Positions 1 through 64,000 of a stretch of DNA of 64,000 nucleotides are shown piece after piece. Where the stretch lies: assembly GCA_000378025.1 (NCBI GenBank), contig KB899087.1:1426001-1490000 (forward strand), given 5' to 3'. A program made the translations under genes and the position numbers. Below the pieces are notes generated by a model. That model saw nothing but the letters and a program-made list of their open reading frames with translations. It ran no database searches and was not told where the DNA came from. Origin of the DNA: Xanthobacteraceae bacterium 501b. GTDB taxonomy: Bacteria; Pseudomonadota; Alphaproteobacteria; Rhizobiales; Xanthobacteraceae. The first letter of the stretch is position 1; the number at the start of each line of letters is the position of its first letter.

Positions 1-558
1 GATGATCCGCTTCTTCGTGCGATGGCCGCGCTTCTCCACCTCTTCGAGAGTGAAACCAAGCGGCAGGCGGGAGCCGTTATAGAAACCCTGCCGGGCATTC
101 TCCTTCATGGCCCGCAGCACATGCTTGGCGTTCTCGCGGGACTGGTATTCGTCAAACAGGGCGATGACCTGCCGCATCATGACCTGGGCCGGATCGTCCC
201 CGAGCTCCTGGGTGATGGAGACGAGCCGCACGCCGTGCTTCGCGAGGCGGCGGATGTACATCTCCAGCCCAAAGGCATCGCGGAAGAACCGGCTGAAGCT
301 ATGGACGACGATGACATCGAATGGGCGATCGTCATCGGATGCCCGTTCAATCATCCGCTGGAACTCGTGCCGGCTGTCGTCCATCGCCGACGCACCCGGC
401 TCCACATACTCCGCCACAACGGACCAGCCCTGCCGCTCGCAATAGGCGGCGGTCTGGAGGCGCTGATCTGGGATGGACAGGTCAACGTCGGCCTGCCGCG
501 TGGTGGAAACGCGGAGATAGAGGGCGGCCCGGCTGGTGATAGGCAAGGTTACGTTCAT
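1..558 (-). CDS. large serine recombinase (resolvase/invertase family), C-terminus cut by window edge
   Basis: Reading the minus strand from an ATG at 558 gives 186 codons that run off the window. The protein opens with the serine-recombinase signature ALYLRVSTTRQ, which places the nucleophile at Ser18. It continues with EPGASAMDDSRHEFQRM and VHSFSRFFRD, matching the conserved Arg-containing motifs of the resolvase domain. The last visible part (SRENAKHVLRAMKENARQG, then GSRLPLGF) is the linker into a Recombinase domain, so this is the large-serine-recombinase type rather than a short resolvase. A strong ribosome site (AGGGAGG) lies about 10 nt before the ATG. Family function is DNA strand exchange by a mobile element; the element's target cannot be told from here. 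Confidence 0.9.
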   Translation of the reverse strand, partial: MNVTLPITSRAALYLRVSTTRQADVDLSIPDQRLQTAAYCERQGWSVVAEYVEPGASAMDDSRHEFQRMIERASDDDRPFDVIVVHSFSRFFRDAFGLEMYIRRLAKHGVRLVSITQELGDDPAQVMMRQVIALFDEYQSRENAKHVLRAMKENARQGFYNGSRLPLGFTLEEVEKRGHRTKKRII

Positions 559-596
559 GGCCCAATCGCCTCCCTCAAGCCCCTTCGGCAGCACCG

Positions 597-884
597 TCAC
601 CTCAAGAGCGCGTCGATCTCCCGCCTGAAGAAGGCCTCGATCACATCGACTTCTTCAGGTGCGATCGGAACGCTCGATGGCCAGTCGTCGGTGACATGCA
701 CGACCTTGGAATCATGCTCGACGGAGTCAGCGGGCGCAAGGTTTTGCTCAGCATCTCGAATGACGCGCGCATCGCGGCGCGGGATCTTTGAGAGTGGTGC
801 GCCAGCCAAGCTCGAAGCTGGCGATGGAGCATCGCTGCCGACACGGAATATTTTCTTCGGACGAAACGGACGCGAGTGGCGCAT
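597..884 (-). CDS. small conserved protein upstream of the serine recombinase
   Basis: A 95-codon frame ends 38 nt before the recombinase start and runs in the same direction, so the two are probably co-transcribed. The product is basic at the N-terminus (RHSRPFRPKKIFRVG). It carries a central KVVHVTDDWPSSVP stretch and ends in an acidic-hydrophobic helix (EEVDVIEAFFRREIDALL). No catalytic motif or membrane segment is visible. I recall similar small proteins of unknown role next to recombinase genes in alphaproteobacteria, but that is memory, not a search. It could be a recombinase accessory factor; no function is assigned. Confidence 0.55.
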   Translation of the reverse strand: MRHSRPFRPKKIFRVGSDAPSPASSLAGAPLSKIPRRDARVIRDAEQNLAPADSVEHDSKVVHVTDDWPSSVPIAPEEVDVIEAFFRREIDALLR

Positions 885-1321
885 GCGCGGAGGATCAAGG
901 GCATCCCCCCACTCGCCAAGGGGCCGATTCTACGCCGCAGAACAACCGCGTGCAGCAGGGCGAAAATACTTGCCAGATGCGGCGCGGGAGTCTTTCCCGG
1001 GATACGCTTGGTGGAGCGGTCTGGCGGCAACGACCCATACTTGGCGTTCGCCTGCCCTTGCAGCGAAGTCTACTTTGCGCCCCCATTCGGCCATTGCGGA
1101 AAAAATCACCGATCCCGAAACCCGCCCTTCGTTCATGCTGCACTAAACACCAGGCTTGATGGAAAGCAGCCCGTTCAATTCCGGCAGAATTGGTGTAATC
1201 GGACGGCCGCTCGTACCGATCGCCTTAGACTAAGAGCTGATCGACTTAACCCGCTTCAAAAGAACTGCATTCTTCCTCCTCCCCGCTGGACACCGGATTT
1301 GATCTGCGCGACGATCTCCAG
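885..1321. other. 437-nt stretch without a convincing gene
   Basis: Several frames are open here on both strands, but they are short, rich in Arg, Cys and Pro, and have no recognisable motif. The stretch separates the minus-strand recombinase pair from the plus-strand NTPase gene and must hold both promoters. I could not identify a convincing -35/-10 pair. No repeat or terminator hairpin stood out. Confidence 0.5.
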
Positions 1322-4300
1322 ATGGCTGGTCAAGATCAGAAACTCACAAGCATTCCTCTCCCGATCATCGCCCAGTTGGACGGCCGAGACGCAGCGCTCT
1401 GGCTAGTTGACGACGGCTCCACGGATGCACGCGCCGCCGCCTCGCTCTGCCGCCTACCATGGAGCGTTGTGCTCTCTGAACGCTCGGACAAGCCCTTTAC
1501 AACCGAAATCGAGACTCCCGAGGCGATTGACGACCCATTGGTTCTTCGCCGAGGCCTGATCCACCTCGTCGAGACGGATCCCGCGGATGTGGTTTTGCCA
1601 CGGCGGCACCTGGCTGTGCTCCTTCTTAACGGACGGCAAAGTGAGCGACGAACCGGCCTCACCGCACTGACGCGCCGGCTAACGATGCTTCAAGCGCTCC
1701 GCCGTCGCCCAGCCCACCACCTGATCGTAGTCGTATCTGGGCGCTTCGCCATACCAGAAGACCTGGACGCACTATGGGAAGACGGTTTCAGGACCCTCAT
1801 TACGTTCGTATCGGACGACGCAGACGCGGACGGAACGATTCGTCAGTGGCAGCGCGACCGGGGCGGAACGCCTGTTGGTCTGCTCAGGGCATCGATCTCC
1901 GAGTTCGCCGCCTCGCTGCGGGGAGAGTACCTGCGCGGCCGGGACGGCGCCCTCTTGGTCAGGATTCGCGACGAGCAAGGGAAATTGCGCGACGTTGTCG
2001 CTACCGGGCTGGACGACCCCCAACGTCCGGTGCTGGCTTCCTACGATCTACTCGGGGTCGACGCGCTCACGCCACTCCAACCCGCAGATCTCGCCGCCGA
2101 CGAAGTGGATGGGTTCTTCGCCGATCCCGCCGCTTCTTGGCGGCCCTACGCCGCTGGGATGCCGTGGCAGCGGGATCCGAACGCCTGGGAGACCCTTCGC
2201 ACGCGGCTAAGACGGCTCGACCGTCGCGGCGTGGAAGAGAACCGCATCCTCTACCTCTCGTGCGAGCCCGGCGCGGGTGCCACAACGTTGCTTCGCGATC
2301 TCGCTTGGCGCGCGGCGTCGAACGGCTACCCGACTCTCGTCGCGAAACGGGGCGCCTCGCCGGGAACTGGACTCGAGATGTCCGGGCTACTAACCAGGCT
2401 AGTCAATGAACGCCCTCAGGCTGAAATCTCCGAAATTTACGAGGCGCCGTGTGTGCTCGTATTTGATCAGGGACACTGGGAGGGACGGGAGGCAGAACTC
2501 CTCAGCTACGCTAGGGAGATCGCCACAAGCGGCCGCCGGGTCTGCATGCTGCTCGCGACCGGGCCGCTCGTCGGAGTAGGCATCCTGTCCGACCACAGGT
2601 TCGTCGCTCTCGCTAATCTCACACATCGCGTCGCAGCGAACGATGCCGTCCTGCTCGGCCGCCACCTCAACCGCTTTCTCGTTCCGCATGGGACGGACAG
2701 ATCGGAGGCCGAATGGCGAGCCTTCTTCGACACCTCAGCGGTGGGCACGTCGCGCAGCATCGCGGCATTCTGGATTGTCCTATCTTTCTGGCTGCAGCGG
2801 CAAGTCGACCTCGGGGAGACCGTGCAGTCTCGTGTTTACCGTGCGTTCCGCGACACAGTTACGGACGCGGAAATCCGGACGGCCCTGCTCAGGATCGCCG
2901 CCTTCAGTACTGTTCGGGAGCCTCTACCAGACGAACTGCTCCCACCCTCAGCGGGATGGCCCATCTCGGACCGCATTGAGGATATGCGGAAAGAGCTAGG
3001 TGTCCTTGGCCTCGTCGAGTTCCGCGCTGAGACCGAACGCTATTGGGCGATGGCGCACAGTCTCCTAGGGCGTTATCTGATCAACGGCCTCTTTTACGAC
3101 CAGCCGGCTAGGGAGGTCGAGGGTTACGGGGCGGCGACCAATCCCGAACACATGCGCTTCCTAATCCTGCGGGATATCTCCGCATCGCCGATCTTACAGA
3201 GTGTCTATCTGCGCGAAGTGGCGGAGTCTTTCGCCGTCTCGATCTTCAAAATCGACCCGAGCCGGGGCTACGGAGTTTTCGCCCCATACTGGCGGGAGGT
3301 CCTCGCGGCCCTCGATAACATGCCGCGCTCTTTGCGCGGCACCAGCCGTACCTTTCTGCACCATTGCGCCATATCCAGGCGGCGCATCGCATCCGACCCG
3401 GACCTCTTCCATCTTAGCGGCGATGAGCGAGTCGACATCTTGCGAAGAGCGGCAGAGGACTTGCAGACCGCACTGCGACTCGACGCCGAGGAAGGAGGCG
3501 AGTCTGATATCAACATCTACAACTCGCTCGCGCACGCGCTTTACGACCTTGCTGACGCCGAATTGGCTGCGGGCCACGATCCGGCAAGCGTCGAAGCATC
3601 ACGGAAGGCCGCCGAGGCGACAACCCGACGCGCATATGGCTTGAACCCGGACAACTCCTTCGTGGTTGAGACCTACGGACGTGCCCTGTTGGCCGAGGGA
3701 GCGGCGGATCTTGCCGTGGCTGCATCGCGGGCACTGGAGGTCCTCGCGCTCGTCTACGGCCTTATGGAGCGGCCGGGATCCGAGCCGAGGCGCAACGCGC
3801 TCGGCAGGCTAGCAGAGAGCGCATTCGCGCTCCTGATGGCGAGCGGGGGCGCTGGCGACAGGGATCTAAACACCGAGACCGGCGCCATCGCGGCAGCCTT
3901 AGCGCAGCTGGGCGAAGGTGTGCGACATCAGAAGAACCTGTCCCTAGCAGATTTACCTCCGGCGAACCGTGCCGCGGCCGCAGAGATGCTCTCCGGCCCG
4001 TTGCTGACCGGCAACGTGCAGGCAGTGAAGTTGCGCTACCTGCTCACCGTCATCGATGATCCGGCGAACTTCGATCTGCAACTGGAGCTTCTGCAGTCGC
4101 TGAACGGCAGTGGCCCGGCCTTCACGCCGCAGATGCAATTGGAGTTGGCCGTCCTGATGTTCCAGCGCGACCGCGCGCACGAGGGCGAGATTCAGTTCCG
4201 TCGCCTTCGCGGCCTATGGCGCAAGGGTGAACATTTCGTCGAGGTACCGCCGCGGCTTCAATGGCTCCTGGGTTTGTCCGGCGGCGATCGACGACAGGTG

Positions 4301-4492
4301 CGCGCTCGGGTGACGGCGAACACCGACGGACGAGCGTTTGCCAAGGTGTCGGAGCTCGACAACGTTGAGGTGCCCTTCCGCGCGGAGCAGTTCGGACAGC
4401 CAAGGTTCGCTCCTGGAGCCCCGCTGGCCGGGTTCATCATCTTCGGACACAACGGTCCGCTGCTCCGGCCCCTCACGGCGCCCTGGAGATGA
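1322..4492 (+). CDS. STAND-like P-loop NTPase with helical-repeat C-terminus (putative defence protein)
   Basis: The product has 1056 residues. A P-loop-like motif CEPGAGATTLL lies at residues 314-324, with Ala320 where Walker A normally has Lys. A Walker-B-like CVLVFDQ follows, with Asp382. This nucleotide-binding pair, followed by an all-helical region and TPR-like segments (about 720-1000, e.g. INIYNSLAHALYDLADAELA), is the layout of STAND signalling NTPases. The first 200 residues have an alternating strand/helix pattern (AALWLVDDGSTDA, PWSVVLSERSD, HLAVLLLNGR, HHLIVVVSGR) that could be a degenerate Rossmann or SIR2-like module; this is an inference. The start is the first ATG of the frame and has only a weak ribosome site. 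The stop overlaps the next gene by 4 nt, indicating translational coupling. No homologue is firmly recognised. Confidence 0.8.
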   Translation: MAGQDQKLTSIPLPIIAQLDGRDAALWLVDDGSTDARAAASLCRLPWSVVLSERSDKPFTTEIETPEAIDDPLVLRRGLIHLVETDPADVVLPRRHLAVLLLNGRQSERRTGLTALTRRLTMLQALRRRPAHHLIVVVSGRFAIPEDLDALWEDGFRTLITFVSDDADADGTIRQWQRDRGGTPVGLLRASISEFAASLRGEYLRGRDGALLVRIRDEQGKLRDVVATGLDDPQRPVLASYDLLGVDALTPLQPADLAADEVDGFFADPAASWRPYAAGMPWQRDPNAWETLRTRLRRLDRRGVEENRILYLSCEPGAGATTLLRDLAWRAASNGYPTLVAKRGASPGTGLEMSGLLTRLVNERPQAEISEIYEAPCVLVFDQGHWEGREAELLSYAREIATSGRRVCMLLATGPLVGVGILSDHRFVALANLTHRVAANDAVLLGRHLNRFLVPHGTDRSEAEWRAFFDTSAVGTSRSIAAFWIVLSFWLQRQVDLGETVQSRVYRAFRDTVTDAEIRTALLRIAAFSTVREPLPDELLPPSAGWPISDRIEDMRKELGVLGLVEFRAETERYWAMAHSLLGRYLINGLFYDQPAREVEGYGAATNPEHMRFLILRDISASPILQSVYLREVAESFAVSIFKIDPSRGYGVFAPYWREVLAALDNMPRSLRGTSRTFLHHCAISRRRIASDPDLFHLSGDERVDILRRAAEDLQTALRLDAEEGGESDINIYNSLAHALYDLADAELAAGHDPASVEASRKAAEATTRRAYGLNPDNSFVVETYGRALLAEGAADLAVAASRALEVLALVYGLMERPGSEPRRNALGRLAESAFALLMASGGAGDRDLNTETGAIAAALAQLGEGVRHQKNLSLADLPPANRAAAAEMLSGPLLTGNVQAVKLRYLLTVIDDPANFDLQLELLQSLNGSGPAFTPQMQLELAVLMFQRDRAHEGEIQFRRLRGLWRKGEHFVEVPPRLQWLLGLSGGDRRQVRARVTANTDGRAFAKVSELDNVEVPFRAEQFGQPRFAPGAPLAGFIIFGHNGPLLRPLTAPWR

Positions 4493-5193
4493 GCGGCGTC
4501 GTCGAACAAATGGCCGCCCTTCTGGGCTGGCCCATCGCGCGTGTGAATGTGATTGTGGAAGGGACCTCCGACGTAGCGTACCTAACGCGAGCATCTGATC
4601 TGCATGCGGAGCGGCACGGACGACCGCTGATCGACGCTGATCTCGCGGTCTTGGCGGCCGGGAAAGGGAACGACGGCGGTGTGGATGGCGTAAGTAGGCG
4701 TCTCGGGATGTTCCTGCAGCTAGCGGACGTAGACCGGGACGCCACAGGCGCGACCCGGTTCCGTTTCGCGGGACTGCTGGACAACGACATCGCCGGCCGC
4801 CGAGTGTTCACCACGGCGGATCCGATCATCGGTAGGTATGAGGATCTTTTCGTGCTCCGGCCCGTCATGCCTGCGTTCCCCGCAGGCTACGATCGCAAGT
4901 TGGTAGTCACCCAAGCCAACCTGGCATTCGCAACTTTGGATTGGGAAATCGAAGACCTCTGCTCTCAACGCCTGATCGCAATGCTGTCGGCCAGCTTCCC
5001 CGGCGCGGTGTTATCGTCGACCATCAACGGCGCGTACACGCATCATGAATTACATGATGACGCGAAGCCAGAGCTCAAGCGCATATTCCTCGAACACGCT
5101 AACTTCGAGGACGCGCTGGGTATGATCGCACTTCTTCGCATCCTGCGGGAATACTTACTTCTGCCCTACAACTTTATTCAATCACGACCTTGA
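4489..5193 (+). CDS. stand-alone TOPRIM-domain protein (OLD-nuclease-like), partner of the NTPase
   Basis: The 234-residue product shows both TOPRIM signatures. VNVIVEGTSDVAYL carries the catalytic Glu (Glu24), and GLLDNDIAGR carries the metal-binding DxD (Asp98, Asp100). A Gly-rich AGKGNDGG segment lies between them. This matches the TOPRIM half of OLD-type nucleases, here without its own ATPase. The ATG overlaps the upstream stop (ATGA), so the two proteins are made together and probably act together: the NTPase as sensor or switch and this protein as a metal-dependent nuclease effector. Residues 130-234 are helical and unrecognised. The TOPRIM assignment is confident; the effector role is inferred from coupling and from the defence-island setting. 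Confidence 0.8.
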   Translation: MSGVVEQMAALLGWPIARVNVIVEGTSDVAYLTRASDLHAERHGRPLIDADLAVLAAGKGNDGGVDGVSRRLGMFLQLADVDRDATGATRFRFAGLLDNDIAGRRVFTTADPIIGRYEDLFVLRPVMPAFPAGYDRKLVVTQANLAFATLDWEIEDLCSQRLIAMLSASFPGAVLSSTINGAYTHHELHDDAKPELKRIFLEHANFEDALGMIALLRILREYLLLPYNFIQSRP

Positions 5194-5466
5194 GGCGCAG
5201 AGGCTAACGGCCATTGAACGACCGTACCTACATCTTCTAGCGCTAGGGAAAGCCTGAAACCGGCGTCTGCTAAGAGGGAGCAGTCGCCTGAAGCCCGCCA
5301 TTCCGCAATCGGCCCCGATTGCACCGTTCCCATCTTGAGTGGGCGGCTCGTAGTTTTGCCTCTACGGCGCTTCCGGCCCTGCTGCTGAAGCGGATTGCCA
5401 ACGTGGCAACGCGCCATCGCGCGTCGCGTGAGCTGCGTAGAGATTCGCTTCTCGAACCCTCAGCAC

Positions 5467-7752
5467 TTAGGCCGCCTCCCACACCTTGTTGAGAATCTGG
5501 GCCGCGAGAGCCGCCTTATCCTGAGGCAGAAAGCGCCCGTAGTGCTTGGCGACCATCTCCGGGGTGTCCTGGATGGCGTAGCTCGCCTGCTCGTAGGAGC
5601 CGGTCTTCTTGAGGATATGGGTCGCGAGCACGTCGCGGACATTGTGCGGGCCGTGCGGCAGGAGGCCCTTGATGGCGCCGCGGCCGGTATAGGGGTTGTG
5701 GATGCCATAGCGCTGGATCGCCAGGCGCCAGGCCTCATAGAAGGTGTTCTGGCAGTACGCGGCATCCTTGCTGGTGAGTTTCACCGTCTTGACGAACAGC
5801 GTGCCCGGGTCGGCAGCATGCTTCAGCAGCACCCGGCGGTGCCGATCGATATAGGCCTCGAGATAGTGATAGAGGCCGCCGAGGTCGGGCAGGATCAGCC
5901 GGAACGGCTTGCTGCCGAAGAAGGACGAGTTCGCGTTCTTGAAGGCGATGGAAGGGATAAGAACCTCCCATCCCTGATCGCGCTCGCTCCAGCGCAACTC
6001 GCCACGCTTCATCTCCGCGAGGCGCCGCTCCGAGGTTGGCAGGTCGCCGCGCGGACAGACGAGGAGCTGACGCAGGTTCTTCTGCCGCAGCCCGAGATGC
6101 AGGCCGAGCCGCAGCATGAGGAACGCCCGCACCGCCTCGGCCGCCGCGCGCGGGTAGCGCTTCTCGTCCGGCATCAGCCGCAGGATCTCCTCAGTGATCT
6201 TGCGATACTCGGCGACCGGGCTGTCCGCCTCCAGAACCGCGATAATCGGCTCGAAGGGATCACGGTGGATACGGGCTACGCGCTGCACCTCCCGTGCGCG
6301 GGCGAGGCCATGGCGATGCATCTGCTCGCAGGCCGCGTCCCAGTCAGCACGGGCAGCGGCAACGTCGCGCTCGGTGATCAAATTGGGAATAGGACGGATG
6401 CGTTCCGCCAGTTGCGGGTTCTGCCGCAGCCAGCCTGTCTCGGCGCGGGTGAGCGCGGCAGCAATCCGCAGCATGTCGACCTCCCACGCGGTGTAGAAGC
6501 CGCGCCGACGCTCGCGCCATTGGATGTACCAGTCCCACACAATCGGGAAGACCAGTAGGCCGAAGCTCAGATTCTCCAACGGAACGCCAAAGCCGTGGAC
6601 CGCGCCGCTGGGTGAGGCCGCCAGCGCACCGAACATCAGACCGAGATGCTCGACCTTCTGGGATGCCGTCTCCTCGCCCCAGACACCGTTGCGCTGATAG
6701 CCGAAGGCCGTCAGCGTCGCCGTCTTGAACCGGATGAGATCGGCCATCTCCTCGGCCAGCTGGGGCGGCGCATCGAGCGCCGCACTTGCGAGATCCGGAT
6801 CCGGCAGCGATCCATCCGCCTCCCGGCAAAACCGGTTCAGCCCGCGCGGCCGGGCGGATTGGTCGAGCAGGCCGGGAAACCGGATCGAATAGCGCTGCTT
6901 CATGGCGGCTGCCTGGAAGCGCCGATAGTCGGTCGTTCCCGTGATCACCACCCGCTGCACCCACTCAAGGATCTCCTCCCGCTCCTTCAACGGGCGCCGA
7001 TCAAAATCATGCGGTAGGTGCCAGGCGAGGCGTCGCCGCTCGGCTCGACTGATGCCGGCGATGGTCCCCGCCGATGTGCACCGATCTCCGTTCGGCAGCT
7101 TCGAACGGAAGTAACCCGGCGGCAGACGGTAGCGCCGCTCGATGAGCTCCAGCGCCGCGAGACTTCGGGAGGCGCGCGGCACCTTCACGCCGCGGCGCCA
7201 CATTTTAAGCGCGGAGGCGTCGACCTGGCCCGCGCTCGCCTCAAGGACACGGGCGAGATGCATCGCGGAGTCGCCATGGCGGCGCATGTGAAGATCGAGC
7301 GCATCGGCGAATGAGGGCGGGTCCGTCCAAGGCCGGCCGTCGCTCTCGGGGAACTCGACGATCGGCTTTGCCCGAGGGCCGCGTCGACGCGGCACAGCGT
7401 CGAGCCGCTGAGCATCACGCTGAAGCTTGCTCCTCTCCAAGCGGGACGGTGCCCGGCGCGCTGCGGCACGCTTCACCGTGACGTGGCCGCGGCGCGCCAG
7501 TTCACGGCGCAGCGCATCAAGGCCTGGCGCAAGCGCGGGGCCGGCACGCTGCAGATCGGCGTGATCCACGTCACAGGCGTGAGCAATCGCGTGCCAGTCA
7601 TAGTCGCGCTCCGTCAGGGGCGGTGGCACGCGCGCAGCGAGGAGATCGAGCAGCCAGTTCTGAAACAGGTCGGCGTCGCGAGACGACAGGACGGTCGTGG
7701 CACGCTGCTGGCAGAACTTCACCAACATGCGCGCGAAGCTCGTACGGGGCAT
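5467..7752 (-). CDS. large tyrosine recombinase / integrase with embedded HTH
   Basis: The 761-residue product ends in a tyrosine-recombinase catalytic domain. GLRQKNLRQL supplies the first Arg (Arg556), GPHNVRDVLATHIL supplies the His-x-x-Arg pair (His703, Arg706), and PEMVAKHYGRF supplies the nucleophile Tyr738. A Lys in IPSIAFKNANSS is a candidate for the beta-hairpin Lys. The N-terminal half is much longer than in typical integrases. It holds a Cro/CI-like stretch at about 160-240 (FADALDLHMRRHGD, ALKMWRRGVKVPRASRSL) that would bind DNA. The gene sits between the NTPase/TOPRIM pair and the restriction genes, facing the opposite way, and probably mobilises the island. No attachment-site repeat was identified. 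Codon 9 (7728) is an alternative start. Confidence 0.85.
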   Translation of the reverse strand: MPRTSFARMLVKFCQQRATTVLSSRDADLFQNWLLDLLAARVPPPLTERDYDWHAIAHACDVDHADLQRAGPALAPGLDALRRELARRGHVTVKRAAARRAPSRLERSKLQRDAQRLDAVPRRRGPRAKPIVEFPESDGRPWTDPPSFADALDLHMRRHGDSAMHLARVLEASAGQVDASALKMWRRGVKVPRASRSLAALELIERRYRLPPGYFRSKLPNGDRCTSAGTIAGISRAERRRLAWHLPHDFDRRPLKEREEILEWVQRVVITGTTDYRRFQAAAMKQRYSIRFPGLLDQSARPRGLNRFCREADGSLPDPDLASAALDAPPQLAEEMADLIRFKTATLTAFGYQRNGVWGEETASQKVEHLGLMFGALAASPSGAVHGFGVPLENLSFGLLVFPIVWDWYIQWRERRRGFYTAWEVDMLRIAAALTRAETGWLRQNPQLAERIRPIPNLITERDVAAARADWDAACEQMHRHGLARAREVQRVARIHRDPFEPIIAVLEADSPVAEYRKITEEILRLMPDEKRYPRAAAEAVRAFLMLRLGLHLGLRQKNLRQLLVCPRGDLPTSERRLAEMKRGELRWSERDQGWEVLIPSIAFKNANSSFFGSKPFRLILPDLGGLYHYLEAYIDRHRRVLLKHAADPGTLFVKTVKLTSKDAAYCQNTFYEAWRLAIQRYGIHNPYTGRGAIKGLLPHGPHNVRDVLATHILKKTGSYEQASYAIQDTPEMVAKHYGRFLPQDKAALAAQILNKVWEAA

Positions 7753-8371
7753 CGGCGGTCAGTGCAGGCACGTTGTGGAGAGGCGACTCGCCTCGGTCAG
7801 GGGCGGCGTTTCTGCCGAGAAGCCGCTCGCTCTGCTACGCCCCAGAAGTGGCAGGCCTCGCGATCCAAAACCGAGGGGTGATGGCCCTCAGCGGGCATCA
7901 GACGATGACAATGTGCGACTAAGCGTTCGAATAGAAAGATTCCTGCTGGTCCTGCACATTGTTATCAAGTGGCGTAATGTGTCTAGATCAAGCAAATACC
8001 CTGCAAAAACAACCATCCGACCGCCGCGCAATGTTCGCGCTTTTATCCTGCCCTCAAGCTAGCCCGCTTCGCCGGCCCGAAACGAGACCACGTCTCATCG
8101 CTGCGATACTATGACGGAGCGGCAGAAAACGCGCCGTGGGCGCCGAGCGCTACCGGCTGTTCGTCAGGCCCTCCGGAAATGCGATGCCAGACTGGTGCAG
8201 GCACCGCCACGTGGGCAGCGACGTCGCCATTCAACGCCTTGCCTGAAGCGAAGCGGCTGTCGGTGCCCCGCTCAAGACTGGCGATCGCGGTGCGAAAAAG
8301 CTGCAAAGGAACTGCCGCCGAACCGCGCTGAAGCCTCAGCGATCTTGCGCAGGAGCTGCGGTCGCTGAGGC
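7753..8371. other. 619-nt intergenic stretch upstream of the integrase
   Basis: No frame here gives a recognisable protein. The part from about 7,960 to 8,050 is more AT-rich (for example taccctgcaaaaacaacc) and is a plausible promoter region for the minus-strand integrase. A plus-strand frame at 8111-8368 and a minus-strand frame at 8109-8567 are open but compositionally biased, and the latter overlaps the HTH gene. The stretch may hold the recombination site of the integrase, but I found no direct repeat that proves it. Confidence 0.4.
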
Positions 8372-8611
8372 CTATGCCGGCGCTGGCGGCTTGCGGAAGC
8401 GCACACCGGCGCCGCCGCCATTCTCTGGAATGAACTCTATGCCGGCGGCTTCGAACGCCGCTCGAATGGCCAAAAGCGTGCTCGCGTGAGCGGCGTAGTC
8501 GTTCTCGATCCGTGTCACCGTCGCAGCAGTTATGCCGGCATGGTTGGCGAGATCGCGTACGCCCCATCGCAGCGCCGCGCGCGCCATTCGAACCTGTTCA
8601 GACGTTAGCAA
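8372..8611 (-). CDS. small Cro/CI-family (XRE) transcriptional regulator
   Basis: The 79-residue product is a single helix-turn-helix domain. MLTSEQVRMARAALRWGVRDL leads into LANHAGITAATVTRIEN, with the two HTH helices around residues 20-40. The tail EFIPENGGGAGVRFRKP is characteristic of a large alphaproteobacterial family of mini-regulators often found on islands and phages. It probably binds DNA as a dimer and represses promoters in the 8,612-8,743 gap or its own. No sensor domain is present. Confidence 0.85.
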   Translation of the reverse strand: MLTSEQVRMARAALRWGVRDLANHAGITAATVTRIENDYAAHASTLLAIRAAFEAAGIEFIPENGGGAGVRFRKPPAPA

Positions 8612-8743
8612 ATTTATACCTTGACATAATTTCTCGGCGATTCAGACTCGTCTTCTTCGCTGCCCAGCAGTGAAGCGGCCAAGCGGAGCGGTTGCAACGC
8701 TCTACTTGGCCTGACCACAACCAAGCTGCGTGGAGCTCGGATC

Positions 8744-9409
8744 ATGGCTGATTCTGAGATTAGCATGAGTCTGTCCCGACCATCCCGGAGGGACCTTCTC
8801 TCTGCCGCCCTGGCGACGGTCGGCGGCTCTTCCTTCAACAGTTCGGCTGCAGCCGCACCGCAGGATGGCGGCACGACAGATGCCGCCTTCATCGCGTGGA
8901 AGGCGTGGCGCGCCGCGCATCGGCGCACGCTCGCTCTGTGTCGGAAGCAGCAGCGACTGGAGTCTGAGCTGGTGCGGACGATCGGCTTTCCGCAGGTGGT
9001 TCTTGCTGCAGCCGAGTTGCCCTCGCCGGTACGCATCACCTCCTTGCGCCAGTTTGATGAGCTTTCAGTCGATCTGCCGCCGCTTTGCTCACGGCGCGCC
9101 GAAATCGCCGCAGTTCTGCGCGCGCATCAGCAGCGTTGGGACGACGCGGATCGCGCAATCGGCTACTCCGCCACCCGGCAGGAAGAAGCGTCGGCATCCG
9201 CCGATGAAGAGCGCCTCATCGCGGAGCTGTTTGCAGCGGAAGCAACCTCTCTCAGCACTCTCTCAGCGAAACTCGACGTGCTGATCTCGGTAGGTGCCGA
9301 AGGCGCAGAGGGGCGGCATTTCCCGTGGCCGGAGCTGCGGCGCCTCCGCAGGGATGTTGCGCGATTGGTGCAGTTGCACCCGCAGTATAAGGCCACCTTC
9401 ACTTCTTGA
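8744..9409 (+). CDS. hypothetical protein with Tat-like N-terminus
   Basis: The 221-residue product starts MADSEISMSLSRPSRRDLL and then has the hydrophobic run LSAALATVGG. This resembles a twin-arginine signal (SRRDLL), although the hydrophobic part is short. The rest is strongly helical and charged, with Trp/Arg-rich KAWRAAHRRTLALCRKQQ and a possible coiled coil from about 55 to 215. A second ATG at 8765 would put the RR motif nearer the N-terminus. I recognise no enzymatic motif. The gene lies between the HTH regulator and the methyltransferase and its role is unknown. Confidence 0.6.
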   Translation: MADSEISMSLSRPSRRDLLSAALATVGGSSFNSSAAAAPQDGGTTDAAFIAWKAWRAAHRRTLALCRKQQRLESELVRTIGFPQVVLAAAELPSPVRITSLRQFDELSVDLPPLCSRRAEIAAVLRAHQQRWDDADRAIGYSATRQEEASASADEERLIAELFAAEATSLSTLSAKLDVLISVGAEGAEGRHFPWPELRRLRRDVARLVQLHPQYKATFTS

Positions 9410-9550
9410 AGCGGAGCCTGCGATGCCGGCGCATAAGCAGGACGGGTGCCGATGCACGGTTTGTTTGGTCACGAAGGGTGAAAAGCCTTGGCGAGGCCGC
9501 CAGAACATAATAGGAACGTATTGCATAGATTCTCGTCGGGAGGGCAGGGT

Positions 9551-10912
9551 TTGAGTCGATCGGTTGGGAAGGCCGGGGCGGCAAAGCGCGGTCCGGATTT
9601 GCCTCAAAACTTCTCGGTTGTTGACCTGTTCTGCGGTGCCGGTGGGCTGTCCGAAGGTTTCAGGCAGGCTGGCTTTACCATTCTTGCTGGCAGCGACAAC
9701 GATCCCGACGCCTTGGCGACTTTTGCTCTGAATTTTCCGAGGGCCCAGTCTATTTTGGGCGACCTTCGGCGAGATGCGGTCAAAGCGCAAATTCTTGATC
9801 AAGCTCGCAGGGCTACCGTCCTCGTCGGCGGCCCTCCTTGTCAGGCGTTCTCGCAGGTTCGCAACCACAGCCGATTGATTGATGATCCTCGTAATTCGCT
9901 CTATCGCGAGTTCGTCGACACGTTGCGCACCGCTTTGCCCCCAGCTTTCGTCATGGAGAATGTGACGGGCATGGACCAGATGGGGGTGCGAGAGCAGATT
10001 TTAGCTGACTTGGCACTCGACAGGGAATACGACGTGCAAGCTCAGGTTGTCGATGCGTCTGACTTTGGCGTGCCTCAGACTCGGAAACGTCTGTTGTTTC
10101 GCGGTGTTCGGCGCGGCACTCGTATGTCGCTCCCAGCTCTCAAAGGCTCTGGTGCTACGGACTCCGTGGCGTTGGCACGCTTCACGGGTGATCGCAAACC
10201 GCGTTACCAGCTCGTCGTACAGCAAAACCTCCTGAGCATGACGCTCGCAGACGCCCTAGCGGACACGGAAAATCTAACGGCGGTCACTGCCGCGCAAGCA
10301 ATCTCCGATCTCGCCGGTTTGCCGATGGGACACCGGGCGGACGATCTGAATTGGAGCGACCTCCCGGAACCACAGAGCGCGTATCAGCGCTTGATGCGCA
10401 CGGATGCGCCTGAGCGGCTTGCGAATGTTCAGGTTCCTAGGATTAACAAGGATACTGAACTGCGGTTATGCGGCATTCCTCAGGGCGGAAATCACAGAGA
10501 TCTGCAAGAGGAACTGCTCGATCGCTATCTTACAGGGCAGCGTTGGGGACAGGAAAACGGTAGCGGGAGGCTCTCGCGAAAGCACTTTTATGCGTACCGC
10601 CGCCTCCATCCAGAGCTCTGGGCATGGACGCTGAATACGAAGGCTGATTGCGTGTACCACTACGACGCGCCGCGTGCGCTTTCAGTACGCGAGCTCGCAC
10701 GGCTTCAGTCATTTCCCGATCATTTTGTGTTCACGTCGGATAGGCGTCGAGGCCCGCTAGAAGGTCGGCACGATGGTGGCCCGGCTCACTCCCGTTATCG
10801 ACAAGTTGGAAACGCCGTACCGCCGCTGCTGGCCAAAAGTGTAGCGGAGGGCCTGCTGAAAGAGCTTAATACCTCACGCGATCAAGAGAGGATTCGCGCG
10901 CAGGTAGGATGA
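9551..10912 (+). CDS. DNA (cytosine-5-)-methyltransferase, type II modification enzyme
   Basis: All key C5-methyltransferase motifs are in order. SVVDLFCGAGGLSEGF is motif I (SAM binding), VGGPPCQAFS is motif IV with the nucleophile Cys97 (numbered from 9551), FVMENV is motif VI, FGVPQTRKRLLFRG is motif VIII, and QVGNAVPPLLAKSV is motif X. The region before motif X would recognise the target. The start is uncertain. A TTG at 9551 preceded by GGGAGGG gives 453 residues, and another TTG at 9488 gives 474. The enzyme protects the host from the putative endonuclease encoded 4 nt downstream, and deamination of its product would create the mismatches that the nearby Vsr repairs. Confidence 0.95.
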   Translation: MSRSVGKAGAAKRGPDLPQNFSVVDLFCGAGGLSEGFRQAGFTILAGSDNDPDALATFALNFPRAQSILGDLRRDAVKAQILDQARRATVLVGGPPCQAFSQVRNHSRLIDDPRNSLYREFVDTLRTALPPAFVMENVTGMDQMGVREQILADLALDREYDVQAQVVDASDFGVPQTRKRLLFRGVRRGTRMSLPALKGSGATDSVALARFTGDRKPRYQLVVQQNLLSMTLADALADTENLTAVTAAQAISDLAGLPMGHRADDLNWSDLPEPQSAYQRLMRTDAPERLANVQVPRINKDTELRLCGIPQGGNHRDLQEELLDRYLTGQRWGQENGSGRLSRKHFYAYRRLHPELWAWTLNTKADCVYHYDAPRALSVRELARLQSFPDHFVFTSDRRRGPLEGRHDGGPAHSRYRQVGNAVPPLLAKSVAEGLLKELNTSRDQERIRAQVG

Positions 10913-10916
10913 TGTC

Positions 10917-12023
10917 ATGGCTGAGGGGGATATCCTCCAACCGGAACCAGACGGTACGGCAGGGAAGGAAGCGGTAGACCGCGCATTTGGTGCAGAAAAC
11001 CGTAACCGACTGATAGATAGGTATTTTCAGGCATCGACAGACAAGGTCACGGCGGCGAATGCTTGGCAGCACGTCTATCGATTGTTGCTATGGTCTGACC
11101 CTACAACGGGATTGGCACATTGCTACGAGAGTGACAAATCACAACCAGGCAAGCCGTGGTATGCGCGTTCACTTGCATTCCATGATTGGCTCTGCAGGTC
11201 ACTCGTGGCGGAACCAGGCACCCTAGCCTACGACATCGACTGGCTATTCATAAAGGCGTGCGCGGACTTGGCCGACGTCGTACTGCGCCGCGAAGCGCGG
11301 CAAGCACAAGTCGCCGCCCAGCAGCGGTTGCCTTATGGAGATCGGGGTTTTCCAGAGCCAGGAGCAGATCCCGAGCTTGCGGCAATCATCAAGGAGGCGC
11401 TTGGTCCCTTCTTCGCGACCGAGCCGCCGGCGGATCGTTGGCATACCGTCACGCAGAAGGTACGGCAGTTCTTAGCGGTACAGAACAAGCGCAAGAACCT
11501 CGTTGGCGAAGGCTTTGAGGATGTGCTCGCACAAATTGTTCGGCGTGCCAGTGGGGGAACTGACGAATCGGTTCGCGTCCGGAGCCTCCTTTATGAAATC
11601 CCAGGATTTAATCGTGCCCGGCAAGGAGGCAAGGAGAACAAGGTCGATCTCGCGATACTTCGGCCCACCATGCGGACTCTTGTAACGGCGAAATGGAGTG
11701 TTCGGGCGGACCGCGAGAAGCAGTTCCCAACGGAGTATGATGAATATATCAATGCTGAATCAGAGAATCAGAAGTTTCAATATGTATTTGTCACAAACGA
11801 GTTTGATCCTGCGCGATTAATGCGTGCATGTGAGAGTCTTTACAGAAACAATCCAATGTTCGATCACGTAGTGCACATAAGCACCGACGCTGTACAAGCG
11901 ACCTATGGAGAACTGGCCGGATCGCGTAATGCTGCAAATTCGCGCCGTCGGGTTGTTGAACACATTGAGCGTGGACGTTTGATTAGTTTGGAGCAATGGC
12001 TATCGACATTGGTTACCCAGTAA
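10917..12023 (+). CDS. putative type II restriction endonuclease
   Basis: The 368-residue protein starts 4 nt after the methyltransferase stop and lies before vsr, the classic place for the cognate nuclease. A possible PD-(D/E)xK-like core is ENKVDLAILRP followed by TLVTAKWSVRADREKQF, giving Asp244 and Lys259 as candidate metal/catalytic residues, with Glu240 nearby. The last position before x-Lys is Thr, which is not canonical. The rest is unrecognised. Base composition in the second half (for example around 11,740-11,900) is clearly more AT-rich than the surrounding genes, suggesting recent transfer. The assignment rests mainly on gene order; the recognition sequence cannot be predicted. 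Confidence 0.65.
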   Translation: MAEGDILQPEPDGTAGKEAVDRAFGAENRNRLIDRYFQASTDKVTAANAWQHVYRLLLWSDPTTGLAHCYESDKSQPGKPWYARSLAFHDWLCRSLVAEPGTLAYDIDWLFIKACADLADVVLRREARQAQVAAQQRLPYGDRGFPEPGADPELAAIIKEALGPFFATEPPADRWHTVTQKVRQFLAVQNKRKNLVGEGFEDVLAQIVRRASGGTDESVRVRSLLYEIPGFNRARQGGKENKVDLAILRPTMRTLVTAKWSVRADREKQFPTEYDEYINAESENQKFQYVFVTNEFDPARLMRACESLYRNNPMFDHVVHISTDAVQATYGELAGSRNAANSRRRVVEHIERGRLISLEQWLSTLVTQ

Positions 12024-12054
12024 ACGCGCGGGATAGCAACAGCCTTGACGAGAG

Positions 12055-12462
12055 ATGGATAAGCTCGACCTAAGTCGCCGTAGCGCCAATATGCGCGCCA
12101 TTCGTTCCAAAGACACAAAGCCAGAATTGATGGTTAGAAGGGCGCTGCGCGCATTAGGGTTCACAGGTTACCGTCTACATCGCAAGGATCTACCGGGTAA
12201 GCCGGACATCGCATTCATAGGAAAAACGAAAGCGATTTTCGTTCATGGGTGCTTCTGGCATGGACACGATTGCCGTGAAGGCGCACGGACGACACGTTCC
12301 AATCAACACTATTGGATACCAAAGATATCAGGAAATCGAGAGCGCGATGCGCGCCACGCTAGAGATTTAGTCGAAAGGGGCTGGAAGGTTTTGATAATTT
12401 GGGAATGTGAAGTCGGCAAAGACGACCTAACACGGCGCCTCAAAGCTTTTATTTGTGATTAA
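12055..12462 (+). CDS. vsr: very short patch repair endonuclease
   Basis: The 135-residue protein is a textbook Vsr. It opens with SRRSANMRAIRSKDTKPEL and has the catalytic Asp51 in LPGKPDIAF. IFVHGCFWHGHDC gives His64, Cys66, Trp68, His69, His71 and Cys73, the metal-site and catalytic residues at the same positions I recall for the E. coli enzyme. It nicks next to T:G mismatches that arise when 5-methylcytosine deaminates. Its presence behind a C5-methyltransferase is the expected partnership and implies that mutation at methylated sites is being controlled. Confidence 0.97.
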   Translation: MDKLDLSRRSANMRAIRSKDTKPELMVRRALRALGFTGYRLHRKDLPGKPDIAFIGKTKAIFVHGCFWHGHDCREGARTTRSNQHYWIPKISGNRERDARHARDLVERGWKVLIIWECEVGKDDLTRRLKAFICD

Positions 12463-12466
12463 GACA

Positions 12467-12490
12467 GCGCCGCAGGCGGCGCGATCTTTG
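12467..12490 (+). terminator. weak hairpin after vsr
   Basis: A perfect 6-bp GC stem (GCGCCG / CGGCGC, loop CAGG) begins 5 nt after the vsr stop and is followed by gatctttg. The run of T is short, so termination efficiency is uncertain. Confidence 0.4.
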
Positions 12491-12652
12491 TTGTCGATAT
12501 GCTCGCTCACCTACGGCCGTCAACACAGGGCGGGAACGGCGCTCAACCTGTTTCCAGGCGGCTGCTAAACCAATTCAATTTCAACAACATACGTGTTCAT
12601 ATTTTCACTCTGATCGGCGCGCCAGGCTTTTTGAATGTCCGCATGTCGTTGG

Positions 12653-12677
12653 TTGCGTCAGATAATCACTGACGCAA
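12653..12677. repeat. 9-bp perfect inverted repeat with 7-nt spacer
   Basis: TTGCGTCAG and CTGACGCAA pair perfectly across ATAATCA. It may be the 3' hairpin of the minus-strand autotransporter transcript, an operator, or a recombination relic at the island edge. There is no T-run on either side. Confidence 0.45.
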
Positions 12678-12921
12678 ATCCAAGCATGACTCCCAAATGA
12701 GTCCCAGAAATGTGTACCCGCGGGCGCGTCTCGGCTGTGTCGGAGCGACTCAGCGTCGTCAGTGATCGTGTTCGCGAAGGCGTCTGAGATTCGACGCGCG
12801 GTTCCGTTCGCGCGTCTCGTTTCGCTCACACGGCCTCACCTGCGGCATTCCTCGGCCGCACCCGGACGAACATGTCGACGACACTTCTCACGGGCCCCTC
12901 AGCCAGCGGGCCATGCGGCGG

Positions 12922-15900
12922 TCAGAATCGGACCTGCAATTGACCGGAGACGACACTCTGCTGGGCGCTTGAGGCGAGTTGGCCATCGTATTTCACCCCG
13001 AGCCGCGTGTTTGGGTCGACCTCATAGGACAGCCCGCCGCCGAAGACGAAGGTGTCTGTTGCAATTGGCGCGCCGTCGATGGTGAAGGGCGCGGAGCCGC
13101 TGGCGAAACTCATGACGGCTGCCGGAACGGTGTCGCCAAAGGCATGCTGCCAGCCGAGGGTGAAGCTGGTGGTGAACGCAACGCCGTTCACCTCAATGTC
13201 GCGGCCGCCGCGCAGCCCCAGCGTGGAGTAGAGCGTATCCATGGCGCCGGCGTTCACCGCCAGCGCCGAGGTCGAACCGATCTCGGCCGTGTTCCAGCCA
13301 TCAAGGTGCAGATAGGCAAGGCCGATAAAGGGTTCCAGATCGACGGGGCCGACAGACAATCCATAGCCGAGCTCGCCAAAGACCTGCGCCGAGCTCGCGG
13401 TCACGTCGCTGCTGTTCGTGCCGTCATAGCCGGCAAAGGCGACCGTGCGCGACATCGACATGTCGTGCCACGCATAGCCCGCCCCCAGCCGCAGGGCGAG
13501 CGCCCCTAGCTGCGTGGCGCTGTAAAGACCGAGTTCGTAATTATCCATCGAGCCGGACGACACGCGGTCGGAAACGTCAAACCAGGAGCGGCTGTAGCCG
13601 CCATAGGCGCCGAGCCGCCAGTCCTCGGTGAACGCCGCATCGAAGCCGCCAACGAAGCCGCCGATCGTGTCCGAGACCGCCGCCGCGTTGCCGTTGGACG
13701 CGATGTCGCCCTGGGCGCCAAAGCCCTGCATCCACATGACGGCCGCGACATCGGCGCCGAAACCAGCCGTCTGCGGCCCGTTCGCCGCATAGGCGAGAGG
13801 CGCCCCGTTCGTCCCGACCGAGGCCTGCCGCAGCCGGTCGATGACCGCCTCGCGCGTGAACACGGACTGCTGCTGGATCACCGATGCCGTTGTGGCGTAG
13901 ATCTCGCCGGACAGGGCGTCGAAGGCTAAAAAGGCCTCCGATTTCAACTGCGAAGCGACGGCATCATAGACCTCGTTGCCGGCCCCGAGCGACTCGATGC
14001 CGTTCGCCGTCGAGAACTGGTTGAAGGTGTGCGCCTCCCGCCAGAAGGGAATGTCCTTGCGCACGATGTTCAGGATGACCGCGTCGTCTTCATAGTCCGG
14101 CAGGATGTCCAGAAAGGCGAAATTGGTCGTCACCGTGCCGAACACCCCGTGAACACCCTCGGTGGCGGTGAGGACGGTGTAGCTGGTGTAGTTTGCGTAG
14201 GAGCCACGCTCGGCATGCACGTCGAGCGTCGTGCCGGCGTCGATGCCGACCTCGCCATTGACGGCGATCAGGTCGTTGCCGTTGCCCGCGGTGATGTCCG
14301 CCCGGTAGGTCGAGCCGCTGGAAAGGGTCATCTTGCCATTGATCTCAAGCGTTCCCGGCGAATAGCCCGGCGAGACGGTGCCCCCATCGAGGACATCAAG
14401 CAGACCGATGCTGCCGGTGCCGCTGAGGACGCCCCTCGCGCCGATGCTGAAATTGGCGTCTGTCTCGGTGTCGCGCTTGAGAATGACATGCGCGTCTTTG
14501 GTCTGGATGAGGCCCGCATAGGTCGAGCCCACGAAGTCGACCGTGCCGCCTCCCTCCAGGATCACCTGGCCGGTGCCACTGAGGTCGACCGGGAAGGTAT
14601 AGCGCCCCGCAAGGTCGTAGATGAGCGTGCCGCTGTTGACGATCGGGCCGCTGACCCAACCGGCCGTGCCACCATCGCCGATCTGCAGCGTGCCGCTATC
14701 AATGGTCGTGCCGCCGGTGTGGAAGGCAGTCCCGGTGACGACCAGCTTCCCCACCCCCTTGACGGTCAGACTGCCGGTGCCGCCGATATCATCGGCGAAG
14801 GTGCCGGCGGCGGACTGGTCGAAGACCAGCGCACCGTTGTCGAGCACGTCGCCGCGAATGGAGGCGGTGGTGCCGACGACCGTACCGGCATGAATGATGA
14901 GGCCGCCATAGGCATTGGCGCCGTTCAAGGTGAGCCGTCCCTCGCCGGTTTTGGTCAACACGCCCGTACCCGTCACCCTGCCGGACACCGCGAGGAAGCG
15001 GTCGCCCGTCACCTCGATGACCGCGCCGGCCGCGCTGAGGGCGACGTCGCGCGCGGTACTGAAGCTGTGCAGCACCTTCAGCGCCGCGCCGTCCAGCGAC
15101 AGCGCGGTGCCGGCCTTGCCCAGGCTCTCATCGGCATGCACCGCCAGCGTCGCGCCCGACACTGAGGTGCCGCCCGCATAGGTGTTGATGCCACCGAGTT
15201 CCAGCGTGCCGCCGCCGGCGAGAAGCAGCCCGCCATCGCCGCCCACCCTGCCGGTGAGTGTCAGCGTAATGCCCGTGCCGACACTGAACCCGCCACTACC
15301 GGTGAGCGTCACCGCCCGCGCGCTGGCGAAGGAGGCCGTGGGCGCCAGAACGCCGCCCGCGAGGGTGAGGGAGCCGGCCGCTGCACCGAGATTGCCGTCG
15401 GAAGCGACCTGCAGCGTGGCGCCCGAACCGACGCTCGTGCCGCCGGCATAGGTGTTGGCGCCGGTGAGCGTGAGCGTGCCCGCGCCATATTGCGCCACCG
15501 TGCCGCTGCCGGAAATGACGCCGCCAAAGGTGACCGCGTCGGCGCGGTTGAAGGCGAGCGTCCCGTCATTGACCACGTTGCCGGTGATCGCTCCCGACGT
15601 GCCGCCATTGCCGAGCACCAGCGTGCCGGCGGCGATGCGCGTGCCGCCGGTGTAGCTGCCCGTCCCGGTCAGCACCAGCGCGCCCGTGCCGGCCTGCACC
15701 AGCGTGCCCGCGCCCGAAATGGCGCCGGCATAGACAATGTTGTCGGAGCGGTTGAAGACCAGCGTGCCCGCATTCGCGACATTGCCGGAGATCGTCCCGG
15801 AGGTTCCGCCGTCGCCGACCTGCAGCGTGCCGGCTTCCACGACGGTGTTGCCGCCATAGCCGTTGCTGCCCGTCAGCACGAGCGTCCCGAGGCCGCTCTT

Positions 15901-18900
15901 GGTGAAGTCGCCCGTCCCGCCAAGGACGCCGGACAAGGTGAACACCGCCGCATCGGCGACGCGGATTGTGCCGCCGCCGACAAGTGCCACGGTGCGCGCG
16001 CTGGCAAAGCCCTGTTCGGCGGCCAGCGTGCCGCCGGCGAGCGTGATCCCGCCGCTCAATGCCCCAAGGGCGGAATCGGCGGTGACGTGAATGGCGCTGC
16101 CGGCGCCGATGCCGGTCCCCCCGGCGTAGCTGTTGTCGCCCATCAGGATCAGAGCGCCGGGGCCGACCTGCACCACGCTGCCACTGCCCGAGATGACGTT
16201 GTCGAACCGCGTTTCGTCGGAGCGGGCGAAAACCAGTGTGCCATTGTCGACGATCGGGCCGGAGATCCGGCCTGTCGTGCCGCCATTGCCGATCTGAACC
16301 GTGCCCTGGTCGATCCGCACCCCACCGATGGCGTCGACATCGCCCGTCACAACCAGCGTGCCGGTGCCTGCCTGCACCACCGTCCCCTGCCCTGAAACGT
16401 GGTTGCTGAAGCCGAAATCGTCGCTGCGGTTGAAGGCAAGGGTCGCATCATTGACGATCGCGCCGCGGATCGAGCCCGTGGTGCCGCCATTGCCCAGCTG
16501 CAGAACGCCGGAGTGGATCGTCGTCGTGCCTTCATAGTTGTTGTCGGCGGCAAGGATCAGCGTGCCGTCGTCCCGTTTCGTCAGGCCGCCATCGCCACTC
16601 ACCGCGGAGGTCAGCTGCAGCGTCGTCCCAGTGGCGACGTTGAGCGTGCCGCCTCCCACTAGACCGACAGCGCGGGAGGTGGTGAAGCTCGCCGTGGTGG
16701 CGAGCGTGCCCTTCTCGATCACCAGCGGACCGGACACCTGCCCGAGATTGGCATCGGCGCTGACTTCAAGCGTACCGACCGAGACCAGCGTGCCGCCCGC
16801 ATAGCTATTGGTGCCGGAGAGGACCAGCGTGCCGCTGCCGACCTGCGCCACGCCTCCCGTGCCGCTTATACCGCCCGCGAAGGTGATGACGTCGGAGCGG
16901 TAGAACGACAGACTACCATTATTGGTGACATTGCCGGCGATGCTGCCCGAGGTGCCGCCATTGCCGACGACGATCCCGCCAGCGGCAAGGGTGGTGCCGC
17001 CGGAATAGACGTTGGTGCCGGTGAGGACGAGCGTGCCCACCCCCTGCTTCACCAGCCCGCCCGTGCCGGTGATGGTGCCGGAGAACGTGGAACTGCTGGC
17101 GTCGTAACCCACCTGCAGCGTGTAGCTCTGCAGGTTCACCGCGCCGCTGCCTGCGAGCGAACCGATGCCTTCGTTCGCATCCAGCTGAAGCGTGCCCGCG
17201 GCCTCGATCCGCACGGCGGAGGCATCTGGAAGCGCCGCACCGCCTTGGGCCTCCAGCGTGCCCTCGGCGATCACCGTCGCGCCGCCATAGGTGTTGCTGC
17301 CGCTCAGTACGAGCGTGCCGAGCCCTTCCTTGCGCAGGCTGCCGGTGCCGGAGATGGTTCCGGAGAGGCCCAGCGTTTCGCCTGATGCCGTCTTCAGGCT
17401 ACCGAAGCCCTCCAGCACCACCGCGCTGCCGAGAGTGAAGGAGCCGGTCGTCGCCAGCCCGCCGTCGGAAAGGGTGAGCACATTGCCGGCATCGCCCAGC
17501 GCCGATGCGCTGGCGACGCTGAGAAAGCCGCCGGAAACCTTGGTGCCACCGACATAGCTGTTGCTGCCGGTGAGGATGAGCGTGCCGGTGCCGATCTTCT
17601 CGATGCCGCCCGTGCCGCTGATCGGCGCGCTGATCGTCGCGGTGACGTCATGCCCCTCCACCCACAGCACGCCGCCGCCATCGACATGCAGGCTCGAAGC
17701 CGGCTCCGTGCCGTCGGCCTGGAGAACATAGCCGTCGGTGACAAATTCCAGCTTCTGGAAGGTCTGCTCGCCGTGAATCGTGACCGTGCCGGCGGTGCCG
17801 GTGAAGACGCCGGTCTGCCCGCCCCACGGGATCGTGTCGCCGCTGGAAGCGAGGTACCAGGTGTCACCGGTGGACGACCAGGTGCCCGAGCCGCCAAAGC
17901 TGGTGCCGTTGTCGGTAGTCCAGATCTGCAGCGGGCTGGCATCGCGAAGGAGCAGGTTCACGTGGCCGGGATTGCCGGTCTCGATGGTGCCGGTATAGGA
18001 GGCGGAATCGACAAGGCCCGACAGGTCGACCGAGGCGAAGCTGCCGCTGTTGGTGCCGGTATAGGTGAAGACGCGGTAGATGCCGGCGCCGTGCACGGCC
18101 TCGCCGGACACGCTCAGCGTGCCACCAAGCGCGAGATCGCCCGTCACCTCGGCGACGCCAGTATTGCCCGCCGCGCCCAGCGCCAGCGCGATATCGGCCG
18201 CATTGGCGAGGGTGAGCGAACCGGTGACGAGGGCGATGTGCTGGGGGTTGGGCTGGCCCGTCACGCCGCCGGCCAGCGTGCCGCCGGCCAGCACCGACAC
18301 CGTGCCGGCGATGGTGCCGAAGCCCTGCAGCGTACCGCTATCCGCGACGCTGACCGAAGAGGTGGCCAGCGTGGCGCCGTAGAGGGCCAGCGTGCCGCTC
18401 GTCACCGACGTGCCGCCGGTAAAGCTGCTGGCGCCCGACAATGCGAGTTCGCCGGCGCCGATCTTCGTCAGTCCGCCGCTGCCACTGAAGGCGCCGGCCA
18501 GTGTCAGCACGGTGCCAGGCGCGACATCGAACGTGCCGTTGCCGGAACCCAGCGTCACGTTTCGCGCGGAGGTGAAGCTGGCCGTGGTGATGAGCTTGCC
18601 GCCATCGAGCGTGAGCCCGCCAATGGCTGCGCCGAGATTGCTGTCGGCCGACACCGCCACCGTGCCGCCGGACACAAGTGTGCCGCCGGTGTAGCTGTTG
18701 GCGCCACTCAGCACGAGCACGCCGTCGCCGGACTTGGTCAGCTGCGAGGTCGAAGTCTCGCCAATGGCGCCGCTCAGGGTCAGCGTTTGGCCCGAGGCAA
18801 CGTCTATGCCGCCGGCCCCGCCGAGCACGACCTCGCGCGCGCTGCTGAAGGAGCCGGTCGCGGCCAGCGTGCCATTGGCGAGGCTGATGCCGCCATCCCC

Positions 18901-21900
18901 CGCGCCGAGATTGCCGTCGCTGCCGATCGACACCGTCGAGCCGTTGCTGATCGCGGTGCCGCCGGCATAGGTGTTGGCGCCGGACAGGGTCACCACGCCG
19001 CCGCCGATGGCGCTCACGCCACCCGTGCCCGAGATCGCGCCGCCGAAGCTCGGCGACGCACTGGAATTGAAGGCGAGCGTGCCGTTGTTGACGATATCGC
19101 CGGCGATCGCGCCCGCCACCGCCCCGCTGCCGAGGTTCAGCGTGCCGGCCGTGATGGTGGTGCCGCCCGTATAGGTGTTGCTAGCGTTGAAGGTCACCGG
19201 CGCATTGCCGGCATTGATCGTCACCGCGCCCGAACCGGAGATCACGTCCGCCAGCACCAGCTCCTGCGCAGGCGTCAGCACCAGCGTGCCATTATTGACG
19301 ATGGGTGCGGCCTGGAACGTCGTGGCGGAGACGCCATCGCCGATCTGCACGATGCCGGCGGCGATGGTCAGGGCGGACAGGTCGTAGGTGCCGGTGAGGA
19401 CCGTCGTGCCCGCGCCCTGTTTGACGAGGCTGCCATTGCTGATCGAGCCGCTGAAGCCCGTATCGGCGCCATTGCCGCCGAGGCTCAGCGTCGTGCCGGC
19501 AAGCGTGACCATGCCGCTGCCCGCGAGCCCGCCAATGGTTTCGCTGGCCTGCAGCTGCAATTGCGTGCCGCTGCCCACCGTCACGGCCGTGAGATCGCTG
19601 AGCGCCGCGCCGCCGGCCAGAACCAGCGTGCCGCCGCTGATGAGGGTCGGCCCGGTGAAGCTGTTGCTGCCCGAGAGGGTCAGCGTGCCGGTTCCCGCCT
19701 TCACGAGGCTGCCGCCATCCCCGGTGATGGCGCCGGCGAAGGTGAAGTCGTTCGCCGCCGCGACCGTGATGGTGGAACTGCCGAGGGAGAGGCTGCCATC
19801 GCCGGTGAGGCCGGCAACGGTCTGGTTTGAATTGAGCTGCAGGGTGGAGGACACACCGCCGGAGAAGGCGACGACGGTGCCGGAACCGAGAACAGACTGG
19901 GAATCAAGCACCAGCGTGCCGCCGGCGATGGTCAGCACACTCACATCGGCATCGACACCTTGCAGGGTAAGGGTGCCCGAGCCGGTCTTGGTGAGGCCGC
20001 CGGTCCCGGAGAAATTGCCCGAGAAGCTGGACGAGGCGTTGTTGGCGCCGACGGTGAGCGTATTGGTGCCGATAATGACGGCGCCGGCACCGGCGAGGCT
20101 GCCGGTCGCGATCGAGGTGTTGAGCTGGAGGGTCGCGCCCTCCTGCACCGTCACCGTCCCGTTTGAGCCAAGCGCCGTGGCGGAACCGGCGATCAGCGTG
20201 CCATCGGCAACCGTCACCGCGCCGGTGAAGCTGTTCGCCCCGCTCAGCAGCACCGTGCCCTGCCCGCTAAGAGTGAGGCCCCCACTGCTGCTGCCATCGC
20301 TGATGTTGCCGCTGATCTGCCCGGTCGTGGCATCAGGGGAGAAAATGGTCACATTGCCCGCGAGGGTGACAGCTCCCGTGAGATTTGTTGCCGGCCCATC
20401 CCCCTGAAAGGCGAATTCCAGCATGGTGCCGTCGGCGAGGCTCAGCGTGCCCGGCATTTCACCCAAGGGGAAGGCGCCGGCGACAGAGAGCGTGCCCTGC
20501 AGCACCGTGGTGGTGCCGGTGTACGCGTTGCTGGCGTCGAGGGCGAGCATCCCGCCGCCGGTGACGATCAGATTGCCGGGGCCCTGGATTTCCCCGCCGA
20601 GAATCAGCACCGTCCCGGTCTCGACGTCGAAGGTCGCGCCCGGCCCGCTGCCGCCGTACAAATCGATCGGCAGGTTGATCGCCATCGAAGCGGTTGTTGT
20701 CAGCTGCCCGGAATTGCTGATGAGCAGCTCGCTGGTGGGGTCGAGGGACAGGGGATCGTCGATCGACAGGGCCCCGTCCTGGATGTCCCAGCTCGCCCAG
20801 GAATAGGACTCGCCGGTCAGCGTCCAGCTCGTGTCGTCGATCACCTCATATTGGGAAAAACCGGAAAAGCTCGTGCCGATACTGCCGGCATCGAACACGC
20901 CGCCGCTGTCCCCGGCATTGCCGCCGAGGGCGAGGATGTTGAAGTCGCCGGAAACGGAGACACCGCCATTGGCGGCATAGCTCTGGGTGAGGACCAGTGT
21001 GTTTCCATTGCCGGTGATGGCGATTCCCGCCGACTGGCTGGCGGGATTGCCCCCCTGAATGCCGCCCGATGCCGTGCCAAACAGGGTGAGAACATTGTTG
21101 TCGCCCAAGATCAGGATGCCGTAGCCGCCAACGCCGCTGGTTCCCGAGAGAGAGATGCCGCCATCGCCGCCGGTGATCACTTGCCCCGCGTCGATGATCA
21201 CATTCGTGGAGCTGCCCGCCATGACGAGGCCGTCGCCGCCGATGCCACCGAAGGTCGGGAGCAATCCATGGCCGCCCATGCCGCCATCGCCGCCATTGAC
21301 GGAGCTCAGAACCTCCACCGTGCCGCCGGAGCCGTAGAGATAGACGCCGACGCCGGCATCGCCGCCATTGCCGGCGCCGCCCTGCAGCAGGACGGGAAAG
21401 TCGCCGCCATCATAGGTGAAGGAGGCGCCGCTGCCGCCATCGCCGCCGTCGCCACCGATCACATCATATTGGAGCGCGATGGGTGTCGGGCTGCCCTGAA
21501 GCTCGATGACCGCGCCATAGCCGCCCGCACCGGGTCCGCCGCCACCGCCGGCGACCCCCTCGAAATCCGTGTTGAACTCGCCGCCCTCGCCGCCATCACC
21601 GCCATCACCGCCGACCACGACGGTGTCCGGCGCGCTGGTCCCGACATAGGCGTGCGCGCCGCCGCCGCCGCCGCCGCCCGAGCCACCCAAATGGCCGTCC
21701 CCGCCATCCCCGCCATCCAGAAAGACCGGGCTTAAATCGGGGAGACCCGGCGTGCCGCCATCGCCATTATCCGTGAACCATTGCGGCGAATTGCCCGCCG
21801 CGCCCAAGCCGCCGGTCGTTCCACCCCCGCCGCCGCCGCCGCCGCCGCCCGGGGGGACTTCGATATAGGGTAGCCCGTTGCCGCCCGGCCCCGTCGGGTT

Positions 21901-22011
21901 GGTGGCGCCATTGATGGACTGACCGAGGGCCGGCGCGGCGGTTAGAAGGGCAGCGGAGGCCAGCAGAGCGGCCCGGAGCGAAGCTGTCGATTGTCGGGGT
22001 CGGCGCATCAT
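12922..22011 (-). CDS. giant autotransporter adhesin (type V secretion) with PATR repeats
   Basis: The 3029-residue product begins with a Sec signal peptide (RAALLASAALLTAAPALGQS). A Gly/Asp-rich segment follows to about residue 300 (GGDGGDGG and GGGGGGG runs). Next come some 2000 residues of passenger-associated beta-strand repeats of the form GTGGLxKxGxGTLxLxGxNxYxGGT, which would build a long parallel beta-helix. The last 265 or so residues are the outer-membrane autotransporter barrel (for example LGAYGGYSRSWF, GELGYGLSVGP, GVKYDGQL), ending in the expected terminal Phe (QLQVRF). The passenger is threaded through its own barrel to the cell surface, where such proteins serve adhesion or aggregation. 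It stands alone as a transcription unit. Internal DNA repeats make copy-number variation and mis-assembly plausible. Confidence 0.95.
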   Translation of the reverse strand: MMRRPRQSTASLRAALLASAALLTAAPALGQSINGATNPTGPGGNGLPYIEVPPGGGGGGGGGGTTGGLGAAGNSPQWFTDNGDGGTPGLPDLSPVFLDGGDGGDGHLGGSGGGGGGGAHAYVGTSAPDTVVVGGDGGDGGEGGEFNTDFEGVAGGGGGPGAGGYGAVIELQGSPTPIALQYDVIGGDGGDGGSGASFTYDGGDFPVLLQGGAGNGGDAGVGVYLYGSGGTVEVLSSVNGGDGGMGGHGLLPTFGGIGGDGLVMAGSSTNVIIDAGQVITGGDGGISLSGTSGVGGYGILILGDNNVLTLFGTASGGIQGGNPASQSAGIAITGNGNTLVLTQSYAANGGVSVSGDFNILALGGNAGDSGGVFDAGSIGTSFSGFSQYEVIDDTSWTLTGESYSWASWDIQDGALSIDDPLSLDPTSELLISNSGQLTTTASMAINLPIDLYGGSGPGATFDVETGTVLILGGEIQGPGNLIVTGGGMLALDASNAYTGTTTVLQGTLSVAGAFPLGEMPGTLSLADGTMLEFAFQGDGPATNLTGAVTLAGNVTIFSPDATTGQISGNISDGSSSGGLTLSGQGTVLLSGANSFTGAVTVADGTLIAGSATALGSNGTVTVQEGATLQLNTSIATGSLAGAGAVIIGTNTLTVGANNASSSFSGNFSGTGGLTKTGSGTLTLQGVDADVSVLTIAGGTLVLDSQSVLGSGTVVAFSGGVSSTLQLNSNQTVAGLTGDGSLSLGSSTITVAAANDFTFAGAITGDGGSLVKAGTGTLTLSGSNSFTGPTLISGGTLVLAGGAALSDLTAVTVGSGTQLQLQASETIGGLAGSGMVTLAGTTLSLGGNGADTGFSGSISNGSLVKQGAGTTVLTGTYDLSALTIAAGIVQIGDGVSATTFQAAPIVNNGTLVLTPAQELVLADVISGSGAVTINAGNAPVTFNASNTYTGGTTITAGTLNLGSGAVAGAIAGDIVNNGTLAFNSSASPSFGGAISGTGGVSAIGGGVVTLSGANTYAGGTAISNGSTVSIGSDGNLGAGDGGISLANGTLAATGSFSSAREVVLGGAGGIDVASGQTLTLSGAIGETSTSQLTKSGDGVLVLSGANSYTGGTLVSGGTVAVSADSNLGAAIGGLTLDGGKLITTASFTSARNVTLGSGNGTFDVAPGTVLTLAGAFSGSGGLTKIGAGELALSGASSFTGGTSVTSGTLALYGATLATSSVSVADSGTLQGFGTIAGTVSVLAGGTLAGGVTGQPNPQHIALVTGSLTLANAADIALALGAAGNTGVAEVTGDLALGGTLSVSGEAVHGAGIYRVFTYTGTNSGSFASVDLSGLVDSASYTGTIETGNPGHVNLLLRDASPLQIWTTDNGTSFGGSGTWSSTGDTWYLASSGDTIPWGGQTGVFTGTAGTVTIHGEQTFQKLEFVTDGYVLQADGTEPASSLHVDGGGVLWVEGHDVTATISAPISGTGGIEKIGTGTLILTGSNSYVGGTKVSGGFLSVASASALGDAGNVLTLSDGGLATTGSFTLGSAVVLEGFGSLKTASGETLGLSGTISGTGSLRKEGLGTLVLSGSNTYGGATVIAEGTLEAQGGAALPDASAVRIEAAGTLQLDANEGIGSLAGSGAVNLQSYTLQVGYDASSSTFSGTITGTGGLVKQGVGTLVLTGTNVYSGGTTLAAGGIVVGNGGTSGSIAGNVTNNGSLSFYRSDVITFAGGISGTGGVAQVGSGTLVLSGTNSYAGGTLVSVGTLEVSADANLGQVSGPLVIEKGTLATTASFTTSRAVGLVGGGTLNVATGTTLQLTSAVSGDGGLTKRDDGTLILAADNNYEGTTTIHSGVLQLGNGGTTGSIRGAIVNDATLAFNRSDDFGFSNHVSGQGTVVQAGTGTLVVTGDVDAIGGVRIDQGTVQIGNGGTTGRISGPIVDNGTLVFARSDETRFDNVISGSGSVVQVGPGALILMGDNSYAGGTGIGAGSAIHVTADSALGALSGGITLAGGTLAAEQGFASARTVALVGGGTIRVADAAVFTLSGVLGGTGDFTKSGLGTLVLTGSNGYGGNTVVEAGTLQVGDGGTSGTISGNVANAGTLVFNRSDNIVYAGAISGAGTLVQAGTGALVLTGTGSYTGGTRIAAGTLVLGNGGTSGAITGNVVNDGTLAFNRADAVTFGGVISGSGTVAQYGAGTLTLTGANTYAGGTSVGSGATLQVASDGNLGAAAGSLTLAGGVLAPTASFASARAVTLTGSGGFSVGTGITLTLTGRVGGDGGLLLAGGGTLELGGINTYAGGTSVSGATLAVHADESLGKAGTALSLDGAALKVLHSFSTARDVALSAAGAVIEVTGDRFLAVSGRVTGTGVLTKTGEGRLTLNGANAYGGLIIHAGTVVGTTASIRGDVLDNGALVFDQSAAGTFADDIGGTGSLTVKGVGKLVVTGTAFHTGGTTIDSGTLQIGDGGTAGWVSGPIVNSGTLIYDLAGRYTFPVDLSGTGQVILEGGGTVDFVGSTYAGLIQTKDAHVILKRDTETDANFSIGARGVLSGTGSIGLLDVLDGGTVSPGYSPGTLEINGKMTLSSGSTYRADITAGNGNDLIAVNGEVGIDAGTTLDVHAERGSYANYTSYTVLTATEGVHGVFGTVTTNFAFLDILPDYEDDAVILNIVRKDIPFWREAHTFNQFSTANGIESLGAGNEVYDAVASQLKSEAFLAFDALSGEIYATTASVIQQQSVFTREAVIDRLRQASVGTNGAPLAYAANGPQTAGFGADVAAVMWMQGFGAQGDIASNGNAAAVSDTIGGFVGGFDAAFTEDWRLGAYGGYSRSWFDVSDRVSSGSMDNYELGLYSATQLGALALRLGAGYAWHDMSMSRTVAFAGYDGTNSSDVTASSAQVFGELGYGLSVGPVDLEPFIGLAYLHLDGWNTAEIGSTSALAVNAGAMDTLYSTLGLRGGRDIEVNGVAFTTSFTLGWQHAFGDTVPAAVMSFASGSAPFTIDGAPIATDTFVFGGGLSYEVDPNTRLGVKYDGQLASSAQQSVVSGQLQVRF

Positions 22012-22270
22012 GAATTCCGGTCCGCAACTTCACTGACTTCAGAATCTGCCCGCCGCCACACGCACACAGGCCTCATCTGGCTGGATATGCCTGACAGGTA
22101 CTGGAGTGCGTCGCAACGCGGCCCCGCGCGCCTGCTCAGGTTGGCATCAGCGTATACTGAGATACCAGGCGATCAAGGGGGCTCCGTCGTTAACACCGCT
22201 CAGCTCTCGGCTCGTCCCACGCTCGATTGACTCGTTCAAGAAATCGACATACCGTCTGTTTGTGTTCGTA

Positions 22271-22287
22271 ATATCTCTAGGCGATAT
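22271..22287. promoter_or_regulatory. candidate operator dyad before the four-module regulator gene
   Basis: ATATC and GATAT arms separated by 7 nt lie 10-27 nt before the regulator's ATG in an AT-rich pocket of otherwise GC-rich DNA. MerR-type regulators bind dyads in promoter spacers, so an autoregulatory site is plausible. The arms are short and this is only a candidate. Confidence 0.3.
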
Positions 22288-22297
22288 GTAGATCGAG

Positions 22298-24193
22298 ATG
22301 ACCCAGACGGCCACCACACGCTTCCCCTTTTCGATCGGTCACGTGGCCAAGGTCACAGGTGTCGCTGTCTCGACCATCCGCTCATGGGAGACCCAGGGGC
22401 TTCTCACCTCCACCAAGTCTTCCGGCGGCCACCGTTCCTATGGCGAGGCGGATATTGAACGCATCCGCCGCATTGACCGCATGCGCCGCGTCGAGGGCCA
22501 GAGCCTGTCCGGCATCCGTCGGTTCCTCGAAAGCGAGGAGGAGGCCACCGCCGCGCCGGAGAGCGAAACCGCGCCGGTCGCTGCCTTCAACCATCTCGGC
22601 GCCCGCGTCCGCAGCCTGCGCCAGGAGGCTGAAATGTCGCTGCGCGAGCTGTCCGAGCGCACGGACATCGCCTCCTCGCATCTGAGCATGTTCGAGCGTG
22701 GCGTGGCCTTTCTTTCGCCGGCACGGCTCAATGCCATTGCCGAAGTCTTTGGCCGCACGCTCGCGGAACTGCTGGGCGGCACCAAGGGGCGTGACTTTCC
22801 CGTGGTGCGGCATGGGCAGGGGCGCATCGTCGGCTCCTTCGGCCCCGGCGTCACCATCGAGCAGCTCACCGTCTCACAGCGCCTGATGGATGCCGAGGTC
22901 TGGACGATCGACCCCGAGCGCGAGAGCGACGGCTTCTACGCCCATGAGGGCGAGGAACTGATCTATGTGCTGGAAGGCTCGCTCGAACTCGCCCTCGCCG
23001 ACCGCGACGCGGAGGTGCTGAGCCCCGGCGACGGCGCCTATTTCAACAGCCGCATCGCTCATCGTTGGCGCAACACCGGCACTGTGCCGGCCAAGGTGCT
23101 GTGGATCAACACCGACAGCGACCGCCTCTCGACCATGAGCTTCGAGAAGACCGACCGGCGGCTCGGGCTCGGCGCCGGTCTTGGCGGCGGCATCGGCGAG
23201 GGAGCGCTCAGCCTCGAACTGCCGCAAGGCGCGCGGACCTTCCGCGTCATTGAGACCCATACCGAGGGGCATCCCACCCATATTCTCATCGAGCCGCTGG
23301 AAGGCCTCGACGCGGACAGCGTGGCCGGCAAGTCCCGCCAGTTTGCCGAGCGTTATGACAGCCTGCGGCCCATGCTCCTGCATGAACCTCGCGGCCATTC
23401 CGGCGCCTTTGGCCTCGTGCCCGTGGCGTCCAGCGCCGCCGATTTCGGCGCCTTTTTCATCTCGTCCTATGGCTATCCCGGCCTGTGCGGCCACGCGATC
23501 ATGGGCTACACGGCGGCGCTGCGCGCGCTTGGCCGTCTTTCGCGCCACCCGCGCTTCACCATCGAGGTACCGAACGGCATCCTCACCGTTCATGTCGGGG
23601 TCGAGGGCGACGCGGACGCCATCGCGCTCGAAATGCCGCCGGCCATCGTCTCGGAAACTGGCCGGCATGCCCGCGTCGCGGGGCACGACCTCGACGTCGC
23701 CATCGCCATGTGCGGCGACTGCTACGCGCTGGTCGATGCCGACGCGACCGGTCTGCGGCTCGATGTGAGCAGTATCGACCATCTGCTCGCTGTCGGCGAC
23801 GGGCTGCGCCACCACCTGAACGAAGCGTTGCCCCGCCGGCGTGGTGCGCAGCCGGCAGTCGACGCGGTGCTGTTCCATGGCGCGGGCGAGGATGGTGCCG
23901 TGCGTCAGTTCCTCGCCATTGATCGCCAGAAATTCGATCGCTCCCCGGGCGTCGCCGGCCTCGCCAGCCTGCTGGCGCTGCGCGGTGCCCAGGGCGCGGC
24001 CGCGCCGGGCGCGCGGCTGAACGCGGTCAGCCTGTTCGGCGGGCACCTCTCCGGCGAACTCATCACGACGACCCATGGCGCCGGCGGCGCCGTGGCGGTC
24101 ACGACCCGGATCACGGGACGCGCGCATCTCAAGGCCGTGGCGACGCTCATCCAGGAAGCGGGCGATCCCCTCGGCAGCGGCTTCCTGAGATAG
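22298..24193 (+). CDS. four-module regulator: MerR HTH + XRE HTH + cupin + proline-racemase-like domain
   Basis: The 631-residue protein starts with a MerR-type HTH (about 10-78: HVAKVTGVAVSTIRSWETQG, GGHRSYGEADIERI). A second, XRE-type HTH follows (about 98-155: LRELSERTDIASSHLSMFER), then a cupin (about 205-275: EGEELIYVLEGSLEL, SPGDGAYFNSRIAHRW). From about 313 to the end it is homologous to proline-racemase-family enzymes (HTEGHPTHILIEPL, LLHEPRGHSGAFG). The first catalytic Cys is kept (GLCGHAIMG, Cys397). The second motif reads FDRSPGVAGLAS, with Gly551 where enzymes have Cys, so racemisation by two-base catalysis should fail. The gene leads a same-direction operon with two intact racemase-family enzymes, so this domain probably senses their substrate. 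MerR alone or XRE-cupin fusions are common; this four-part combination is unfamiliar to me. Confidence 0.92.
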   Translation: MTQTATTRFPFSIGHVAKVTGVAVSTIRSWETQGLLTSTKSSGGHRSYGEADIERIRRIDRMRRVEGQSLSGIRRFLESEEEATAAPESETAPVAAFNHLGARVRSLRQEAEMSLRELSERTDIASSHLSMFERGVAFLSPARLNAIAEVFGRTLAELLGGTKGRDFPVVRHGQGRIVGSFGPGVTIEQLTVSQRLMDAEVWTIDPERESDGFYAHEGEELIYVLEGSLELALADRDAEVLSPGDGAYFNSRIAHRWRNTGTVPAKVLWINTDSDRLSTMSFEKTDRRLGLGAGLGGGIGEGALSLELPQGARTFRVIETHTEGHPTHILIEPLEGLDADSVAGKSRQFAERYDSLRPMLLHEPRGHSGAFGLVPVASSAADFGAFFISSYGYPGLCGHAIMGYTAALRALGRLSRHPRFTIEVPNGILTVHVGVEGDADAIALEMPPAIVSETGRHARVAGHDLDVAIAMCGDCYALVDADATGLRLDVSSIDHLLAVGDGLRHHLNEALPRRRGAQPAVDAVLFHGAGEDGAVRQFLAIDRQKFDRSPGVAGLASLLALRGAQGAAAPGARLNAVSLFGGHLSGELITTTHGAGGAVAVTTRITGRAHLKAVATLIQEAGDPLGSGFLR

Positions 24194-24235
24194 GCCCACG
24201 CCTCAATACCAAACCAGAGAACTAGGGAACCGACG

Positions 24236-25111
24236 ATGATCACAGCCTCGTCCATTCGGCCGGCCCCGGCCGCCAGCTCGCTTTTCCGCTCTTTCGTCCT
24301 GCTGTTCGTGGGTGCCGTCGTGCTGGCGCTCTCAACCTTCCAGTCCGCCTTTGCCGCCGATCCGAACCTCGTGCTCGACCGCATCCGCAAGAGCGGCGAG
24401 CTGCGCGTGCCGGTCATGATCGGCGAGGAGCCCGGCTATATCCGCGACCGCAACACCGGGGAATGGAGCGGCTTCTACGTCGAGTGGGCCAACGACATCG
24501 CCACGCTGCTGAACGTCAAGGTCGTGCCTGTCGAAACCACCTGGGGCAACCTTGCAGCCGACTTCCAGGCCAACAAGATCGACATCGCGTTCGGACTGAA
24601 CCCGAACCCGAAGCGCGGCCTCGTGGTCGACTATCTCAGCGTCCCGCTGTTCACCGACGCCTGGGCCATCGTCACCAAGCCGGGCTTTACCAAGAAGACC
24701 TGGGCCGAGCTGAACGACCCGTCAGTGCGCATCGTCGTGCAGAAGGGCGGCACGATGCAGGTTGTCGCCGAGGCGCTCACCCCCAAGGCCAACATCATCG
24801 TGGTGGAAGACCGCCCGCTCGGCATCATGGAGCTGCAGGCCAACCGCGCCGACGCCATGATCCTCGCCGTGTTCGACGCCATCGACGTCTCCAAGGCGAT
24901 CAACGGCCAGATCGCGCTGCCGAGCCCGATGCTGCTCAACCCGGCGACCATCGGCATGCGCCGCGAGGAAGGCAATGAGGGCTACGAGAACTGGCTCACC
25001 AACTGGGTGAACCAGCAGCGCGCCCTCGGCCTCGCCCAGGGCAAGCTGCGCAAGGCCTTCGAGGCGCGCGGCATCGACCTCTCCGTGCTGCCGGCTGAAT
25101 TCAACTTCTGA
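24236..25111 (+). CDS. amino-acid ABC transporter, periplasmic substrate-binding protein (SBP family 3)
   Basis: The 291-residue product has a signal peptide (hydrophobic LLFVGAVVLALSTFQSAFA, cleavage after AFA). A family-3 binding-protein fold follows (RIRKSGELRVPVMIGEEPGY, FYVEWANDIATLLNVKV, FQANKIDIAFGLNPNPKR). It would bind a small polar amino acid in the periplasm and hand it to the permease encoded 85 nt downstream. It begins 42 nt after the regulator gene with an AGGGAA ribosome site, so it is in the same operon. The adjacent racemase-family enzymes suggest that the ligand is proline, a hydroxyproline or a related imino acid; this is an inference from context. Confidence 0.93.
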   Translation: MITASSIRPAPAASSLFRSFVLLFVGAVVLALSTFQSAFAADPNLVLDRIRKSGELRVPVMIGEEPGYIRDRNTGEWSGFYVEWANDIATLLNVKVVPVETTWGNLAADFQANKIDIAFGLNPNPKRGLVVDYLSVPLFTDAWAIVTKPGFTKKTWAELNDPSVRIVVQKGGTMQVVAEALTPKANIIVVEDRPLGIMELQANRADAMILAVFDAIDVSKAINGQIALPSPMLLNPATIGMRREEGNEGYENWLTNWVNQQRALGLAQGKLRKAFEARGIDLSVLPAEFNF

Positions 25112-25196
25112 CGTCGCCCCTCTCGTCGACGTCTCCTACGGTGCCGGCGCCCGCCGCCGGCACCGGCCTTTCCCTCCCCCGTAAGGTCGCCGCGCC

Positions 25197-25844
25197 GTGT
25201 TCGACTGGTCCGTCATCACCCAAAACGCCCATCTGTTCGCCTGGGGACTGGTCGTCACCCTCGAATACACGGTCATCACCTGCGTTCTCGGCCTGATCAT
25301 CGGGCTGCTGATCGCGCTGGTGCAGCTGTCGCCGATCAAGGCGCTGCGCGTTGTCGGCCGGCTGTTCGTCGAGTTCTTTCGCAATGTGCCGCTGCTGGTC
25401 TGGCTGCTGTGGAGCTATTACGCGCTGCCGATCTTCGCCGGCATCAACATCAGCAAGCAGGCGGCGGGTATTCTCGCCCTCAGCCTCTATGGCGGCGCCT
25501 ACTACGCCGAAATCCTGCGCGCCGGCATCCAGTCGCTCGACCATGGACAGGCGGACGCAGCCAAGGCGCTCGGCATGCGCTCCTGGCAGGCCATGCGCCG
25601 CATCATCCTGCCCCAGGCCTTCCGCCAGATGATCCCGCCGCTGGCGGGCCAGACCATCATCCAGATGAAGAACACCACGCTGCTGTCGGTGCTCACCGTG
25701 CCGGACCTGCTCTACCAGGCGAGCTACGTGTCGTCGTTCACCTACCGGCCGATGGAAGTCTACACGGTGGTCGGTATCATTTTCCTCGTCATTCTCATTC
25801 CCTCCAACTATCTCGCGCGCCGGCTCGAGATGAACTCCCAGTGA
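25197..25844 (+). CDS. amino-acid ABC transporter permease (HisM/GlnP type)
   Basis: The 215-residue protein starts at a GTG. It has the typical layout of polar amino-acid permeases: an N-terminal TWLVT-like segment (WGLVVTLEYTVITCVLG) and the family signature EFFRNVPLLVWLLWSYYALP. The EAA coupling loop for the ATPase is ILRAGIQSLDHGQADAAKALG. Five hydrophobic segments are visible. Only one permease gene is present, so the channel is probably a homodimer. It stops 11 nt before the ATPase gene. Confidence 0.92.
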   Translation: MFDWSVITQNAHLFAWGLVVTLEYTVITCVLGLIIGLLIALVQLSPIKALRVVGRLFVEFFRNVPLLVWLLWSYYALPIFAGINISKQAAGILALSLYGGAYYAEILRAGIQSLDHGQADAAKALGMRSWQAMRRIILPQAFRQMIPPLAGQTIIQMKNTTLLSVLTVPDLLYQASYVSSFTYRPMEVYTVVGIIFLVILIPSNYLARRLEMNSQ

Positions 25845-25855
25845 GGGCGCGAACC

Positions 25856-26677
25856 ATGACCCGCCTTTCCCCCGATGCCGCGCCGCTGGTCGAGGTGAGC
25901 CAGGTGCGCAAGTCGTATGGCTCGCACGAAGTGCTCAAGGGCATCGACCTCACCGTCTATCCCGGCGAAGTGGTGGCGCTGCTCGGCTCGTCCGGTTCGG
26001 GCAAGACGACGCTGCTGCGCTGCGTGAACCTCTTGGAGAATCCCAGCTCCGGCCGGATCGCCATCGACGGCTCGCCGATATTCGACCGGGCGGCTGATGG
26101 CCACGACAATGCCCGCATCAGCGGCCGCGACGTGGCGGCCATGCGCAGCCGCGTCGGCATGGTGTTCCAGCAGTTCAATCTCTTTCCGCACATGAACGTG
26201 CTGGCCAACGTGATGGAAGGCCCGCGCACCGTGCTGGGCGAGGACGACGCCAGCAACCGCGCCCGCGCGCTCGACCTTCTCGCCAAGGTCGGTATGTCGG
26301 ACTTCGCCGACCGCATGCCCGGCCGCCTCTCGGGCGGGCAGAAGCAGCGGGTCTCCATCGCCCGCGCCCTCAACATGCGCCCCTCGCTGATGCTGTTCGA
26401 CGAGCCGACCTCGGCGCTCGACCCCGAACTGGTCGGCGAGGTGCTCAACACCATGATCACCCTCGCCCGCGAGGGGATGACGATGCTGGTCGTCACCCAT
26501 GAGCTGGGCTTCGCGCTGGAAGTCGCCACCCGCGTGGTGTTCCTGGATCAAGGCGCCATCTGCGCGCAGGGAACGCCGCAGGAGGTTCTGCTCCACCCCA
26601 CCAATGAGCGCGTCCGCACCTTCGTGAACCGCTTCCACGCCACCGCCGAGCTGATGCGCCCGCTGCTGCAGACCTGA
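25856..26677 (+). CDS. amino-acid ABC transporter ATP-binding protein
   Basis: The frame is open far upstream, but the ATG at 25,856 (11 nt after the permease stop) gives the normal 273-residue length. The motifs are Walker A GSSGSGKTTLL, Q-loop VFQQFNLFPH, signature RLSGGQKQRV, Walker B LMLFDEPTSALD and the switch His in VVTHELG. It belongs to the GlnQ/HisP group and energises uptake of the amino acid bound by the upstream periplasmic protein. Confidence 0.94.
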   Translation: MTRLSPDAAPLVEVSQVRKSYGSHEVLKGIDLTVYPGEVVALLGSSGSGKTTLLRCVNLLENPSSGRIAIDGSPIFDRAADGHDNARISGRDVAAMRSRVGMVFQQFNLFPHMNVLANVMEGPRTVLGEDDASNRARALDLLAKVGMSDFADRMPGRLSGGQKQRVSIARALNMRPSLMLFDEPTSALDPELVGEVLNTMITLAREGMTMLVVTHELGFALEVATRVVFLDQGAICAQGTPQEVLLHPTNERVRTFVNRFHATAELMRPLLQT

Positions 26678-26783
26678 CGCGCCGGCCGGCGCCTCCCCTC
26701 ACCTTCCGACGCCGCTGCGTGCCGCCGTTGCACGCCACGCCCCCGCTTTGTCCCGACACACCCGATCAAGAGCCGAGACCGAC

Positions 26784-27692
26784 ATGACCAAGACCAACTG
26801 GCAGGGCATCCACAGTGTCCTCGTCACGCCCTTCCTGCCCGAGGGCGCCATCGACTTCCCGCGCTTCGAAGCGCTTGCCGAGGCCAATATCGCCAATGGC
26901 GCCGACGGCCTCATCGTCTGCGGCTCGACCGGCGAATTCTACGCCATGAGCGTCTCCGAGCGGGTGAAGCTGTTCGAGGCGACGGTGAAGGTCGCCGCCG
27001 GCCGCGTGCCGGTGCTGGCCGGCGTGTCCGATCTCCACACCGATGTGGTTCTGGAACTCACCAAGGCCGCCGAGACGACGGGCTGCGACGGCATCCTCGC
27101 TTTGCCGCCGATCTACGCCAAGCCGGACCTGCGCGAGGCCGAGCACTTCTACCGCCGCATCTGCGCCGCTTCCGGCCTGCCGGTCATGCTCTACAACAGC
27201 CCGGTGCGCATCGGCGTCAACATCACGCCCGATCTGGTGGCGCGCCTCGCCGAGATTCCGAACGTCGTCGCCATCAAGGATTCCTCCGGCGACATCCAGC
27301 AGGTCGCCGAGCTGTGCCAGAAGGTGAAGGGCGAGCTGGCGGTGTTCGTCGGCTATGAGACGATGATCCGCTCCTCCCTGCCGCTCGGCGTCGTCGGTGT
27401 CGTCGCCATGGCGCACCAGCTCTCCGGCCGCCTCGTGCGCCGCTATTACGACGCCTGCCTCGCCGGAGACACCGCGACGGCGGACCGGCTGGAGCCGGCG
27501 CTGTTCGCCATCTACCGCTGCTTCAAGACCGGCAGCTTCTATGCCGGCATCAAGGCGGCGATGAACACGCTCGGCCAGCCAGTCGGCATCCCGCGCGAGC
27601 CGCTGCTGCCCTTCTCGGACACCCAGCTGGCCAGCGTGGCGAAGATCCTCGCCGACGCCGACGTCGCCGCCACCATCAACACGCTCGCCTGA
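26784..27692 (+). CDS. DapA-family lyase/deaminase, candidate pyrroline-4-hydroxy-2-carboxylate deaminase
   Basis: The 302-residue TIM-barrel protein has the class I aldolase-type pair of the family: Schiff-base Lys165 (NVVAIKDSSGD) and Tyr137 (VMLYNSP). It also has the GSTGEFYAM carboxylate-binding loop. The family includes dihydrodipicolinate synthase, N-acetylneuraminate lyase and the deaminase that converts 1-pyrroline-4-hydroxy-2-carboxylate to 2-oxoglutarate semialdehyde. The company of racemase-family enzymes and aldehyde dehydrogenases makes the last the best guess, because it would feed a semialdehyde to the dehydrogenases. A TTG at 26,748 is in frame, but ATG 26,784 fits the family N-terminus. 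Family is certain, substrate moderate. Confidence 0.88.
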   Translation: MTKTNWQGIHSVLVTPFLPEGAIDFPRFEALAEANIANGADGLIVCGSTGEFYAMSVSERVKLFEATVKVAAGRVPVLAGVSDLHTDVVLELTKAAETTGCDGILALPPIYAKPDLREAEHFYRRICAASGLPVMLYNSPVRIGVNITPDLVARLAEIPNVVAIKDSSGDIQQVAELCQKVKGELAVFVGYETMIRSSLPLGVVGVVAMAHQLSGRLVRRYYDACLAGDTATADRLEPALFAIYRCFKTGSFYAGIKAAMNTLGQPVGIPREPLLPFSDTQLASVAKILADADVAATINTLA

Positions 27693-27707
27693 ACGGACAC
27701 AGACATC

Positions 27708-28715
27708 ATGCGCTCAACCCGCATTATCCAGGGCATCGATTCCCACACCGCCGGCTGCCCGCTGCGCCTCATCACCTCAGGCTTCGGGCCGATCCGCGGC
27801 GCCACCATGGTGGAAAAGCGCGCCGACCTGATGAGCCGCGACTGGCTGCGCCAACTCGTGCTGTTCGAGCCGCGCGGCTCGTTCAACATGCCCGCCGCCG
27901 TGCTCACCGAAGCCTGCTCGCCCGACGCCGATATCGGCATGCTGATCCTGGAGCCGGACACCTATCCCCCCATGTGCGGCCATTGCGCCATGGCGGTCGC
28001 CACCATCGCCGTTGAGGCCGGCTACATCACCGCGCAGGAAGGCGAGACGCTGGTGCGGCTCGACACCCCGGCGGGCGTCGTCCCGGCGCGGGTGAAGGTG
28101 GAGAATGGCCGCGCCGTTTCCGTCACGCTGGAGATGCCGCTGAGCTTCCTCTACCAGCGCGACGTGTTCGTCGAGACCAAGAGCTTCGGCAAGGTCCGCG
28201 CCGACATCGCCTTCGGCGGCGATTTCTATCTGATCGTCAAGGGCTCCGATCTCGGCCTCGACCTCACCACCGACAATGCTTGGGCGCTGGTGAGCGCGGC
28301 GGCGGAACTGCGCGCCGGGCTGAAGGACATTCCGGTCCAGCACCCGACGCTCGCCCATGTCAACGAGATCTACCAGATCGAGATCGTCGGCGACGGCGAC
28401 GGCGTGCGCTTCGACGGCAAAAACGTCGTGGTCTGCCCGCCGACCGTGATCGACCGCTCGCCCTGCGGCACCGGCACCGCCTCGCGCATGGCGATGCTGC
28501 ACGGCAAGGGCGAGCTGAAGGTGGGGGACATTTTCCGCCATGCCGGCATCCTCGACACCGTGTTCACCGGTGCGATCCAGGGCGAAGACAAGGTCGGCGA
28601 CCTGCCCGCGATCGGCTGCACCGTCACCGGCTCAGCCTACCTCACCGGCACCTTCAACTTCTTCCTCGATCCCAACGACCCGTTCCAGCAGGGCTTCCGC
28701 CTGACGGGCGTCTGA
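27708..28715 (+). CDS. proline racemase / 4-hydroxyproline 2-epimerase family enzyme (copy 1)
   Basis: The 335-residue protein has both catalytic cysteines of the family: Cys90 in PPMCGHCAM and Cys253 in VIDRSPCGTGTA. It also has the N-terminal IDSHTAGCPLR motif. Two cysteines indicate a racemase or epimerase rather than the Ser/Cys trans-3-hydroxyproline dehydratase. A residue after the first motif is unusual: CGHC, where I would expect Gly at the last position. It starts 16 nt after the lyase gene. In the pathway proposed here it would invert C2 of trans-4-hydroxy-L-proline; proline racemase activity is an alternative. Confidence 0.9.
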   Translation: MRSTRIIQGIDSHTAGCPLRLITSGFGPIRGATMVEKRADLMSRDWLRQLVLFEPRGSFNMPAAVLTEACSPDADIGMLILEPDTYPPMCGHCAMAVATIAVEAGYITAQEGETLVRLDTPAGVVPARVKVENGRAVSVTLEMPLSFLYQRDVFVETKSFGKVRADIAFGGDFYLIVKGSDLGLDLTTDNAWALVSAAAELRAGLKDIPVQHPTLAHVNEIYQIEIVGDGDGVRFDGKNVVVCPPTVIDRSPCGTGTASRMAMLHGKGELKVGDIFRHAGILDTVFTGAIQGEDKVGDLPAIGCTVTGSAYLTGTFNFFLDPNDPFQQGFRLTGV

Positions 28716-28738
28716 GGAAACGGGTGCAGGAGAGGCAT

Positions 28739-30214
28739 ATGTCCCACGATTTCGACCCGAACGGCGTCGCCGCCATCACCGATCACCTGATCGACGGGCG
28801 ACGCCTCGCCGGGGACGGCGCGGAAATCGCGCTGATCCGCCCGTCCGACGGCGCGGCGATCGGCACCCTCCGCGCGGCGGACGAGGCGCTGGTGGACGCG
28901 GCCATGCGCAGCGCCGCCAACGCCCGCACCGCCTCCGGCTGGGCCACCGCCACGCCGCTGGAACGGGCGCGGGTGCTGAAAGCGTGGGCCGACCTCATCG
29001 ACGCGCGGCGCACCGAGCTCGGGCGGCTGGAAGCGGCGACGACGACCCGGCCGGTGGCCGACGTCATCACCCGCGACCTCGTCCGCGCGGCGGGCGCCGT
29101 GCGCTACTTCGCCGAATGGGCGGACAAGATCGAAGGAACGCTGATCGCCGGTGCGAACAGCGGCACCACCTTCCTCAAGCCGGAGCCCTATGGCGTCATC
29201 GCCTCCATCGCGCCGTTCAACTTCCCGGCGATCAACGCCATCTGGAAGTCCGCCCCGGCGCTGGCGACCGGCAATGCGGTGGTGCTGAAACCTTCCGAGC
29301 TCACCCCGTCCTCGGCTGTCATGATCGCCGAACTCGCCATCGAGGCCGGGCTCCCCGCCGGCCTGTTCAACGTGGTGCAGGGCGCGGGCGCCACCGGCTC
29401 TGCGCTGGTGCGCCATCCGCTCACGGCTAAGATCACCTTCACCGGCTCCTCCGCCACCGGCGCGCGGGTGATGGCGGACGCGGCGATGACCGGCACCAAG
29501 CCGCTCACCCTGGAACTCGGCGGCAAGACGCCCCAGTTGGTCATGGACGACGCGCATGATCTCGACGCGCTCGCCGCCACCATCGCCGGCGGGTTTCTGG
29601 CCAATGCCGGGCAGGTCTGCACCGCCGGTACGCGGCTGATCGCGCCGCGCCGGCTGCTGGACGAACTGACGGAGAAGATCATCGACATCGCGCAGGCGCG
29701 CATCGCCGGCCCCACCTGGGACACGCGCGCAACCCTGCCACCGATCATCAGCGAGAAGCAGGCGGCCCGCATCGACGCCATGCTGGCACAGACGGTGGCC
29801 GACGGCGCCACCGTCCTCACCGGCGGCCGGCGCTGCGCCACCATGAATGCCGGGGCCTATGTCGAGCCGACCGTGCTCTCGGGCGTGCCCGACACGTCGG
29901 TCGGCTTCCGCGAGGAGTTCTTCGGCCCGGTGCTGTCCGTCTACGCCTATGACGACGAGGACGAGGCGCTGGCGATGGCCAACCATCCCAGCTACGCGCT
30001 CGCCGCCAGCCTTTACACCACCAGCGCCGCCAAGGCGCTGGCCCTCCCCGCCCGCCTCAATGCCGGCACGGTCTGGGTCAACGGCCATGGCCGCCAGCCC
30101 GATTTCGCCACCCCGCAGGGCGGCTTCGCCGGCTCCGGCTTCGGCAAGGAAATGGGGCGTGCGGGGCTTGAGGGCTTCCTGCGCTTCAAGACCGTCTGGC
30201 TCAACCACGGCTGA
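28739..30214 (+). CDS. NAD(P)-dependent aldehyde dehydrogenase (first of two)
   Basis: The ATG at 28,739, preceded by AGGAGAGG, gives 491 residues; the frame is open further upstream but overlaps the racemase gene. Catalytic Cys294 lies in NAGQVCTAGTR and the general base Glu259 in TLELGGKTPQ. The nucleotide-binding turn FTGSSATGARV and the PFNFPAINAIWK anchor are also present. It would oxidise a semialdehyde to an acid in the catabolic route of this operon. Which of the two dehydrogenases handles 2-oxoglutarate semialdehyde cannot be decided from sequence alone. Confidence 0.92.
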   Translation: MSHDFDPNGVAAITDHLIDGRRLAGDGAEIALIRPSDGAAIGTLRAADEALVDAAMRSAANARTASGWATATPLERARVLKAWADLIDARRTELGRLEAATTTRPVADVITRDLVRAAGAVRYFAEWADKIEGTLIAGANSGTTFLKPEPYGVIASIAPFNFPAINAIWKSAPALATGNAVVLKPSELTPSSAVMIAELAIEAGLPAGLFNVVQGAGATGSALVRHPLTAKITFTGSSATGARVMADAAMTGTKPLTLELGGKTPQLVMDDAHDLDALAATIAGGFLANAGQVCTAGTRLIAPRRLLDELTEKIIDIAQARIAGPTWDTRATLPPIISEKQAARIDAMLAQTVADGATVLTGGRRCATMNAGAYVEPTVLSGVPDTSVGFREEFFGPVLSVYAYDDEDEALAMANHPSYALAASLYTTSAAKALALPARLNAGTVWVNGHGRQPDFATPQGGFAGSGFGKEMGRAGLEGFLRFKTVWLNHG

Positions 30215-30218
30215 GAAC

Positions 30219-31916
30219 ATGTCCGAACACGCATATGACTACATTGTCGTCGGCGGCGGCGCGGCAGGTGCCGTGCTGGCGAGCCGGCTTTCGGAAGCCT
30301 CGAACCTCAAGGTCGCGCTGATCGAGGCCGGGCCGGACACGCCGCCCGGCGCCGAGCCGGCCGACACGCTCGACGCCTATCCGATCGTCGCCTATTTCAA
30401 CCGGCTCTATCACTGGCAGAACCTGTCCATCCACCTCAACGCCCCCAAGCCCGGCGCGGCGGGGCGGCGCTATGAGCAGGCGCGGGTGATGGGCGGGGGC
30501 ACCTCGATCAACGGCCAGTTCGCCTTTCGCGGCGTGCCCTGGGATTATGAGCACTGGCGCGAGGACGGCGCCGAGGGTTGGGGCTGGGACGACGTGCTGC
30601 CCTATTTCCGCAAGCTGGAAACCGACCTCGATTATGGCGACAGCCAGCTGCATGGCAGCCACGGCCCGCTGCCGCTGCGCCGCATTCCCGAAAAGGACTG
30701 GTCGCCCTTCGCCAAGACCGTGGCGAAGGTGCTCGACACGAAGGGCGTGGCCAATATCCGGGACCATAACGGCGTCTTCGACGACGGCTATTTCCCGATG
30801 ACCATCAACAATGTGGAGGGAAAGCGCGTTTCCACCGCCCGCGCCTATCTCACGCGCGAGGTGCGCGCCCGGCCGAACCTGACCATTCTCGCCGAAACCG
30901 AGATGACCGAGCTACTGTTCGAGGGCCGCCGTGTCACCGGGCTGAAGGCGCAGGGCCCGCAGGGGCCGCTCACCCTCAAAGCGCGCGAGGTGATCCTCTC
31001 CACCGGCGCGCTGCAGACGCCGGCCCATCTCATGCGCGCCGGCATCGGTCCGGCGGCGCATCTGAAGGAGTTCGGCCTCAATGTGCGGGCGGACCGGCCG
31101 GGCGTCGGGCAGAACCTGCAGGACCACCCGATGGTGGCCTTCGCCGCCTATCTGCCAAAAGCCGCGCGCCTGCCGGCCAGCCAGCGCCGCCACATCCAGC
31201 TGGGCTATCGCTACTCGTCCGGCCTGCCGGAGACCACGCCGGGCGACATGTTCGTGCTGCCCTCCAACCGCGCGGCCTGGCACCCGCTTGGGCGGCGGCT
31301 GGCCTCGATCCTCGTCTGCGTTAACCGGCCGTACTCCACCGGCGAGGTGCGGCTGCAGGGAAGCGACGCCGCGACCGCGCCCTTCGTCAATTTTCGCCAG
31401 CTCTCGGATGAGCGCGACCTCGTGCGGCTGGAGGACGGCATGCACCGGCTGTGGGGCATCGTCACCGATCCGGCGATGGACGGGGTGATCGAGAGCATCT
31501 TCCCCGCCACCTTTTCCGAGCGCGTACGCAAGCTCGGCGCGGTCAGCCGCACCAACTGGTTCATGACGCTGATGGCCGCCGGCATCATGGCCACCGGCCC
31601 GCTGTCCCGCAAGTTGATGATCGAGAATGTCATCACCCCCGGCCTCAAGGCGCGCGAGATGATGGGCGACCGCGAGGCGCTGCGTGCCTGGATCCGGGAC
31701 AATGCCTGCGGCAGCTGGCACGCCTCGGGCACCTGCCGCATCGGCCGCCCGGACGATCCACGCGCCGTGGTCGACAGCGCGGCCCGGGTGATCGGCGTCG
31801 AGGGGTTGCGCGTGGTCGACGCTTCGATCATGCCGGCTGTCATCAGCGCCAACACCATGCTCACCACCATCATGGCCGGCGAGAAGATCGCCGACGCCAT
31901 CAAGTCCGGCCGCTAG
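30219..31916 (+). CDS. GMC-family FAD oxidoreductase (choline-dehydrogenase-like)
   Basis: The 565-residue protein begins with the ADP-binding motif YIVVGGGAAGAVLASRLSE. It has the GMC signatures RVMGGGTSINGQFAFRG and STGALQTPAHLMRAGIG, and the C-terminal active site GSWHASGTCRIG (His501) paired with SANTML (Asn545). Members oxidise alcohols with FAD and pass electrons to oxygen, quinones or cytochromes. The ATG lies 4 nt after the aldehyde-dehydrogenase stop. A hydroxyproline pathway normally needs an FAD enzyme for the epimerised D-imino acid, usually of the DAAO type, and none is present here. Either this GMC enzyme fills that step or the operon handles a different alcohol. Confidence 0.93.
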   Translation: MSEHAYDYIVVGGGAAGAVLASRLSEASNLKVALIEAGPDTPPGAEPADTLDAYPIVAYFNRLYHWQNLSIHLNAPKPGAAGRRYEQARVMGGGTSINGQFAFRGVPWDYEHWREDGAEGWGWDDVLPYFRKLETDLDYGDSQLHGSHGPLPLRRIPEKDWSPFAKTVAKVLDTKGVANIRDHNGVFDDGYFPMTINNVEGKRVSTARAYLTREVRARPNLTILAETEMTELLFEGRRVTGLKAQGPQGPLTLKAREVILSTGALQTPAHLMRAGIGPAAHLKEFGLNVRADRPGVGQNLQDHPMVAFAAYLPKAARLPASQRRHIQLGYRYSSGLPETTPGDMFVLPSNRAAWHPLGRRLASILVCVNRPYSTGEVRLQGSDAATAPFVNFRQLSDERDLVRLEDGMHRLWGIVTDPAMDGVIESIFPATFSERVRKLGAVSRTNWFMTLMAAGIMATGPLSRKLMIENVITPGLKAREMMGDREALRAWIRDNACGSWHASGTCRIGRPDDPRAVVDSAARVIGVEGLRVVDASIMPAVISANTMLTTIMAGEKIADAIKSGR

Positions 31917-31930
31917 GACAGGGGAACGAC

Positions 31931-32941
31931 ATGGCAACCCGCCGCTGGATTTCGACCATCGACAGCCACACGGCGGGCCACCCCACCCGCGTCGTCACCG
32001 GCGGCGTGCCGCCGCTCAAGGGCGACACGGTGGAGGCGCGGGCCGAGGACTTCCGCGCCCGCTTCGACCCGCTGCGCACCTTCCTGCTGCATGAGCCGCG
32101 CGGCCATGCGGCGATGGTCGGCGTGGTGATGACGGAAAGCGCGCGGGCGGATTTCGGCGCCTTCTTCCTCGGCAGCTACAAATATCTTGAAATGTGCGGC
32201 CACGCGACGATCGGGCTCGCGGTGACGCTCGACCATATGGGCCTGATCGGCCCCTCCGACGCACCGCTCAGTTCCTTCACGCTGGAAGTGCCGGCCGGCA
32301 TCATCACCGTCCATGTCGAGCGCCGCAACGGTGCCGTCGCTGCCGTCACCTTCGAGAACGTGCCGGCCCATGTCGCCGCCTGCAACGTCCCGGTCGCCGC
32401 CCTGGGGGTGAACGTGAATGCCGATGTGGTGTGGGGCGGCAACTGGTACGGCCTCATTGCCGCCCGCGCCGCCGGGGTGGAACTGGCGCCGTCCGGCGTC
32501 TCCCACGCCATGGCCGTCGGCGCGGCGCTGAAGGCGGCCCTGAACGCCGGCATCAATGAGGGCCGCGTGCCGGGCGCCACCCGGCCGGTCGATTCCATCC
32601 TGTTCTACGAGACCGAGGCGGACGATCACGGTCTGGTCAGCCGCCAGCTGGTGGTGCTGGAATCGAACAAGTTCGACCGCTCGCCCTGTGGCACCGGCTC
32701 CTCGGCGCGGCTGGCGCAGATGGTAGCGCGCGGCGAACTCGGCCTCGACCAGCCCATCCGCACCCGCAACATTCTCGGCGTCGATTTCACCGCCACCGCG
32801 CGGGCGGTCGCGGCGGAGGCCGGCGCCCAAAAGGCCGGCGCTATCGCGCCGCATGTTGTCGGTCTCGCCCATATCACCGGCGAGCACCGGTTCGTGCTCG
32901 CGCAAGGCGACCCATTGCCGGACGGCTTCCTCTGCCGCTGA
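31931..32941 (+). CDS. proline racemase / hydroxyproline epimerase family enzyme (copy 2)
   Basis: The 336-residue protein has Cys89 in LEMCGHATIG and Cys253 in FDRSPCGTGSS, plus the N-terminal IDSHTAGHPTRVV. It differs clearly from copy 1. It is the closer match to the racemase-like domain of the regulator: both share LLHEPRGH and the DFGAFF pattern before the first Cys, and both have CGHA. Two racemase-family enzymes in one operon suggest two substrates or two stereochemical steps. The start is 14 nt after the GMC stop, with AGGGG upstream. Confidence 0.92.
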   Translation: MATRRWISTIDSHTAGHPTRVVTGGVPPLKGDTVEARAEDFRARFDPLRTFLLHEPRGHAAMVGVVMTESARADFGAFFLGSYKYLEMCGHATIGLAVTLDHMGLIGPSDAPLSSFTLEVPAGIITVHVERRNGAVAAVTFENVPAHVAACNVPVAALGVNVNADVVWGGNWYGLIAARAAGVELAPSGVSHAMAVGAALKAALNAGINEGRVPGATRPVDSILFYETEADDHGLVSRQLVVLESNKFDRSPCGTGSSARLAQMVARGELGLDQPIRTRNILGVDFTATARAVAAEAGAQKAGAIAPHVVGLAHITGEHRFVLAQGDPLPDGFLCR

Positions 32942-32979
32942 CGCTGATCCGCCCCTCATTCCGGCCCCTGGAGACTGCA

Positions 32980-34434
32980 ATGACCGACCTTTCCACCTAT
33001 GACGAAACCATCGAGCTGCTGATCGACGGCACCTGGTGCCAGGGCTCCGAGGGCAAGAGTGAGCCGCTGGAAAACCCGGCCACCGGCGAGGTGCTCGGCA
33101 CCGTTCCGCATGCCTCCGACGCCGATCTCGCCCGCGCGCTCGACGCCGCGCAGCGCGGCTTCAAGGTCTGGAAGGCGATGACCGCGCAGGCGCGCTACAC
33201 GCTGATGATGAAGGCGGCGGACCTCATCGAGGCGCGCAAGGAGCGCATCGGGCGCATCCTGACGCTGGAAAACGGCAAGCCGCTCGGCGAAGCCGTGCCG
33301 GAAGTCCAGTTCGCCGCCGACGCCACGCGCTGGTATGCCGAAGAAGGCAAGCGCGCCTATGGCCGCATTGTGCCCGCCCGCATGGCCAATGTGCGCCAGA
33401 TGGTGCTGAAGGAGCCGGTCGGCCCGGTCGTCGCCTTCGCCGCCTGGAACTTCCCGTCCTCCAACGTCATCCGCAAGATCGCTGGCGCGCTCGGCGCGGG
33501 CTGCTCGATCATCATCAAGCCGGCGGAAGAGACCCCCGGCACGGCGGTCGCCATCGCCCGCTGCTTCCAGGAGGCCGGGCTGCCGGCGGGCGTGCTGAAC
33601 GTGGTGTTCGGTGCGCCGGCGCATGTCAGCAAGGTTCTGATCGCCTCGCCCATCCCCAAGGCGGTGACGCTCACCGGCTCCACGGCCGTGGGCAAGCAGC
33701 TGCAGCGCCTGGCCGCCGATACGCTGAAGCGCTGCACCATGGAGCTGGGCGGCCATGCGCCGGTCATCGTCCATGACGATGCCGATCTCGATCTGGCCGC
33801 CCGCACACTGGTGGCGTTCAAGTTCCGCAATGCCGGCCAGGTCTGCACCTCGCCGACGCGCTTCTTCGTCCATGAATCGCTTTACCAGCCCTTCGTCGCC
33901 CGCTTCGTCGAGCTGGCCTCGGCGCTGAAGGTGGGCAACGGCCTCGATTCCGGCATCCAGATGGGGCCGATGATCGCCCGCCGCCGCCTCGCGGCGATGG
34001 AAGAGCTGGTGAACGATGCCGTCGCCAAGGGCGCGAGCCTGAAGCTGGGCGGCAAGCGCATCGGCAATCAGGGGCACTTCTTTGCCCCCACCGTTCTGGC
34101 CGACGTGCCGGCCGACGCCGCGATCATGTCGAGCGAGCCGTTCGGCCCCATCGCCCCGCTCACCCCGTTCTCCAGCTTCGACGAGGTGATCGAGCGGGCC
34201 AATGCGCTGCCCTATGGCCTCGCCTCCTTCGTCTTCACCCGCTCCGGCGCGCTGGCGGCCCGCACGGAGGAAGCGCTCGACGCCGGCCTCGTCGGCGTCA
34301 ACCACATGGCAGTGTCGACGCCGGAGACGCCCTTCGGCGGCGTCAACGAGTCGGGCTACGGCTCGGAGAGCGGCATCGAGGGGCTGGACGCCTTCCTGCG
34401 CACCAAGTTTGTGTCTGAACTCGCCGCTCTTTGA
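32980..34434 (+). CDS. NAD(P)-dependent semialdehyde dehydrogenase (second ALDH)
   Basis: The 484-residue protein is of the succinate-semialdehyde dehydrogenase type. It has EPVGPVVAFAAWNFP, FKFRNAGQVCTSPTRF with catalytic Cys289, and TMELGGHAPVI with Glu255. It is the last gene of the same-direction run and is the better candidate for 2-oxoglutarate semialdehyde dehydrogenase, which would deliver 2-oxoglutarate to the TCA cycle. That choice is an inference from subfamily resemblance only. Confidence 0.92.
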   Translation: MTDLSTYDETIELLIDGTWCQGSEGKSEPLENPATGEVLGTVPHASDADLARALDAAQRGFKVWKAMTAQARYTLMMKAADLIEARKERIGRILTLENGKPLGEAVPEVQFAADATRWYAEEGKRAYGRIVPARMANVRQMVLKEPVGPVVAFAAWNFPSSNVIRKIAGALGAGCSIIIKPAEETPGTAVAIARCFQEAGLPAGVLNVVFGAPAHVSKVLIASPIPKAVTLTGSTAVGKQLQRLAADTLKRCTMELGGHAPVIVHDDADLDLAARTLVAFKFRNAGQVCTSPTRFFVHESLYQPFVARFVELASALKVGNGLDSGIQMGPMIARRRLAAMEELVNDAVAKGASLKLGGKRIGNQGHFFAPTVLADVPADAAIMSSEPFGPIAPLTPFSSFDEVIERANALPYGLASFVFTRSGALAARTEEALDAGLVGVNHMAVSTPETPFGGVNESGYGSESGIEGLDAFLRTKFVSELAAL

Positions 34435-34495
34435 TGATGGGCTGGTCGCGCGCTCGGTCGGCGATTCCCGCCGATCGACCGCGCGAGGCTTTTCG

Positions 34496-34527
34496 GTGAC
34501 GAGGGCCGTCTTTCGGCTTCTCGTCAC
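34496..34527. terminator. stem-loop between the catabolic operon and the permease-kinase gene
   Basis: GTGACGAG and CTCGTCAC form an 8-bp perfect stem that encloses a second GCCG/CGGC stem with loop TCTTT. It lies 62 nt after the last operon gene and about 100 nt before the next. No T-run follows, so it may be a Rho-independent-like barrier, an mRNA stabiliser or an attenuator. Confidence 0.4.
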
Positions 34528-34626
34528 CTGTTCGTTCAAGGCTGGCGTACCTCCGGGCACCTCGACGAAAGGCTGGCCCCTCTGCCGGTGATCCACTAGC
34601 CTTCGCCAAAACAAGGTGCGAAGCCC

Positions 34627-37284
34627 GTGGAAACGCCTGACCTGCCCGCCTTGCGGTCCTATCACTCCTGGATCGCCAATGAGACGCTTGAAGACTATTC
34701 GTTGCGCTACACCGCGCGCTCCTTCCGCCGCTGGTCGCCCTTCGTCATTGCCAACACGGCGCTGGGGGGCATTTCCTTCCTGGCGCTGGAGACGATCGGC
34801 GCCTCGATCACGCTGAGCTACGGCTTCATGAATGCCGGGCTGGCGATTCTCGTCGTGTCGCTCTTCATCTTCGTCACCAGCCTGCCAATCGCCTATTACT
34901 CCAGCAAATACGGCATCGACCTCGACCTGCTGACCCGGGGCGCCGGCTTCGGCTATATCGGCTCGACCATCACCTCGCTGATCTATGCCAGCTTCACCTT
35001 CATCTTCTTCGCGCTGGAAGGCGCGATCATGGCGCAGGCGCTGAAGATCTACGCCGATGTGCCGTTGGTGCTGGGCTATATCGTCTCCTCGCTGGTCATC
35101 ATCCCGCTGACGCTGATGGGCATCACCATGATCTCGCGGCTGCAAATGGTGACGCAGCCGCTGTGGCTGGGCATGATGATCCTGCCCTTCGTGATGATCG
35201 CGGTGAAGGCGCCGGACGACATCGCGAAATGGGTGGACTTCGCCGGGCTGGAAACCGGCTCGCGCGGCTTCGATGTGCTCGCCTTCGGCGCGGCCGTCAG
35301 CATGATGTGCTCGCTGGTGGTGCAGATCGGCGAGCAGGCGGACTATCTGCGCTTCCTTCCTGAGAAGACCAGCGCCAACCGGCTTGGCTGGTGGAGCGCG
35401 GTGATCTCGGCCGGGCCGGGCTGGATCGTGATCGGCGGGCTGAAGATCCTCGCCGGCGGGCTGCTCGCGGTGCTGGTGCTCGGCAGCGGACTGCCGCGCC
35501 CGGCGGCGCTGGAGCCGATCCACATGTACATCGTGGCCTATGGCCACGTGTTCCAGAACCCCGCTCTGGTGCTGTTCTGCGCCACCTTCTTCGTGCTGAT
35601 CTCGCAGATCAAGATCAACGTCACCAACGCCTATGCCGGCTCGCTTGCCTGGTCGAACTTCTTTTCCCGCGTGACGCATTACCATCCCGGCCGGGTGGTG
35701 TGGCTGGTGTTCAACATCCTCATTTCGCTGCTGCTGATGCTTCTCGGCATCTTCGACACGCTGGAGGTGGTGCTCGCGGTTTATTCCAACATCGCCATGG
35801 CCTGGGTGGGCGCGATCGTCGCCGATCTGCTGGTGCTGAAGCCGCTCAAGGTCAGCCCGAGCTTCATCGAGTTCAAGCGCGCGCATCTGCACGACATCAA
35901 CCCGGTGGGCTGCGGCGGCATGGCGCTCGGCTCGCTGGTGTCGCTAACGGCCTTCACTGGCGTGCTCGGGCCGCTGATGCAGGCCTATGCCGCGCCCTTC
36001 TCCTTTCTCATCGCCTTCCTGACCGCGACGCTGATCGGTTTCGCCACCGGCGGGCGCTATTATCTCGCCCGCCCGCCCGTGCATCCGAGCCTCGGCTCCG
36101 AGCCCTCGGCGGTGCTGCGCTGCGAAATCTGCGATCATGGCTATGAGCGGGACGACATGGCCTATTGCAGCTTCTATGAGCGGCCGATCTGCTCGCTGTG
36201 CTGCAGTCTCGACGCGCATTGCCACGACGCCTGCAAGAAATCGCACCAGGATCTGGAGAGCTCGCGCTCGCGCTATTTCGGCGGCGGCTTCACCCGGCGC
36301 ATCGCCCCGCACATGCCGCAGCGGCTGCTGAAGGTCGCTGGCGTACTGATTGCGCTCTCCGTGGTGACGGGGGCGCTGTTCCTGCTCACCTACCGGCTGA
36401 TCGACCCGGGCGAAGACGTGCCGCATCTCGACAATGGCGCGCTGCTGCTGCGCATCTTCCTCGCGCTGCTGCCGCTGCTGGCGATCAGCGCCTGGTGGAT
36501 CGTGCTGGCCAATGAGAGCCGGGAACTGGCCGAGCGCAATCTCGTCGGCTCGCTGGAAAAGCTCTACGAGACGCGCGAGGAACTGACCCGCAGCGAGCGC
36601 CTCGCCGCGCTCGGCCAGCTCACCGCGACGGTGAGCCATGAGCTGCGCAACCCTCTCGGCACGCTCGCCACCTCGGTCGCGGTGCTGCAGCGGGCGGGCG
36701 GCATGGCCGGGGAGCGGGAGCGCAGCGAACTCGACCGGATCCAGCGCAATGTGCGCCGCTGCGTGCGGATTATCGACGACCTGCTGGAATTCTCGCGCCG
36801 CCCCAATGTCACCATGGTGCCGCTGGCGCTCGACGCCTGGATCGTCGAGCAGGTGGCGGACCTGCGGGCGCTGTCGCCGGTGGCGCTGGAGCTGGAACTG
36901 CGTTGCGACCGCATGATCGAGGCCGATGGCGAGCGGCTGCGGCAGGTTCTGGTCAATCTGGTGCAGAACGCCATGCAGGCGGTGCTCGAACGCCCGGAGG
37001 CGAGCCCGGCGGGGTGGGTGCGGATCGTCACCGCCTGCGAGGACGAGAGCGTGCGCCTGACCGTCGCCGACAATGGCGTCGGCATGAGCGAGGAGGCGAG
37101 CCAGCGCCTGTTCGAGCCGCTTTTCAGCACCAAGCCGTTCGGCCTCGGCCTCGGCCTCGCCCTGGTCCGGCGCCTGGTCGAGCGCCATGGCGGCCGCGTT
37201 GTTGTCGCCTCGCGTCCCGGTGACGGCACACGGGTCGACATTTTCCTGCCCGCCGCCCCTGCGGAGCACCAGCATGTGGCATGA
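34627..37284 (+). CDS. NCS1-type permease fused through a Cys-rich module to a sensor histidine kinase
   Basis: The 885-residue protein starts at a GTG. Residues 20-480 form about 12 membrane segments of the purine/cytosine/allantoin permease (NCS1) type (SFRRWSPFVIANTALGG, DLDLLTRGAGFGYIGS, KINVTNAYAGSLAWSNF). A Cys-rich module follows at 499-536 with eight Cys (499, 502, 514, 522, 525, 526, 532, 536), likely metal-binding, then two more membrane segments (about 565-625). The kinase follows: HisKA with His671 in TATVSHELRNPLG, the N-box LVNLVQNAMQAV, VADNGVGM, and GLGLGLALV. Such fusions let a transporter report substrate flux or occupancy to a kinase, as for CbrA-like proteins with a different transporter family. 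It overlaps the next gene by 11 nt. Confidence 0.93.
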   Translation: METPDLPALRSYHSWIANETLEDYSLRYTARSFRRWSPFVIANTALGGISFLALETIGASITLSYGFMNAGLAILVVSLFIFVTSLPIAYYSSKYGIDLDLLTRGAGFGYIGSTITSLIYASFTFIFFALEGAIMAQALKIYADVPLVLGYIVSSLVIIPLTLMGITMISRLQMVTQPLWLGMMILPFVMIAVKAPDDIAKWVDFAGLETGSRGFDVLAFGAAVSMMCSLVVQIGEQADYLRFLPEKTSANRLGWWSAVISAGPGWIVIGGLKILAGGLLAVLVLGSGLPRPAALEPIHMYIVAYGHVFQNPALVLFCATFFVLISQIKINVTNAYAGSLAWSNFFSRVTHYHPGRVVWLVFNILISLLLMLLGIFDTLEVVLAVYSNIAMAWVGAIVADLLVLKPLKVSPSFIEFKRAHLHDINPVGCGGMALGSLVSLTAFTGVLGPLMQAYAAPFSFLIAFLTATLIGFATGGRYYLARPPVHPSLGSEPSAVLRCEICDHGYERDDMAYCSFYERPICSLCCSLDAHCHDACKKSHQDLESSRSRYFGGGFTRRIAPHMPQRLLKVAGVLIALSVVTGALFLLTYRLIDPGEDVPHLDNGALLLRIFLALLPLLAISAWWIVLANESRELAERNLVGSLEKLYETREELTRSERLAALGQLTATVSHELRNPLGTLATSVAVLQRAGGMAGERERSELDRIQRNVRRCVRIIDDLLEFSRRPNVTMVPLALDAWIVEQVADLRALSPVALELELRCDRMIEADGERLRQVLVNLVQNAMQAVLERPEASPAGWVRIVTACEDESVRLTVADNGVGMSEEASQRLFEPLFSTKPFGLGLGLALVRRLVERHGGRVVVASRPGDGTRVDIFLPAAPAEHQHVA

Positions 37285-38428
37285 CGAAAAGCGGCGCGTC
37301 CTGATCGTGGACGATGACCACGACTTCGCGGCCAGCCTTGCCCTGCTGCTGGAGTTGGAAGGCTATGAGGTGGTCGTCGCCCATCATGGAGCGGCGGCGC
37401 GGGAAGCGGTGGCGCGCGTGCCGGTGGCGGTGGCGCTGGTCGACATTCGCCTCGGCCATGAGGACGGGGTGGCCGTCGCGGTTGATCTCGGGCGGATCCG
37501 TCCGGACCTGCTCACGGTCATGGTCACCGCCTATGCCTCGGTGCAGACCGCGATCAAGGCGCTGCAGGCCGGCATCTACGACTATGTCTGCAAGCCGTTC
37601 GAGCCCGCCGAGCTGCTGGCGACGCTCGCCCGATGCTTCGACCGGCACCGCCTGGCGGCAGACCGGGCGCAGGCGGAGGAGTTGCTGCGCCGCAGCCGCC
37701 GCATGGAGGCGGTTGGCCGGCTTTCGGCTGGCATCGCCCATGATTTCAACAATCTGCTCACCGTTGTCGGCGGAAGCCTCAAGCTTCTGCAGGAGGAAAT
37801 GGCGCGGGGCGCGGCCGGCGACGCCGCCATCATGCGCGAACTGGTGGTCGACGCCCTGGGGGCGGTGGAGGAAGGCATTCTGGCCAATCGGCGTCTGCTC
37901 GCCGTCGGCCGGGCGCAGCCTCTGTTGCCGCGCGTGCTGGATCTCGGCGACGCGGTCGAACAGGTGGTGAGCCGGGCGCGCCACGCCTTTGGCGCGGGGG
38001 TGACGCTGGAGCTGCGCCCGTCGCCGCTGGCCTGCCTCGCCCTTGCCGATCCCCATCAGTTGGAGGCCAGCCTGCTAAACTTGATCTTCAATGCCCGCGA
38101 CGCGGTGGCGGGCGCCGGCACCGTGCGCGTGGCCATCGACACATGCGATCTGCCGCCGGGCTCCGCCCTTCTCCTGGGTGACATGGCGCCGGGCCTCTAT
38201 GCCGGGATCGTGGTCGAGGATGACGGCTGCGGCATGGCCTCGGATATCGCCGAGAATGCCCTCCAGCCGTTCTTCTCCACCAAGCCGGCCGAGAGCGGTA
38301 GCGGCCTCGGCCTGCCCACCGCCTATGGGTTCGCCCGCCAGTCCGGCGGCAATCTCCTCATCGAGAGCGAGGCGGGCGTCGGAACGCGCGTCACGCTTCT
38401 GCTGCCGGCGACGCCGCCGCGCCCCTGA
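37274..38428 (+). CDS. hybrid receiver-histidine kinase
   Basis: The 384-residue protein has an N-terminal receiver (VLIVDDDHDFA, phospho-acceptor Asp57 in VALVDIRLG, Lys107 in YVCKPFEP). A transmitter follows, with His156 in SAGIAHDFNNLL and ATPase motifs VVEDDGCGMA and GSGLGLPTAYG. There is no membrane segment or output domain. The gene overlaps the permease-kinase by 11 nt, so the two act together. The receiver can take phosphate from the first kinase and control this second kinase, which would then phosphorylate the OmpR-type regulator encoded next to it. The ATG at 37,274 gives the complete receiver. Confidence 0.92.
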   Translation: MWHDEKRRVLIVDDDHDFAASLALLLELEGYEVVVAHHGAAAREAVARVPVAVALVDIRLGHEDGVAVAVDLGRIRPDLLTVMVTAYASVQTAIKALQAGIYDYVCKPFEPAELLATLARCFDRHRLAADRAQAEELLRRSRRMEAVGRLSAGIAHDFNNLLTVVGGSLKLLQEEMARGAAGDAAIMRELVVDALGAVEEGILANRRLLAVGRAQPLLPRVLDLGDAVEQVVSRARHAFGAGVTLELRPSPLACLALADPHQLEASLLNLIFNARDAVAGAGTVRVAIDTCDLPPGSALLLGDMAPGLYAGIVVEDDGCGMASDIAENALQPFFSTKPAESGSGLGLPTAYGFARQSGGNLLIESEAGVGTRVTLLLPATPPRP

Positions 38429-38460
38429 AAAGGCCGCGGCCGGGGTCAGTGCCGCAGAGT

Positions 38461-39192
38461 TCAGTGCGATGGGGGCGGCGTGAAGACATAGCCCTCGCCA
38501 CGGACGGTCTTGATGATCTGGAAGCCGGTGCCGTCGTCCAGCTTGCGCCGTAGCTTGCCGACCAGCACGTCGATGCTGCGGTCGAACGGCGCCCATTGCC
38601 GGTGCGCGACCAGGTCGAGCATCTGGTCGCGGGTGAGCACGCGGCCGGGCCGCTCGGTGAGCGCCACCAGGAGGCGGAATTCGTGGCTGGTGAGGGCGAC
38701 CCGGCTGGTGTCCGGGCGTATCAGCTCCCGGCCGTCGAGATCGAGCTGCCACGTCCCGAACCGCCGCCGGTTATCAGCCGCCTCCGCCGAGGGGGCGCCC
38801 CGTCCCATGCCTCGGGCGCGCCGGAGCAGCGCGCGGATGCGCGCCAGCAATTCGCGCGGCTCGAATGGCTTGGTGACATAGTCGTCGGCGCCGAGTTCGA
38901 GGCAGACGATTTTGTCGACCGTCTCGCATTTGGCCGAGAGCACGAGCAGCGGCATGTGCCCGGTCGCGCGCACGGTGCGCGCCAGCGACAGGCCGTCTTC
39001 CCCGCGCGGAAAGGTCAGGTCGAGAATGATCAGGTCGAAGCTTGTGACGGCGAGCGCGTCGCGCATGCTGCTGCCATCCAGCGCGAACTCCGCGGAAAAG
39101 CCTTCCCGCGCGAGGAATTTGGTGACGAAGCCGCACATCCGTCGGTCATCATCCACCATCAATATGCGCGGCATGCACGCCGTTTCGCCCAT
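38461..39192 (-). CDS. OmpR/PhoB-family response regulator
   Basis: From the ATG at 39,192 the protein has 243 residues. The receiver (ILMVDDDRRMCGF) has Asp58 in LIILDLTFPRG and Lys108 in DDYVTKPFEP. The winged-helix output domain includes SHEFRLLVALTERPGRVLTRDQML and KLRRKLDD, ending IKTVRGEGYVF. A longer in-frame start at 39,330 would add a basic tail with no homology, and ATG 39,174 lacks a ribosome site. It converges with the kinase genes (33 nt apart) and diverges from formamidase, so it is the likely output of the kinase pair. Confidence 0.93.
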   Translation of the reverse strand: MGETACMPRILMVDDDRRMCGFVTKFLAREGFSAEFALDGSSMRDALAVTSFDLIILDLTFPRGEDGLSLARTVRATGHMPLLVLSAKCETVDKIVCLELGADDYVTKPFEPRELLARIRALLRRARGMGRGAPSAEAADNRRRFGTWQLDLDGRELIRPDTSRVALTSHEFRLLVALTERPGRVLTRDQMLDLVAHRQWAPFDRSIDVLVGKLRRKLDDGTGFQIIKTVRGEGYVFTPPPSH

Positions 39193-39291
39193 GAACCCGC
39201 CCCGTGCATTCGCGCACCGAGACGACCGCTTGCGTCGCCTTGCGCCGATCATAGCCTCCCGGCGCCGGCTATGGGCAGTCACCGGGTGGGA

Positions 39292-39308
39292 ATTACAAAA
39301 CTTTACAT
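39292..39308 (-). promoter_or_regulatory. tandem GTAAA-N5-GTAAT box (candidate OmpR-family binding site)
   Basis: On the minus strand the sequence reads ATGTAAAGTTTTGTAAT, two half-sites spaced 10 bp apart, matching the tandem layout used by OmpR-family regulators (the known CpxR box is GTAAA-N5-GTAAA). It lies about 100 nt before the regulator ATG and 135 nt before the formamidase ATG, inside the divergent promoter region, which is otherwise GC-rich. Confidence 0.5.
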
Positions 39309-39442
39309 TCGCCGGCCCCGGTACGGGCAAGGCGCTTACATACGGCTCCTAGCCTTCCTCGGCAGGGTGCAGGCAGGGCGGCTTCGACCGCCCGCCTTCA
39401 GCAACGGCATGAAAGCCGCGGCACCCTCACAGGAGGAAGCTC

Positions 39443-40669
39443 ATGGCCAAGACCGTCTTCAAGATCGATCTCAACAAGGCGCCTGAAGATCAGGACATCA
39501 AGACGCATAATCGCTGGCATCCCGACATTCCCATGGTCGAGATGTTCAAGCCCGGCGACGAGTTCCGGGTCGAGTGCTACGACTGGACCGGCGGCCAGAT
39601 CGGCAACAATGACAGCGCCAACGATGTGCGCGATGTCGACCTGACCAAGGTGCATTACCTCAGCGGCCCGTTCGGGGTCGAAGGCGCCGAGCCGGGCGAC
39701 CTCATGGTCGTCGACATTCTCGACATCGGGCCGCTCGAAGGCTCGGAATGGGGCTTCAACGGCCTGTTCGACAAGAACAATGGCGGCGGCTTCCTCACCG
39801 AGCACTATCCCGATGCGGTGAAATCCTGCTGGGATTTCCACGGCATCTACACCACTTCGCGCCACGTACCGCGGGTGCGCTACCCCGGCCTTGTCCATCC
39901 CGGGCTCATCGGCTGCCTGCCCGACCACAAGCTGCTGGCGGAGGCCAACCGGCGCGAGGCCGCCCTTGTCGCCACCAATCCCAACCGCGTGCCCCCGCTC
40001 GCCGCGCTGCCCTATTCCGACACGGCGCTGATGGGCCAGATGCACGGCGCCGCCCGCGACAAGGCGGCGGCGGAAGGCTGGCGCACCGTGCCGCCGCGCG
40101 AGCATGGCGGCAATTGCGACATCAAGAACCTGTCGCGCGGCGCCCGCTGCTATTTCCCGGTCTATGTGAAGGGTGGCGGCCTCTCTATGGGCGACATCCA
40201 TTTCTCGCAGGGCGACGGTGAAATCACCTTCTGCGGCGCCATCGAGATGGCCGGCTGGATCGATATCGGCGTCAGCCTGATCAAGGGCGGCATGGCGAAG
40301 TACGGCGTCATCAACCCGATCTTCAAGCCGAGCCCGATCGACCCGCATTTCGACGACTACCTCATCTTCGAGGGCATCTCGGTCGACGAGCACACGGGCG
40401 AGCAATACTATCTCGACGCGCATGTCGCCTACCGCCGGGCCTGCCTCAATGCCATCGAATACCTGAAGAAATTCGGCTATTCGGGCGAGCAGGCCTACAC
40501 GATCCTCGGCACCGCCCCGGTCGAGGGGCGCATCGCCGGCATCGTTGACATCCCCAATGTCTGCGCGACCGTGGCGATCCCGACCAAGATCTTCGACTTC
40601 GACATCAACCCGAACTCCACCGGGCCCACAAGGCAGGTGTCGGGCGTCGACGTCGCCCGCGCGAGCTGA
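39443..40669 (+). CDS. fmdA: formamidase (FmdA/AmdA acetamidase-formamidase family)
   Basis: The 408-residue protein is a full-length FmdA. It has KTVFKIDLNKAPEDQ at the N-terminus, HNRWHPDIPM, WTGGQIGNNDSA, REHGGNCDIKNLSRGARCYFP, the metal/active-site stretch GDIHFSQGDGEITFCGAIE, and a C-terminal RACLNAIEYLKKFGYS. It hydrolyses formamide (or short amides) to formate and ammonia in the cytoplasm. A strong AGGAGGA ribosome site precedes the ATG. AmiS and FmdB follow in the same direction, the usual fmd cluster. It is probably controlled by the divergent response regulator. Confidence 0.96.
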   Translation: MAKTVFKIDLNKAPEDQDIKTHNRWHPDIPMVEMFKPGDEFRVECYDWTGGQIGNNDSANDVRDVDLTKVHYLSGPFGVEGAEPGDLMVVDILDIGPLEGSEWGFNGLFDKNNGGGFLTEHYPDAVKSCWDFHGIYTTSRHVPRVRYPGLVHPGLIGCLPDHKLLAEANRREAALVATNPNRVPPLAALPYSDTALMGQMHGAARDKAAAEGWRTVPPREHGGNCDIKNLSRGARCYFPVYVKGGGLSMGDIHFSQGDGEITFCGAIEMAGWIDIGVSLIKGGMAKYGVINPIFKPSPIDPHFDDYLIFEGISVDEHTGEQYYLDAHVAYRRACLNAIEYLKKFGYSGEQAYTILGTAPVEGRIAGIVDIPNVCATVAIPTKIFDFDINPNSTGPTRQVSGVDVARAS

Positions 40670-40729
40670 ACCCTTCCGGCAACTTGGCGCCCCGGCTGGC
40701 CGGTCCGGCCGGGGCTGAGGAGATCGACC

Positions 40730-41248
40730 ATGCTGCTCGGACTGGGCCTGCTTTATGTCGGCGCGGTGCTTGTGCTCAACGGCCTCTGGCTGCTGGGCAA
40801 GATCGAGGATCGCGAAATCATCGTGGTGAACGTCGTCTCCGGTGTGGTGACGCTCGCCATCTCGCTGTTCTGGGCGTTCAATCCGCAGGCGGATGCCGGC
40901 TCCATCAAGGGCGCGGCGCTCACCCTGCTGTTCACCGCCACCTATTTCTGGGTGGCCTATAACCGCGTCACCAAGGTGGACGGGCGCGGCCTTGGCTGGT
41001 TCAGCCTGTTCGTCGCCATCACCGTGGCGCCAGTGGCGATCCAGTCGCTGCGCGGGGCGGACAGCTCCATCAGCCTCTGGATGGGGTGGAACTGGGTGGG
41101 ATGGTGCCTGCTGTGGTTCTGCTACTTCCTGCTGCTCACCATGAAACAACCCATCTTGCGCTTTACCGGCGCCTTCACGGTGCTGATCGGCATCGTCACC
41201 GGCTGGGTGCCCGGCGTGTCGCTGCTGCAAGGCTGGCTGCAGCCCTGA
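40730..41248 (+). CDS. amiS: AmiS/UreI-family amide/urea channel
   Basis: The 172-residue protein has six predicted membrane segments (LLLGLGLLYVGAVLVLNGLW at the start, then VVNVVSGVVTLAISLFWAF). It has the family stretches YFWVAYNRV and WCLLWFCYFLL. AmiS/UreI proteins are hexameric channels for small amides or urea. The setting, 60 nt after formamidase, indicates formamide or short-amide uptake. Confidence 0.94.
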   Translation: MLLGLGLLYVGAVLVLNGLWLLGKIEDREIIVVNVVSGVVTLAISLFWAFNPQADAGSIKGAALTLLFTATYFWVAYNRVTKVDGRGLGWFSLFVAITVAPVAIQSLRGADSSISLWMGWNWVGWCLLWFCYFLLLTMKQPILRFTGAFTVLIGIVTGWVPGVSLLQGWLQP

Positions 41249-41322
41249 TCGAGCAATGGCCACGGCCATTTGCTCTCCCGGATGGCCCATGGGCCATCCG
41301 CTTTCCCACATGGAGCGCGAAC

Positions 41323-41625
41323 ATGCCCCTCTATTCCTATGCCTGTGAGGATTGCGGCCCGTTCGAGGGCTGGAGTTCGATGAATGAGGCCGACCGGCCC
41401 GCCTGCTGCCCGGAATGCGCCGCCAGCGCGCCACGCGAAATGGCGATGCCCCGGCTCAGCACCATGAATGGCACGCTGCGCCGGGCTCTGGCCCGCTCCG
41501 AGGGCACCGCCTCGGAACCGAAGGTGGTCTCGCGCGAGCATCTGGCCGGCTGCGGCTGCTCGCTCTGCGGCGCGCGCAAGAACAAGCCGGCGCCGATCGA
41601 ACGGCGCTGGTCGCTGGGGCACTGA
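41323..41625 (+). CDS. fmdB: FmdB-type zinc-ribbon protein
   Basis: The 100-residue protein opens MPLYSYACEDCGPFEGW and continues with ACCPECAASAPR, giving the two Cys pairs of the FmdB zinc ribbon. A second Cys group (LAGCGCSLCGARK) lies near the C-terminus. FmdB proteins accompany formamidase genes and are thought to regulate or assist them. It begins 74 nt after amiS and ends the fmd unit, followed by a strong hairpin. Confidence 0.92.
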   Translation: MPLYSYACEDCGPFEGWSSMNEADRPACCPECAASAPREMAMPRLSTMNGTLRRALARSEGTASEPKVVSREHLAGCGCSLCGARKNKPAPIERRWSLGH

Positions 41626-41653
41626 AGGCGCCCCCACAGCAGCCCCCTGGCGG

Positions 41654-41690
41654 GGGCGATGCCGGCGCGTCGCTTTCGCCGGCATCGCCC
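41654..41690 (+). terminator. 14-bp perfect stem-loop after the fmd genes
   Basis: GGGCGATGCCGGCG and CGCCGGCATCGCCC pair without mismatch around a 9-nt loop, 28 nt after the fmdB stop. There is no clear T-run, so it may act as a bidirectional or Rho-assisted barrier between the fmd genes and the amidase operon. Confidence 0.6.
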
Positions 41691-41709
41691 TCTCGACAGC
41701 GATAACTGT

Positions 41710-41738
41710 ATATCTTATTCTATATAGAAGTGAGATAT
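41710..41738. promoter_or_regulatory. AT-rich operator/promoter before the amidase operon
   Basis: An island of AT-rich DNA carries ATATCT and AGATAT arms separated by 17 nt, with an 8-bp palindrome CTATATAG (41,720-41,727) between them. It lies 20-48 nt before the amidase ATG. The GntR regulator encoded downstream in the same operon is the obvious candidate binder, and TATATAG-like sequence could also serve as the -10 element. Confidence 0.45.
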
Positions 41739-41757
41739 CAGGACGCGGCGGTCGGCG

Positions 41758-43215
41758 ATGGGGACGAGTGACGAACTGGTGGCGCTGAGCGGCGGCGAAC
41801 AGGCGGCGCTGATACGCGAGCGCCGCCTGTCGCCGGTAGAACTCGTGGCGGCCTGCCTGGATCGCATCGAACGCTGGGACGGCCATTTGAAGGCCTGGAT
41901 CACCGTCGATGGCGCGCGCGCCCTCGCCGCGGCGCGCCAGGCGGAAAGCGAGATCATGGCCGGGCGCTATCGCGGCCCGCTCCATGGCCTTCCCTATGGC
42001 GTCAAGGACCAGATGCACGCGGTCGGTTTCCCGACGACGCTGGGCACCCGCGTGCTCGACCCGCAGGAAACCATCGTCCCCGGCAATGCCGCTGTGATCG
42101 ACCGGCTCGATGCCGCCGGCGCCATTCTGCTGGGCAAGCAGAACCTGCATGAATTCGGCAAGGGCGGCACGCTTGACTTCCCCTTCGGCCAGCCGCGCAA
42201 TCCGTGGAACCCGGCCTATTCGGCCTCCAGCTCGTCGACCGGGTCCGGCATCGCGCCGGCCGCCCGTATGTGCACCTTCTCGCTCGGCGAGGACACCGGC
42301 GGCTCGATCCGTGGCCCTGCGGCGCTGAACGGCGTGGCGGGGCTGCGTCCCACCTATGGCCGGGTGAGCCGTCATGGCGCGGTGATGTCCGCCTATACGA
42401 GCGACACGATCGGTCCGCTGGCGCGCTCGGTCGGCGATCTCGCCCATGTGCTGTCCGCCATTGCCGGGCCGGATGAGCGCGACCCGTTGTGCAGCATGCG
42501 TCCCACGGAAGATTTCGCCGCCACGCTGGAGCGCTCCGTCCGGGGCCGCCGGCTCGCGGTTGTGCGCGAGATCGCCTGGGGCAACGGCACGGCCGATGAG
42601 GTGAAAGCCACCTTCGCCACCGCGCTGGACGTGCTGCGGGACCTCGGGGCGCAGATCGAGGAAGTCTCGCTGCCGCTCGCGCTCTATGCCGTGCCGTTGC
42701 AGCTTCTGAGCGCGGATGCCGATGTGGCGGCCTGGTTCCTCGGCAAATATCTGCGCGAGCGCTACCACCGTTTCGATGTCGGCACCCGCACGCGCCTTGC
42801 CGCCTCGGCGCTGGTCCCGGCGACGGCCTATAACCGCGCCATGCGGGCACGGGTGCTGGTGCGGCGTCAGGTGCTTGAGGCGCTGGAAGGGGTCGATGCG
42901 CTGGTGAGCCCGACCATGATCCGCCCGACCAAGCCGATCGACCAGGAACAGGAGACGGTGGAGACATCCGACGACGCGGTGAAGCGGCTGATGGAACGGC
43001 GCATCGGCGTCTATCCCTTCAGCCTCGCCAATGTGCCGGCGGTGTCGGTTCCCATGGGCTTCTGCCGCGCCGGCCTGCCGCTCGCCATCCAGTTCGCCGG
43101 GTGTCCCTTTGGCGAGGCGTCGCTGCTGAACATCGCCTTCGCCTATGAGCGCGCGGCGGGCTGGTGGCGGCAGGGCGCCGCGCTGGACGAAACGCTCGCC
43201 TCCTGGGCGGCCTGA
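41758..43215 (+). CDS. amidase-signature hydrolase (AtzE/GatA-like)
   Basis: The 485-residue protein has the Ser-cisSer-Lys triad of the amidase-signature family. Lys83 is in PYGVKDQMH, the cis-Ser (Ser159) is in SASSSSTGSG, and the nucleophile Ser183 is in GEDTGGSIRGPA. The substrate-side region is unlike the two other amidases in this window. It is followed 14 nt later by a 64-residue AtzG/GatC-like protein, which suggests a two-subunit enzyme as in AtzE-AtzG. It hydrolyses a C-N amide bond; the substrate is unknown. Confidence 0.93.
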   Translation: MGTSDELVALSGGEQAALIRERRLSPVELVAACLDRIERWDGHLKAWITVDGARALAAARQAESEIMAGRYRGPLHGLPYGVKDQMHAVGFPTTLGTRVLDPQETIVPGNAAVIDRLDAAGAILLGKQNLHEFGKGGTLDFPFGQPRNPWNPAYSASSSSTGSGIAPAARMCTFSLGEDTGGSIRGPAALNGVAGLRPTYGRVSRHGAVMSAYTSDTIGPLARSVGDLAHVLSAIAGPDERDPLCSMRPTEDFAATLERSVRGRRLAVVREIAWGNGTADEVKATFATALDVLRDLGAQIEEVSLPLALYAVPLQLLSADADVAAWFLGKYLRERYHRFDVGTRTRLAASALVPATAYNRAMRARVLVRRQVLEALEGVDALVSPTMIRPTKPIDQEQETVETSDDAVKRLMERRIGVYPFSLANVPAVSVPMGFCRAGLPLAIQFAGCPFGEASLLNIAFAYERAAGWWRQGAALDETLASWAA

Positions 43216-43229
43216 GAGAACGACGCATC

Positions 43230-43424
43230 ATGAATGTCACCCGCGATTATGTGCGTGCGGCCCTCGAATTGCAGGGCCTTTCGGTTCCCGAGGAGGAGGT
43301 GATCAATATTCATCTGCGTCTCTCCCTGTGGATGAAGGCGCTGGACGAGATCGAAGCCGCCATCGGCGACCAGATGGATGATGTCGACCCGGTTCCGCCC
43401 GTCTATCCTCATGAAAAATTCTGA
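43230..43424 (+). CDS. AtzG/GatC-like small subunit (DUF4089-type) of the amidase
   Basis: The 64-residue protein starts 14 nt after the amidase stop. It has two helices (RDYVRAALELQGLSVPEEEV, INIHLRLSLWMKALDEIEAA) and an extended tail (DVDPVPPVYPHEKF). This is the shape of GatC and of AtzG, which wrap around an amidase-signature partner. The tail pattern D-x-x-P-x-x-x-Y/F-P is what I recall for that family. The upstream in-frame codons overlap the amidase gene and are unlikely to be used. Confidence 0.75.
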   Translation: MNVTRDYVRAALELQGLSVPEEEVINIHLRLSLWMKALDEIEAAIGDQMDDVDPVPPVYPHEKF

Positions 43425-43441
43425 GGATTGGGGACGCGATC

Positions 43442-44173
43442 ATGGTGGCGATGACCGAGGCGGCAGATGCGGCCAAGCCGCTCTATCTCCGCATGAAGGA
43501 GGATTTGCTGCGGCGGATCCAGAGCGGGGAATGGCGGCCGGGCGAACTGGTGCCGAGCGAAAACGCACTCGCGGCCGAATATGCGGTGAGCGTCGGCACC
43601 GCCCGCAAGGCGATCGAGGAACTGGCCGACCAGCGCCTACTGGTGCGCCAGCGCGGGCGGGGCACCACGGTCGCGATGCATAATCATCGCGAGCAGGTGC
43701 AGCGCCACTACCGGCTGGAAACCCATGACCATGTAAGGCTCAACCGCGAGGCGACCTATCTCGACGTAACCGCGGCCCGCGCCAATGCGACCGAGGCCAA
43801 GGCTCTTGGCATCAATCGCGGCGCCTCGATCAGCCGGGTGCGCCGTCTGCGGGTGGCCAATAGCCGGCCCTATGTGATCGAGTATCTCGTCCTGCGCGAA
43901 GATCTGCTGCCGGGCATCGGCGCGCTGATCAACGCGACGCGCCCGCAGATTCTCTACGAACTACTGGAGCGCCAGTACCACATCATGATCGCCAAGGTGG
44001 AGGAACGGGTCACGGCCGTGAAGGCCGAGCCGGCCGACGCGGAACTGCTCGGCGTGCCGGTCGGCGAGCCGATGCTGCAGATTGAGCGCATTGGCTACGA
44101 TCTCAAGGGCGTGGCGGTGGAGCGGCGCATCATGCGCGCGCGCAACGACACCCGGTACGTCTCCGAATCCTGA
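43442..44173 (+). CDS. GntR-family regulator, HutC subfamily
   Basis: The 243-residue protein has an N-terminal winged helix (PLYLRMKEDLLRRIQSGEWR, SENALAAEYAVSVGTARKA, LVRQRGRGTTV). A UTRA effector domain follows (ISRVRRLRVANSRPYVIEYL, EPMLQIERIGYD). It starts 18 nt after the small amidase subunit, so it is co-transcribed and likely represses the amidase operon until the amide or a product binds. A second ATG at 43,451 is possible. Confidence 0.92.
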   Translation: MVAMTEAADAAKPLYLRMKEDLLRRIQSGEWRPGELVPSENALAAEYAVSVGTARKAIEELADQRLLVRQRGRGTTVAMHNHREQVQRHYRLETHDHVRLNREATYLDVTAARANATEAKALGINRGASISRVRRLRVANSRPYVIEYLVLREDLLPGIGALINATRPQILYELLERQYHIMIAKVEERVTAVKAEPADAELLGVPVGEPMLQIERIGYDLKGVAVERRIMRARNDTRYVSES

Positions 44174-44379
44174 TCCACCGCCGCGCTGCGGCCGAGCTTC
44201 CGAACCCGCCCCGCTGTGCCGGCCCTCCGGCGCAAACGCCACCGTTTTGCCCGGAGAACGCCCATGCCAGCTCCATCCCCTGCCCCCTCGCCTGCACCGT
44301 CCTCCTCTCCCGCCGCACGGCGCGGCGAAGCGTTGCTCCGCGCATGCCTGACGCGCCGGATCGGCGGGGAGAGCCGGGC

Positions 44380-45546
44380 ATGACCGATCACATCGACGAC
44401 GACCGCGCGCGGCGCGCGCCGGGCAATGACGATGAGTTCGAGGAAGAAATCGAGCGCGAGATCGAGGCATCGCTGGCCGGCCCCGCCAGCCGCGGCGCGC
44501 TGCAGAGCCGGTTCAATCGGCTGCCGGTCTGGCTCCGCATCGCCTGCGGCGGCGTGCTGGCGGCAGGCGGCGGCGTCATTGCCCATCACTTTCACCTGCC
44601 GCTGCCCTGGCTGCTGGGCGCCCTGTTCGGTTCGGCGGCGCTGAGCGTGGCCGGCTTTTCACTGCCGATCCCCGCCTTCGTGCGGCAATATGGGCAGACA
44701 GTGGCCGGCTTCGCGGTGGGCGTGTTCTTCACTCCCGAGGTTGGCCATCAGGTGCTGGATCTCGGCCTGGTGATTCTCATAGCGAGCCTGGCCTCGATCC
44801 TCATTTCAATCGTCCTTTCCCTGCCGCTGGCACGGTTCGGCGGTTGCGACCGGCGCAGCGCCTTCTTCGCGGTGATCCCCGGCGGCCTGGCCGAGATGGC
44901 GGGCCTGGCGCACCAGTTCAAGGCGAACATCACCGTGGTCTCGGTGGCGCAGAGCCTGCGCGTGGTGGTGATCGTGCTGACGGTGCCGGCAGCGCTCACG
45001 CTCTACATGCACCATGCCCGCGATGCCGGCGTGGTCCATCCGCCTGACATGTCGACGCTGATGCTGGTCATCGGCATCGCGCTCTCGGCGCTGTGCGCCC
45101 AGGTGATGAACCGGCTGCGCATCTTCAACGCCTTCCTGCTGGGCGGTCTCGTCATTGGCATGGCGGTGGGGATGACCGCCGAGGGGGCCGTGGCGGCCCC
45201 GCCCTATGCCCGCGCCATTGCCCAGATCGCCATCGGCGCTTCGCTCGGTGCGCGGTTCCATTGGCTGACACTGCGCCAGGCCGGGCCGCGCTTCGTGCCG
45301 GCGAGCATCGTCGCGACCTTTCTGCTGATCTTCGCCAATGTCGCGATTGCCGCTGCGGTTGCGGCCTATGTCGACTTTCCGACCGCCGTGCTCGCCGCCT
45401 CGCCGGGCGGCATCGCCGAAATGGCACTCACGGCGGAGGCGCTTGGACTGGCGCCGCCGATCGTCGCGGCCTGGCACTTCGCCCGCATCCTGCTGGTGGC
45501 GCTGCTCACCGCTCCGCTGTTCCGCTTCTGGGAGCGCAGGTTGTAG
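44380..45546 (+). CDS. AbrB-family integral membrane protein
   Basis: The 388-residue protein has an acidic cytoplasmic N-terminus and about ten membrane segments in two similar halves. Each half has the family PGG motif: VIPGGLAEMAGLAHQ in the first and ASPGGIAEMALTAEAL in the second. The family was named AbrB / ammonia-monooxygenase regulator, but its members look like transporters; function is unproven. ATG 44,380 has a good GGGGAG ribosome site; ATG 44,344 lies upstream in frame. It may export or import a product of the amidase pathway. Confidence 0.85.
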   Translation: MTDHIDDDRARRAPGNDDEFEEEIEREIEASLAGPASRGALQSRFNRLPVWLRIACGGVLAAGGGVIAHHFHLPLPWLLGALFGSAALSVAGFSLPIPAFVRQYGQTVAGFAVGVFFTPEVGHQVLDLGLVILIASLASILISIVLSLPLARFGGCDRRSAFFAVIPGGLAEMAGLAHQFKANITVVSVAQSLRVVVIVLTVPAALTLYMHHARDAGVVHPPDMSTLMLVIGIALSALCAQVMNRLRIFNAFLLGGLVIGMAVGMTAEGAVAAPPYARAIAQIAIGASLGARFHWLTLRQAGPRFVPASIVATFLLIFANVAIAAAVAAYVDFPTAVLAASPGGIAEMALTAEALGLAPPIVAAWHFARILLVALLTAPLFRFWERRL

Positions 45547-45720
45547 CCGCGCCCGGCGTTACCGGCATACCCACCCTCGAAGACGTGTTTCCGTGCGCAC
45601 GCTGCGTGCCGCGCTGTGCGGCGCAGGAACCTCAGCTGCCGCAGCGGCCACTCTGCCCCTATGCGTTGCGAATGCTCAAAGTTTGCGCGGCTTCTGCTTG
45701 CCATTCAAGCGCCGCTCACA

Positions 45721-45781
45721 TTGACGCTCTGCCCAAAACGCTAAATGTTAAACACTATAGAACTTGAGTCAGGAGCGGCTG
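45721..45781 (+). promoter_or_regulatory. promoter region of the oligopeptide ABC operon
   Basis: TTGACG at 45,721 is a good -35 candidate. It is followed by AT-rich DNA (aaatgttaaacactatag) that must contain the -10, although no hexamer has ideal spacing. A ribosome site (CAGGAG) precedes the ATG at 45,782. The AT-rich block may also be a regulator site. Confidence 0.35.
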
Positions 45782-47404
45782 ATGAACCGACGTCTCACGT
45801 ACCGACTGATGGCCGGGCTGGTGGCGGCTGCCTTCGCGGCAGCGCCGGCTTTTGTGCCCGGAACGGCGCTCGCGCAGGGCACGCTGCGCGTGGCTATGAC
45901 GCTGGCGGATATCCCGCTGACCGACGGCGCGCCCGACCAGGGCACGGAGGGCGTGCGTTTCGCGGGGTACACGATCTACGACCCGCTCATTTCCTTCGAC
46001 CTTTCCTCGGCGGAAAAGGCGGCGGTGCTGCGCCCCGCCCTCGCCACCTCCTGGGTGCCGGATGCCACTGACAAGACCCGGTGGACCATCAAGCTGCGCG
46101 AGGGTGTGAAATTTCACGATGGGTCGGACTTCAACGCCGACGCGGTCATCTTCACTCTGGAGCGCACCTTCAACAAGGATTTCCCGGCCTATGACGCCTC
46201 GTTCAACCGGCAGCTGAAATCCTACCTGCCGAGCCTGAAGGGCTGGAAGAAGATCGACGATACAACGGTCGAGCTCACCACCAACGCGCCGGACTCCCTG
46301 TTCCCCTATCAGCTCACCCGCCTGCTTATCGTCTCGCCGGCGCAGTATGAGAAGCTCGGCAAGGATTGGGCGAAGTTCCGCGAGCAGCCCTCCGGCACCG
46401 GCCCGTGGAAGCAGGTCGCCCTGGTGCCGCGCCAGCGGCTGGAGCTGGATCCGAACAAGGACTATTGGGACAAGAACCGCGTACCCAAGCTGGACAAGCT
46501 GATCCTTCTGCCGGTGCCGGAAGTCTCGGCCCGCACCGCCGCGCTGCTCTCCGACCGGGTGGACTGGGCGGAAAGCCCCTCGCCGGACACGGTGGAGCGG
46601 CTGAAGGAAGACAAGATCACCGTGTCCACCAACGCGATCCCGCATATGTGGCCCTATACGCTGAGCCAGCTGCCGGATTCGCCCCTGGCTGACATCCGCG
46701 TGCGCAAGGCGCTCAATCTGGCCATCGACCGCGAGGGGCTGGTGGAAGTCCTCAGCGGCCTCGCCGTGCCCTCGGTCGGCAATGTCACGCCCGACAGTCC
46801 CTGGTTCGGGACGCCCAGCTTCAAGGTTGAATACAACCCGGACGAGGCCCGGCGTCTGCTAAAGGAAGCCGGCTACGGACCCGACAAGCCGCTGAAGCTC
46901 AAGGCAGCGATCTCCACCGCCGGTTCGGGCCAGATGTACCCGCTGCTGATGAACGAGTTCATCCAGGAGAATCTGCGCGAGGTCGGCGTCGAGCTGCAGC
47001 TTGAGGTGTTCGAGTGGGAGGCGCTGCGCGCCCGCCGCCGCGCCGGCGCCCAAGGCGAGGAGAACAAGGGCATCACCATGCTGAACAACAGCTGGAACAG
47101 CATGGACCCCTATGCCGCGTTGCTGCGCTTCCAGACCGAGGCGGAAATTCCGCCGGCCGGCACCAATTGGGGCAACGTCAAGGACCCGCAGATGGAAGAG
47201 CTGGTCAGCCAGGTTCGCAACGAGTTCGATCCGGCCAAGCAGGACGCGCTGCTGGCGCAGATCCACACCCGCCATGTCGACCAGGCCAATTTCGTCTGGG
47301 TGGTGCATGACGTGGGCTCGCGCGCCCTCTCGCCCAAGGTGAAGGGGCATGTGCACGCCAAGAGCTGGTTCGTGGACTTCTCCCCCGTCTACATCGAGAA
47401 CTGA
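45782..47404 (+). CDS. oligopeptide/dipeptide-type ABC transporter, substrate-binding protein (SBP family 5)
   Basis: The 540-residue protein has a signal peptide (LMAGLVAAAFAAAPAFVPGTALAQ). It has the family-5 signature around WTIKLREGVKFHDGSDFNAD and the usual lobe sequences (PSGTGPWKQV, RKALNLAIDREGLV, YNPDEARRLLKEAGY). A TTG 18 nt upstream is in frame, but ATG 45,782 has an AGGAG ribosome site. It captures peptides or peptide-like solutes in the periplasm for the four transporter genes that follow. The flanking amidases suggest an amide-containing ligand. Confidence 0.95.
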   Translation: MNRRLTYRLMAGLVAAAFAAAPAFVPGTALAQGTLRVAMTLADIPLTDGAPDQGTEGVRFAGYTIYDPLISFDLSSAEKAAVLRPALATSWVPDATDKTRWTIKLREGVKFHDGSDFNADAVIFTLERTFNKDFPAYDASFNRQLKSYLPSLKGWKKIDDTTVELTTNAPDSLFPYQLTRLLIVSPAQYEKLGKDWAKFREQPSGTGPWKQVALVPRQRLELDPNKDYWDKNRVPKLDKLILLPVPEVSARTAALLSDRVDWAESPSPDTVERLKEDKITVSTNAIPHMWPYTLSQLPDSPLADIRVRKALNLAIDREGLVEVLSGLAVPSVGNVTPDSPWFGTPSFKVEYNPDEARRLLKEAGYGPDKPLKLKAAISTAGSGQMYPLLMNEFIQENLREVGVELQLEVFEWEALRARRRAGAQGEENKGITMLNNSWNSMDPYAALLRFQTEAEIPPAGTNWGNVKDPQMEELVSQVRNEFDPAKQDALLAQIHTRHVDQANFVWVVHDVGSRALSPKVKGHVHAKSWFVDFSPVYIEN

Positions 47405-47419
47405 ACCGAGTATCCCGGC

Positions 47420-48373
47420 ATGCTGCTCTATGTCGTCCGCCGCCTGCTCTATGCCGTTCCGATCGCGCTGGGCGTGACGCTCGTCGTGTTCTCCCTGGTG
47501 CATATCGCGCCGGGGGATCCGATCAGCGCCCTGCTGCCCAACGAGGCGACGGAGGAGATGCTGCAACAGGCCCGCAAGGAGTTCGGTCTCGACCGGCCCC
47601 TTCCGGTCCAGTACGCGATCTGGCTGGGCCATGCGGCGGTCGGCAATCTCGGCGTTTCCATCGGCAGCGGCCGTCCCGTCGCGGACGAGGTGGCCGCTGC
47701 CGTGGTCAACACGGTGATCCTCGCCGTCAGCGCCGGCCTTCTCTCCTGCCTGCTCGGCTTCGTGCTCGGCATGGTGGCTGGGCTGCGCCGCGACGGCCTC
47801 ATCGATCACCTGGTGAACCTGTTCACCATCTCGGGCGTCAGCCTGCCGCATTACTGGCTGGCGATCCTTCTGGTGATCGTGTTTTCGGTGAACCTGTCCT
47901 GGCTTCCCCCCCTCGGCGTGGGCCCGGACACCTCCGATGGCTGGCGACCGGACTGGGCGCATCTGCGCCACCTGATCCTGCCGACGCTGGCCACCGCCGC
48001 CATCCCGATGGCCGTCATCGCCCGCACCATGCGCGCGGGCGTGGTCGACGTGCTCGACCAGGATTTCATCGGCACGCTGCGGGCCAAGGGCCTGCCGCCG
48101 CGCCGCATCCTCTGGCATGTCGTGCGCAACGCCCTGCCGACCACGCTGGCGGTGATGGGGTTGCAGCTCGGCAACATGCTCGGCGGCTCGGTGCTGGTGG
48201 AAACCGTGTTCGCCTGGCCCGGCACCGGCTTCCTTCTCGCCTCGGCGATCTTCCAGCGCGACCTGCCGCTGCTGCAGGGCACGATGCTCGTGCTCGCCAT
48301 GTTCTTCGTCTTCCTCAACCTGATCGTCGATCTCGTCCAGAGCGCGACCGATCCCCGCATCAGGAGGTCGTGA
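47420..48373 (+). CDS. ABC transporter permease (DppB/OppB type)
   Basis: The 317-residue protein starts with the DppB hallmark LLYVVRRLLYAVPIALGVTLVVF and VHIAPGDPI. It has six membrane segments and the EAA loop TLRAKGLPPRRILWHVVRNALP. Its TGA overlaps the next ATG by one nucleotide, so translation is coupled. It forms the channel with the next permease. Confidence 0.95.
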   Translation: MLLYVVRRLLYAVPIALGVTLVVFSLVHIAPGDPISALLPNEATEEMLQQARKEFGLDRPLPVQYAIWLGHAAVGNLGVSIGSGRPVADEVAAAVVNTVILAVSAGLLSCLLGFVLGMVAGLRRDGLIDHLVNLFTISGVSLPHYWLAILLVIVFSVNLSWLPPLGVGPDTSDGWRPDWAHLRHLILPTLATAAIPMAVIARTMRAGVVDVLDQDFIGTLRAKGLPPRRILWHVVRNALPTTLAVMGLQLGNMLGGSVLVETVFAWPGTGFLLASAIFQRDLPLLQGTMLVLAMFFVFLNLIVDLVQSATDPRIRRS

Positions 48374-49272
48374 TGCACGGGACGCTCGGCGGACCCGCCA
48401 CAATCGACGCCGCCGTGGCGCCGGCGGTGAGGCATAACCGCTACGCGACGGTGGTGCTGCTGCGCTTCCTGCGCCAGCCGGTCCCGATGACAGCGGCGGT
48501 CATCCTGCTGGTGGTGATGCTCGCGGCGATCTTCGCCGGCTTCATCGCGCCGGCCGACCCGTTCCAGACCCGGGTCGCGCGCCGTCTCGCCGAGATCGGC
48601 ACGCCCGGGCGCTGGCTCGGCGGCGACGAGCTGGGCCGCGACGTGCTGAGCCGCCTGATCTATGGCGGGCGGATCTCGCTCGCCATGGCGATCCTGCCGG
48701 TGGCGGTGGGGCTGTTCGTCGGCGGCTTCCTCGGCGTTCTCGCCGGCTATGCCGGCGGGCGAACCAACATGGCGATCATGCGCGCCATGGACGTGTTTTA
48801 CGCCTTCCCCTCCATCCTGTTGGCGGTCGCCATTGCCGGCGCGCTGGGGCCGGGGCTGGTGAATGCCATCCTGGCGCTGTCGCTGGTGTTCATCCCGCCA
48901 ATTGCCCGAATGGCGGAGAGCGTGACCACGCAGGTGCGTTCCTATGAATACGTCATCGCCGCCCGGCTGACGGGCGCCTCGACGCTGCGTATCCTGCGCG
49001 AGCATGTGCTGAGCAATGTGGCCGGCCCGATCCTCGTCTTCGCGTCGAGCCAGGTCAGCGTGTCGATCATCGCCGCCTCGGGCCTGTCCTTCCTCGGCCT
49101 TGGCGTCTCGCCGCCGAATTCCGACTGGGGGCTGATGCTGTCGGCCCTGCGCCAGTCGATCTACATCAACCCATGGGTCGCCGCCTTGCCTGGCGCCATG
49201 ATCTTCCTGTGTTCGGTCTGCTTTAACCTCGTCAGCGACGGCGTTCGCCAGGCCATGGAGGTGCGGCGATGA
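48373..49272 (+). CDS. ABC transporter permease (DppC/OppC type)
   Basis: The 299-residue protein has the DppC N-terminal segment (TAAVILLVVMLAAIFAGFIAP), GGDELGRDVLSRLIYGGRISL and the EAA loop AARLTGASTLRILREHVLSN. A GTG 3 nt upstream is also possible. It pairs with the preceding permease and overlaps the ATPase gene by 4 nt. Confidence 0.95.
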   Translation: MHGTLGGPATIDAAVAPAVRHNRYATVVLLRFLRQPVPMTAAVILLVVMLAAIFAGFIAPADPFQTRVARRLAEIGTPGRWLGGDELGRDVLSRLIYGGRISLAMAILPVAVGLFVGGFLGVLAGYAGGRTNMAIMRAMDVFYAFPSILLAVAIAGALGPGLVNAILALSLVFIPPIARMAESVTTQVRSYEYVIAARLTGASTLRILREHVLSNVAGPILVFASSQVSVSIIAASGLSFLGLGVSPPNSDWGLMLSALRQSIYINPWVAALPGAMIFLCSVCFNLVSDGVRQAMEVRR

Positions 49273-50363
49273 ACCCGGATCCTTCCCGCGACCTTTCCCG
49301 CATGCCCGCGCCCTTGCCGGAGATCGCGGATCGCGGCGGCCCGTTGCAGCCTCTGCTCAGCGCCACCGGCCTGCGCAAGGAGTTCCGCCTCGGCGGTGGC
49401 TTCTTCGGCCCGCGCGCCGTGGTCCACGCTGTCGACGATTTCTCGCTCACCGTGATCAAGGGCGAGACGGTCGGCATCGTCGGCGAATCCGGCTGCGGCA
49501 AGTCCACCGCCGCGCGGCTGCTGGCCGGCATCACCCCGGCCGATGACGGCGAGATTATCTTCGACGGCGAGACCTTCTGGACGCCGAGGTCCCGCATTTC
49601 CGGCGAGCGCCGCCGCGCCATCCAGATGGTGTTCCAGGACAGCGCCTCCTCGCTCAATCCGCGCATGACGCTGACCGAAACGCTGGCCTTCGGCCCGCGC
49701 GCCCATGGCGTGCCGACCGCGACGGCGCGGGCCTATGCGCGCGATCTTCTCGCCGCCGTCGGCCTGCCGCCGGCGCGCTTTGCCGAGCGCTATCCGATCG
49801 AGCTGTCCGGCGGCCAGCGCCAGCGCGTCAACATCGCCCGCGCGCTGGCCATCCGGCCGCGCCTGCTCATCTTGGACGAGCCGGTCTCGGCGCTCGACAA
49901 ATCGGTCGAGGCGCAGGTGCTTAATCTTCTCGTCAGCCTGCGAGATCAGCTGGGGCTGAGCTATGTGTTCATTTCCCACGATCTCAACGTGGTCCGCTAC
50001 ATCTCCGACCGCGTGGTGGTGATGTATCTCGGCCAGATCGTCGAGGAGGCGAGCGCGCAGGACATCTTCGCCGCGCCGCGCCACCCTTACACACGGGCGC
50101 TGTTCGCCTCCAAGCCGTCGATCGATCCGCGCCAGCGGGTGACGGCGCCGCCACTGGTGGGCGACCCGCCGGACCCGGTGAACCCGCCCTCCGGTTGCCG
50201 CTTCCGCACCCGGTGCCCGATCGTCGAAGCCATCTGCGCCAACGCCCGGCCGCCGCTCAGCGCCATGCCCGGCGCCGGGGGCACCCACCGTGCCGCCTGC
50301 TGGGCCGCCTTGCCGGGCAATGAGCATTCCCTCTCGCCACGCCAGAAGGGAGCCCTGCAATGA
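49269..50363 (+). CDS. ABC transporter ATP-binding protein (DppF/OppF type)
   Basis: The 364-residue protein has Walker A GESGCGKSTAARLL, signature LSGGQRQRVNIARAL, Walker B LLILDEPVSALD and the switch His in VFISHDLNVVRY. It also has the C-terminal Cys-containing Opp/Dpp extension (GCRFRTRCPIVEAIC). It is coupled to both neighbours by 4-nt overlaps. Confidence 0.95.
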   Translation: MNPDPSRDLSRMPAPLPEIADRGGPLQPLLSATGLRKEFRLGGGFFGPRAVVHAVDDFSLTVIKGETVGIVGESGCGKSTAARLLAGITPADDGEIIFDGETFWTPRSRISGERRRAIQMVFQDSASSLNPRMTLTETLAFGPRAHGVPTATARAYARDLLAAVGLPPARFAERYPIELSGGQRQRVNIARALAIRPRLLILDEPVSALDKSVEAQVLNLLVSLRDQLGLSYVFISHDLNVVRYISDRVVVMYLGQIVEEASAQDIFAAPRHPYTRALFASKPSIDPRQRVTAPPLVGDPPDPVNPPSGCRFRTRCPIVEAICANARPPLSAMPGAGGTHRAACWAALPGNEHSLSPRQKGALQ

Positions 50364-51427
50364 ATGTGCAAATGACCATTCCAGAGGCAGGGCCGAGGGT
50401 GGCGACCGCGCCCCTGCTCGACATTGCCGGCCTCCGCGTCGCCTATCGCGGCCTCGCCGGCTGGACGCAGGTGGTGCGCGGGGTCGATCTCTCGCTGGCG
50501 CCGGGCCGCACGCTGGTGCTGCTGGGCGAATCCGGTTCCGGCAAGAGCGTCACATTGCGCGCCATTCCCGGGCTGCTGCGCGAGGAGGGTGCGCGGGTCG
50601 AAGGGCATGTGCGTGTCGGCGGGCAGGATGTGACCACCCTGCCACCCGCCGAGCTGTTGAAGCTGCGCGGCGGGCGGGTCGGCTTCATCTTCCAGGAGCC
50701 GATGACCGCGCTCGACCCGGTGTTCCGCATCGGCGACCAGATCGCCGAGACCATTGTGCAGCATCGCGGGGTGAGCTGGCGCGCGGCGATGGCGACGGCG
50801 CGCGAACTGTTCGATCTCGTGCAGATTCCCTCGGCGGAGCGCCGGCTCAAGGCCTATCCGAACGAGCTTTCCGGCGGGCTGCGCCAGCGTGCCATGATCG
50901 CCATGGCGATGAGCTGCGAGCCGGAACTGCTGCTCGCCGACGAGCCGACCACGGCGCTTGACGCCACGGTGCAGATCCAGGTGCTGCTGCTGCTGCGCGA
51001 GATCCAGCGCGAGCGCGGCACCGCCATGGTGTTCGTCACCCATGACCTCGGCGTCGCGGCCGAGATCGCCGATGAGGTGGCGGTGATGTATGCCGGCCGC
51101 ATCGTCGAGCGTGGCGGGGCCGAGCAGGTCCTGCTCTACCCCCGCCACCCCTATACGCGCGCGCTCACCAATTGCGTGGTGCAGGGCAGCTACCGCGACC
51201 AGCGGCTCGGCGAGTTGAGCGGCGCGCCTCCGGATGTCAGCCGGCTGCCGCCCGGCTGCAGTTTCGCCCCGCGCTGCCCCGCGCGCGCCGAGGACTGCCT
51301 GCGCCACGAGCCGGATTTCCGCTCCCTCGCGCCCGGCCATGACGCCGCGTGCCTTCATCCTTCCGGCCCCAGTGCCGACCCATCCTCCAGGCCGGGCGTA
51401 CCGGCCGGTTCGCCCAAGGGACACTGA
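50360..51427 (+). CDS. ABC transporter ATP-binding protein (DppD/OppD type)
   Basis: The 355-residue protein has Walker A GESGSGKSVTLRAI, Q-loop IFQEPMTALDP, signature LSGGLRQRAMIAMAM and Walker B LLADEPTTALD. It also has VTHDLGVAAEIADEV and the Opp/Dpp extension CSFAPRCPARAEDC. In the signature, Leu replaces the usual Gln after LSGG, a common variant. Together with the preceding ATPase it forms the heterodimeric motor. Confidence 0.95.
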   Translation: MNVQMTIPEAGPRVATAPLLDIAGLRVAYRGLAGWTQVVRGVDLSLAPGRTLVLLGESGSGKSVTLRAIPGLLREEGARVEGHVRVGGQDVTTLPPAELLKLRGGRVGFIFQEPMTALDPVFRIGDQIAETIVQHRGVSWRAAMATARELFDLVQIPSAERRLKAYPNELSGGLRQRAMIAMAMSCEPELLLADEPTTALDATVQIQVLLLLREIQRERGTAMVFVTHDLGVAAEIADEVAVMYAGRIVERGGAEQVLLYPRHPYTRALTNCVVQGSYRDQRLGELSGAPPDVSRLPPGCSFAPRCPARAEDCLRHEPDFRSLAPGHDAACLHPSGPSADPSSRPGVPAGSPKGH

Positions 51428-51428
51428 C

Positions 51429-52739
51429 ATGAACCTTCATTTGCGGGACGACCTGGCGCGCCTGACGGCGCTGGAAGCGCGCACGCGCATCGACGAGGGC
51501 AGCCTCACTTCCGAGCGGCTGGTCGCCGCCTGCCTGGAGCGGATCGCGCTGCGCGAACCCGAAGTCGAGGCCTGGACCCACCTTGATGCCGAGGGCGCGC
51601 TCGCCCAGGCCCGCGCGCTCGATGCCGGCCCGTCGCAGGGGCTGTTGCACGGCATTCCCTTTGGCGTGAAGGACATTCTCGACACGTTCGACCAGCCCTC
51701 CAGCTATGGCTCGCCGATCTACCGCGATCACCGCCCGGCCTGGGACAGTTCCACCGTCGCGCTGTCGCGGGCTCAGGGCGGCATCGCGCTCGGCAAGACC
51801 GTCACCACCGAATTCGCCAACCGCCACGCCGGCAAGACCCGCAACCCGCACAACCCGGCGCACACGCCGGGCGGCTCCTCTTCCGGCTCGGCGGCGGCGG
51901 TGGCGGATTTCCATGTGCCACTCGCCATCGGCACCCAGACCGGCGGATCGGTGATCCGGCCCGCCGCCTATTGCGGCGCCTATGGCTACAAGCCGAGCCT
52001 GCATGTGTTCGGCGAATCCGGCGTGCGCACCAATACCGAACAGTTCGACACGGTCGGCATCATGGCGCGCTCGGTGGCCGACCTCGCGCTGTTCAAGGCC
52101 GCCGCCGCCCAGATGCCCTATGTTCCGGTGGCGCCGGACGCGGTGTCGCGACCGCGCCTCGGCCTGTGCCGCAGCCCGCATTGGGACAAGGCCGCCCCCG
52201 AGACCCGGGACGCCATCGAGGCCTCGCGCCGGGCGCTGGAGGCCGCTGGCGCGCAGGTGGTGGATTTCGAGCTGCCCGACTTCTTCGACGGCCTCGACAG
52301 GGCGCACCGCGTCGTCTGCGGCTTTGAGAGCGTGCGTAACTATGCCGATGAGCTCGCCCGCTTTCCGGCTCTGGTCAGCGACGATTTCCGCCGCGAGCGC
52401 GTCGATGTCGGCAACGCTTCGAGCCTCGCCGATTTCCGCGAGGCACTCCGGCTCGGCCTGCGCGCCCGCCGCTGGATCGATGCCGCGCTGGCGGAGGCGG
52501 GGATCGATGCGCTGCTCACCCCGAGCGCGGCCGGCGAGGCGCCCGCCGGGCTCGCCTCCACCGGGCAGGCGACCTTCAATTATATCTGGACCCACATGTA
52601 CATGCCGGCGGTGACGCTGCCGCGCTTCACCGGGCCGAACGGGCTTCCCGTCGGCATTCAGCTCGTCGGCCGCCGCCACGAGGACGACCGTCATCTCACC
52701 CTGGCCGCCTGGGCCGATCGCGTTCTCGCCGCGAACTGA
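51429..52739 (+). CDS. amidase-signature hydrolase (second amidase)
   Basis: ATG 51,429 follows the ATPase stop by one nucleotide and gives 436 residues; earlier in-frame codons overlap the transporter gene. The triad is Lys81 (FGVKDILD), cis-Ser150 in TPGGSSSGSAAAV and nucleophile Ser174 in TQTGGSVIRPA. At 436 residues it is on the short side for the family. It probably hydrolyses a solute imported by the adjacent transporter. It resembles the next gene strongly (both have TTEFANRH and similar C-termini), suggesting tandem duplication. Confidence 0.93.
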   Translation: MNLHLRDDLARLTALEARTRIDEGSLTSERLVAACLERIALREPEVEAWTHLDAEGALAQARALDAGPSQGLLHGIPFGVKDILDTFDQPSSYGSPIYRDHRPAWDSSTVALSRAQGGIALGKTVTTEFANRHAGKTRNPHNPAHTPGGSSSGSAAAVADFHVPLAIGTQTGGSVIRPAAYCGAYGYKPSLHVFGESGVRTNTEQFDTVGIMARSVADLALFKAAAAQMPYVPVAPDAVSRPRLGLCRSPHWDKAAPETRDAIEASRRALEAAGAQVVDFELPDFFDGLDRAHRVVCGFESVRNYADELARFPALVSDDFRRERVDVGNASSLADFREALRLGLRARRWIDAALAEAGIDALLTPSAAGEAPAGLASTGQATFNYIWTHMYMPAVTLPRFTGPNGLPVGIQLVGRRHEDDRHLTLAAWADRVLAAN

Positions 52740-52750
52740 GGAGCGTACCC

Positions 52751-54082
52751 ATGAACATCCGTCAGACCGCCGAGGCGGTGACGACCGAGCCCTGCGAGCT
52801 GAGCGCGGTCGCGGCCGCCGCCGCCATCGCCCGGGGCGAATTGACTTCCGTTGCGCTGGTGACGAGCCTGTTGAACCGGATCGCCGAACGCCGCGAGGCG
52901 GTGCAGGCGTGGGTGTATCTCGACCCCGAGAAGGCGCTCGCCGAAGCCCGCGCCGCCGACGCCCGCACCGCTGACGTCCTTGCGCCCTCCGGCCCGCTGC
53001 ATGGCGTGCCGGTGGGCCTCAAGGACATCATCAACGTCGCGGGCATGCCGACACGGTTCAACTCGCCGATCTATCCCGACTACATCCCCTTCGCCAATTC
53101 GGCCTGCGCGGCGATGATCCGCAAGGCCGGCGGCTTCATCCTCGGCAAGACCGTCACCACCGAATTCGCCAACCGCCATCCAGGCCCGACCATGAACCCG
53201 CATGATCCGGCCCGCACGCCGGGCGGCTCCTCCCAAGGATCGGCGGCGGCGGTGGCCGACCGGCAGGTGCCGCTCGCCATCGGCACGCAGACCAGCGGCT
53301 CGATCATCCGCCCGGCCGCCTTTTGCGGCATTGTCGGCTACAAGCCGAGCTTCGGCGAGATCAGCCGCGTCGGGGTGAAGCCGCATTCCGGCACGCTCGA
53401 CACGCTCGGCCTGTGTGCCCGCTCGGTCGGCGATGTCGAGCTGCTGCGGGCGGTGCTGGTCGGCATCCCCTATGAGCCGGTGGCGCCGGCCACGGGGCGG
53501 CTGCGCGTCGCGATCTGCCGCGACCATTGGGACGCGGCAGAGCCGGCGGCGCGGGCCTCCGTCGAAAGCGTGGCCCGTCTCATGGAGGCTTCCGGCGCGG
53601 AGATCGGCGAACTGGTGCTGCCGCCGGCCTTGTTCCAGGGCTGGCAGGAGGACCATCGCCGCATCGCCAATTTCGAGGCCGCGCGCGGCTTCGGCCATGA
53701 AAAGCGGCTGCACCGCGACAAGCTGAGTCGCGAATTCTATGAGGGGCGCGTGCTCGATGGCGAGATGTGCAGCGTCGACGACTACATCGCCGCGCAGCGC
53801 CGGTCGGAAGCGATGCGGGTGTGGATCGAGGGGGCGCTGGAGGATATCGACGTCGTGCTGACGCCGGCGGCGGCGGGCGAGGCGCCGCTGGGCCTGGCCC
53901 GGACCGGCGATGCCGGGTTCAACTCGCTCTGGACCCTGCTCTATACGCCAAGCCTCACCCTGCCCTGCGGGCGCGGGCCGGCCGGCATGCCGCTCGGGGT
54001 GCAACTGATCGGCCGCCGCTTTGAAGACGAGCGGTTGTTCGCCATCGCCTCGGCGGTCGAGCAGATGCTGGCGCGGGTCTGA
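52751..54082 (+). CDS. amidase-signature hydrolase (third amidase)
   Basis: The 443-residue protein has Lys91 (VGLKDIIN), cis-Ser160 in TPGGSSQGSAAAV and nucleophile Ser184 in TQTSGSIIRPA. The loop before the nucleophile reads TSGS where the neighbour has TGGS, a small change next to the oxyanion hole that could alter specificity. It starts 11 nt after the second amidase and is probably its paralogue. Confidence 0.92.
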   Translation: MNIRQTAEAVTTEPCELSAVAAAAAIARGELTSVALVTSLLNRIAERREAVQAWVYLDPEKALAEARAADARTADVLAPSGPLHGVPVGLKDIINVAGMPTRFNSPIYPDYIPFANSACAAMIRKAGGFILGKTVTTEFANRHPGPTMNPHDPARTPGGSSQGSAAAVADRQVPLAIGTQTSGSIIRPAAFCGIVGYKPSFGEISRVGVKPHSGTLDTLGLCARSVGDVELLRAVLVGIPYEPVAPATGRLRVAICRDHWDAAEPAARASVESVARLMEASGAEIGELVLPPALFQGWQEDHRRIANFEAARGFGHEKRLHRDKLSREFYEGRVLDGEMCSVDDYIAAQRRSEAMRVWIEGALEDIDVVLTPAAAGEAPLGLARTGDAGFNSLWTLLYTPSLTLPCGRGPAGMPLGVQLIGRRFEDERLFAIASAVEQMLARV

Positions 54083-54090
54083 GCGTTCTC

Positions 54091-54855
54091 ATGGACATGA
54101 TGGCCAGCTTCGGGTCGCTCAGCCCCGGCCAATTTCTGCTGCTGGGCGCCATCGCCTTTGTCGGCGCCATATTGGGCGGCATTTCCAGCTTCGGCGCCGG
54201 CCTCATCGTCACCCCCTTCCTGATGCCCGTGGTCGGGGTGAAGGCGGTGGTGCCTGTGATGTCGATCGCGATGACGCTGGGCAATCTCTCGCGGGTCTGG
54301 GTCTACAGGCACGAGATCGACCGCGCCATCGTGCTGCGGATCATGCTCCCGGCCCTGCCCTGCGTGGTGATGGGAACGCTGGTTTACAGCTATCTCCCGC
54401 AAGCGCTGCTGGCACTGCTGATCGGGCTGTTCCTGCTGGTCTCCATCCCGCTGCGCCGCTACATGGCCCGCCGCGCCGTCACCCCGACGCCCGGAGCGGT
54501 GCTCGGCGTGTCGGGCGTGTTCGGCCTCGTCTCCGGCGCCCTGCCCGGCGGCGGGGTGGTGCTGATGCCGCTGCTGCTCGGCCTCGGCCTGGCACGCGGC
54601 GCCATCGTCGGCACCGACGCGCTGATCGGCACGGCGGTGAACGTCACCAAGACGCTCATGTTCGGCAAGCTGGACCTGATGACGACCGAGCTGTTCCTCG
54701 CCGGCCTGCTCATCGGCCTGTGCATGGTGCCGGGCGCGTATGGGGCGCGATGGCTGATCGAGCGCATGCATGTGAAGATGCACACCGCCCTCGTCGAAGT
54801 GCTGGTCATCGGCAGCGGGTTCTCCTTCGTCTGGACGGGGCTGGTGGCCTGGTGA
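54091..54855 (+). CDS. TauE/SafE-family membrane transporter
   Basis: The 254-residue protein has about eight membrane segments in two repeats. It shows the family features AFVGAILGGISSFGAGLIVTP near the start and SGALPGGGVVLMPLLLGL in the second half. TauE/SafE proteins move small anions such as sulfite or sulfoacetate. It starts 8 nt after the third amidase, so it is probably in the same transcript and may export an acid released by amide hydrolysis; that link is inferred. Confidence 0.88.
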   Translation: MDMMASFGSLSPGQFLLLGAIAFVGAILGGISSFGAGLIVTPFLMPVVGVKAVVPVMSIAMTLGNLSRVWVYRHEIDRAIVLRIMLPALPCVVMGTLVYSYLPQALLALLIGLFLLVSIPLRRYMARRAVTPTPGAVLGVSGVFGLVSGALPGGGVVLMPLLLGLGLARGAIVGTDALIGTAVNVTKTLMFGKLDLMTTELFLAGLLIGLCMVPGAYGARWLIERMHVKMHTALVEVLVIGSGFSFVWTGLVAW

Positions 54856-55014
54856 CGTGGTCATGGGGTGAGGGTGTGGGCTTCGCGCCGGAACACACGG
54901 CGCGGAAGGTCCTGCCCGGCGGTGCGCGATGGGCGGGATAACCGAGCGGTCGCCTGATTGTTCTTGATTTGTTCAAGATCTTGACGCCAGAGTGCGGCAA
55001 CTCGGGAGTCGCGC

Positions 55015-55263
55015 ATGACGAAGAAGACCTTCTATGTCGTCCAGCCCTTCGTGGCCGGCAAGCGCGGAGCGATAAAGGCCGGCATCCCGATGGAGGTCCG
55101 CAACGCCGCCGACGCCGAACGCATCGCCGAGCGCATGAGCCTTGTGCAGATCGGGGCGATCGCTTTCTCGACCGATGTGGAGCCCGAAAGCGGCGATGCC
55201 GATCCACCCGTGCTGATCGCCCGTTTCGGCCAGGTGCCCGACGGGGTGCTGGACCCGAGCTAG
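55015..55263 (+). CDS. small conserved hypothetical protein
   Basis: The 82-residue protein begins TKKTFYVVQPFVAGKRG and contains RIAERMSLVQIGAIAFSTDV. I recall similar small proteins in Bradyrhizobium and relatives, with no known function. It has no signal or membrane segment. Its last 4 nt overlap the convergent methyltransferase gene. An AT-richer patch (ttgttcttgatttgttcaag) just upstream may hold its promoter. Confidence 0.7.
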   Translation: MTKKTFYVVQPFVAGKRGAIKAGIPMEVRNAADAERIAERMSLVQIGAIAFSTDVEPESGDADPPVLIARFGQVPDGVLDPS

Positions 55264-55874
55264 AGGCCCGGGAGTTCTGAGCGATCACGCGCCTGAACGG
55301 TGCTCCGGCGAATGCGGTAGACGGCGGCGGGCGGCAGATTGGCCAGCGTTCCGCCGATGCGCTCGGCTTCCAGCCCGAGCGGGGCCAGCAGCCGCGGCGG
55401 CACCGGGCAGCGCGGGCCATAGGTGAACTGGTAGAAGGCGCCCTCCGGCCGCATCTTGCCGAAAGCCCCCATCAGGATCGCCCGCACCTTGCGCGGGGTG
55501 ATCGACAGCAGCGGCAGGCCGCTGACCACGGCGCCGGCCGGCGCGCCGCCGAAAAGCTCCACCGTGTCGAGCCGCGCGGCGTCCATCCACAGCGTGCGCG
55601 CGGCGGGGAAGCGGGCCTGCAGCGCCACGGCGAATTCCGAGCCGAACTCGATCAAGGCGAGGTCCGCCGGCCGCACCCCGCGCGCGATCAGCGCCCGGGT
55701 GAAGGCCCCGGTGCCCGGTCCGAGCTCGATCACCGGTCCGATGTCGGGCGAGATCTCGCTGGTGATCAGGCGGGCGAGCGCGCGGCCCGAGGGGGCGATG
55801 GCGGCGACGCGCAACGGGCTGCGCAGCCAGGCCTGGAAGAAGCCGAGGGTCTCGGCCATACGCTGAGAAGACAT
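55260..55874 (-). CDS. class I SAM methyltransferase, PmtA-like phospholipid N-methyltransferase
   Basis: The 204-residue protein has the SAM motif VIELGPGTGAFTRALI, an acidic strand end (ALIEFGSEFAVAL) and GAVVSGLPLLSITPRKV. This matches the short soluble phosphatidylethanolamine N-methyltransferases of rhizobia and relatives, which make phosphatidylcholine. Other small-molecule methyltransferases of the same fold cannot be excluded. It is convergent with the small upstream protein and lies about 100 nt after the MFS gene in the same direction. Confidence 0.75.
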   Translation of the reverse strand: MSSQRMAETLGFFQAWLRSPLRVAAIAPSGRALARLITSEISPDIGPVIELGPGTGAFTRALIARGVRPADLALIEFGSEFAVALQARFPAARTLWMDAARLDTVELFGGAPAGAVVSGLPLLSITPRKVRAILMGAFGKMRPEGAFYQFTYGPRCPVPPRLLAPLGLEAERIGGTLANLPPAAVYRIRRSTVQARDRSELPGL

Positions 55875-55970
55875 TGCAGATGTTCCGGAATCGGTTGTCT
55901 GGGGCGCGCCCCTGAAGGGCGCTAAAACACGGGACCGCGCGGCGGGCGCAAAGCCCGCGGCCGATCGCGT

Positions 55971-57287
55971 TCAGCGACGTGCGAAGGTGGCGGCGATGCG
56001 GCGGTTGGCGACCAGCATGGCGAGCGCGGTGGCGATGGTCGCCACCGGAACCGTCAGCAGGCCAAGCGCGAGGCCGTTCGGGATCTGCGCCGCACTGGCG
56101 GCATCGCTGACCATGCCGACGATCAGCGGTCCCAGCGCCGGCCCCATCAGGCCGGAGCCGACCATGACGATGCTGGTCGCCTGCGCCTCCCGGCCCTTGC
56201 CGGCGACGAGATGGGAGGCGCCGAAGGCGAAGGGCAGCATGAAGGCGAAGGAGAGCATGCCCGGCACCAGCAGGCCAACGGACAGCCAGCCGACGGGGGT
56301 AAACAGCGCGGCGGTGGTGGTCACGCTGGCGAGGAGGAACAGATAGGCCGGCGGACCCAGCACCCGGCCGGTGCCGGACTGCACCGCACGGTCGAACATC
56401 CGCCCGCCGGTCACGGCGCCGATGATGCCCATCAGCCCCTGCAGCAGGCCGAAAGCCAACCCCGCCTCCCCGGCGGTGAAACCGTGGATGCGGATCAGAA
56501 ACGGCCCGGCAAAAGCATAGAACGGCGCCGAGGCGAAGCCGACCGCGATGGCGCCGACGAACAGCCAGCGGAAGGCGGGCCCCGCCAGCAGCCGCGCGCA
56601 GGAGCGCAGGAAGCTTTCGCCGGTGGCGGCGGACTGGCGCAGCGGCCGCGTCGGCCCGATGACGAGGAGAACCAGCAGGGCGATCACCCCGCCAATCGCT
56701 CCCGCGCCGACAAGCACCACCCGCCAGCCCAGCTGGTCGGCGATGGCGCCGCCGGCGGCGAAGCCCACCATGGAGCCGAGTGGCAGGCCCAAGGCGAAAA
56801 GCCCGATCGCCAGCCCGCGCCGCTCCGGCCTTATCGTGCGGGCGATGATGGCATGGCCGGCCGGGAAGGCGCCGGCCTCGCCCGAGGCCACGCCGAAGCG
56901 GGTAAGGGCCAGAACGAGGAAACTCGCGGCCACGCCGCCCAGCGCCGTCATCGCGCTCCAGGCCAGGAGGCACAGCACAAGCACGCGGCGCGGCGAGCCG
57001 CGATCAGCGGCCCGGCCCAGCGGCAGCGACAGGAGGGTGTAGCAGATCGCGAAGGGGATGCCGGTAAGCAGCCCAACCTGCGTGTCACTCAGCGAAAGCT
57101 CGGCCTTGATGGCTTCCGCCATAATGAAAGGCAGGATACGATCGGCCTGTGAGATCGCACTCACGAGGAATAGTGTCAAAAGTGTAGCATAGACTTGCCA
57201 CCCGCTCACGTATTCGCTACCGGATTCAGCGGATGGATAAGGGATATCCTTCGATCCATCTATTGATCTCAGGGTGCTTTCCGTCAT
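55971..57287 (-). CDS. MFS transporter
   Basis: From ATG 57,287 the protein has 438 residues with 12 membrane segments. The MFS motif between helices 2 and 3 is GRAADRGSPRRVLV, and ADRILPFIMAEAIKAELSLS is typical of a sugar/organic-acid branch (spinster-like). A TTG at 57,341 would overlap the AraC start and is less likely. It is divergent from the AraC-family gene, a common regulator-transporter pair. Substrate unknown. Confidence 0.88.
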   Translation of the reverse strand: MTESTLRSIDGSKDIPYPSAESGSEYVSGWQVYATLLTLFLVSAISQADRILPFIMAEAIKAELSLSDTQVGLLTGIPFAICYTLLSLPLGRAADRGSPRRVLVLCLLAWSAMTALGGVAASFLVLALTRFGVASGEAGAFPAGHAIIARTIRPERRGLAIGLFALGLPLGSMVGFAAGGAIADQLGWRVVLVGAGAIGGVIALLVLLVIGPTRPLRQSAATGESFLRSCARLLAGPAFRWLFVGAIAVGFASAPFYAFAGPFLIRIHGFTAGEAGLAFGLLQGLMGIIGAVTGGRMFDRAVQSGTGRVLGPPAYLFLLASVTTTAALFTPVGWLSVGLLVPGMLSFAFMLPFAFGASHLVAGKGREAQATSIVMVGSGLMGPALGPLIVGMVSDAASAAQIPNGLALGLLTVPVATIATALAMLVANRRIAATFARR

Positions 57288-57340
57288 TCTGGGCAGGCTC
57301 CTCAGCTTGGTTCGCACCAATAGGCTAGAAGGAGTGCCCA

Positions 57341-58411
57341 ATGATCAGAATGCCCGAAACGTCAATAAACCTGCCTATTCCTGCAGTCCCCCCTGCCTCT
57401 TCCGGTGGGCGAGCCGGGCGCGGCAGGTCGCGCAACGCACCGGAGGCCTGTGTGCCGTCATCGCTGCTTGAGACCGTCACGGCGTATATCGACAGCAGGG
57501 GCGGCGGGCAGGGCCTGTTCCCCACGCCGATGCCGGGGGTCAACATCATCCGTTCCTTCCAGGAAGTGATGCCCCACCGCAAGATCTATCAGCCCTCCCT
57601 CTGCATCGTGCTGCAGGGCGCCAAGCAGATCCTCTTCGGCAATGAGACGCTGGATTATGGCGTCATGGAATGCCTGGTCGTGAGCATCGCGCTCCCGGGC
57701 ACGGGCCGGATCGTCAAGGCCAGCGAGACCGAGCCCTTTGTCGGCCTCACCGTCGATCTCGACATCGCGGTGGTCCGCGACATGGTCGAGCGGCTGGAGG
57801 CGCTGCCGGCCGCCCCCGCCAGCGGTGGCCCCTGCGCCTTCGTGGCGCAGATCGACGAACCTTTCGCCGAGTGCATCCAGCGTCTGGTGCGGATGGCCGA
57901 CAGTCCGAAGGCGGTTCCCATTCTCTACCCCTCGGTCATGCACGATATCTGCTACTGGCTGCTGAGCGGGCCGCATGGGGCGGAGATCTGCAAGCTGTCC
58001 CTGCCCGCCTCCAACACCGAGCGGGTGGCCAAGGCCATTCACCTGCTGCGCGAGAACATCGCCCAGCCCATGCGGGTGGAACAGCTGGCCGAGGCGGCGC
58101 GGATGAGCCCGTCCTCCTTCCACCAGCATTTCAAGGCGCTGACCTCGATGACGCCGCTGCAATATCAAAAACAGCTGCGCCTGCTGGAGGCGCGGCGGCT
58201 GATGGTAGCGAACGCCGCCAGCGTGGCGGATGCCTCCTACAAGGTCGGCTATGAGAGCGCCTCACAGTTCAGCCGCGAATATTCCCGCATGTTCGGCATC
58301 GCCCCCAAGCGGGACGTGATGAACCAGCATCGCCTGTATCGTTCATTGACCGGCCGCGACATGCCGACCTCCCCAGCCTCCCCGATCAGCCCGGCCGCTT
58401 CGCCCGCCTGA
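57341..58411 (+). CDS. AraC-family transcriptional regulator with AraC_N domain
   Basis: The 356-residue protein has an AraC-type N-terminal sensing domain (YQPSLCIVLQGAKQILFGNE, VSIALPGTGRI). The C-terminal double HTH reads MRVEQLAEAARMSPSSFHQHF, then VGYESASQFSREYSRMFG. The ribosome site AGAAGGAG is ideally placed. Members of this subfamily often activate oxidoreductase genes. The SDR encoded 1 kb downstream and the shared 37-nt upstream elements make that a testable idea here. A strong intrinsic terminator closes the transcript. Confidence 0.93.
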   Translation: MIRMPETSINLPIPAVPPASSGGRAGRGRSRNAPEACVPSSLLETVTAYIDSRGGGQGLFPTPMPGVNIIRSFQEVMPHRKIYQPSLCIVLQGAKQILFGNETLDYGVMECLVVSIALPGTGRIVKASETEPFVGLTVDLDIAVVRDMVERLEALPAAPASGGPCAFVAQIDEPFAECIQRLVRMADSPKAVPILYPSVMHDICYWLLSGPHGAEICKLSLPASNTERVAKAIHLLRENIAQPMRVEQLAEAARMSPSSFHQHFKALTSMTPLQYQKQLRLLEARRLMVANAASVADASYKVGYESASQFSREYSRMFGIAPKRDVMNQHRLYRSLTGRDMPTSPASPISPAASPA

Positions 58412-58454
58412 CGCGCCCGCCCTCTCGCGCCGCCCGCCCCCCTCAGCTGGAACG

Positions 58455-58499
58455 CGCCCCCTCGTCAGCCCGCGCGGCCTGACGAGGGGGCGTTTTTTT
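58455..58499 (+). terminator. strong intrinsic terminator after the AraC gene
   Basis: A 14-bp perfect stem (arms 58,455-58,468 and 58,479-58,492, core CCCCCTCGTCAG) with a 10-nt GC loop is followed by seven T. This is a canonical Rho-independent terminator 44 nt after the stop. Confidence 0.95.
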
Positions 58500-58580
58500 G
58501 GCACGCCGACAGGCGGCGGCCGGTCGGCCCTCTATTCCCCGGCGACATCGACATCCGGCACCCCTGCCCGTCCAAAGCAT

Positions 58581-58617
58581 TTGGAGAATCAGGCAGGTTT
58601 TCTGTGCGTTCCGGCAT
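58581..58617 (+). promoter_or_regulatory. shared upstream element, copy 1 (before the DUF2147 gene)
   Basis: Matches 59,281-59,317 at 30 of 37 positions with no gap. The longest identical block is GCGTTCCGGCAT. It ends 158 nt before the DUF2147 ATG and is a candidate binding site for the upstream AraC-family regulator. Confidence 0.5.
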
Positions 58618-58775
58618 TCGCCCGCGCTCCCTCGGCGGCTAACGTCCCGCTCCGATGACCACGCCAAAAGGCGTAGTTGCCCGGTCCGTCCGCACCGGGC
58701 CCGGCCCTCCCTGCGCGCCGGCGGCACGGCTTTGATCGCCGCTCCCCGCGCGCCCTCTCTCCACAGGAGCCCGTC

Positions 58776-59243
58776 ATGTCGAACGCCCTCAAGGCATGCC
58801 TCTTGGCCGCCGTCGCGGCCGCGGCCCTCGCCTTCACCACCATTGAGGCCGCCGCGCAGGCCGCCTCGCCGAACCAGATCGTCGGGGTCCGGGAGGCCGA
58901 GAACGGCGCCATCAAGCTGGAAATGTTCGATGCCGGGGGCAGTTACGCCGCCCGCATGCTCTATGGCCGGCAATTGATGGAAGCCGACGGCACGACCTTC
59001 AAGAAGGACACGCTGAACCCGGACCCGGCGCTGCGCGGGCGCTCGCTGGAGGGCATCGTCTTCGTCACCAACCTCACCTGGGACATGCGGGACCGCCGCT
59101 GGGAAGGCGGCGATTTCTATAGCGGCCTCACCGGCCGCACCATGTCAGTTCAGGCCGAACTCGTTGGCGAGACGATGCAGGTGCGCGCCTATATGGGCGC
59201 ACCGCTGCTCGGCCAGACCATCGTCTTCCGCCGCGTGCCGTGA
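58776..59243 (+). CDS. secreted DUF2147-family protein
   Basis: The 155-residue protein has a signal peptide (ACLLAAVAAAALAFTTIEAAAQA). It has the DUF2147 pattern: KDTLNPDPALRGRSLEGIVF, RRWEGGDFYSGLTGRTM, and a final MQVRAYMGAPLLGQTIVFRR. The family is periplasmic and beta-rich, with no established role. ATG 58,776 has an ACAGGAG ribosome site; the frame extends upstream without support. Confidence 0.87.
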   Translation: MSNALKACLLAAVAAAALAFTTIEAAAQAASPNQIVGVREAENGAIKLEMFDAGGSYAARMLYGRQLMEADGTTFKKDTLNPDPALRGRSLEGIVFVTNLTWDMRDRRWEGGDFYSGLTGRTMSVQAELVGETMQVRAYMGAPLLGQTIVFRRVP

Positions 59244-59280
59244 GGCCGCCCGAGCGACGCCCGTCCGGGCGCCCGCCGCA

Positions 59281-59317
59281 TTGGAGGAATGGGCATGTTT
59301 TATGCGCGTTCCGGCAT
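59281..59317 (+). promoter_or_regulatory. shared upstream element, copy 2 (before the SDR gene)
   Basis: Second copy of the 37-nt element, ending 94 nt before the SDR start. This copy happens to create in-frame ATGs at 59,289 and 59,295 behind GGAGG, but SDR homologues start at the position of 59,412 and copy 1 has no such ATG, so the conserved part looks regulatory. Confidence 0.5.
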
Positions 59318-59411
59318 GGCGATTCCCGGCGCGGCCGTCACTCTTGCGCCGAAGCGCGGTCGGCCGGACCCGGCCCTTCGCGCGGCCCTTTCCAACTGCC
59401 AAGGAACGACC

Positions 59412-60329
59412 ATGACACGATGGACCACGCGGGACATTCCCGCCCAGCACGGCCGCGCGGCCCTCGTCACCGGCACGGGTGGCCTCGGCTATGAGGACGC
59501 GCTGGCCCTCGCCCGTGCCGGCGCCAATGTGGTGATCGCCGGGCGCAACCCGGCCAAGGGGGCGGCGGCGGTGGCCGCGATCCGGCAGGCGGTTCCCGGC
59601 GCGCAGGTGCGGTTCGGCGAGGTCGACCTCGCCAGCCTCGCCTCGGTCGCCAGCTTCGCCGCCCGGCTCGCGGGCGAACAGGATAGCCTCGACCTCTTGA
59701 TCAACAATGCCGGCGTGATGACCCCGCCGCAGCGGCGCGAGACGCGCGATGGCTTCGAGCTGCAGTTCGGCACCAATTATCTCGGCCATTTCGCGCTCAC
59801 CGCGCAGCTGATGCCGCTGCTGAAGAAGGGGCGCGATCCCCGCGTCGTCACCGTGGGCAGCATCGCGGCGCGCCGGGGCACGATCGATTTCGACGACCTG
59901 CAGGCGCAGCGCAGCTATCGCGCCTTTCACGTCTACGCCCAGTCGAAGCTGGCCTGCCTGCTGTTCGCCTTCGAGCTGAACCGGCGCAGCGCTGCCGGAG
60001 GATGGGGCGTGCAGAGTTTGGCGGCGCATCCCGGCCTCTCGCGCACCGATCTGCTGTTCAACACCCCCGGCGGGCCCACCCGCACCATCTATTTTCTGCG
60101 CCGCGTCTTTCGGCTGCTGTTCCAGCCAGCGGCGCAGGGGGCGCTGCCGACCCTCTTCGCCGCCACCGATCCGAACGCGCGCGATGGCGCCCATTACGGC
60201 CCCGACCGGCTGGCGGGAACACGCGGCTATCCCACCGAGGAGCCGGCGCCGCCACGGGCGCTGGACAAGGCCGTGGCGGTGCGGCTGTGGGAGGTGTCGG
60301 AGAATTTGGCGAAGGTGCGGTTCGCGTGA
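59412..60329 (+). CDS. short-chain dehydrogenase/reductase (retinol-dehydrogenase-like)
   Basis: The 305-residue protein begins MTRWTTRDIPAQHGRAALVT. It has the dinucleotide motif TGTGGLG (an unusual version of TGxxxGxG), LLINNAGVMTPP, the catalytic Ser in VTVGSIAARRG, and the YAQSK active site. The substrate-binding tail is like that of WWOX/retinol-dehydrogenase-type SDRs, common as NADP-dependent carbonyl reductases. It may be controlled by the AraC regulator upstream. Confidence 0.92.
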   Translation: MTRWTTRDIPAQHGRAALVTGTGGLGYEDALALARAGANVVIAGRNPAKGAAAVAAIRQAVPGAQVRFGEVDLASLASVASFAARLAGEQDSLDLLINNAGVMTPPQRRETRDGFELQFGTNYLGHFALTAQLMPLLKKGRDPRVVTVGSIAARRGTIDFDDLQAQRSYRAFHVYAQSKLACLLFAFELNRRSAAGGWGVQSLAAHPGLSRTDLLFNTPGGPTRTIYFLRRVFRLLFQPAAQGALPTLFAATDPNARDGAHYGPDRLAGTRGYPTEEPAPPRALDKAVAVRLWEVSENLAKVRFA

Positions 60330-60680
60330 AGAGCCGCGACTTCCGTAGAGGCATGGCCCAGAATCGCCGTCCCGGCCCGCGCTCTATTGGTTAGAGTTCT
60401 TTAACAGGCTGGTCATGACTCGCTAAATTGTGGCGTCTGCGAACCGGACGTATCGTAACGGCAGATGAGGCGAACGGCTTTAGCCGTTTTGACCTCGGCC
60501 CGGCGCCGGTGGTGTCATCCTGACAGTGCCGCTTCCGATAATGCCGGGCCGCTCTTCGCATTCACCGCCAACCAACAGGGATGGCACGTCCGAACGACAT
60601 GCCGCGCCCTCGCGCCCTCCCCCCACGCCGCTTCGTGCGGGGGGCAGGACAGCCGCGCGCGCAGATTTGAGGAAACCGAC
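60330..60680. other. 351-nt intergenic stretch
   Basis: An AT-richer block (about 60,385-60,430: attggttagagttctttaac) is a likely promoter for the next gene. The frame of the next gene is open back to 60,465, but those codons show no signal peptide or homology. No terminator-grade hairpin or repeat was seen. Confidence 0.4.
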
Positions 60681-61244
60681 ATGCGACGCATCTGCACCAC
60701 CCTGCTTCTCGCCGCCACGACACTCGGCACGACCCTCGCCACGCCGGCCCTCGCCCAGACTCCGGGCGAAAGCCCGTCCGCGCCCGCCTGCGTAACGGGA
60801 GCGGCGCGGCAGTCGGCCGAACCGGAAGCGCAGGCCGGCAACCGGCAGATTGTCACCGAGGCCTTCAATCGCTGGCAGGCGGGGGGCTCGACCTTCTTCA
60901 CCGACCTCCTGTCCCCGGACGTGATCTGGACAATCGAGGGTTCCGGCCCGAGCGCCGGCCGCTATGAAGGGCGCGAGCCCTTCATCGAACGCGCCGTCCG
61001 CCCATTTGTCGCCCGGCTGTCCAGCCCGATCCGGCCGGTCAGCAAGACGGTCTGGGCCGATGGCGACCATGTGATCGTGAACTGGGAGGGCGTCGGCACC
61101 GCGCAGGATGGCCAGCCCTATGCCAACAACTATGCCTGGATCCTGCGCATGCAGGATGGCAAGGCGGTCGAGGTGACGGCATTTCTCGACCTTGTCCCCT
61201 ATGATGACGTGCTGCGGCGCATTCCCGCCCCGCGCCCGGAGTGA
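60681..61244 (+). CDS. secreted SnoaL/NTF2-like protein
   Basis: The 187-residue protein has a signal peptide (LLLAATTLGTTLATPALAQ). An NTF2/SnoaL-like domain follows (RQIVTEAFNRWQAGGSTFFT, LLSPDVIWTIEGSGPSAGRY, DHVIVNWEGVGTAQDG, YAWILRMQDGKAVEVTAFLD). Such domains bind small molecules or act as ketosteroid-isomerase-type enzymes. ATG 60,681 with GAGGAA upstream is preferred over the longer open frame. Confidence 0.87.
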   Translation: MRRICTTLLLAATTLGTTLATPALAQTPGESPSAPACVTGAARQSAEPEAQAGNRQIVTEAFNRWQAGGSTFFTDLLSPDVIWTIEGSGPSAGRYEGREPFIERAVRPFVARLSSPIRPVSKTVWADGDHVIVNWEGVGTAQDGQPYANNYAWILRMQDGKAVEVTAFLDLVPYDDVLRRIPAPRPE

Positions 61245-61517
61245 ATCCGGCAGTGTTTCCGGCGCGGCGGCAAGAACAACCTCCGCACGATCGCGCAGGA
61301 ATGACGGACGTTGCAGCATAGGCAGCCGGAAGCGCGGCCCTTATCGTGACGATCGATGATGCCTCACGCCGGCGTTACCTGCCGGATCGAAGCCTTACAC
61401 AGCCCGTCGCAGCCTCCATCGCCGGAATGACTGTGTCCACGCCGCGCGCGCCCTCATGGCCGGGCGCGGCAGGCGTCATCTTTTCAGAATTTCTGGCCGG
61501 GAGAGGGAGATGCCGTC

Positions 61518-61970
61518 ATGACCGCCTTCACCATCAATGGGCGCGCCGTCCAGGTCGCCGCCGAACCCGACACGCCGCTTCTGTGGGTGATCCGGGAGAA
61601 TCTCAAGCTCACCGGCACCAAATATGGCTGCGGCATCGCTGCCTGCGGGGCCTGCACGGTGCATGTCGACGGTGAACCCACGCGCGCCTGCCAGACCCAG
61701 CTGCAGGACGTGGCCGGGCGGCAGGTGACAACGATCGAGGGGCTCTCCCCCGATTCCAGCCATCCGCTGCAAAAGGCGTGGATCACGGAGCAGGTCCCGC
61801 AATGCGGCTACTGCCAGTCCGGCCAGATCATGCAGGCGGCCGGGCTGCTCGCCAGCACGCCGCACCCGAGCCGCACGGAGATCGTCGCGCATATGGACGG
61901 CAATCTGTGCCGCTGCGGCACCTACGACCGGATCGTCAGCGCCATTGAGCGCGCGGCGCAGGAGGGCTGA
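61518..61970 (+). CDS. [2Fe-2S] subunit of an IorA-type molybdenum hydroxylase
   Basis: The 150-residue protein carries both clusters of the xanthine-dehydrogenase small subunit. Cys38, Cys43, Cys46 and Cys58 ([17 protein letters not shown]) form the plant-ferredoxin cluster. Cys96, Cys99, Cys131 and Cys133 ([16 protein letters not shown]) form the helical cluster. It passes electrons from the molybdopterin subunit encoded 3 nt downstream. No FAD subunit gene lies between them, which is the isoquinoline-1-oxidoreductase layout. Confidence 0.95.
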
Positions 61971-61973
61971 ACC

Positions 61974-64000
61974 ATGGTGACTCGCCTTGAGCCCCACACC
62001 ACCGCCCTGTCCCGGCGCAGCTTTCTCGTCACGCTCGGCGGGGCCGGCATCGCCGTGGCCTTTGGCGGCCTCGTCCCCGTCGCGCACGCCGCCACCGAGA
62101 CAGGCGCCGCCGAAGGCCTCACGCTCAATGTCTGGGTGACGATCGCCCCGGATGGCATCGTCACCCTCGTCTCGCCCGCCGCCGAAATGGGCCAGGGGGT
62201 GAAGACCGCCCTTCCCCTGCTGATCGCCGAGGACATGGATGCCGACTGGGACAAGGTGCGGGTCGTGCAGGCGCCCTCCGACGCCGAAACCTACGGCAAT
62301 CCCGGATTTTACGGCATCCAGCTGACCGGCGGCAGCGAGACGGTGCGCGGCTATTACCAATTGCTGCGCCTTGCCGGCGCGCAGACGCGCAAGATCCTCC
62401 TCGCCATCGCCGCGACGCATCTCGACGTGCCGGTGGGCGAACTCACGACCGAGCCCGGCCTTGTCGTGCATGCCGGCAGCGGGCGCACGCTCTCCTATGG
62501 CGCGATCGCCGCTCATGGCGTGCTGCCCGACCCGCTGCCGCAGGCGAGCGAGGCGGACCTGAAGCCGGCCGACCAATGGCGCTATATCGGCCGCCGCGAT
62601 GTGGACCGCGTCGACGTGCCCTCCAAGGTCAACGGTACCGCGCAGTTCGGCATCGACATCAATCTGCCCGACATGCTGCATGGCGCCGTGCTGCGCCCAC
62701 CCGTGCCGGGTGAGCGGCCGGAGCGCATCGACGACGCAGCGGCGAAGGCGGTAAAGGGCATCACCCGCATCGTGCCGCTGGCCTATGGCATCGGCATCAT
62801 CGGCGAGAGCACCGACGCGGTGCGACGGGCGAAGGAGGCGCTGGTCGTCACCTGGAGCACCGACTCCCGGGCGCGGACCTATGACAGCGCGGCGCTGGCA
62901 CAGGCTTATCGGGACATTGGCCGCGATCTCGCCCGGCAGGGCGTGCCCGCCCGTGCCGAGGGCGATGCCCCCGCCGCCATCGTCGGCGCCGCGCGGGTTG
63001 TCGTCGCCGACTATGTGACGGACCTCGTCTATCACGCGCCGATGGAGCCGATGAACGCCACGGCGCGTGTGATCGGCGACCGGGTCGAGGTGTGGGCGCC
63101 GACGCAGGGCCCCACGGGAACGCAGGGCTTCGCAGCCGCCGCCGCCGGCACGACCCCGGACAAGGTGACGGTGCACACCACCCTGCTTGGCGGCGCTTTC
63201 GGCCGCAAGGCCGAGGCCGATTTCATCACCGATGCCGTGCTGCTCGCCAGGGAGGTCGAGGGCCGTCCGGTCAAGATGATCTGGAGCCGCGAGGACGATG
63301 TGCGGCACGGCAAATATCGGCCGCTCGCCACCCAGCATGTCGAAGTGGGCCTCGATCGCGCCGGCGCCATCACCGGCTGGCGCCACCGTGTCGTCGCCGA
63401 CTCCATCTTCGCCCGCACCCTGCCGGAGATGTTCAAAAGCGATGGCGGGCTCGACACCGTCGTCACCGATGGGACGATCTTCAACTACCGCGTTCCCGCC
63501 CATCTGGTGGAGTACATCCGGCAGGACAGCGGGCGCGATGTCGGCTTCTGGCGCGCCGTCGGCTATGGCCAGAACGCTTTCGGCGTGGAGTGCATGATCG
63601 ACGAGGTGGCGGCCGCCAGCGGCGTCGATCCGGTCGCGCTGCGGCTGCACCTGCTGAGCGATCAGCCCCGCGCGCGCAAGGTGATCGAGGCGGTCGCGCG
63701 AAAAGCGGACTGGCCGCGTCCGCGTGAAGGCCGGGCGCTCGGCCTCGCCTATACCGACGCCTTTGGCGGGCATTGCGCCGAGGTGGCGGAGGTCTCGCTC
63801 GATCGCGACAGCGGCGAGATCCGCCTGCACGAGGTGTGGTGCGTGATCGATCCTGGCGTCGCGCTGCAGCCGCGCAATATCGAGGCGCAGATCACAGGCG
63901 CCATCGTCTTCGGCGTCAGCCACGCGCTCTATGAGCAGATCAACATCGTCGCCGGCGAGGTGCAGGAAAGCAATTTCGACAGCTACCGCATCCTGCGCCT
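61974..64000 (+). CDS. IorB-type molybdopterin-binding oxidoreductase subunit, 3' end beyond window
   Basis: 675 codons are visible. A Tat signal (SRRSFLVTLGGAGIAVAFGG, Arg14-Arg15) indicates export of the folded cofactor-loaded enzyme. The molybdopterin-domain motifs are AAEMGQGVKTALPLLIAED, YHAPMEPMNATARV, TTLLGGAFGRKAEADF and FWRAVGYGQNAFGVECMIDE. IorAB-type enzymes oxidise N-heterocycles or aldehydes and reduce a membrane acceptor. It starts 3 nt after the iron-sulfur subunit stop and is truncated by the window. Confidence 0.94.
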   Translation, partial: MVTRLEPHTTALSRRSFLVTLGGAGIAVAFGGLVPVAHAATETGAAEGLTLNVWVTIAPDGIVTLVSPAAEMGQGVKTALPLLIAEDMDADWDKVRVVQAPSDAETYGNPGFYGIQLTGGSETVRGYYQLLRLAGAQTRKILLAIAATHLDVPVGELTTEPGLVVHAGSGRTLSYGAIAAHGVLPDPLPQASEADLKPADQWRYIGRRDVDRVDVPSKVNGTAQFGIDINLPDMLHGAVLRPPVPGERPERIDDAAAKAVKGITRIVPLAYGIGIIGESTDAVRRAKEALVVTWSTDSRARTYDSAALAQAYRDIGRDLARQGVPARAEGDAPAAIVGAARVVVADYVTDLVYHAPMEPMNATARVIGDRVEVWAPTQGPTGTQGFAAAAAGTTPDKVTVHTTLLGGAFGRKAEADFITDAVLLAREVEGRPVKMIWSREDDVRHGKYRPLATQHVEVGLDRAGAITGWRHRVVADSIFARTLPEMFKSDGGLDTVVTDGTIFNYRVPAHLVEYIRQDSGRDVGFWRAVGYGQNAFGVECMIDEVAAASGVDPVALRLHLLSDQPRARKVIEAVARKADWPRPREGRALGLAYTDAFGGHCAEVAEVSLDRDSGEIRLHEVWCVIDPGVALQPRNIEAQITGAIVFGVSHALYEQINIVAGEVQESNFDSYRILR

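Follow-up and report, generated by a model that had tools for sequence, protein, structure and literature searches.

Within the window, a 64,000-nucleotide stretch of the genome of Xanthobacteraceae bacterium 501b, a single gene encodes a protein, REG, in which two DNA-binding modules, a cupin and a domain of the proline racemase family are joined in one chain. We propose, with a probability of roughly 0.6, that REG is a ligand-gated one-component regulator acting locally on its own operon, and that its racemase domain is a retired enzyme that serves as the sensor. According to the initial annotation, REG is the first gene of an operon that also encodes two enzymes of the racemase family, and the Pro_racemase scores of PR1 and PR2 bear this out. 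The genes and modules on which the argument draws are as follows.

22298..24193, + strand: REG, MerR-XRE-cupin-racemase-domain regulator, 631 aa (open reading frame, Pfam and homologue alignment)
22328..22534, + strand: REG MerR HTH module, residues 11-79 (Pfam)
22607..22771, + strand: REG XRE/HTH_3 module, residues 104-158 (Pfam)
22898..23107, + strand: REG cupin module, residues 201-270, with H216, E220 and H255 invariant in 16/16 (Pfam, alignment)
23246..24184, + strand: REG proline-racemase-family domain, residues 317-629, with C397, H399 and D547 kept and G551 (Pfam, alignment)
24236..25111, + strand: SBP, family-3 solute-binding protein (Pfam, SBP_bac_3)
25197..25844, + strand: PERM, ABC permease of the HEQRo_perm_3TM type (Pfam, NCBIfam)
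25856..26677, + strand: ATP, ABC ATPase (Pfam)
26784..27692, + strand: DHDPS-family enzyme (Pfam)
27708..28715, + strand: PR1, proline-racemase-family enzyme with the Cys/Cys pair intact (Pro_racemase, 345.1 bits)
28739..30214, + strand: ALDH1, aldehyde dehydrogenase (Pfam)
30219..31916, + strand: GMC-family oxidoreductase (Pfam)
31931..32941, + strand: PR2, proline-racemase-family enzyme with the Cys/Cys pair intact (Pro_racemase, 261.9 bits)
32980..34434, + strand: ALDH2, succinate-semialdehyde-dehydrogenase-like, under the curated cut-off (Pfam, NCBIfam)

Reading frame, modules and distribution of REG

The REG frame runs uninterrupted on the + strand from ATG to TAG (22298-24193, 631 codons plus stop). 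As the initial annotation had read the chain, it contains four modules, each of which scored above its Pfam gathering cut-off: MerR_1 at residues 11-79 (72.1 bits against 21.6), which identifies the N-terminal HTH as one of the MerR family; HTH_3 at 104-158 (42.4 against 23); Cupin_2 at 201-270 (61.6 against 27.2); and Pro_racemase (PF05544) at 317-629 (159.6 against 27), which assigns this domain to the proline racemase family. HTH_3 followed by Cupin_2 is the arrangement that defines XRE-cupin regulators, and REG carries it with extra modules at both ends. A sequence search of solved structures matched the N terminus to MerR proteins and residues ~298-630 to proline racemases, the best of them being 6j7c (residues 313-630, E 4.6e-36). 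The AlphaFold model of REG (mean pLDDT 73, pTM 0.60, with a weak linker) also matched proline racemases by fold, with a best Foldseek E of 5.4e-26; between residues 401 and 610 the pLDDT blocks were mostly 82-92, except for 511-520 (60) and 591-600 (79).

When the whole protein was used as the query (E <= 1e-60), full-length REG was found in 9 of 397 genomes of the order and in 7 of 141 genera, its own included, and all nine matches span nearly the full length. A profile search of 385 genomes of the class gave a match in three, two of them full-length (the own genome and G436) and the third (G731) a standalone racemase only. Ten REG loci came from a scan of named genomes that was seeded with two conserved peptides, so that divergent relatives would escape it; they lie in Ancylobacter rudongensis, A. 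vacuolatus, A. amanitiformis, A. tetraedralis and A. polymorphus, in Oricola indica, Hyphomicrobiales bacterium UR115, Labrenzia sp. 011 and Hoeflea sp. YIM 152468, and in one MAG. Once four duplicates (identical genes) had been dropped, 16 distinct REG proteins were available including that of the window, to which the other 15 are 49-97% identical.

The spread of REG is patchy, within Alphaproteobacteria. Since the copy in G045, a genome of another family, is 88% identical to that of the window and groups among the Ancylobacter proteins in the tree, its operon seems to be a probable case of horizontal transfer. The full-length homologues also settle a doubt that the initial annotation had attached to its single-frame reading, namely that REG might be an assembly artefact or a chance read-through of separate genes. 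The same fused frame is present in 16 distinct proteins, 15 of them at 49-97% identity to the window's, and all four of the modules are under purifying selection, which leaves the artefact explanation with virtually no chance of being correct.

Source of the racemase domain

The initial annotation had called the set of modules unusual. This stands for the four-module build; MerR, XRE and cupin in one chain, on the other hand, are not unique to REG, and we rejected the notion that this combination is itself unprecedented once three-module proteins were found. These were sought with a profile of the first ~305 residues of REG (E <= 1e-35), which gave eight matches in 398 genomes of the phylum, two of them four-module proteins (the own genome and G077) and six ending after the cupin; the two matches among 289 genomes of the class were both four-module. 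Three of the six short proteins and a homologue on a Sinorhizobium meliloti plasmid were analysed with Pfam, and all four consist of MerR, XRE and cupin modules with no racemase domain. Of the records in a plasmid collection, 607 align with at least one part of REG, all of them over less than 80% of its length; among the best 25 of these 607 matches, 12 are three-module proteins aligning over residues 11-272. Such relatives (~270 aa) occur in Rhizobiaceae and other Alphaproteobacteria. Those from Sinorhizobium and others resemble REG over residues 11-272, with about 35-38% identity, but differ from it in ending after the cupin. As MerR-XRE-cupin proteins also occur by themselves, it is most likely that a three-module regulator came first and that the racemase domain was added to it.

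Genes next to the three-module regulators hint at their function. The neighbouring transaminase scored above the curated cut-off as a GABA-transaminase equivalog in all three loci tested (L051, L103 and L053); three more (L048, L050 and L052) have a gene of similar size in the transaminase place and an adjacent SSADH-like gene, and at L049 no such pair lies beside the three-module gene. Three-module proteins beside GABA-transaminase genes are candidate regulators of GABA catabolism. It would be a three-module regulator of this kind, often found beside gabT, that gained a PR2-type racemase at its C terminus.

Among the racemase paralogues encoded in the own genome, PR2 is closest to the REG racemase domain, at 36% identity over residues 313-630, the others being 25-29% identical. 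A first maximum-likelihood tree of 59 rows, from which two truncated PR2 fragments were left out and the genes entered complete as L058 and L034 (identical record), joined the 16 REG domains in one clade beside the 15 PR2 proteins (100/98). For a second tree, of 52 rows, five standalone relatives from plasmid and genome searches were added and 13 near-duplicate or long-branch rows removed; the plasmid enzymes used were H1, H2, H5 and H9, of 13 racemase-only proteins among the matches listed. REG and PR2 each form one clade in this tree (100/99 in both cases), and REG, PR2 and the five standalone enzymes together form one group (100/99). In both trees the tool warned that long branches meet at some joins.

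Inside this PR2-type group REG branches with the standalone enzymes in the best tree (84/85). We therefore dropped the view, suggested by the first tree, that the REG domain is the sister of PR2 specifically. A clade of REG and PR2 is nevertheless not rejected (AU p 0.478). In light of these two results we restrict the donor claim to the PR2-type group: the trees indicate a single origin of the domain within it, with PR2 itself a possible donor. The suggestion in the initial annotation that the operon's own enzyme family had been recruited for sensing agrees, as regards the source of the domain, with its position inside that group.

Rhizobium sp. ACO-34A (L102) and Shinella sp. PSBB067 (L100) have a related SBP-PERM-ATP-ALDH-GMC operon in which a standalone PR2-type gene lies just before SBP. 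As this is the slot that the fusion occupies in the window, a simple gene fusion would be a plausible route to REG. In ACO-34A the standalone gene directly follows a GntR/FCD regulator gene. The related operons span 9980-16698 in L100 and 9303-18834 in L102, and in the latter an annotated aldolase and a D-amino-acid-dehydrogenase-like gene come next.

Active-site residues and the putative sensor

Residues C397, H399, D547, R548, S549 and P550 are invariant in all 16 REG proteins. At position 551, where two-Cys racemases have their second catalytic Cys, 14 of the 16 carry Gly and two (G085 and G087) carry Cys. The 14 proteins with G551 have Val at position 552 and the other two have Gly, and the CGTG stretch has changed to GV[ATG][GA] in 14/16. 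DRSPCGTG is kept in every PR2 protein (15/15) and in the five standalone relatives (5/5). With C397 present and G551, the REG of the window departs from the two-Cys pattern (CGH ... DRSPC) of a ProR/4HypE-type enzyme. Its Pro_racemase score is 160 bits, compared with 249 and 251 for the intact-site regulators G085 and G087 and 262 for PR2, and REG lies far below the NCBIfam equivalog cut-offs for ProR (120 against 556 bits), 4HypE (109 against 450) and t3HypD (111 against 540). Compared with these three enzymes, the REG domain has the same fold and keeps the His, the Asp and the first Cys, but it is fused to DNA-binding modules and has lost the second catalytic Cys in 14/16.

According to passages of PMC4113996, the two Cys of ProR and 4HypE act on opposite faces and Asp and His coordinate the prolyl nitrogen; we equate H399 and D547 with these two residues through our own motif mapping. 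Since the His, the Asp and the first Cys are kept and the second Cys is Gly, two-base racemisation is not expected of the window's REG, and ligand binding by its racemase domain is expected. The stronger claim, that loss of the second Cys means an inactive protein, is weakened by standalone members with Gly in this position, L003 (own genome, C1:3603221-3604213) and L082, both of which read DRSPGGTG. The same passages of PMC4113996 describe t3HypD as working with one Cys, some clusters as having neither or only one, and a 4HypE with a Ser/Cys pair. As standalone Gly members exist and t3HypDs use one Cys, the Cys-to-Gly change is no proof of a dead site.

These exceptions raise the prospect that all REG members are bifunctional, with one-base chemistry (dehydration or slow epimerisation) performed by C397 and regulation coupled to turnover. 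C397 is indeed invariant in 16/16, one-Cys dehydratases exist in the family (PMC4113996) and the two standalone members with DRSPGGTG would fit. We nonetheless consider this quite improbable, given that 14/16 REG proteins have the CGTG stretch rewritten, that on the first tree the REG domains, like PR2, show faster divergence than PR1, and that t3HypDs carry Thr in this place and not Gly-Val (PMC4113996, in part).

The racemase domain is under purifying selection and is not decaying. Its dN/dS is 0.07-0.22 in four close pairs, beside 0.15-0.27 for PR2 and 0.07-0.08 for PR1 (three pairs each), and in those four pairs selection on it is looser than on the other three REG modules.

The cupin might instead be the real sensor, the racemase domain having become an appendage for dimerisation or stability that no longer needs a ligand. 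In XRE-cupin regulators the cupin has been called a predicted signal-sensing domain (PMC7901475), the REG cupin residues H216, E220 and H255 are invariant in 16/16, and the three-module relatives, several of them beside gabT, exist without a racemase domain. A scaffold would not, however, need C397, H399, D547 and the HT.GHPT motif, all invariant in 16/16, and the domain originated in the enzyme group to which the operon's PR2 belongs, so that we regard the cupin as an unlikely seat of sensing.

In the reading that we favour, with the racemase domain as sensor, a pathway metabolite, in all probability an amino or imino acid on which PR1 or PR2 acts, would enter the old active site between the lobes, and closure of the lobes would be passed via the cupin to the two HTH modules, releasing a block on transcription. 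After the fusion Gly replaced the second catalytic Cys in most sampled lineages, if the residues are read in this direction, and the pocket could thereby hold its ligand with no two-base racemase turnover. An amino or imino acid is the probable ligand because the operon encodes an SBP_bac_3/HEQRo_perm_3TM transporter and two racemase-family enzymes. Proline or hydroxyproline should not be assumed, since the HTEGEPT motif of proline-bound 6j7c reads HTxGHPT in 16/16 REG proteins, and neither is specifically supported as the ligand.

The G085 and G087 regulators, which keep both Cys and form the first branch of the REG clade, may be bifunctional. It is a tentative and rather doubtful idea that they are trigger enzymes, which bind DNA and both sense and racemise their substrate, the G087 regulator supplying the PR2 reaction. 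If this were true, the window's REG would represent a later, retired stage in a series from enzyme through bifunctional fusion to dedicated sensor, all of them extant. The G087 locus is the exception that has no PR2: GMC is followed directly by an ALDH gene whose product shares 78% identity with the ALDH that comes after PR2 in the related G085, no PR2 remnant was detected between GMC and ALDH, and the best racemase of the genome, its regulator apart, reaches only 36% identity to PR2. As this is a single genome, for which contamination is estimated at 5%, the absence of PR2 counts as one case and not as a trend.

That an enzyme fold can become a sensor is already known (BzdR, HutC, FarR and MocR: PMC3602430 and PMC5320631, in part). 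BzdR joins an XRE HTH to a shikimate-kinase fold, and removal of catalysis gave inducibility in vivo; HutC and FarR are given as further regulators with enzyme-fold sensors (passages of PMC3602430). REG shares with BzdR the XRE HTH, an enzyme-derived C-terminal domain, in which catalysis is lost in BzdR and probably in REG, and a catabolic operon. It differs in its enzyme fold, in its added MerR and cupin modules and in that an enzyme of the domain's donor group is encoded in the same operon; the intermediates are natural for REG, as far as the sequences indicate, and synthetic for BzdR (Q1 and Q2; PMC3602430, in part). The BzdR model NF006015 scored 41.6 bits against a cut-off of 204, over REG 79-169, and REG has no kinase domain, which sets it outside the BzdR subfamily. 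ErfA, PauR and PsdR of Pseudomonas are XRE-cupin regulators that act as local repressors (passages of PMC7901475); they have the XRE and cupin core in common with REG, and presumably also local regulation of small-molecule metabolism, but not the MerR and racemase modules. MocR, GabR and EhuR likewise use an enzyme fold as sensor (PMC5320631, in part), though theirs is a PLP aminotransferase fold with a GntR HTH and no cupin, unlike the MerR/XRE, cupin and racemase modules of REG, in which Pfam found no GntR HTH or aminotransferase domain. MocR-type genes adjoin related PR1/PR2-type genes in L095 and L101.

Regulators are widely held to arise from enzymes that gain DNA-binding domains. Direct experimental approaches to the enzyme origin of regulators are few (passages of PMC3602430). 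In the open-licence literature, among the matches listed, no MerR-XRE-cupin-racemase regulator is described, in line with the initial annotation, which had known of none; the available parts of PMC4113996 and PMC5882156 describe no proline-racemase-fold regulator of this build, 'MerR' in the former being an author's name. What appears to be new is the racemase fold as a putative sensor, together with apparently natural intermediates. Each step seems to survive in extant species, from the three-module regulator and the standalone enzyme to a fusion whose catalytic residues are intact and one that has lost the second Cys, and the change from enzyme to sensor is thus testable on natural proteins, each step of which can be expressed and assayed. 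REG would add a new sensor fold to the bacterial one-component regulators, and is a possible sensor for cyclic or amino-acid metabolites.

Operon, promoter element and mode of regulation

The order REG-SBP-PERM-ATP-DHDPS-PR1-ALDH1-GMC is kept in all eight loci compared gene by gene, and PR2 comes next after GMC in seven of them; all 16 REG loci have PR1, and 15 of them have PR2. A close PR1 (E <= 1e-90) was found in 9 of 297 genomes of the order, eight of which also have REG. G261 (L095) has a close PR1, yet no REG, PR2 or GMC gene was found in the PR1 region; its cluster has a MocR-type regulator (EhuR-like, below cut-off) and a different ABC transporter nearby. The operon proteins of G045 (L017, L058) are about 82-96% identical to those of the window.

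Comparison of the loci revealed a conserved element upstream of REG, which comprises the following features in the window.

22227..22255, + strand: putative promoter, TTGACT - 17 bp - TACCGT (TTGAC and TANNNT with the same spacing in 16/16 loci)
22235..22252, + strand: putative operator copy 1, TTCAAGAAATCGACATAC, which takes up most of the spacer and extends over the first bases of the -10-like box
22265..22282, + strand: putative operator copy 2, a direct repeat offset by 30 bp in the window and identical to copy 1 at 9/18 positions

All 16 REG genes are preceded by TTGAC-N3-TTCAA-N-A-N-ATC and then by TANNNT, which the TTGACN hexamer precedes by 17 bases. In a comparison of nine genus representatives, identity is 80.5% over the first 30 bases of the element, a figure in which 10 positions are fixed by the locating pattern and the other twenty average about 71%; the next 30 bases are 44.1% identical, and four 30-base stretches upstream of the element 25.6-28.1%. 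A second TTCAA copy lies 29 bp on (28-30 by locus), with a mean of 12.0/18 identities in the nine representatives compared with 3.9-8.1 at 17 other offsets, the one-base adjustments per locus having been picked by eye. Against shuffled sequences this second repeat reached p <= 0.05 in 12 of the 16 loci, the others being the window, L017, L027 and L028, and in the window a free scan favoured an offset other than 30 bp. The element is visible by comparison of loci only: a strict sigma-70 consensus scan of the window sequence alone found no promoter at this place, and a repeat finder run on the single sequence found nothing.

With up to two mismatches allowed, the element pattern has one match in the 5.1 Mb of the own genome (22227-22251 of the window), and none in the control. 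This single occurrence fits REG as a dedicated regulator of one operon, itself included. A search of six loci (13-18 kb) that encode three-module relatives found no match to operator copy 1 within three mismatches. In L048, L050-L053 and L103 (genes around 8 kb), the S. meliloti plasmid among them, the MerR-XRE-cupin regulators mostly occur with SSADH-like genes.

We suggest that REG binds the TTCAA-type direct repeats overlapping the promoter, where each of its two HTHs may recognise a portion of the repeat pair, and that without ligand it would block transcription of REG-SBP-PERM-ATP-DHDPS-PR1-ALDH1-GMC-PR2-ALDH2. Repression is the mode of action that we think fairly likely, because the spacing is the normal 17 bp, the site lies inside the promoter, and the XRE-cupin regulators and BzdR, as described in the sources cited above, behave in this way.

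MerR proteins bind between the -35 and -10 boxes, and the promoters that they activate have a long spacer of 19-20 bp. REG could accordingly be a MerR-type activator that distorts the promoter and turns the operon on with ligand, as its well-scored N-terminal MerR HTH (72.1 bits) and the position of the best-conserved element, between the -35- and -10-like boxes, would allow. The apparent spacer is, however, 17 bp in 16/16 loci and not 19-20 bp, a length that depends on a weak assignment of the -10 box, and activation strikes us as possible but the less probable mode.

Apart from the REG operon, two neighbouring regions of the window were noted by eye. Divergent from the operon, at 12922-22011 on the - strand, is a gene for a 3029-aa autotransporter-like protein with many passenger repeats. 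Downstream, within 34627-38428, one frame combines a membrane region resembling a permease with a histidine kinase, and the next frame is receiver-plus-kinase-like.
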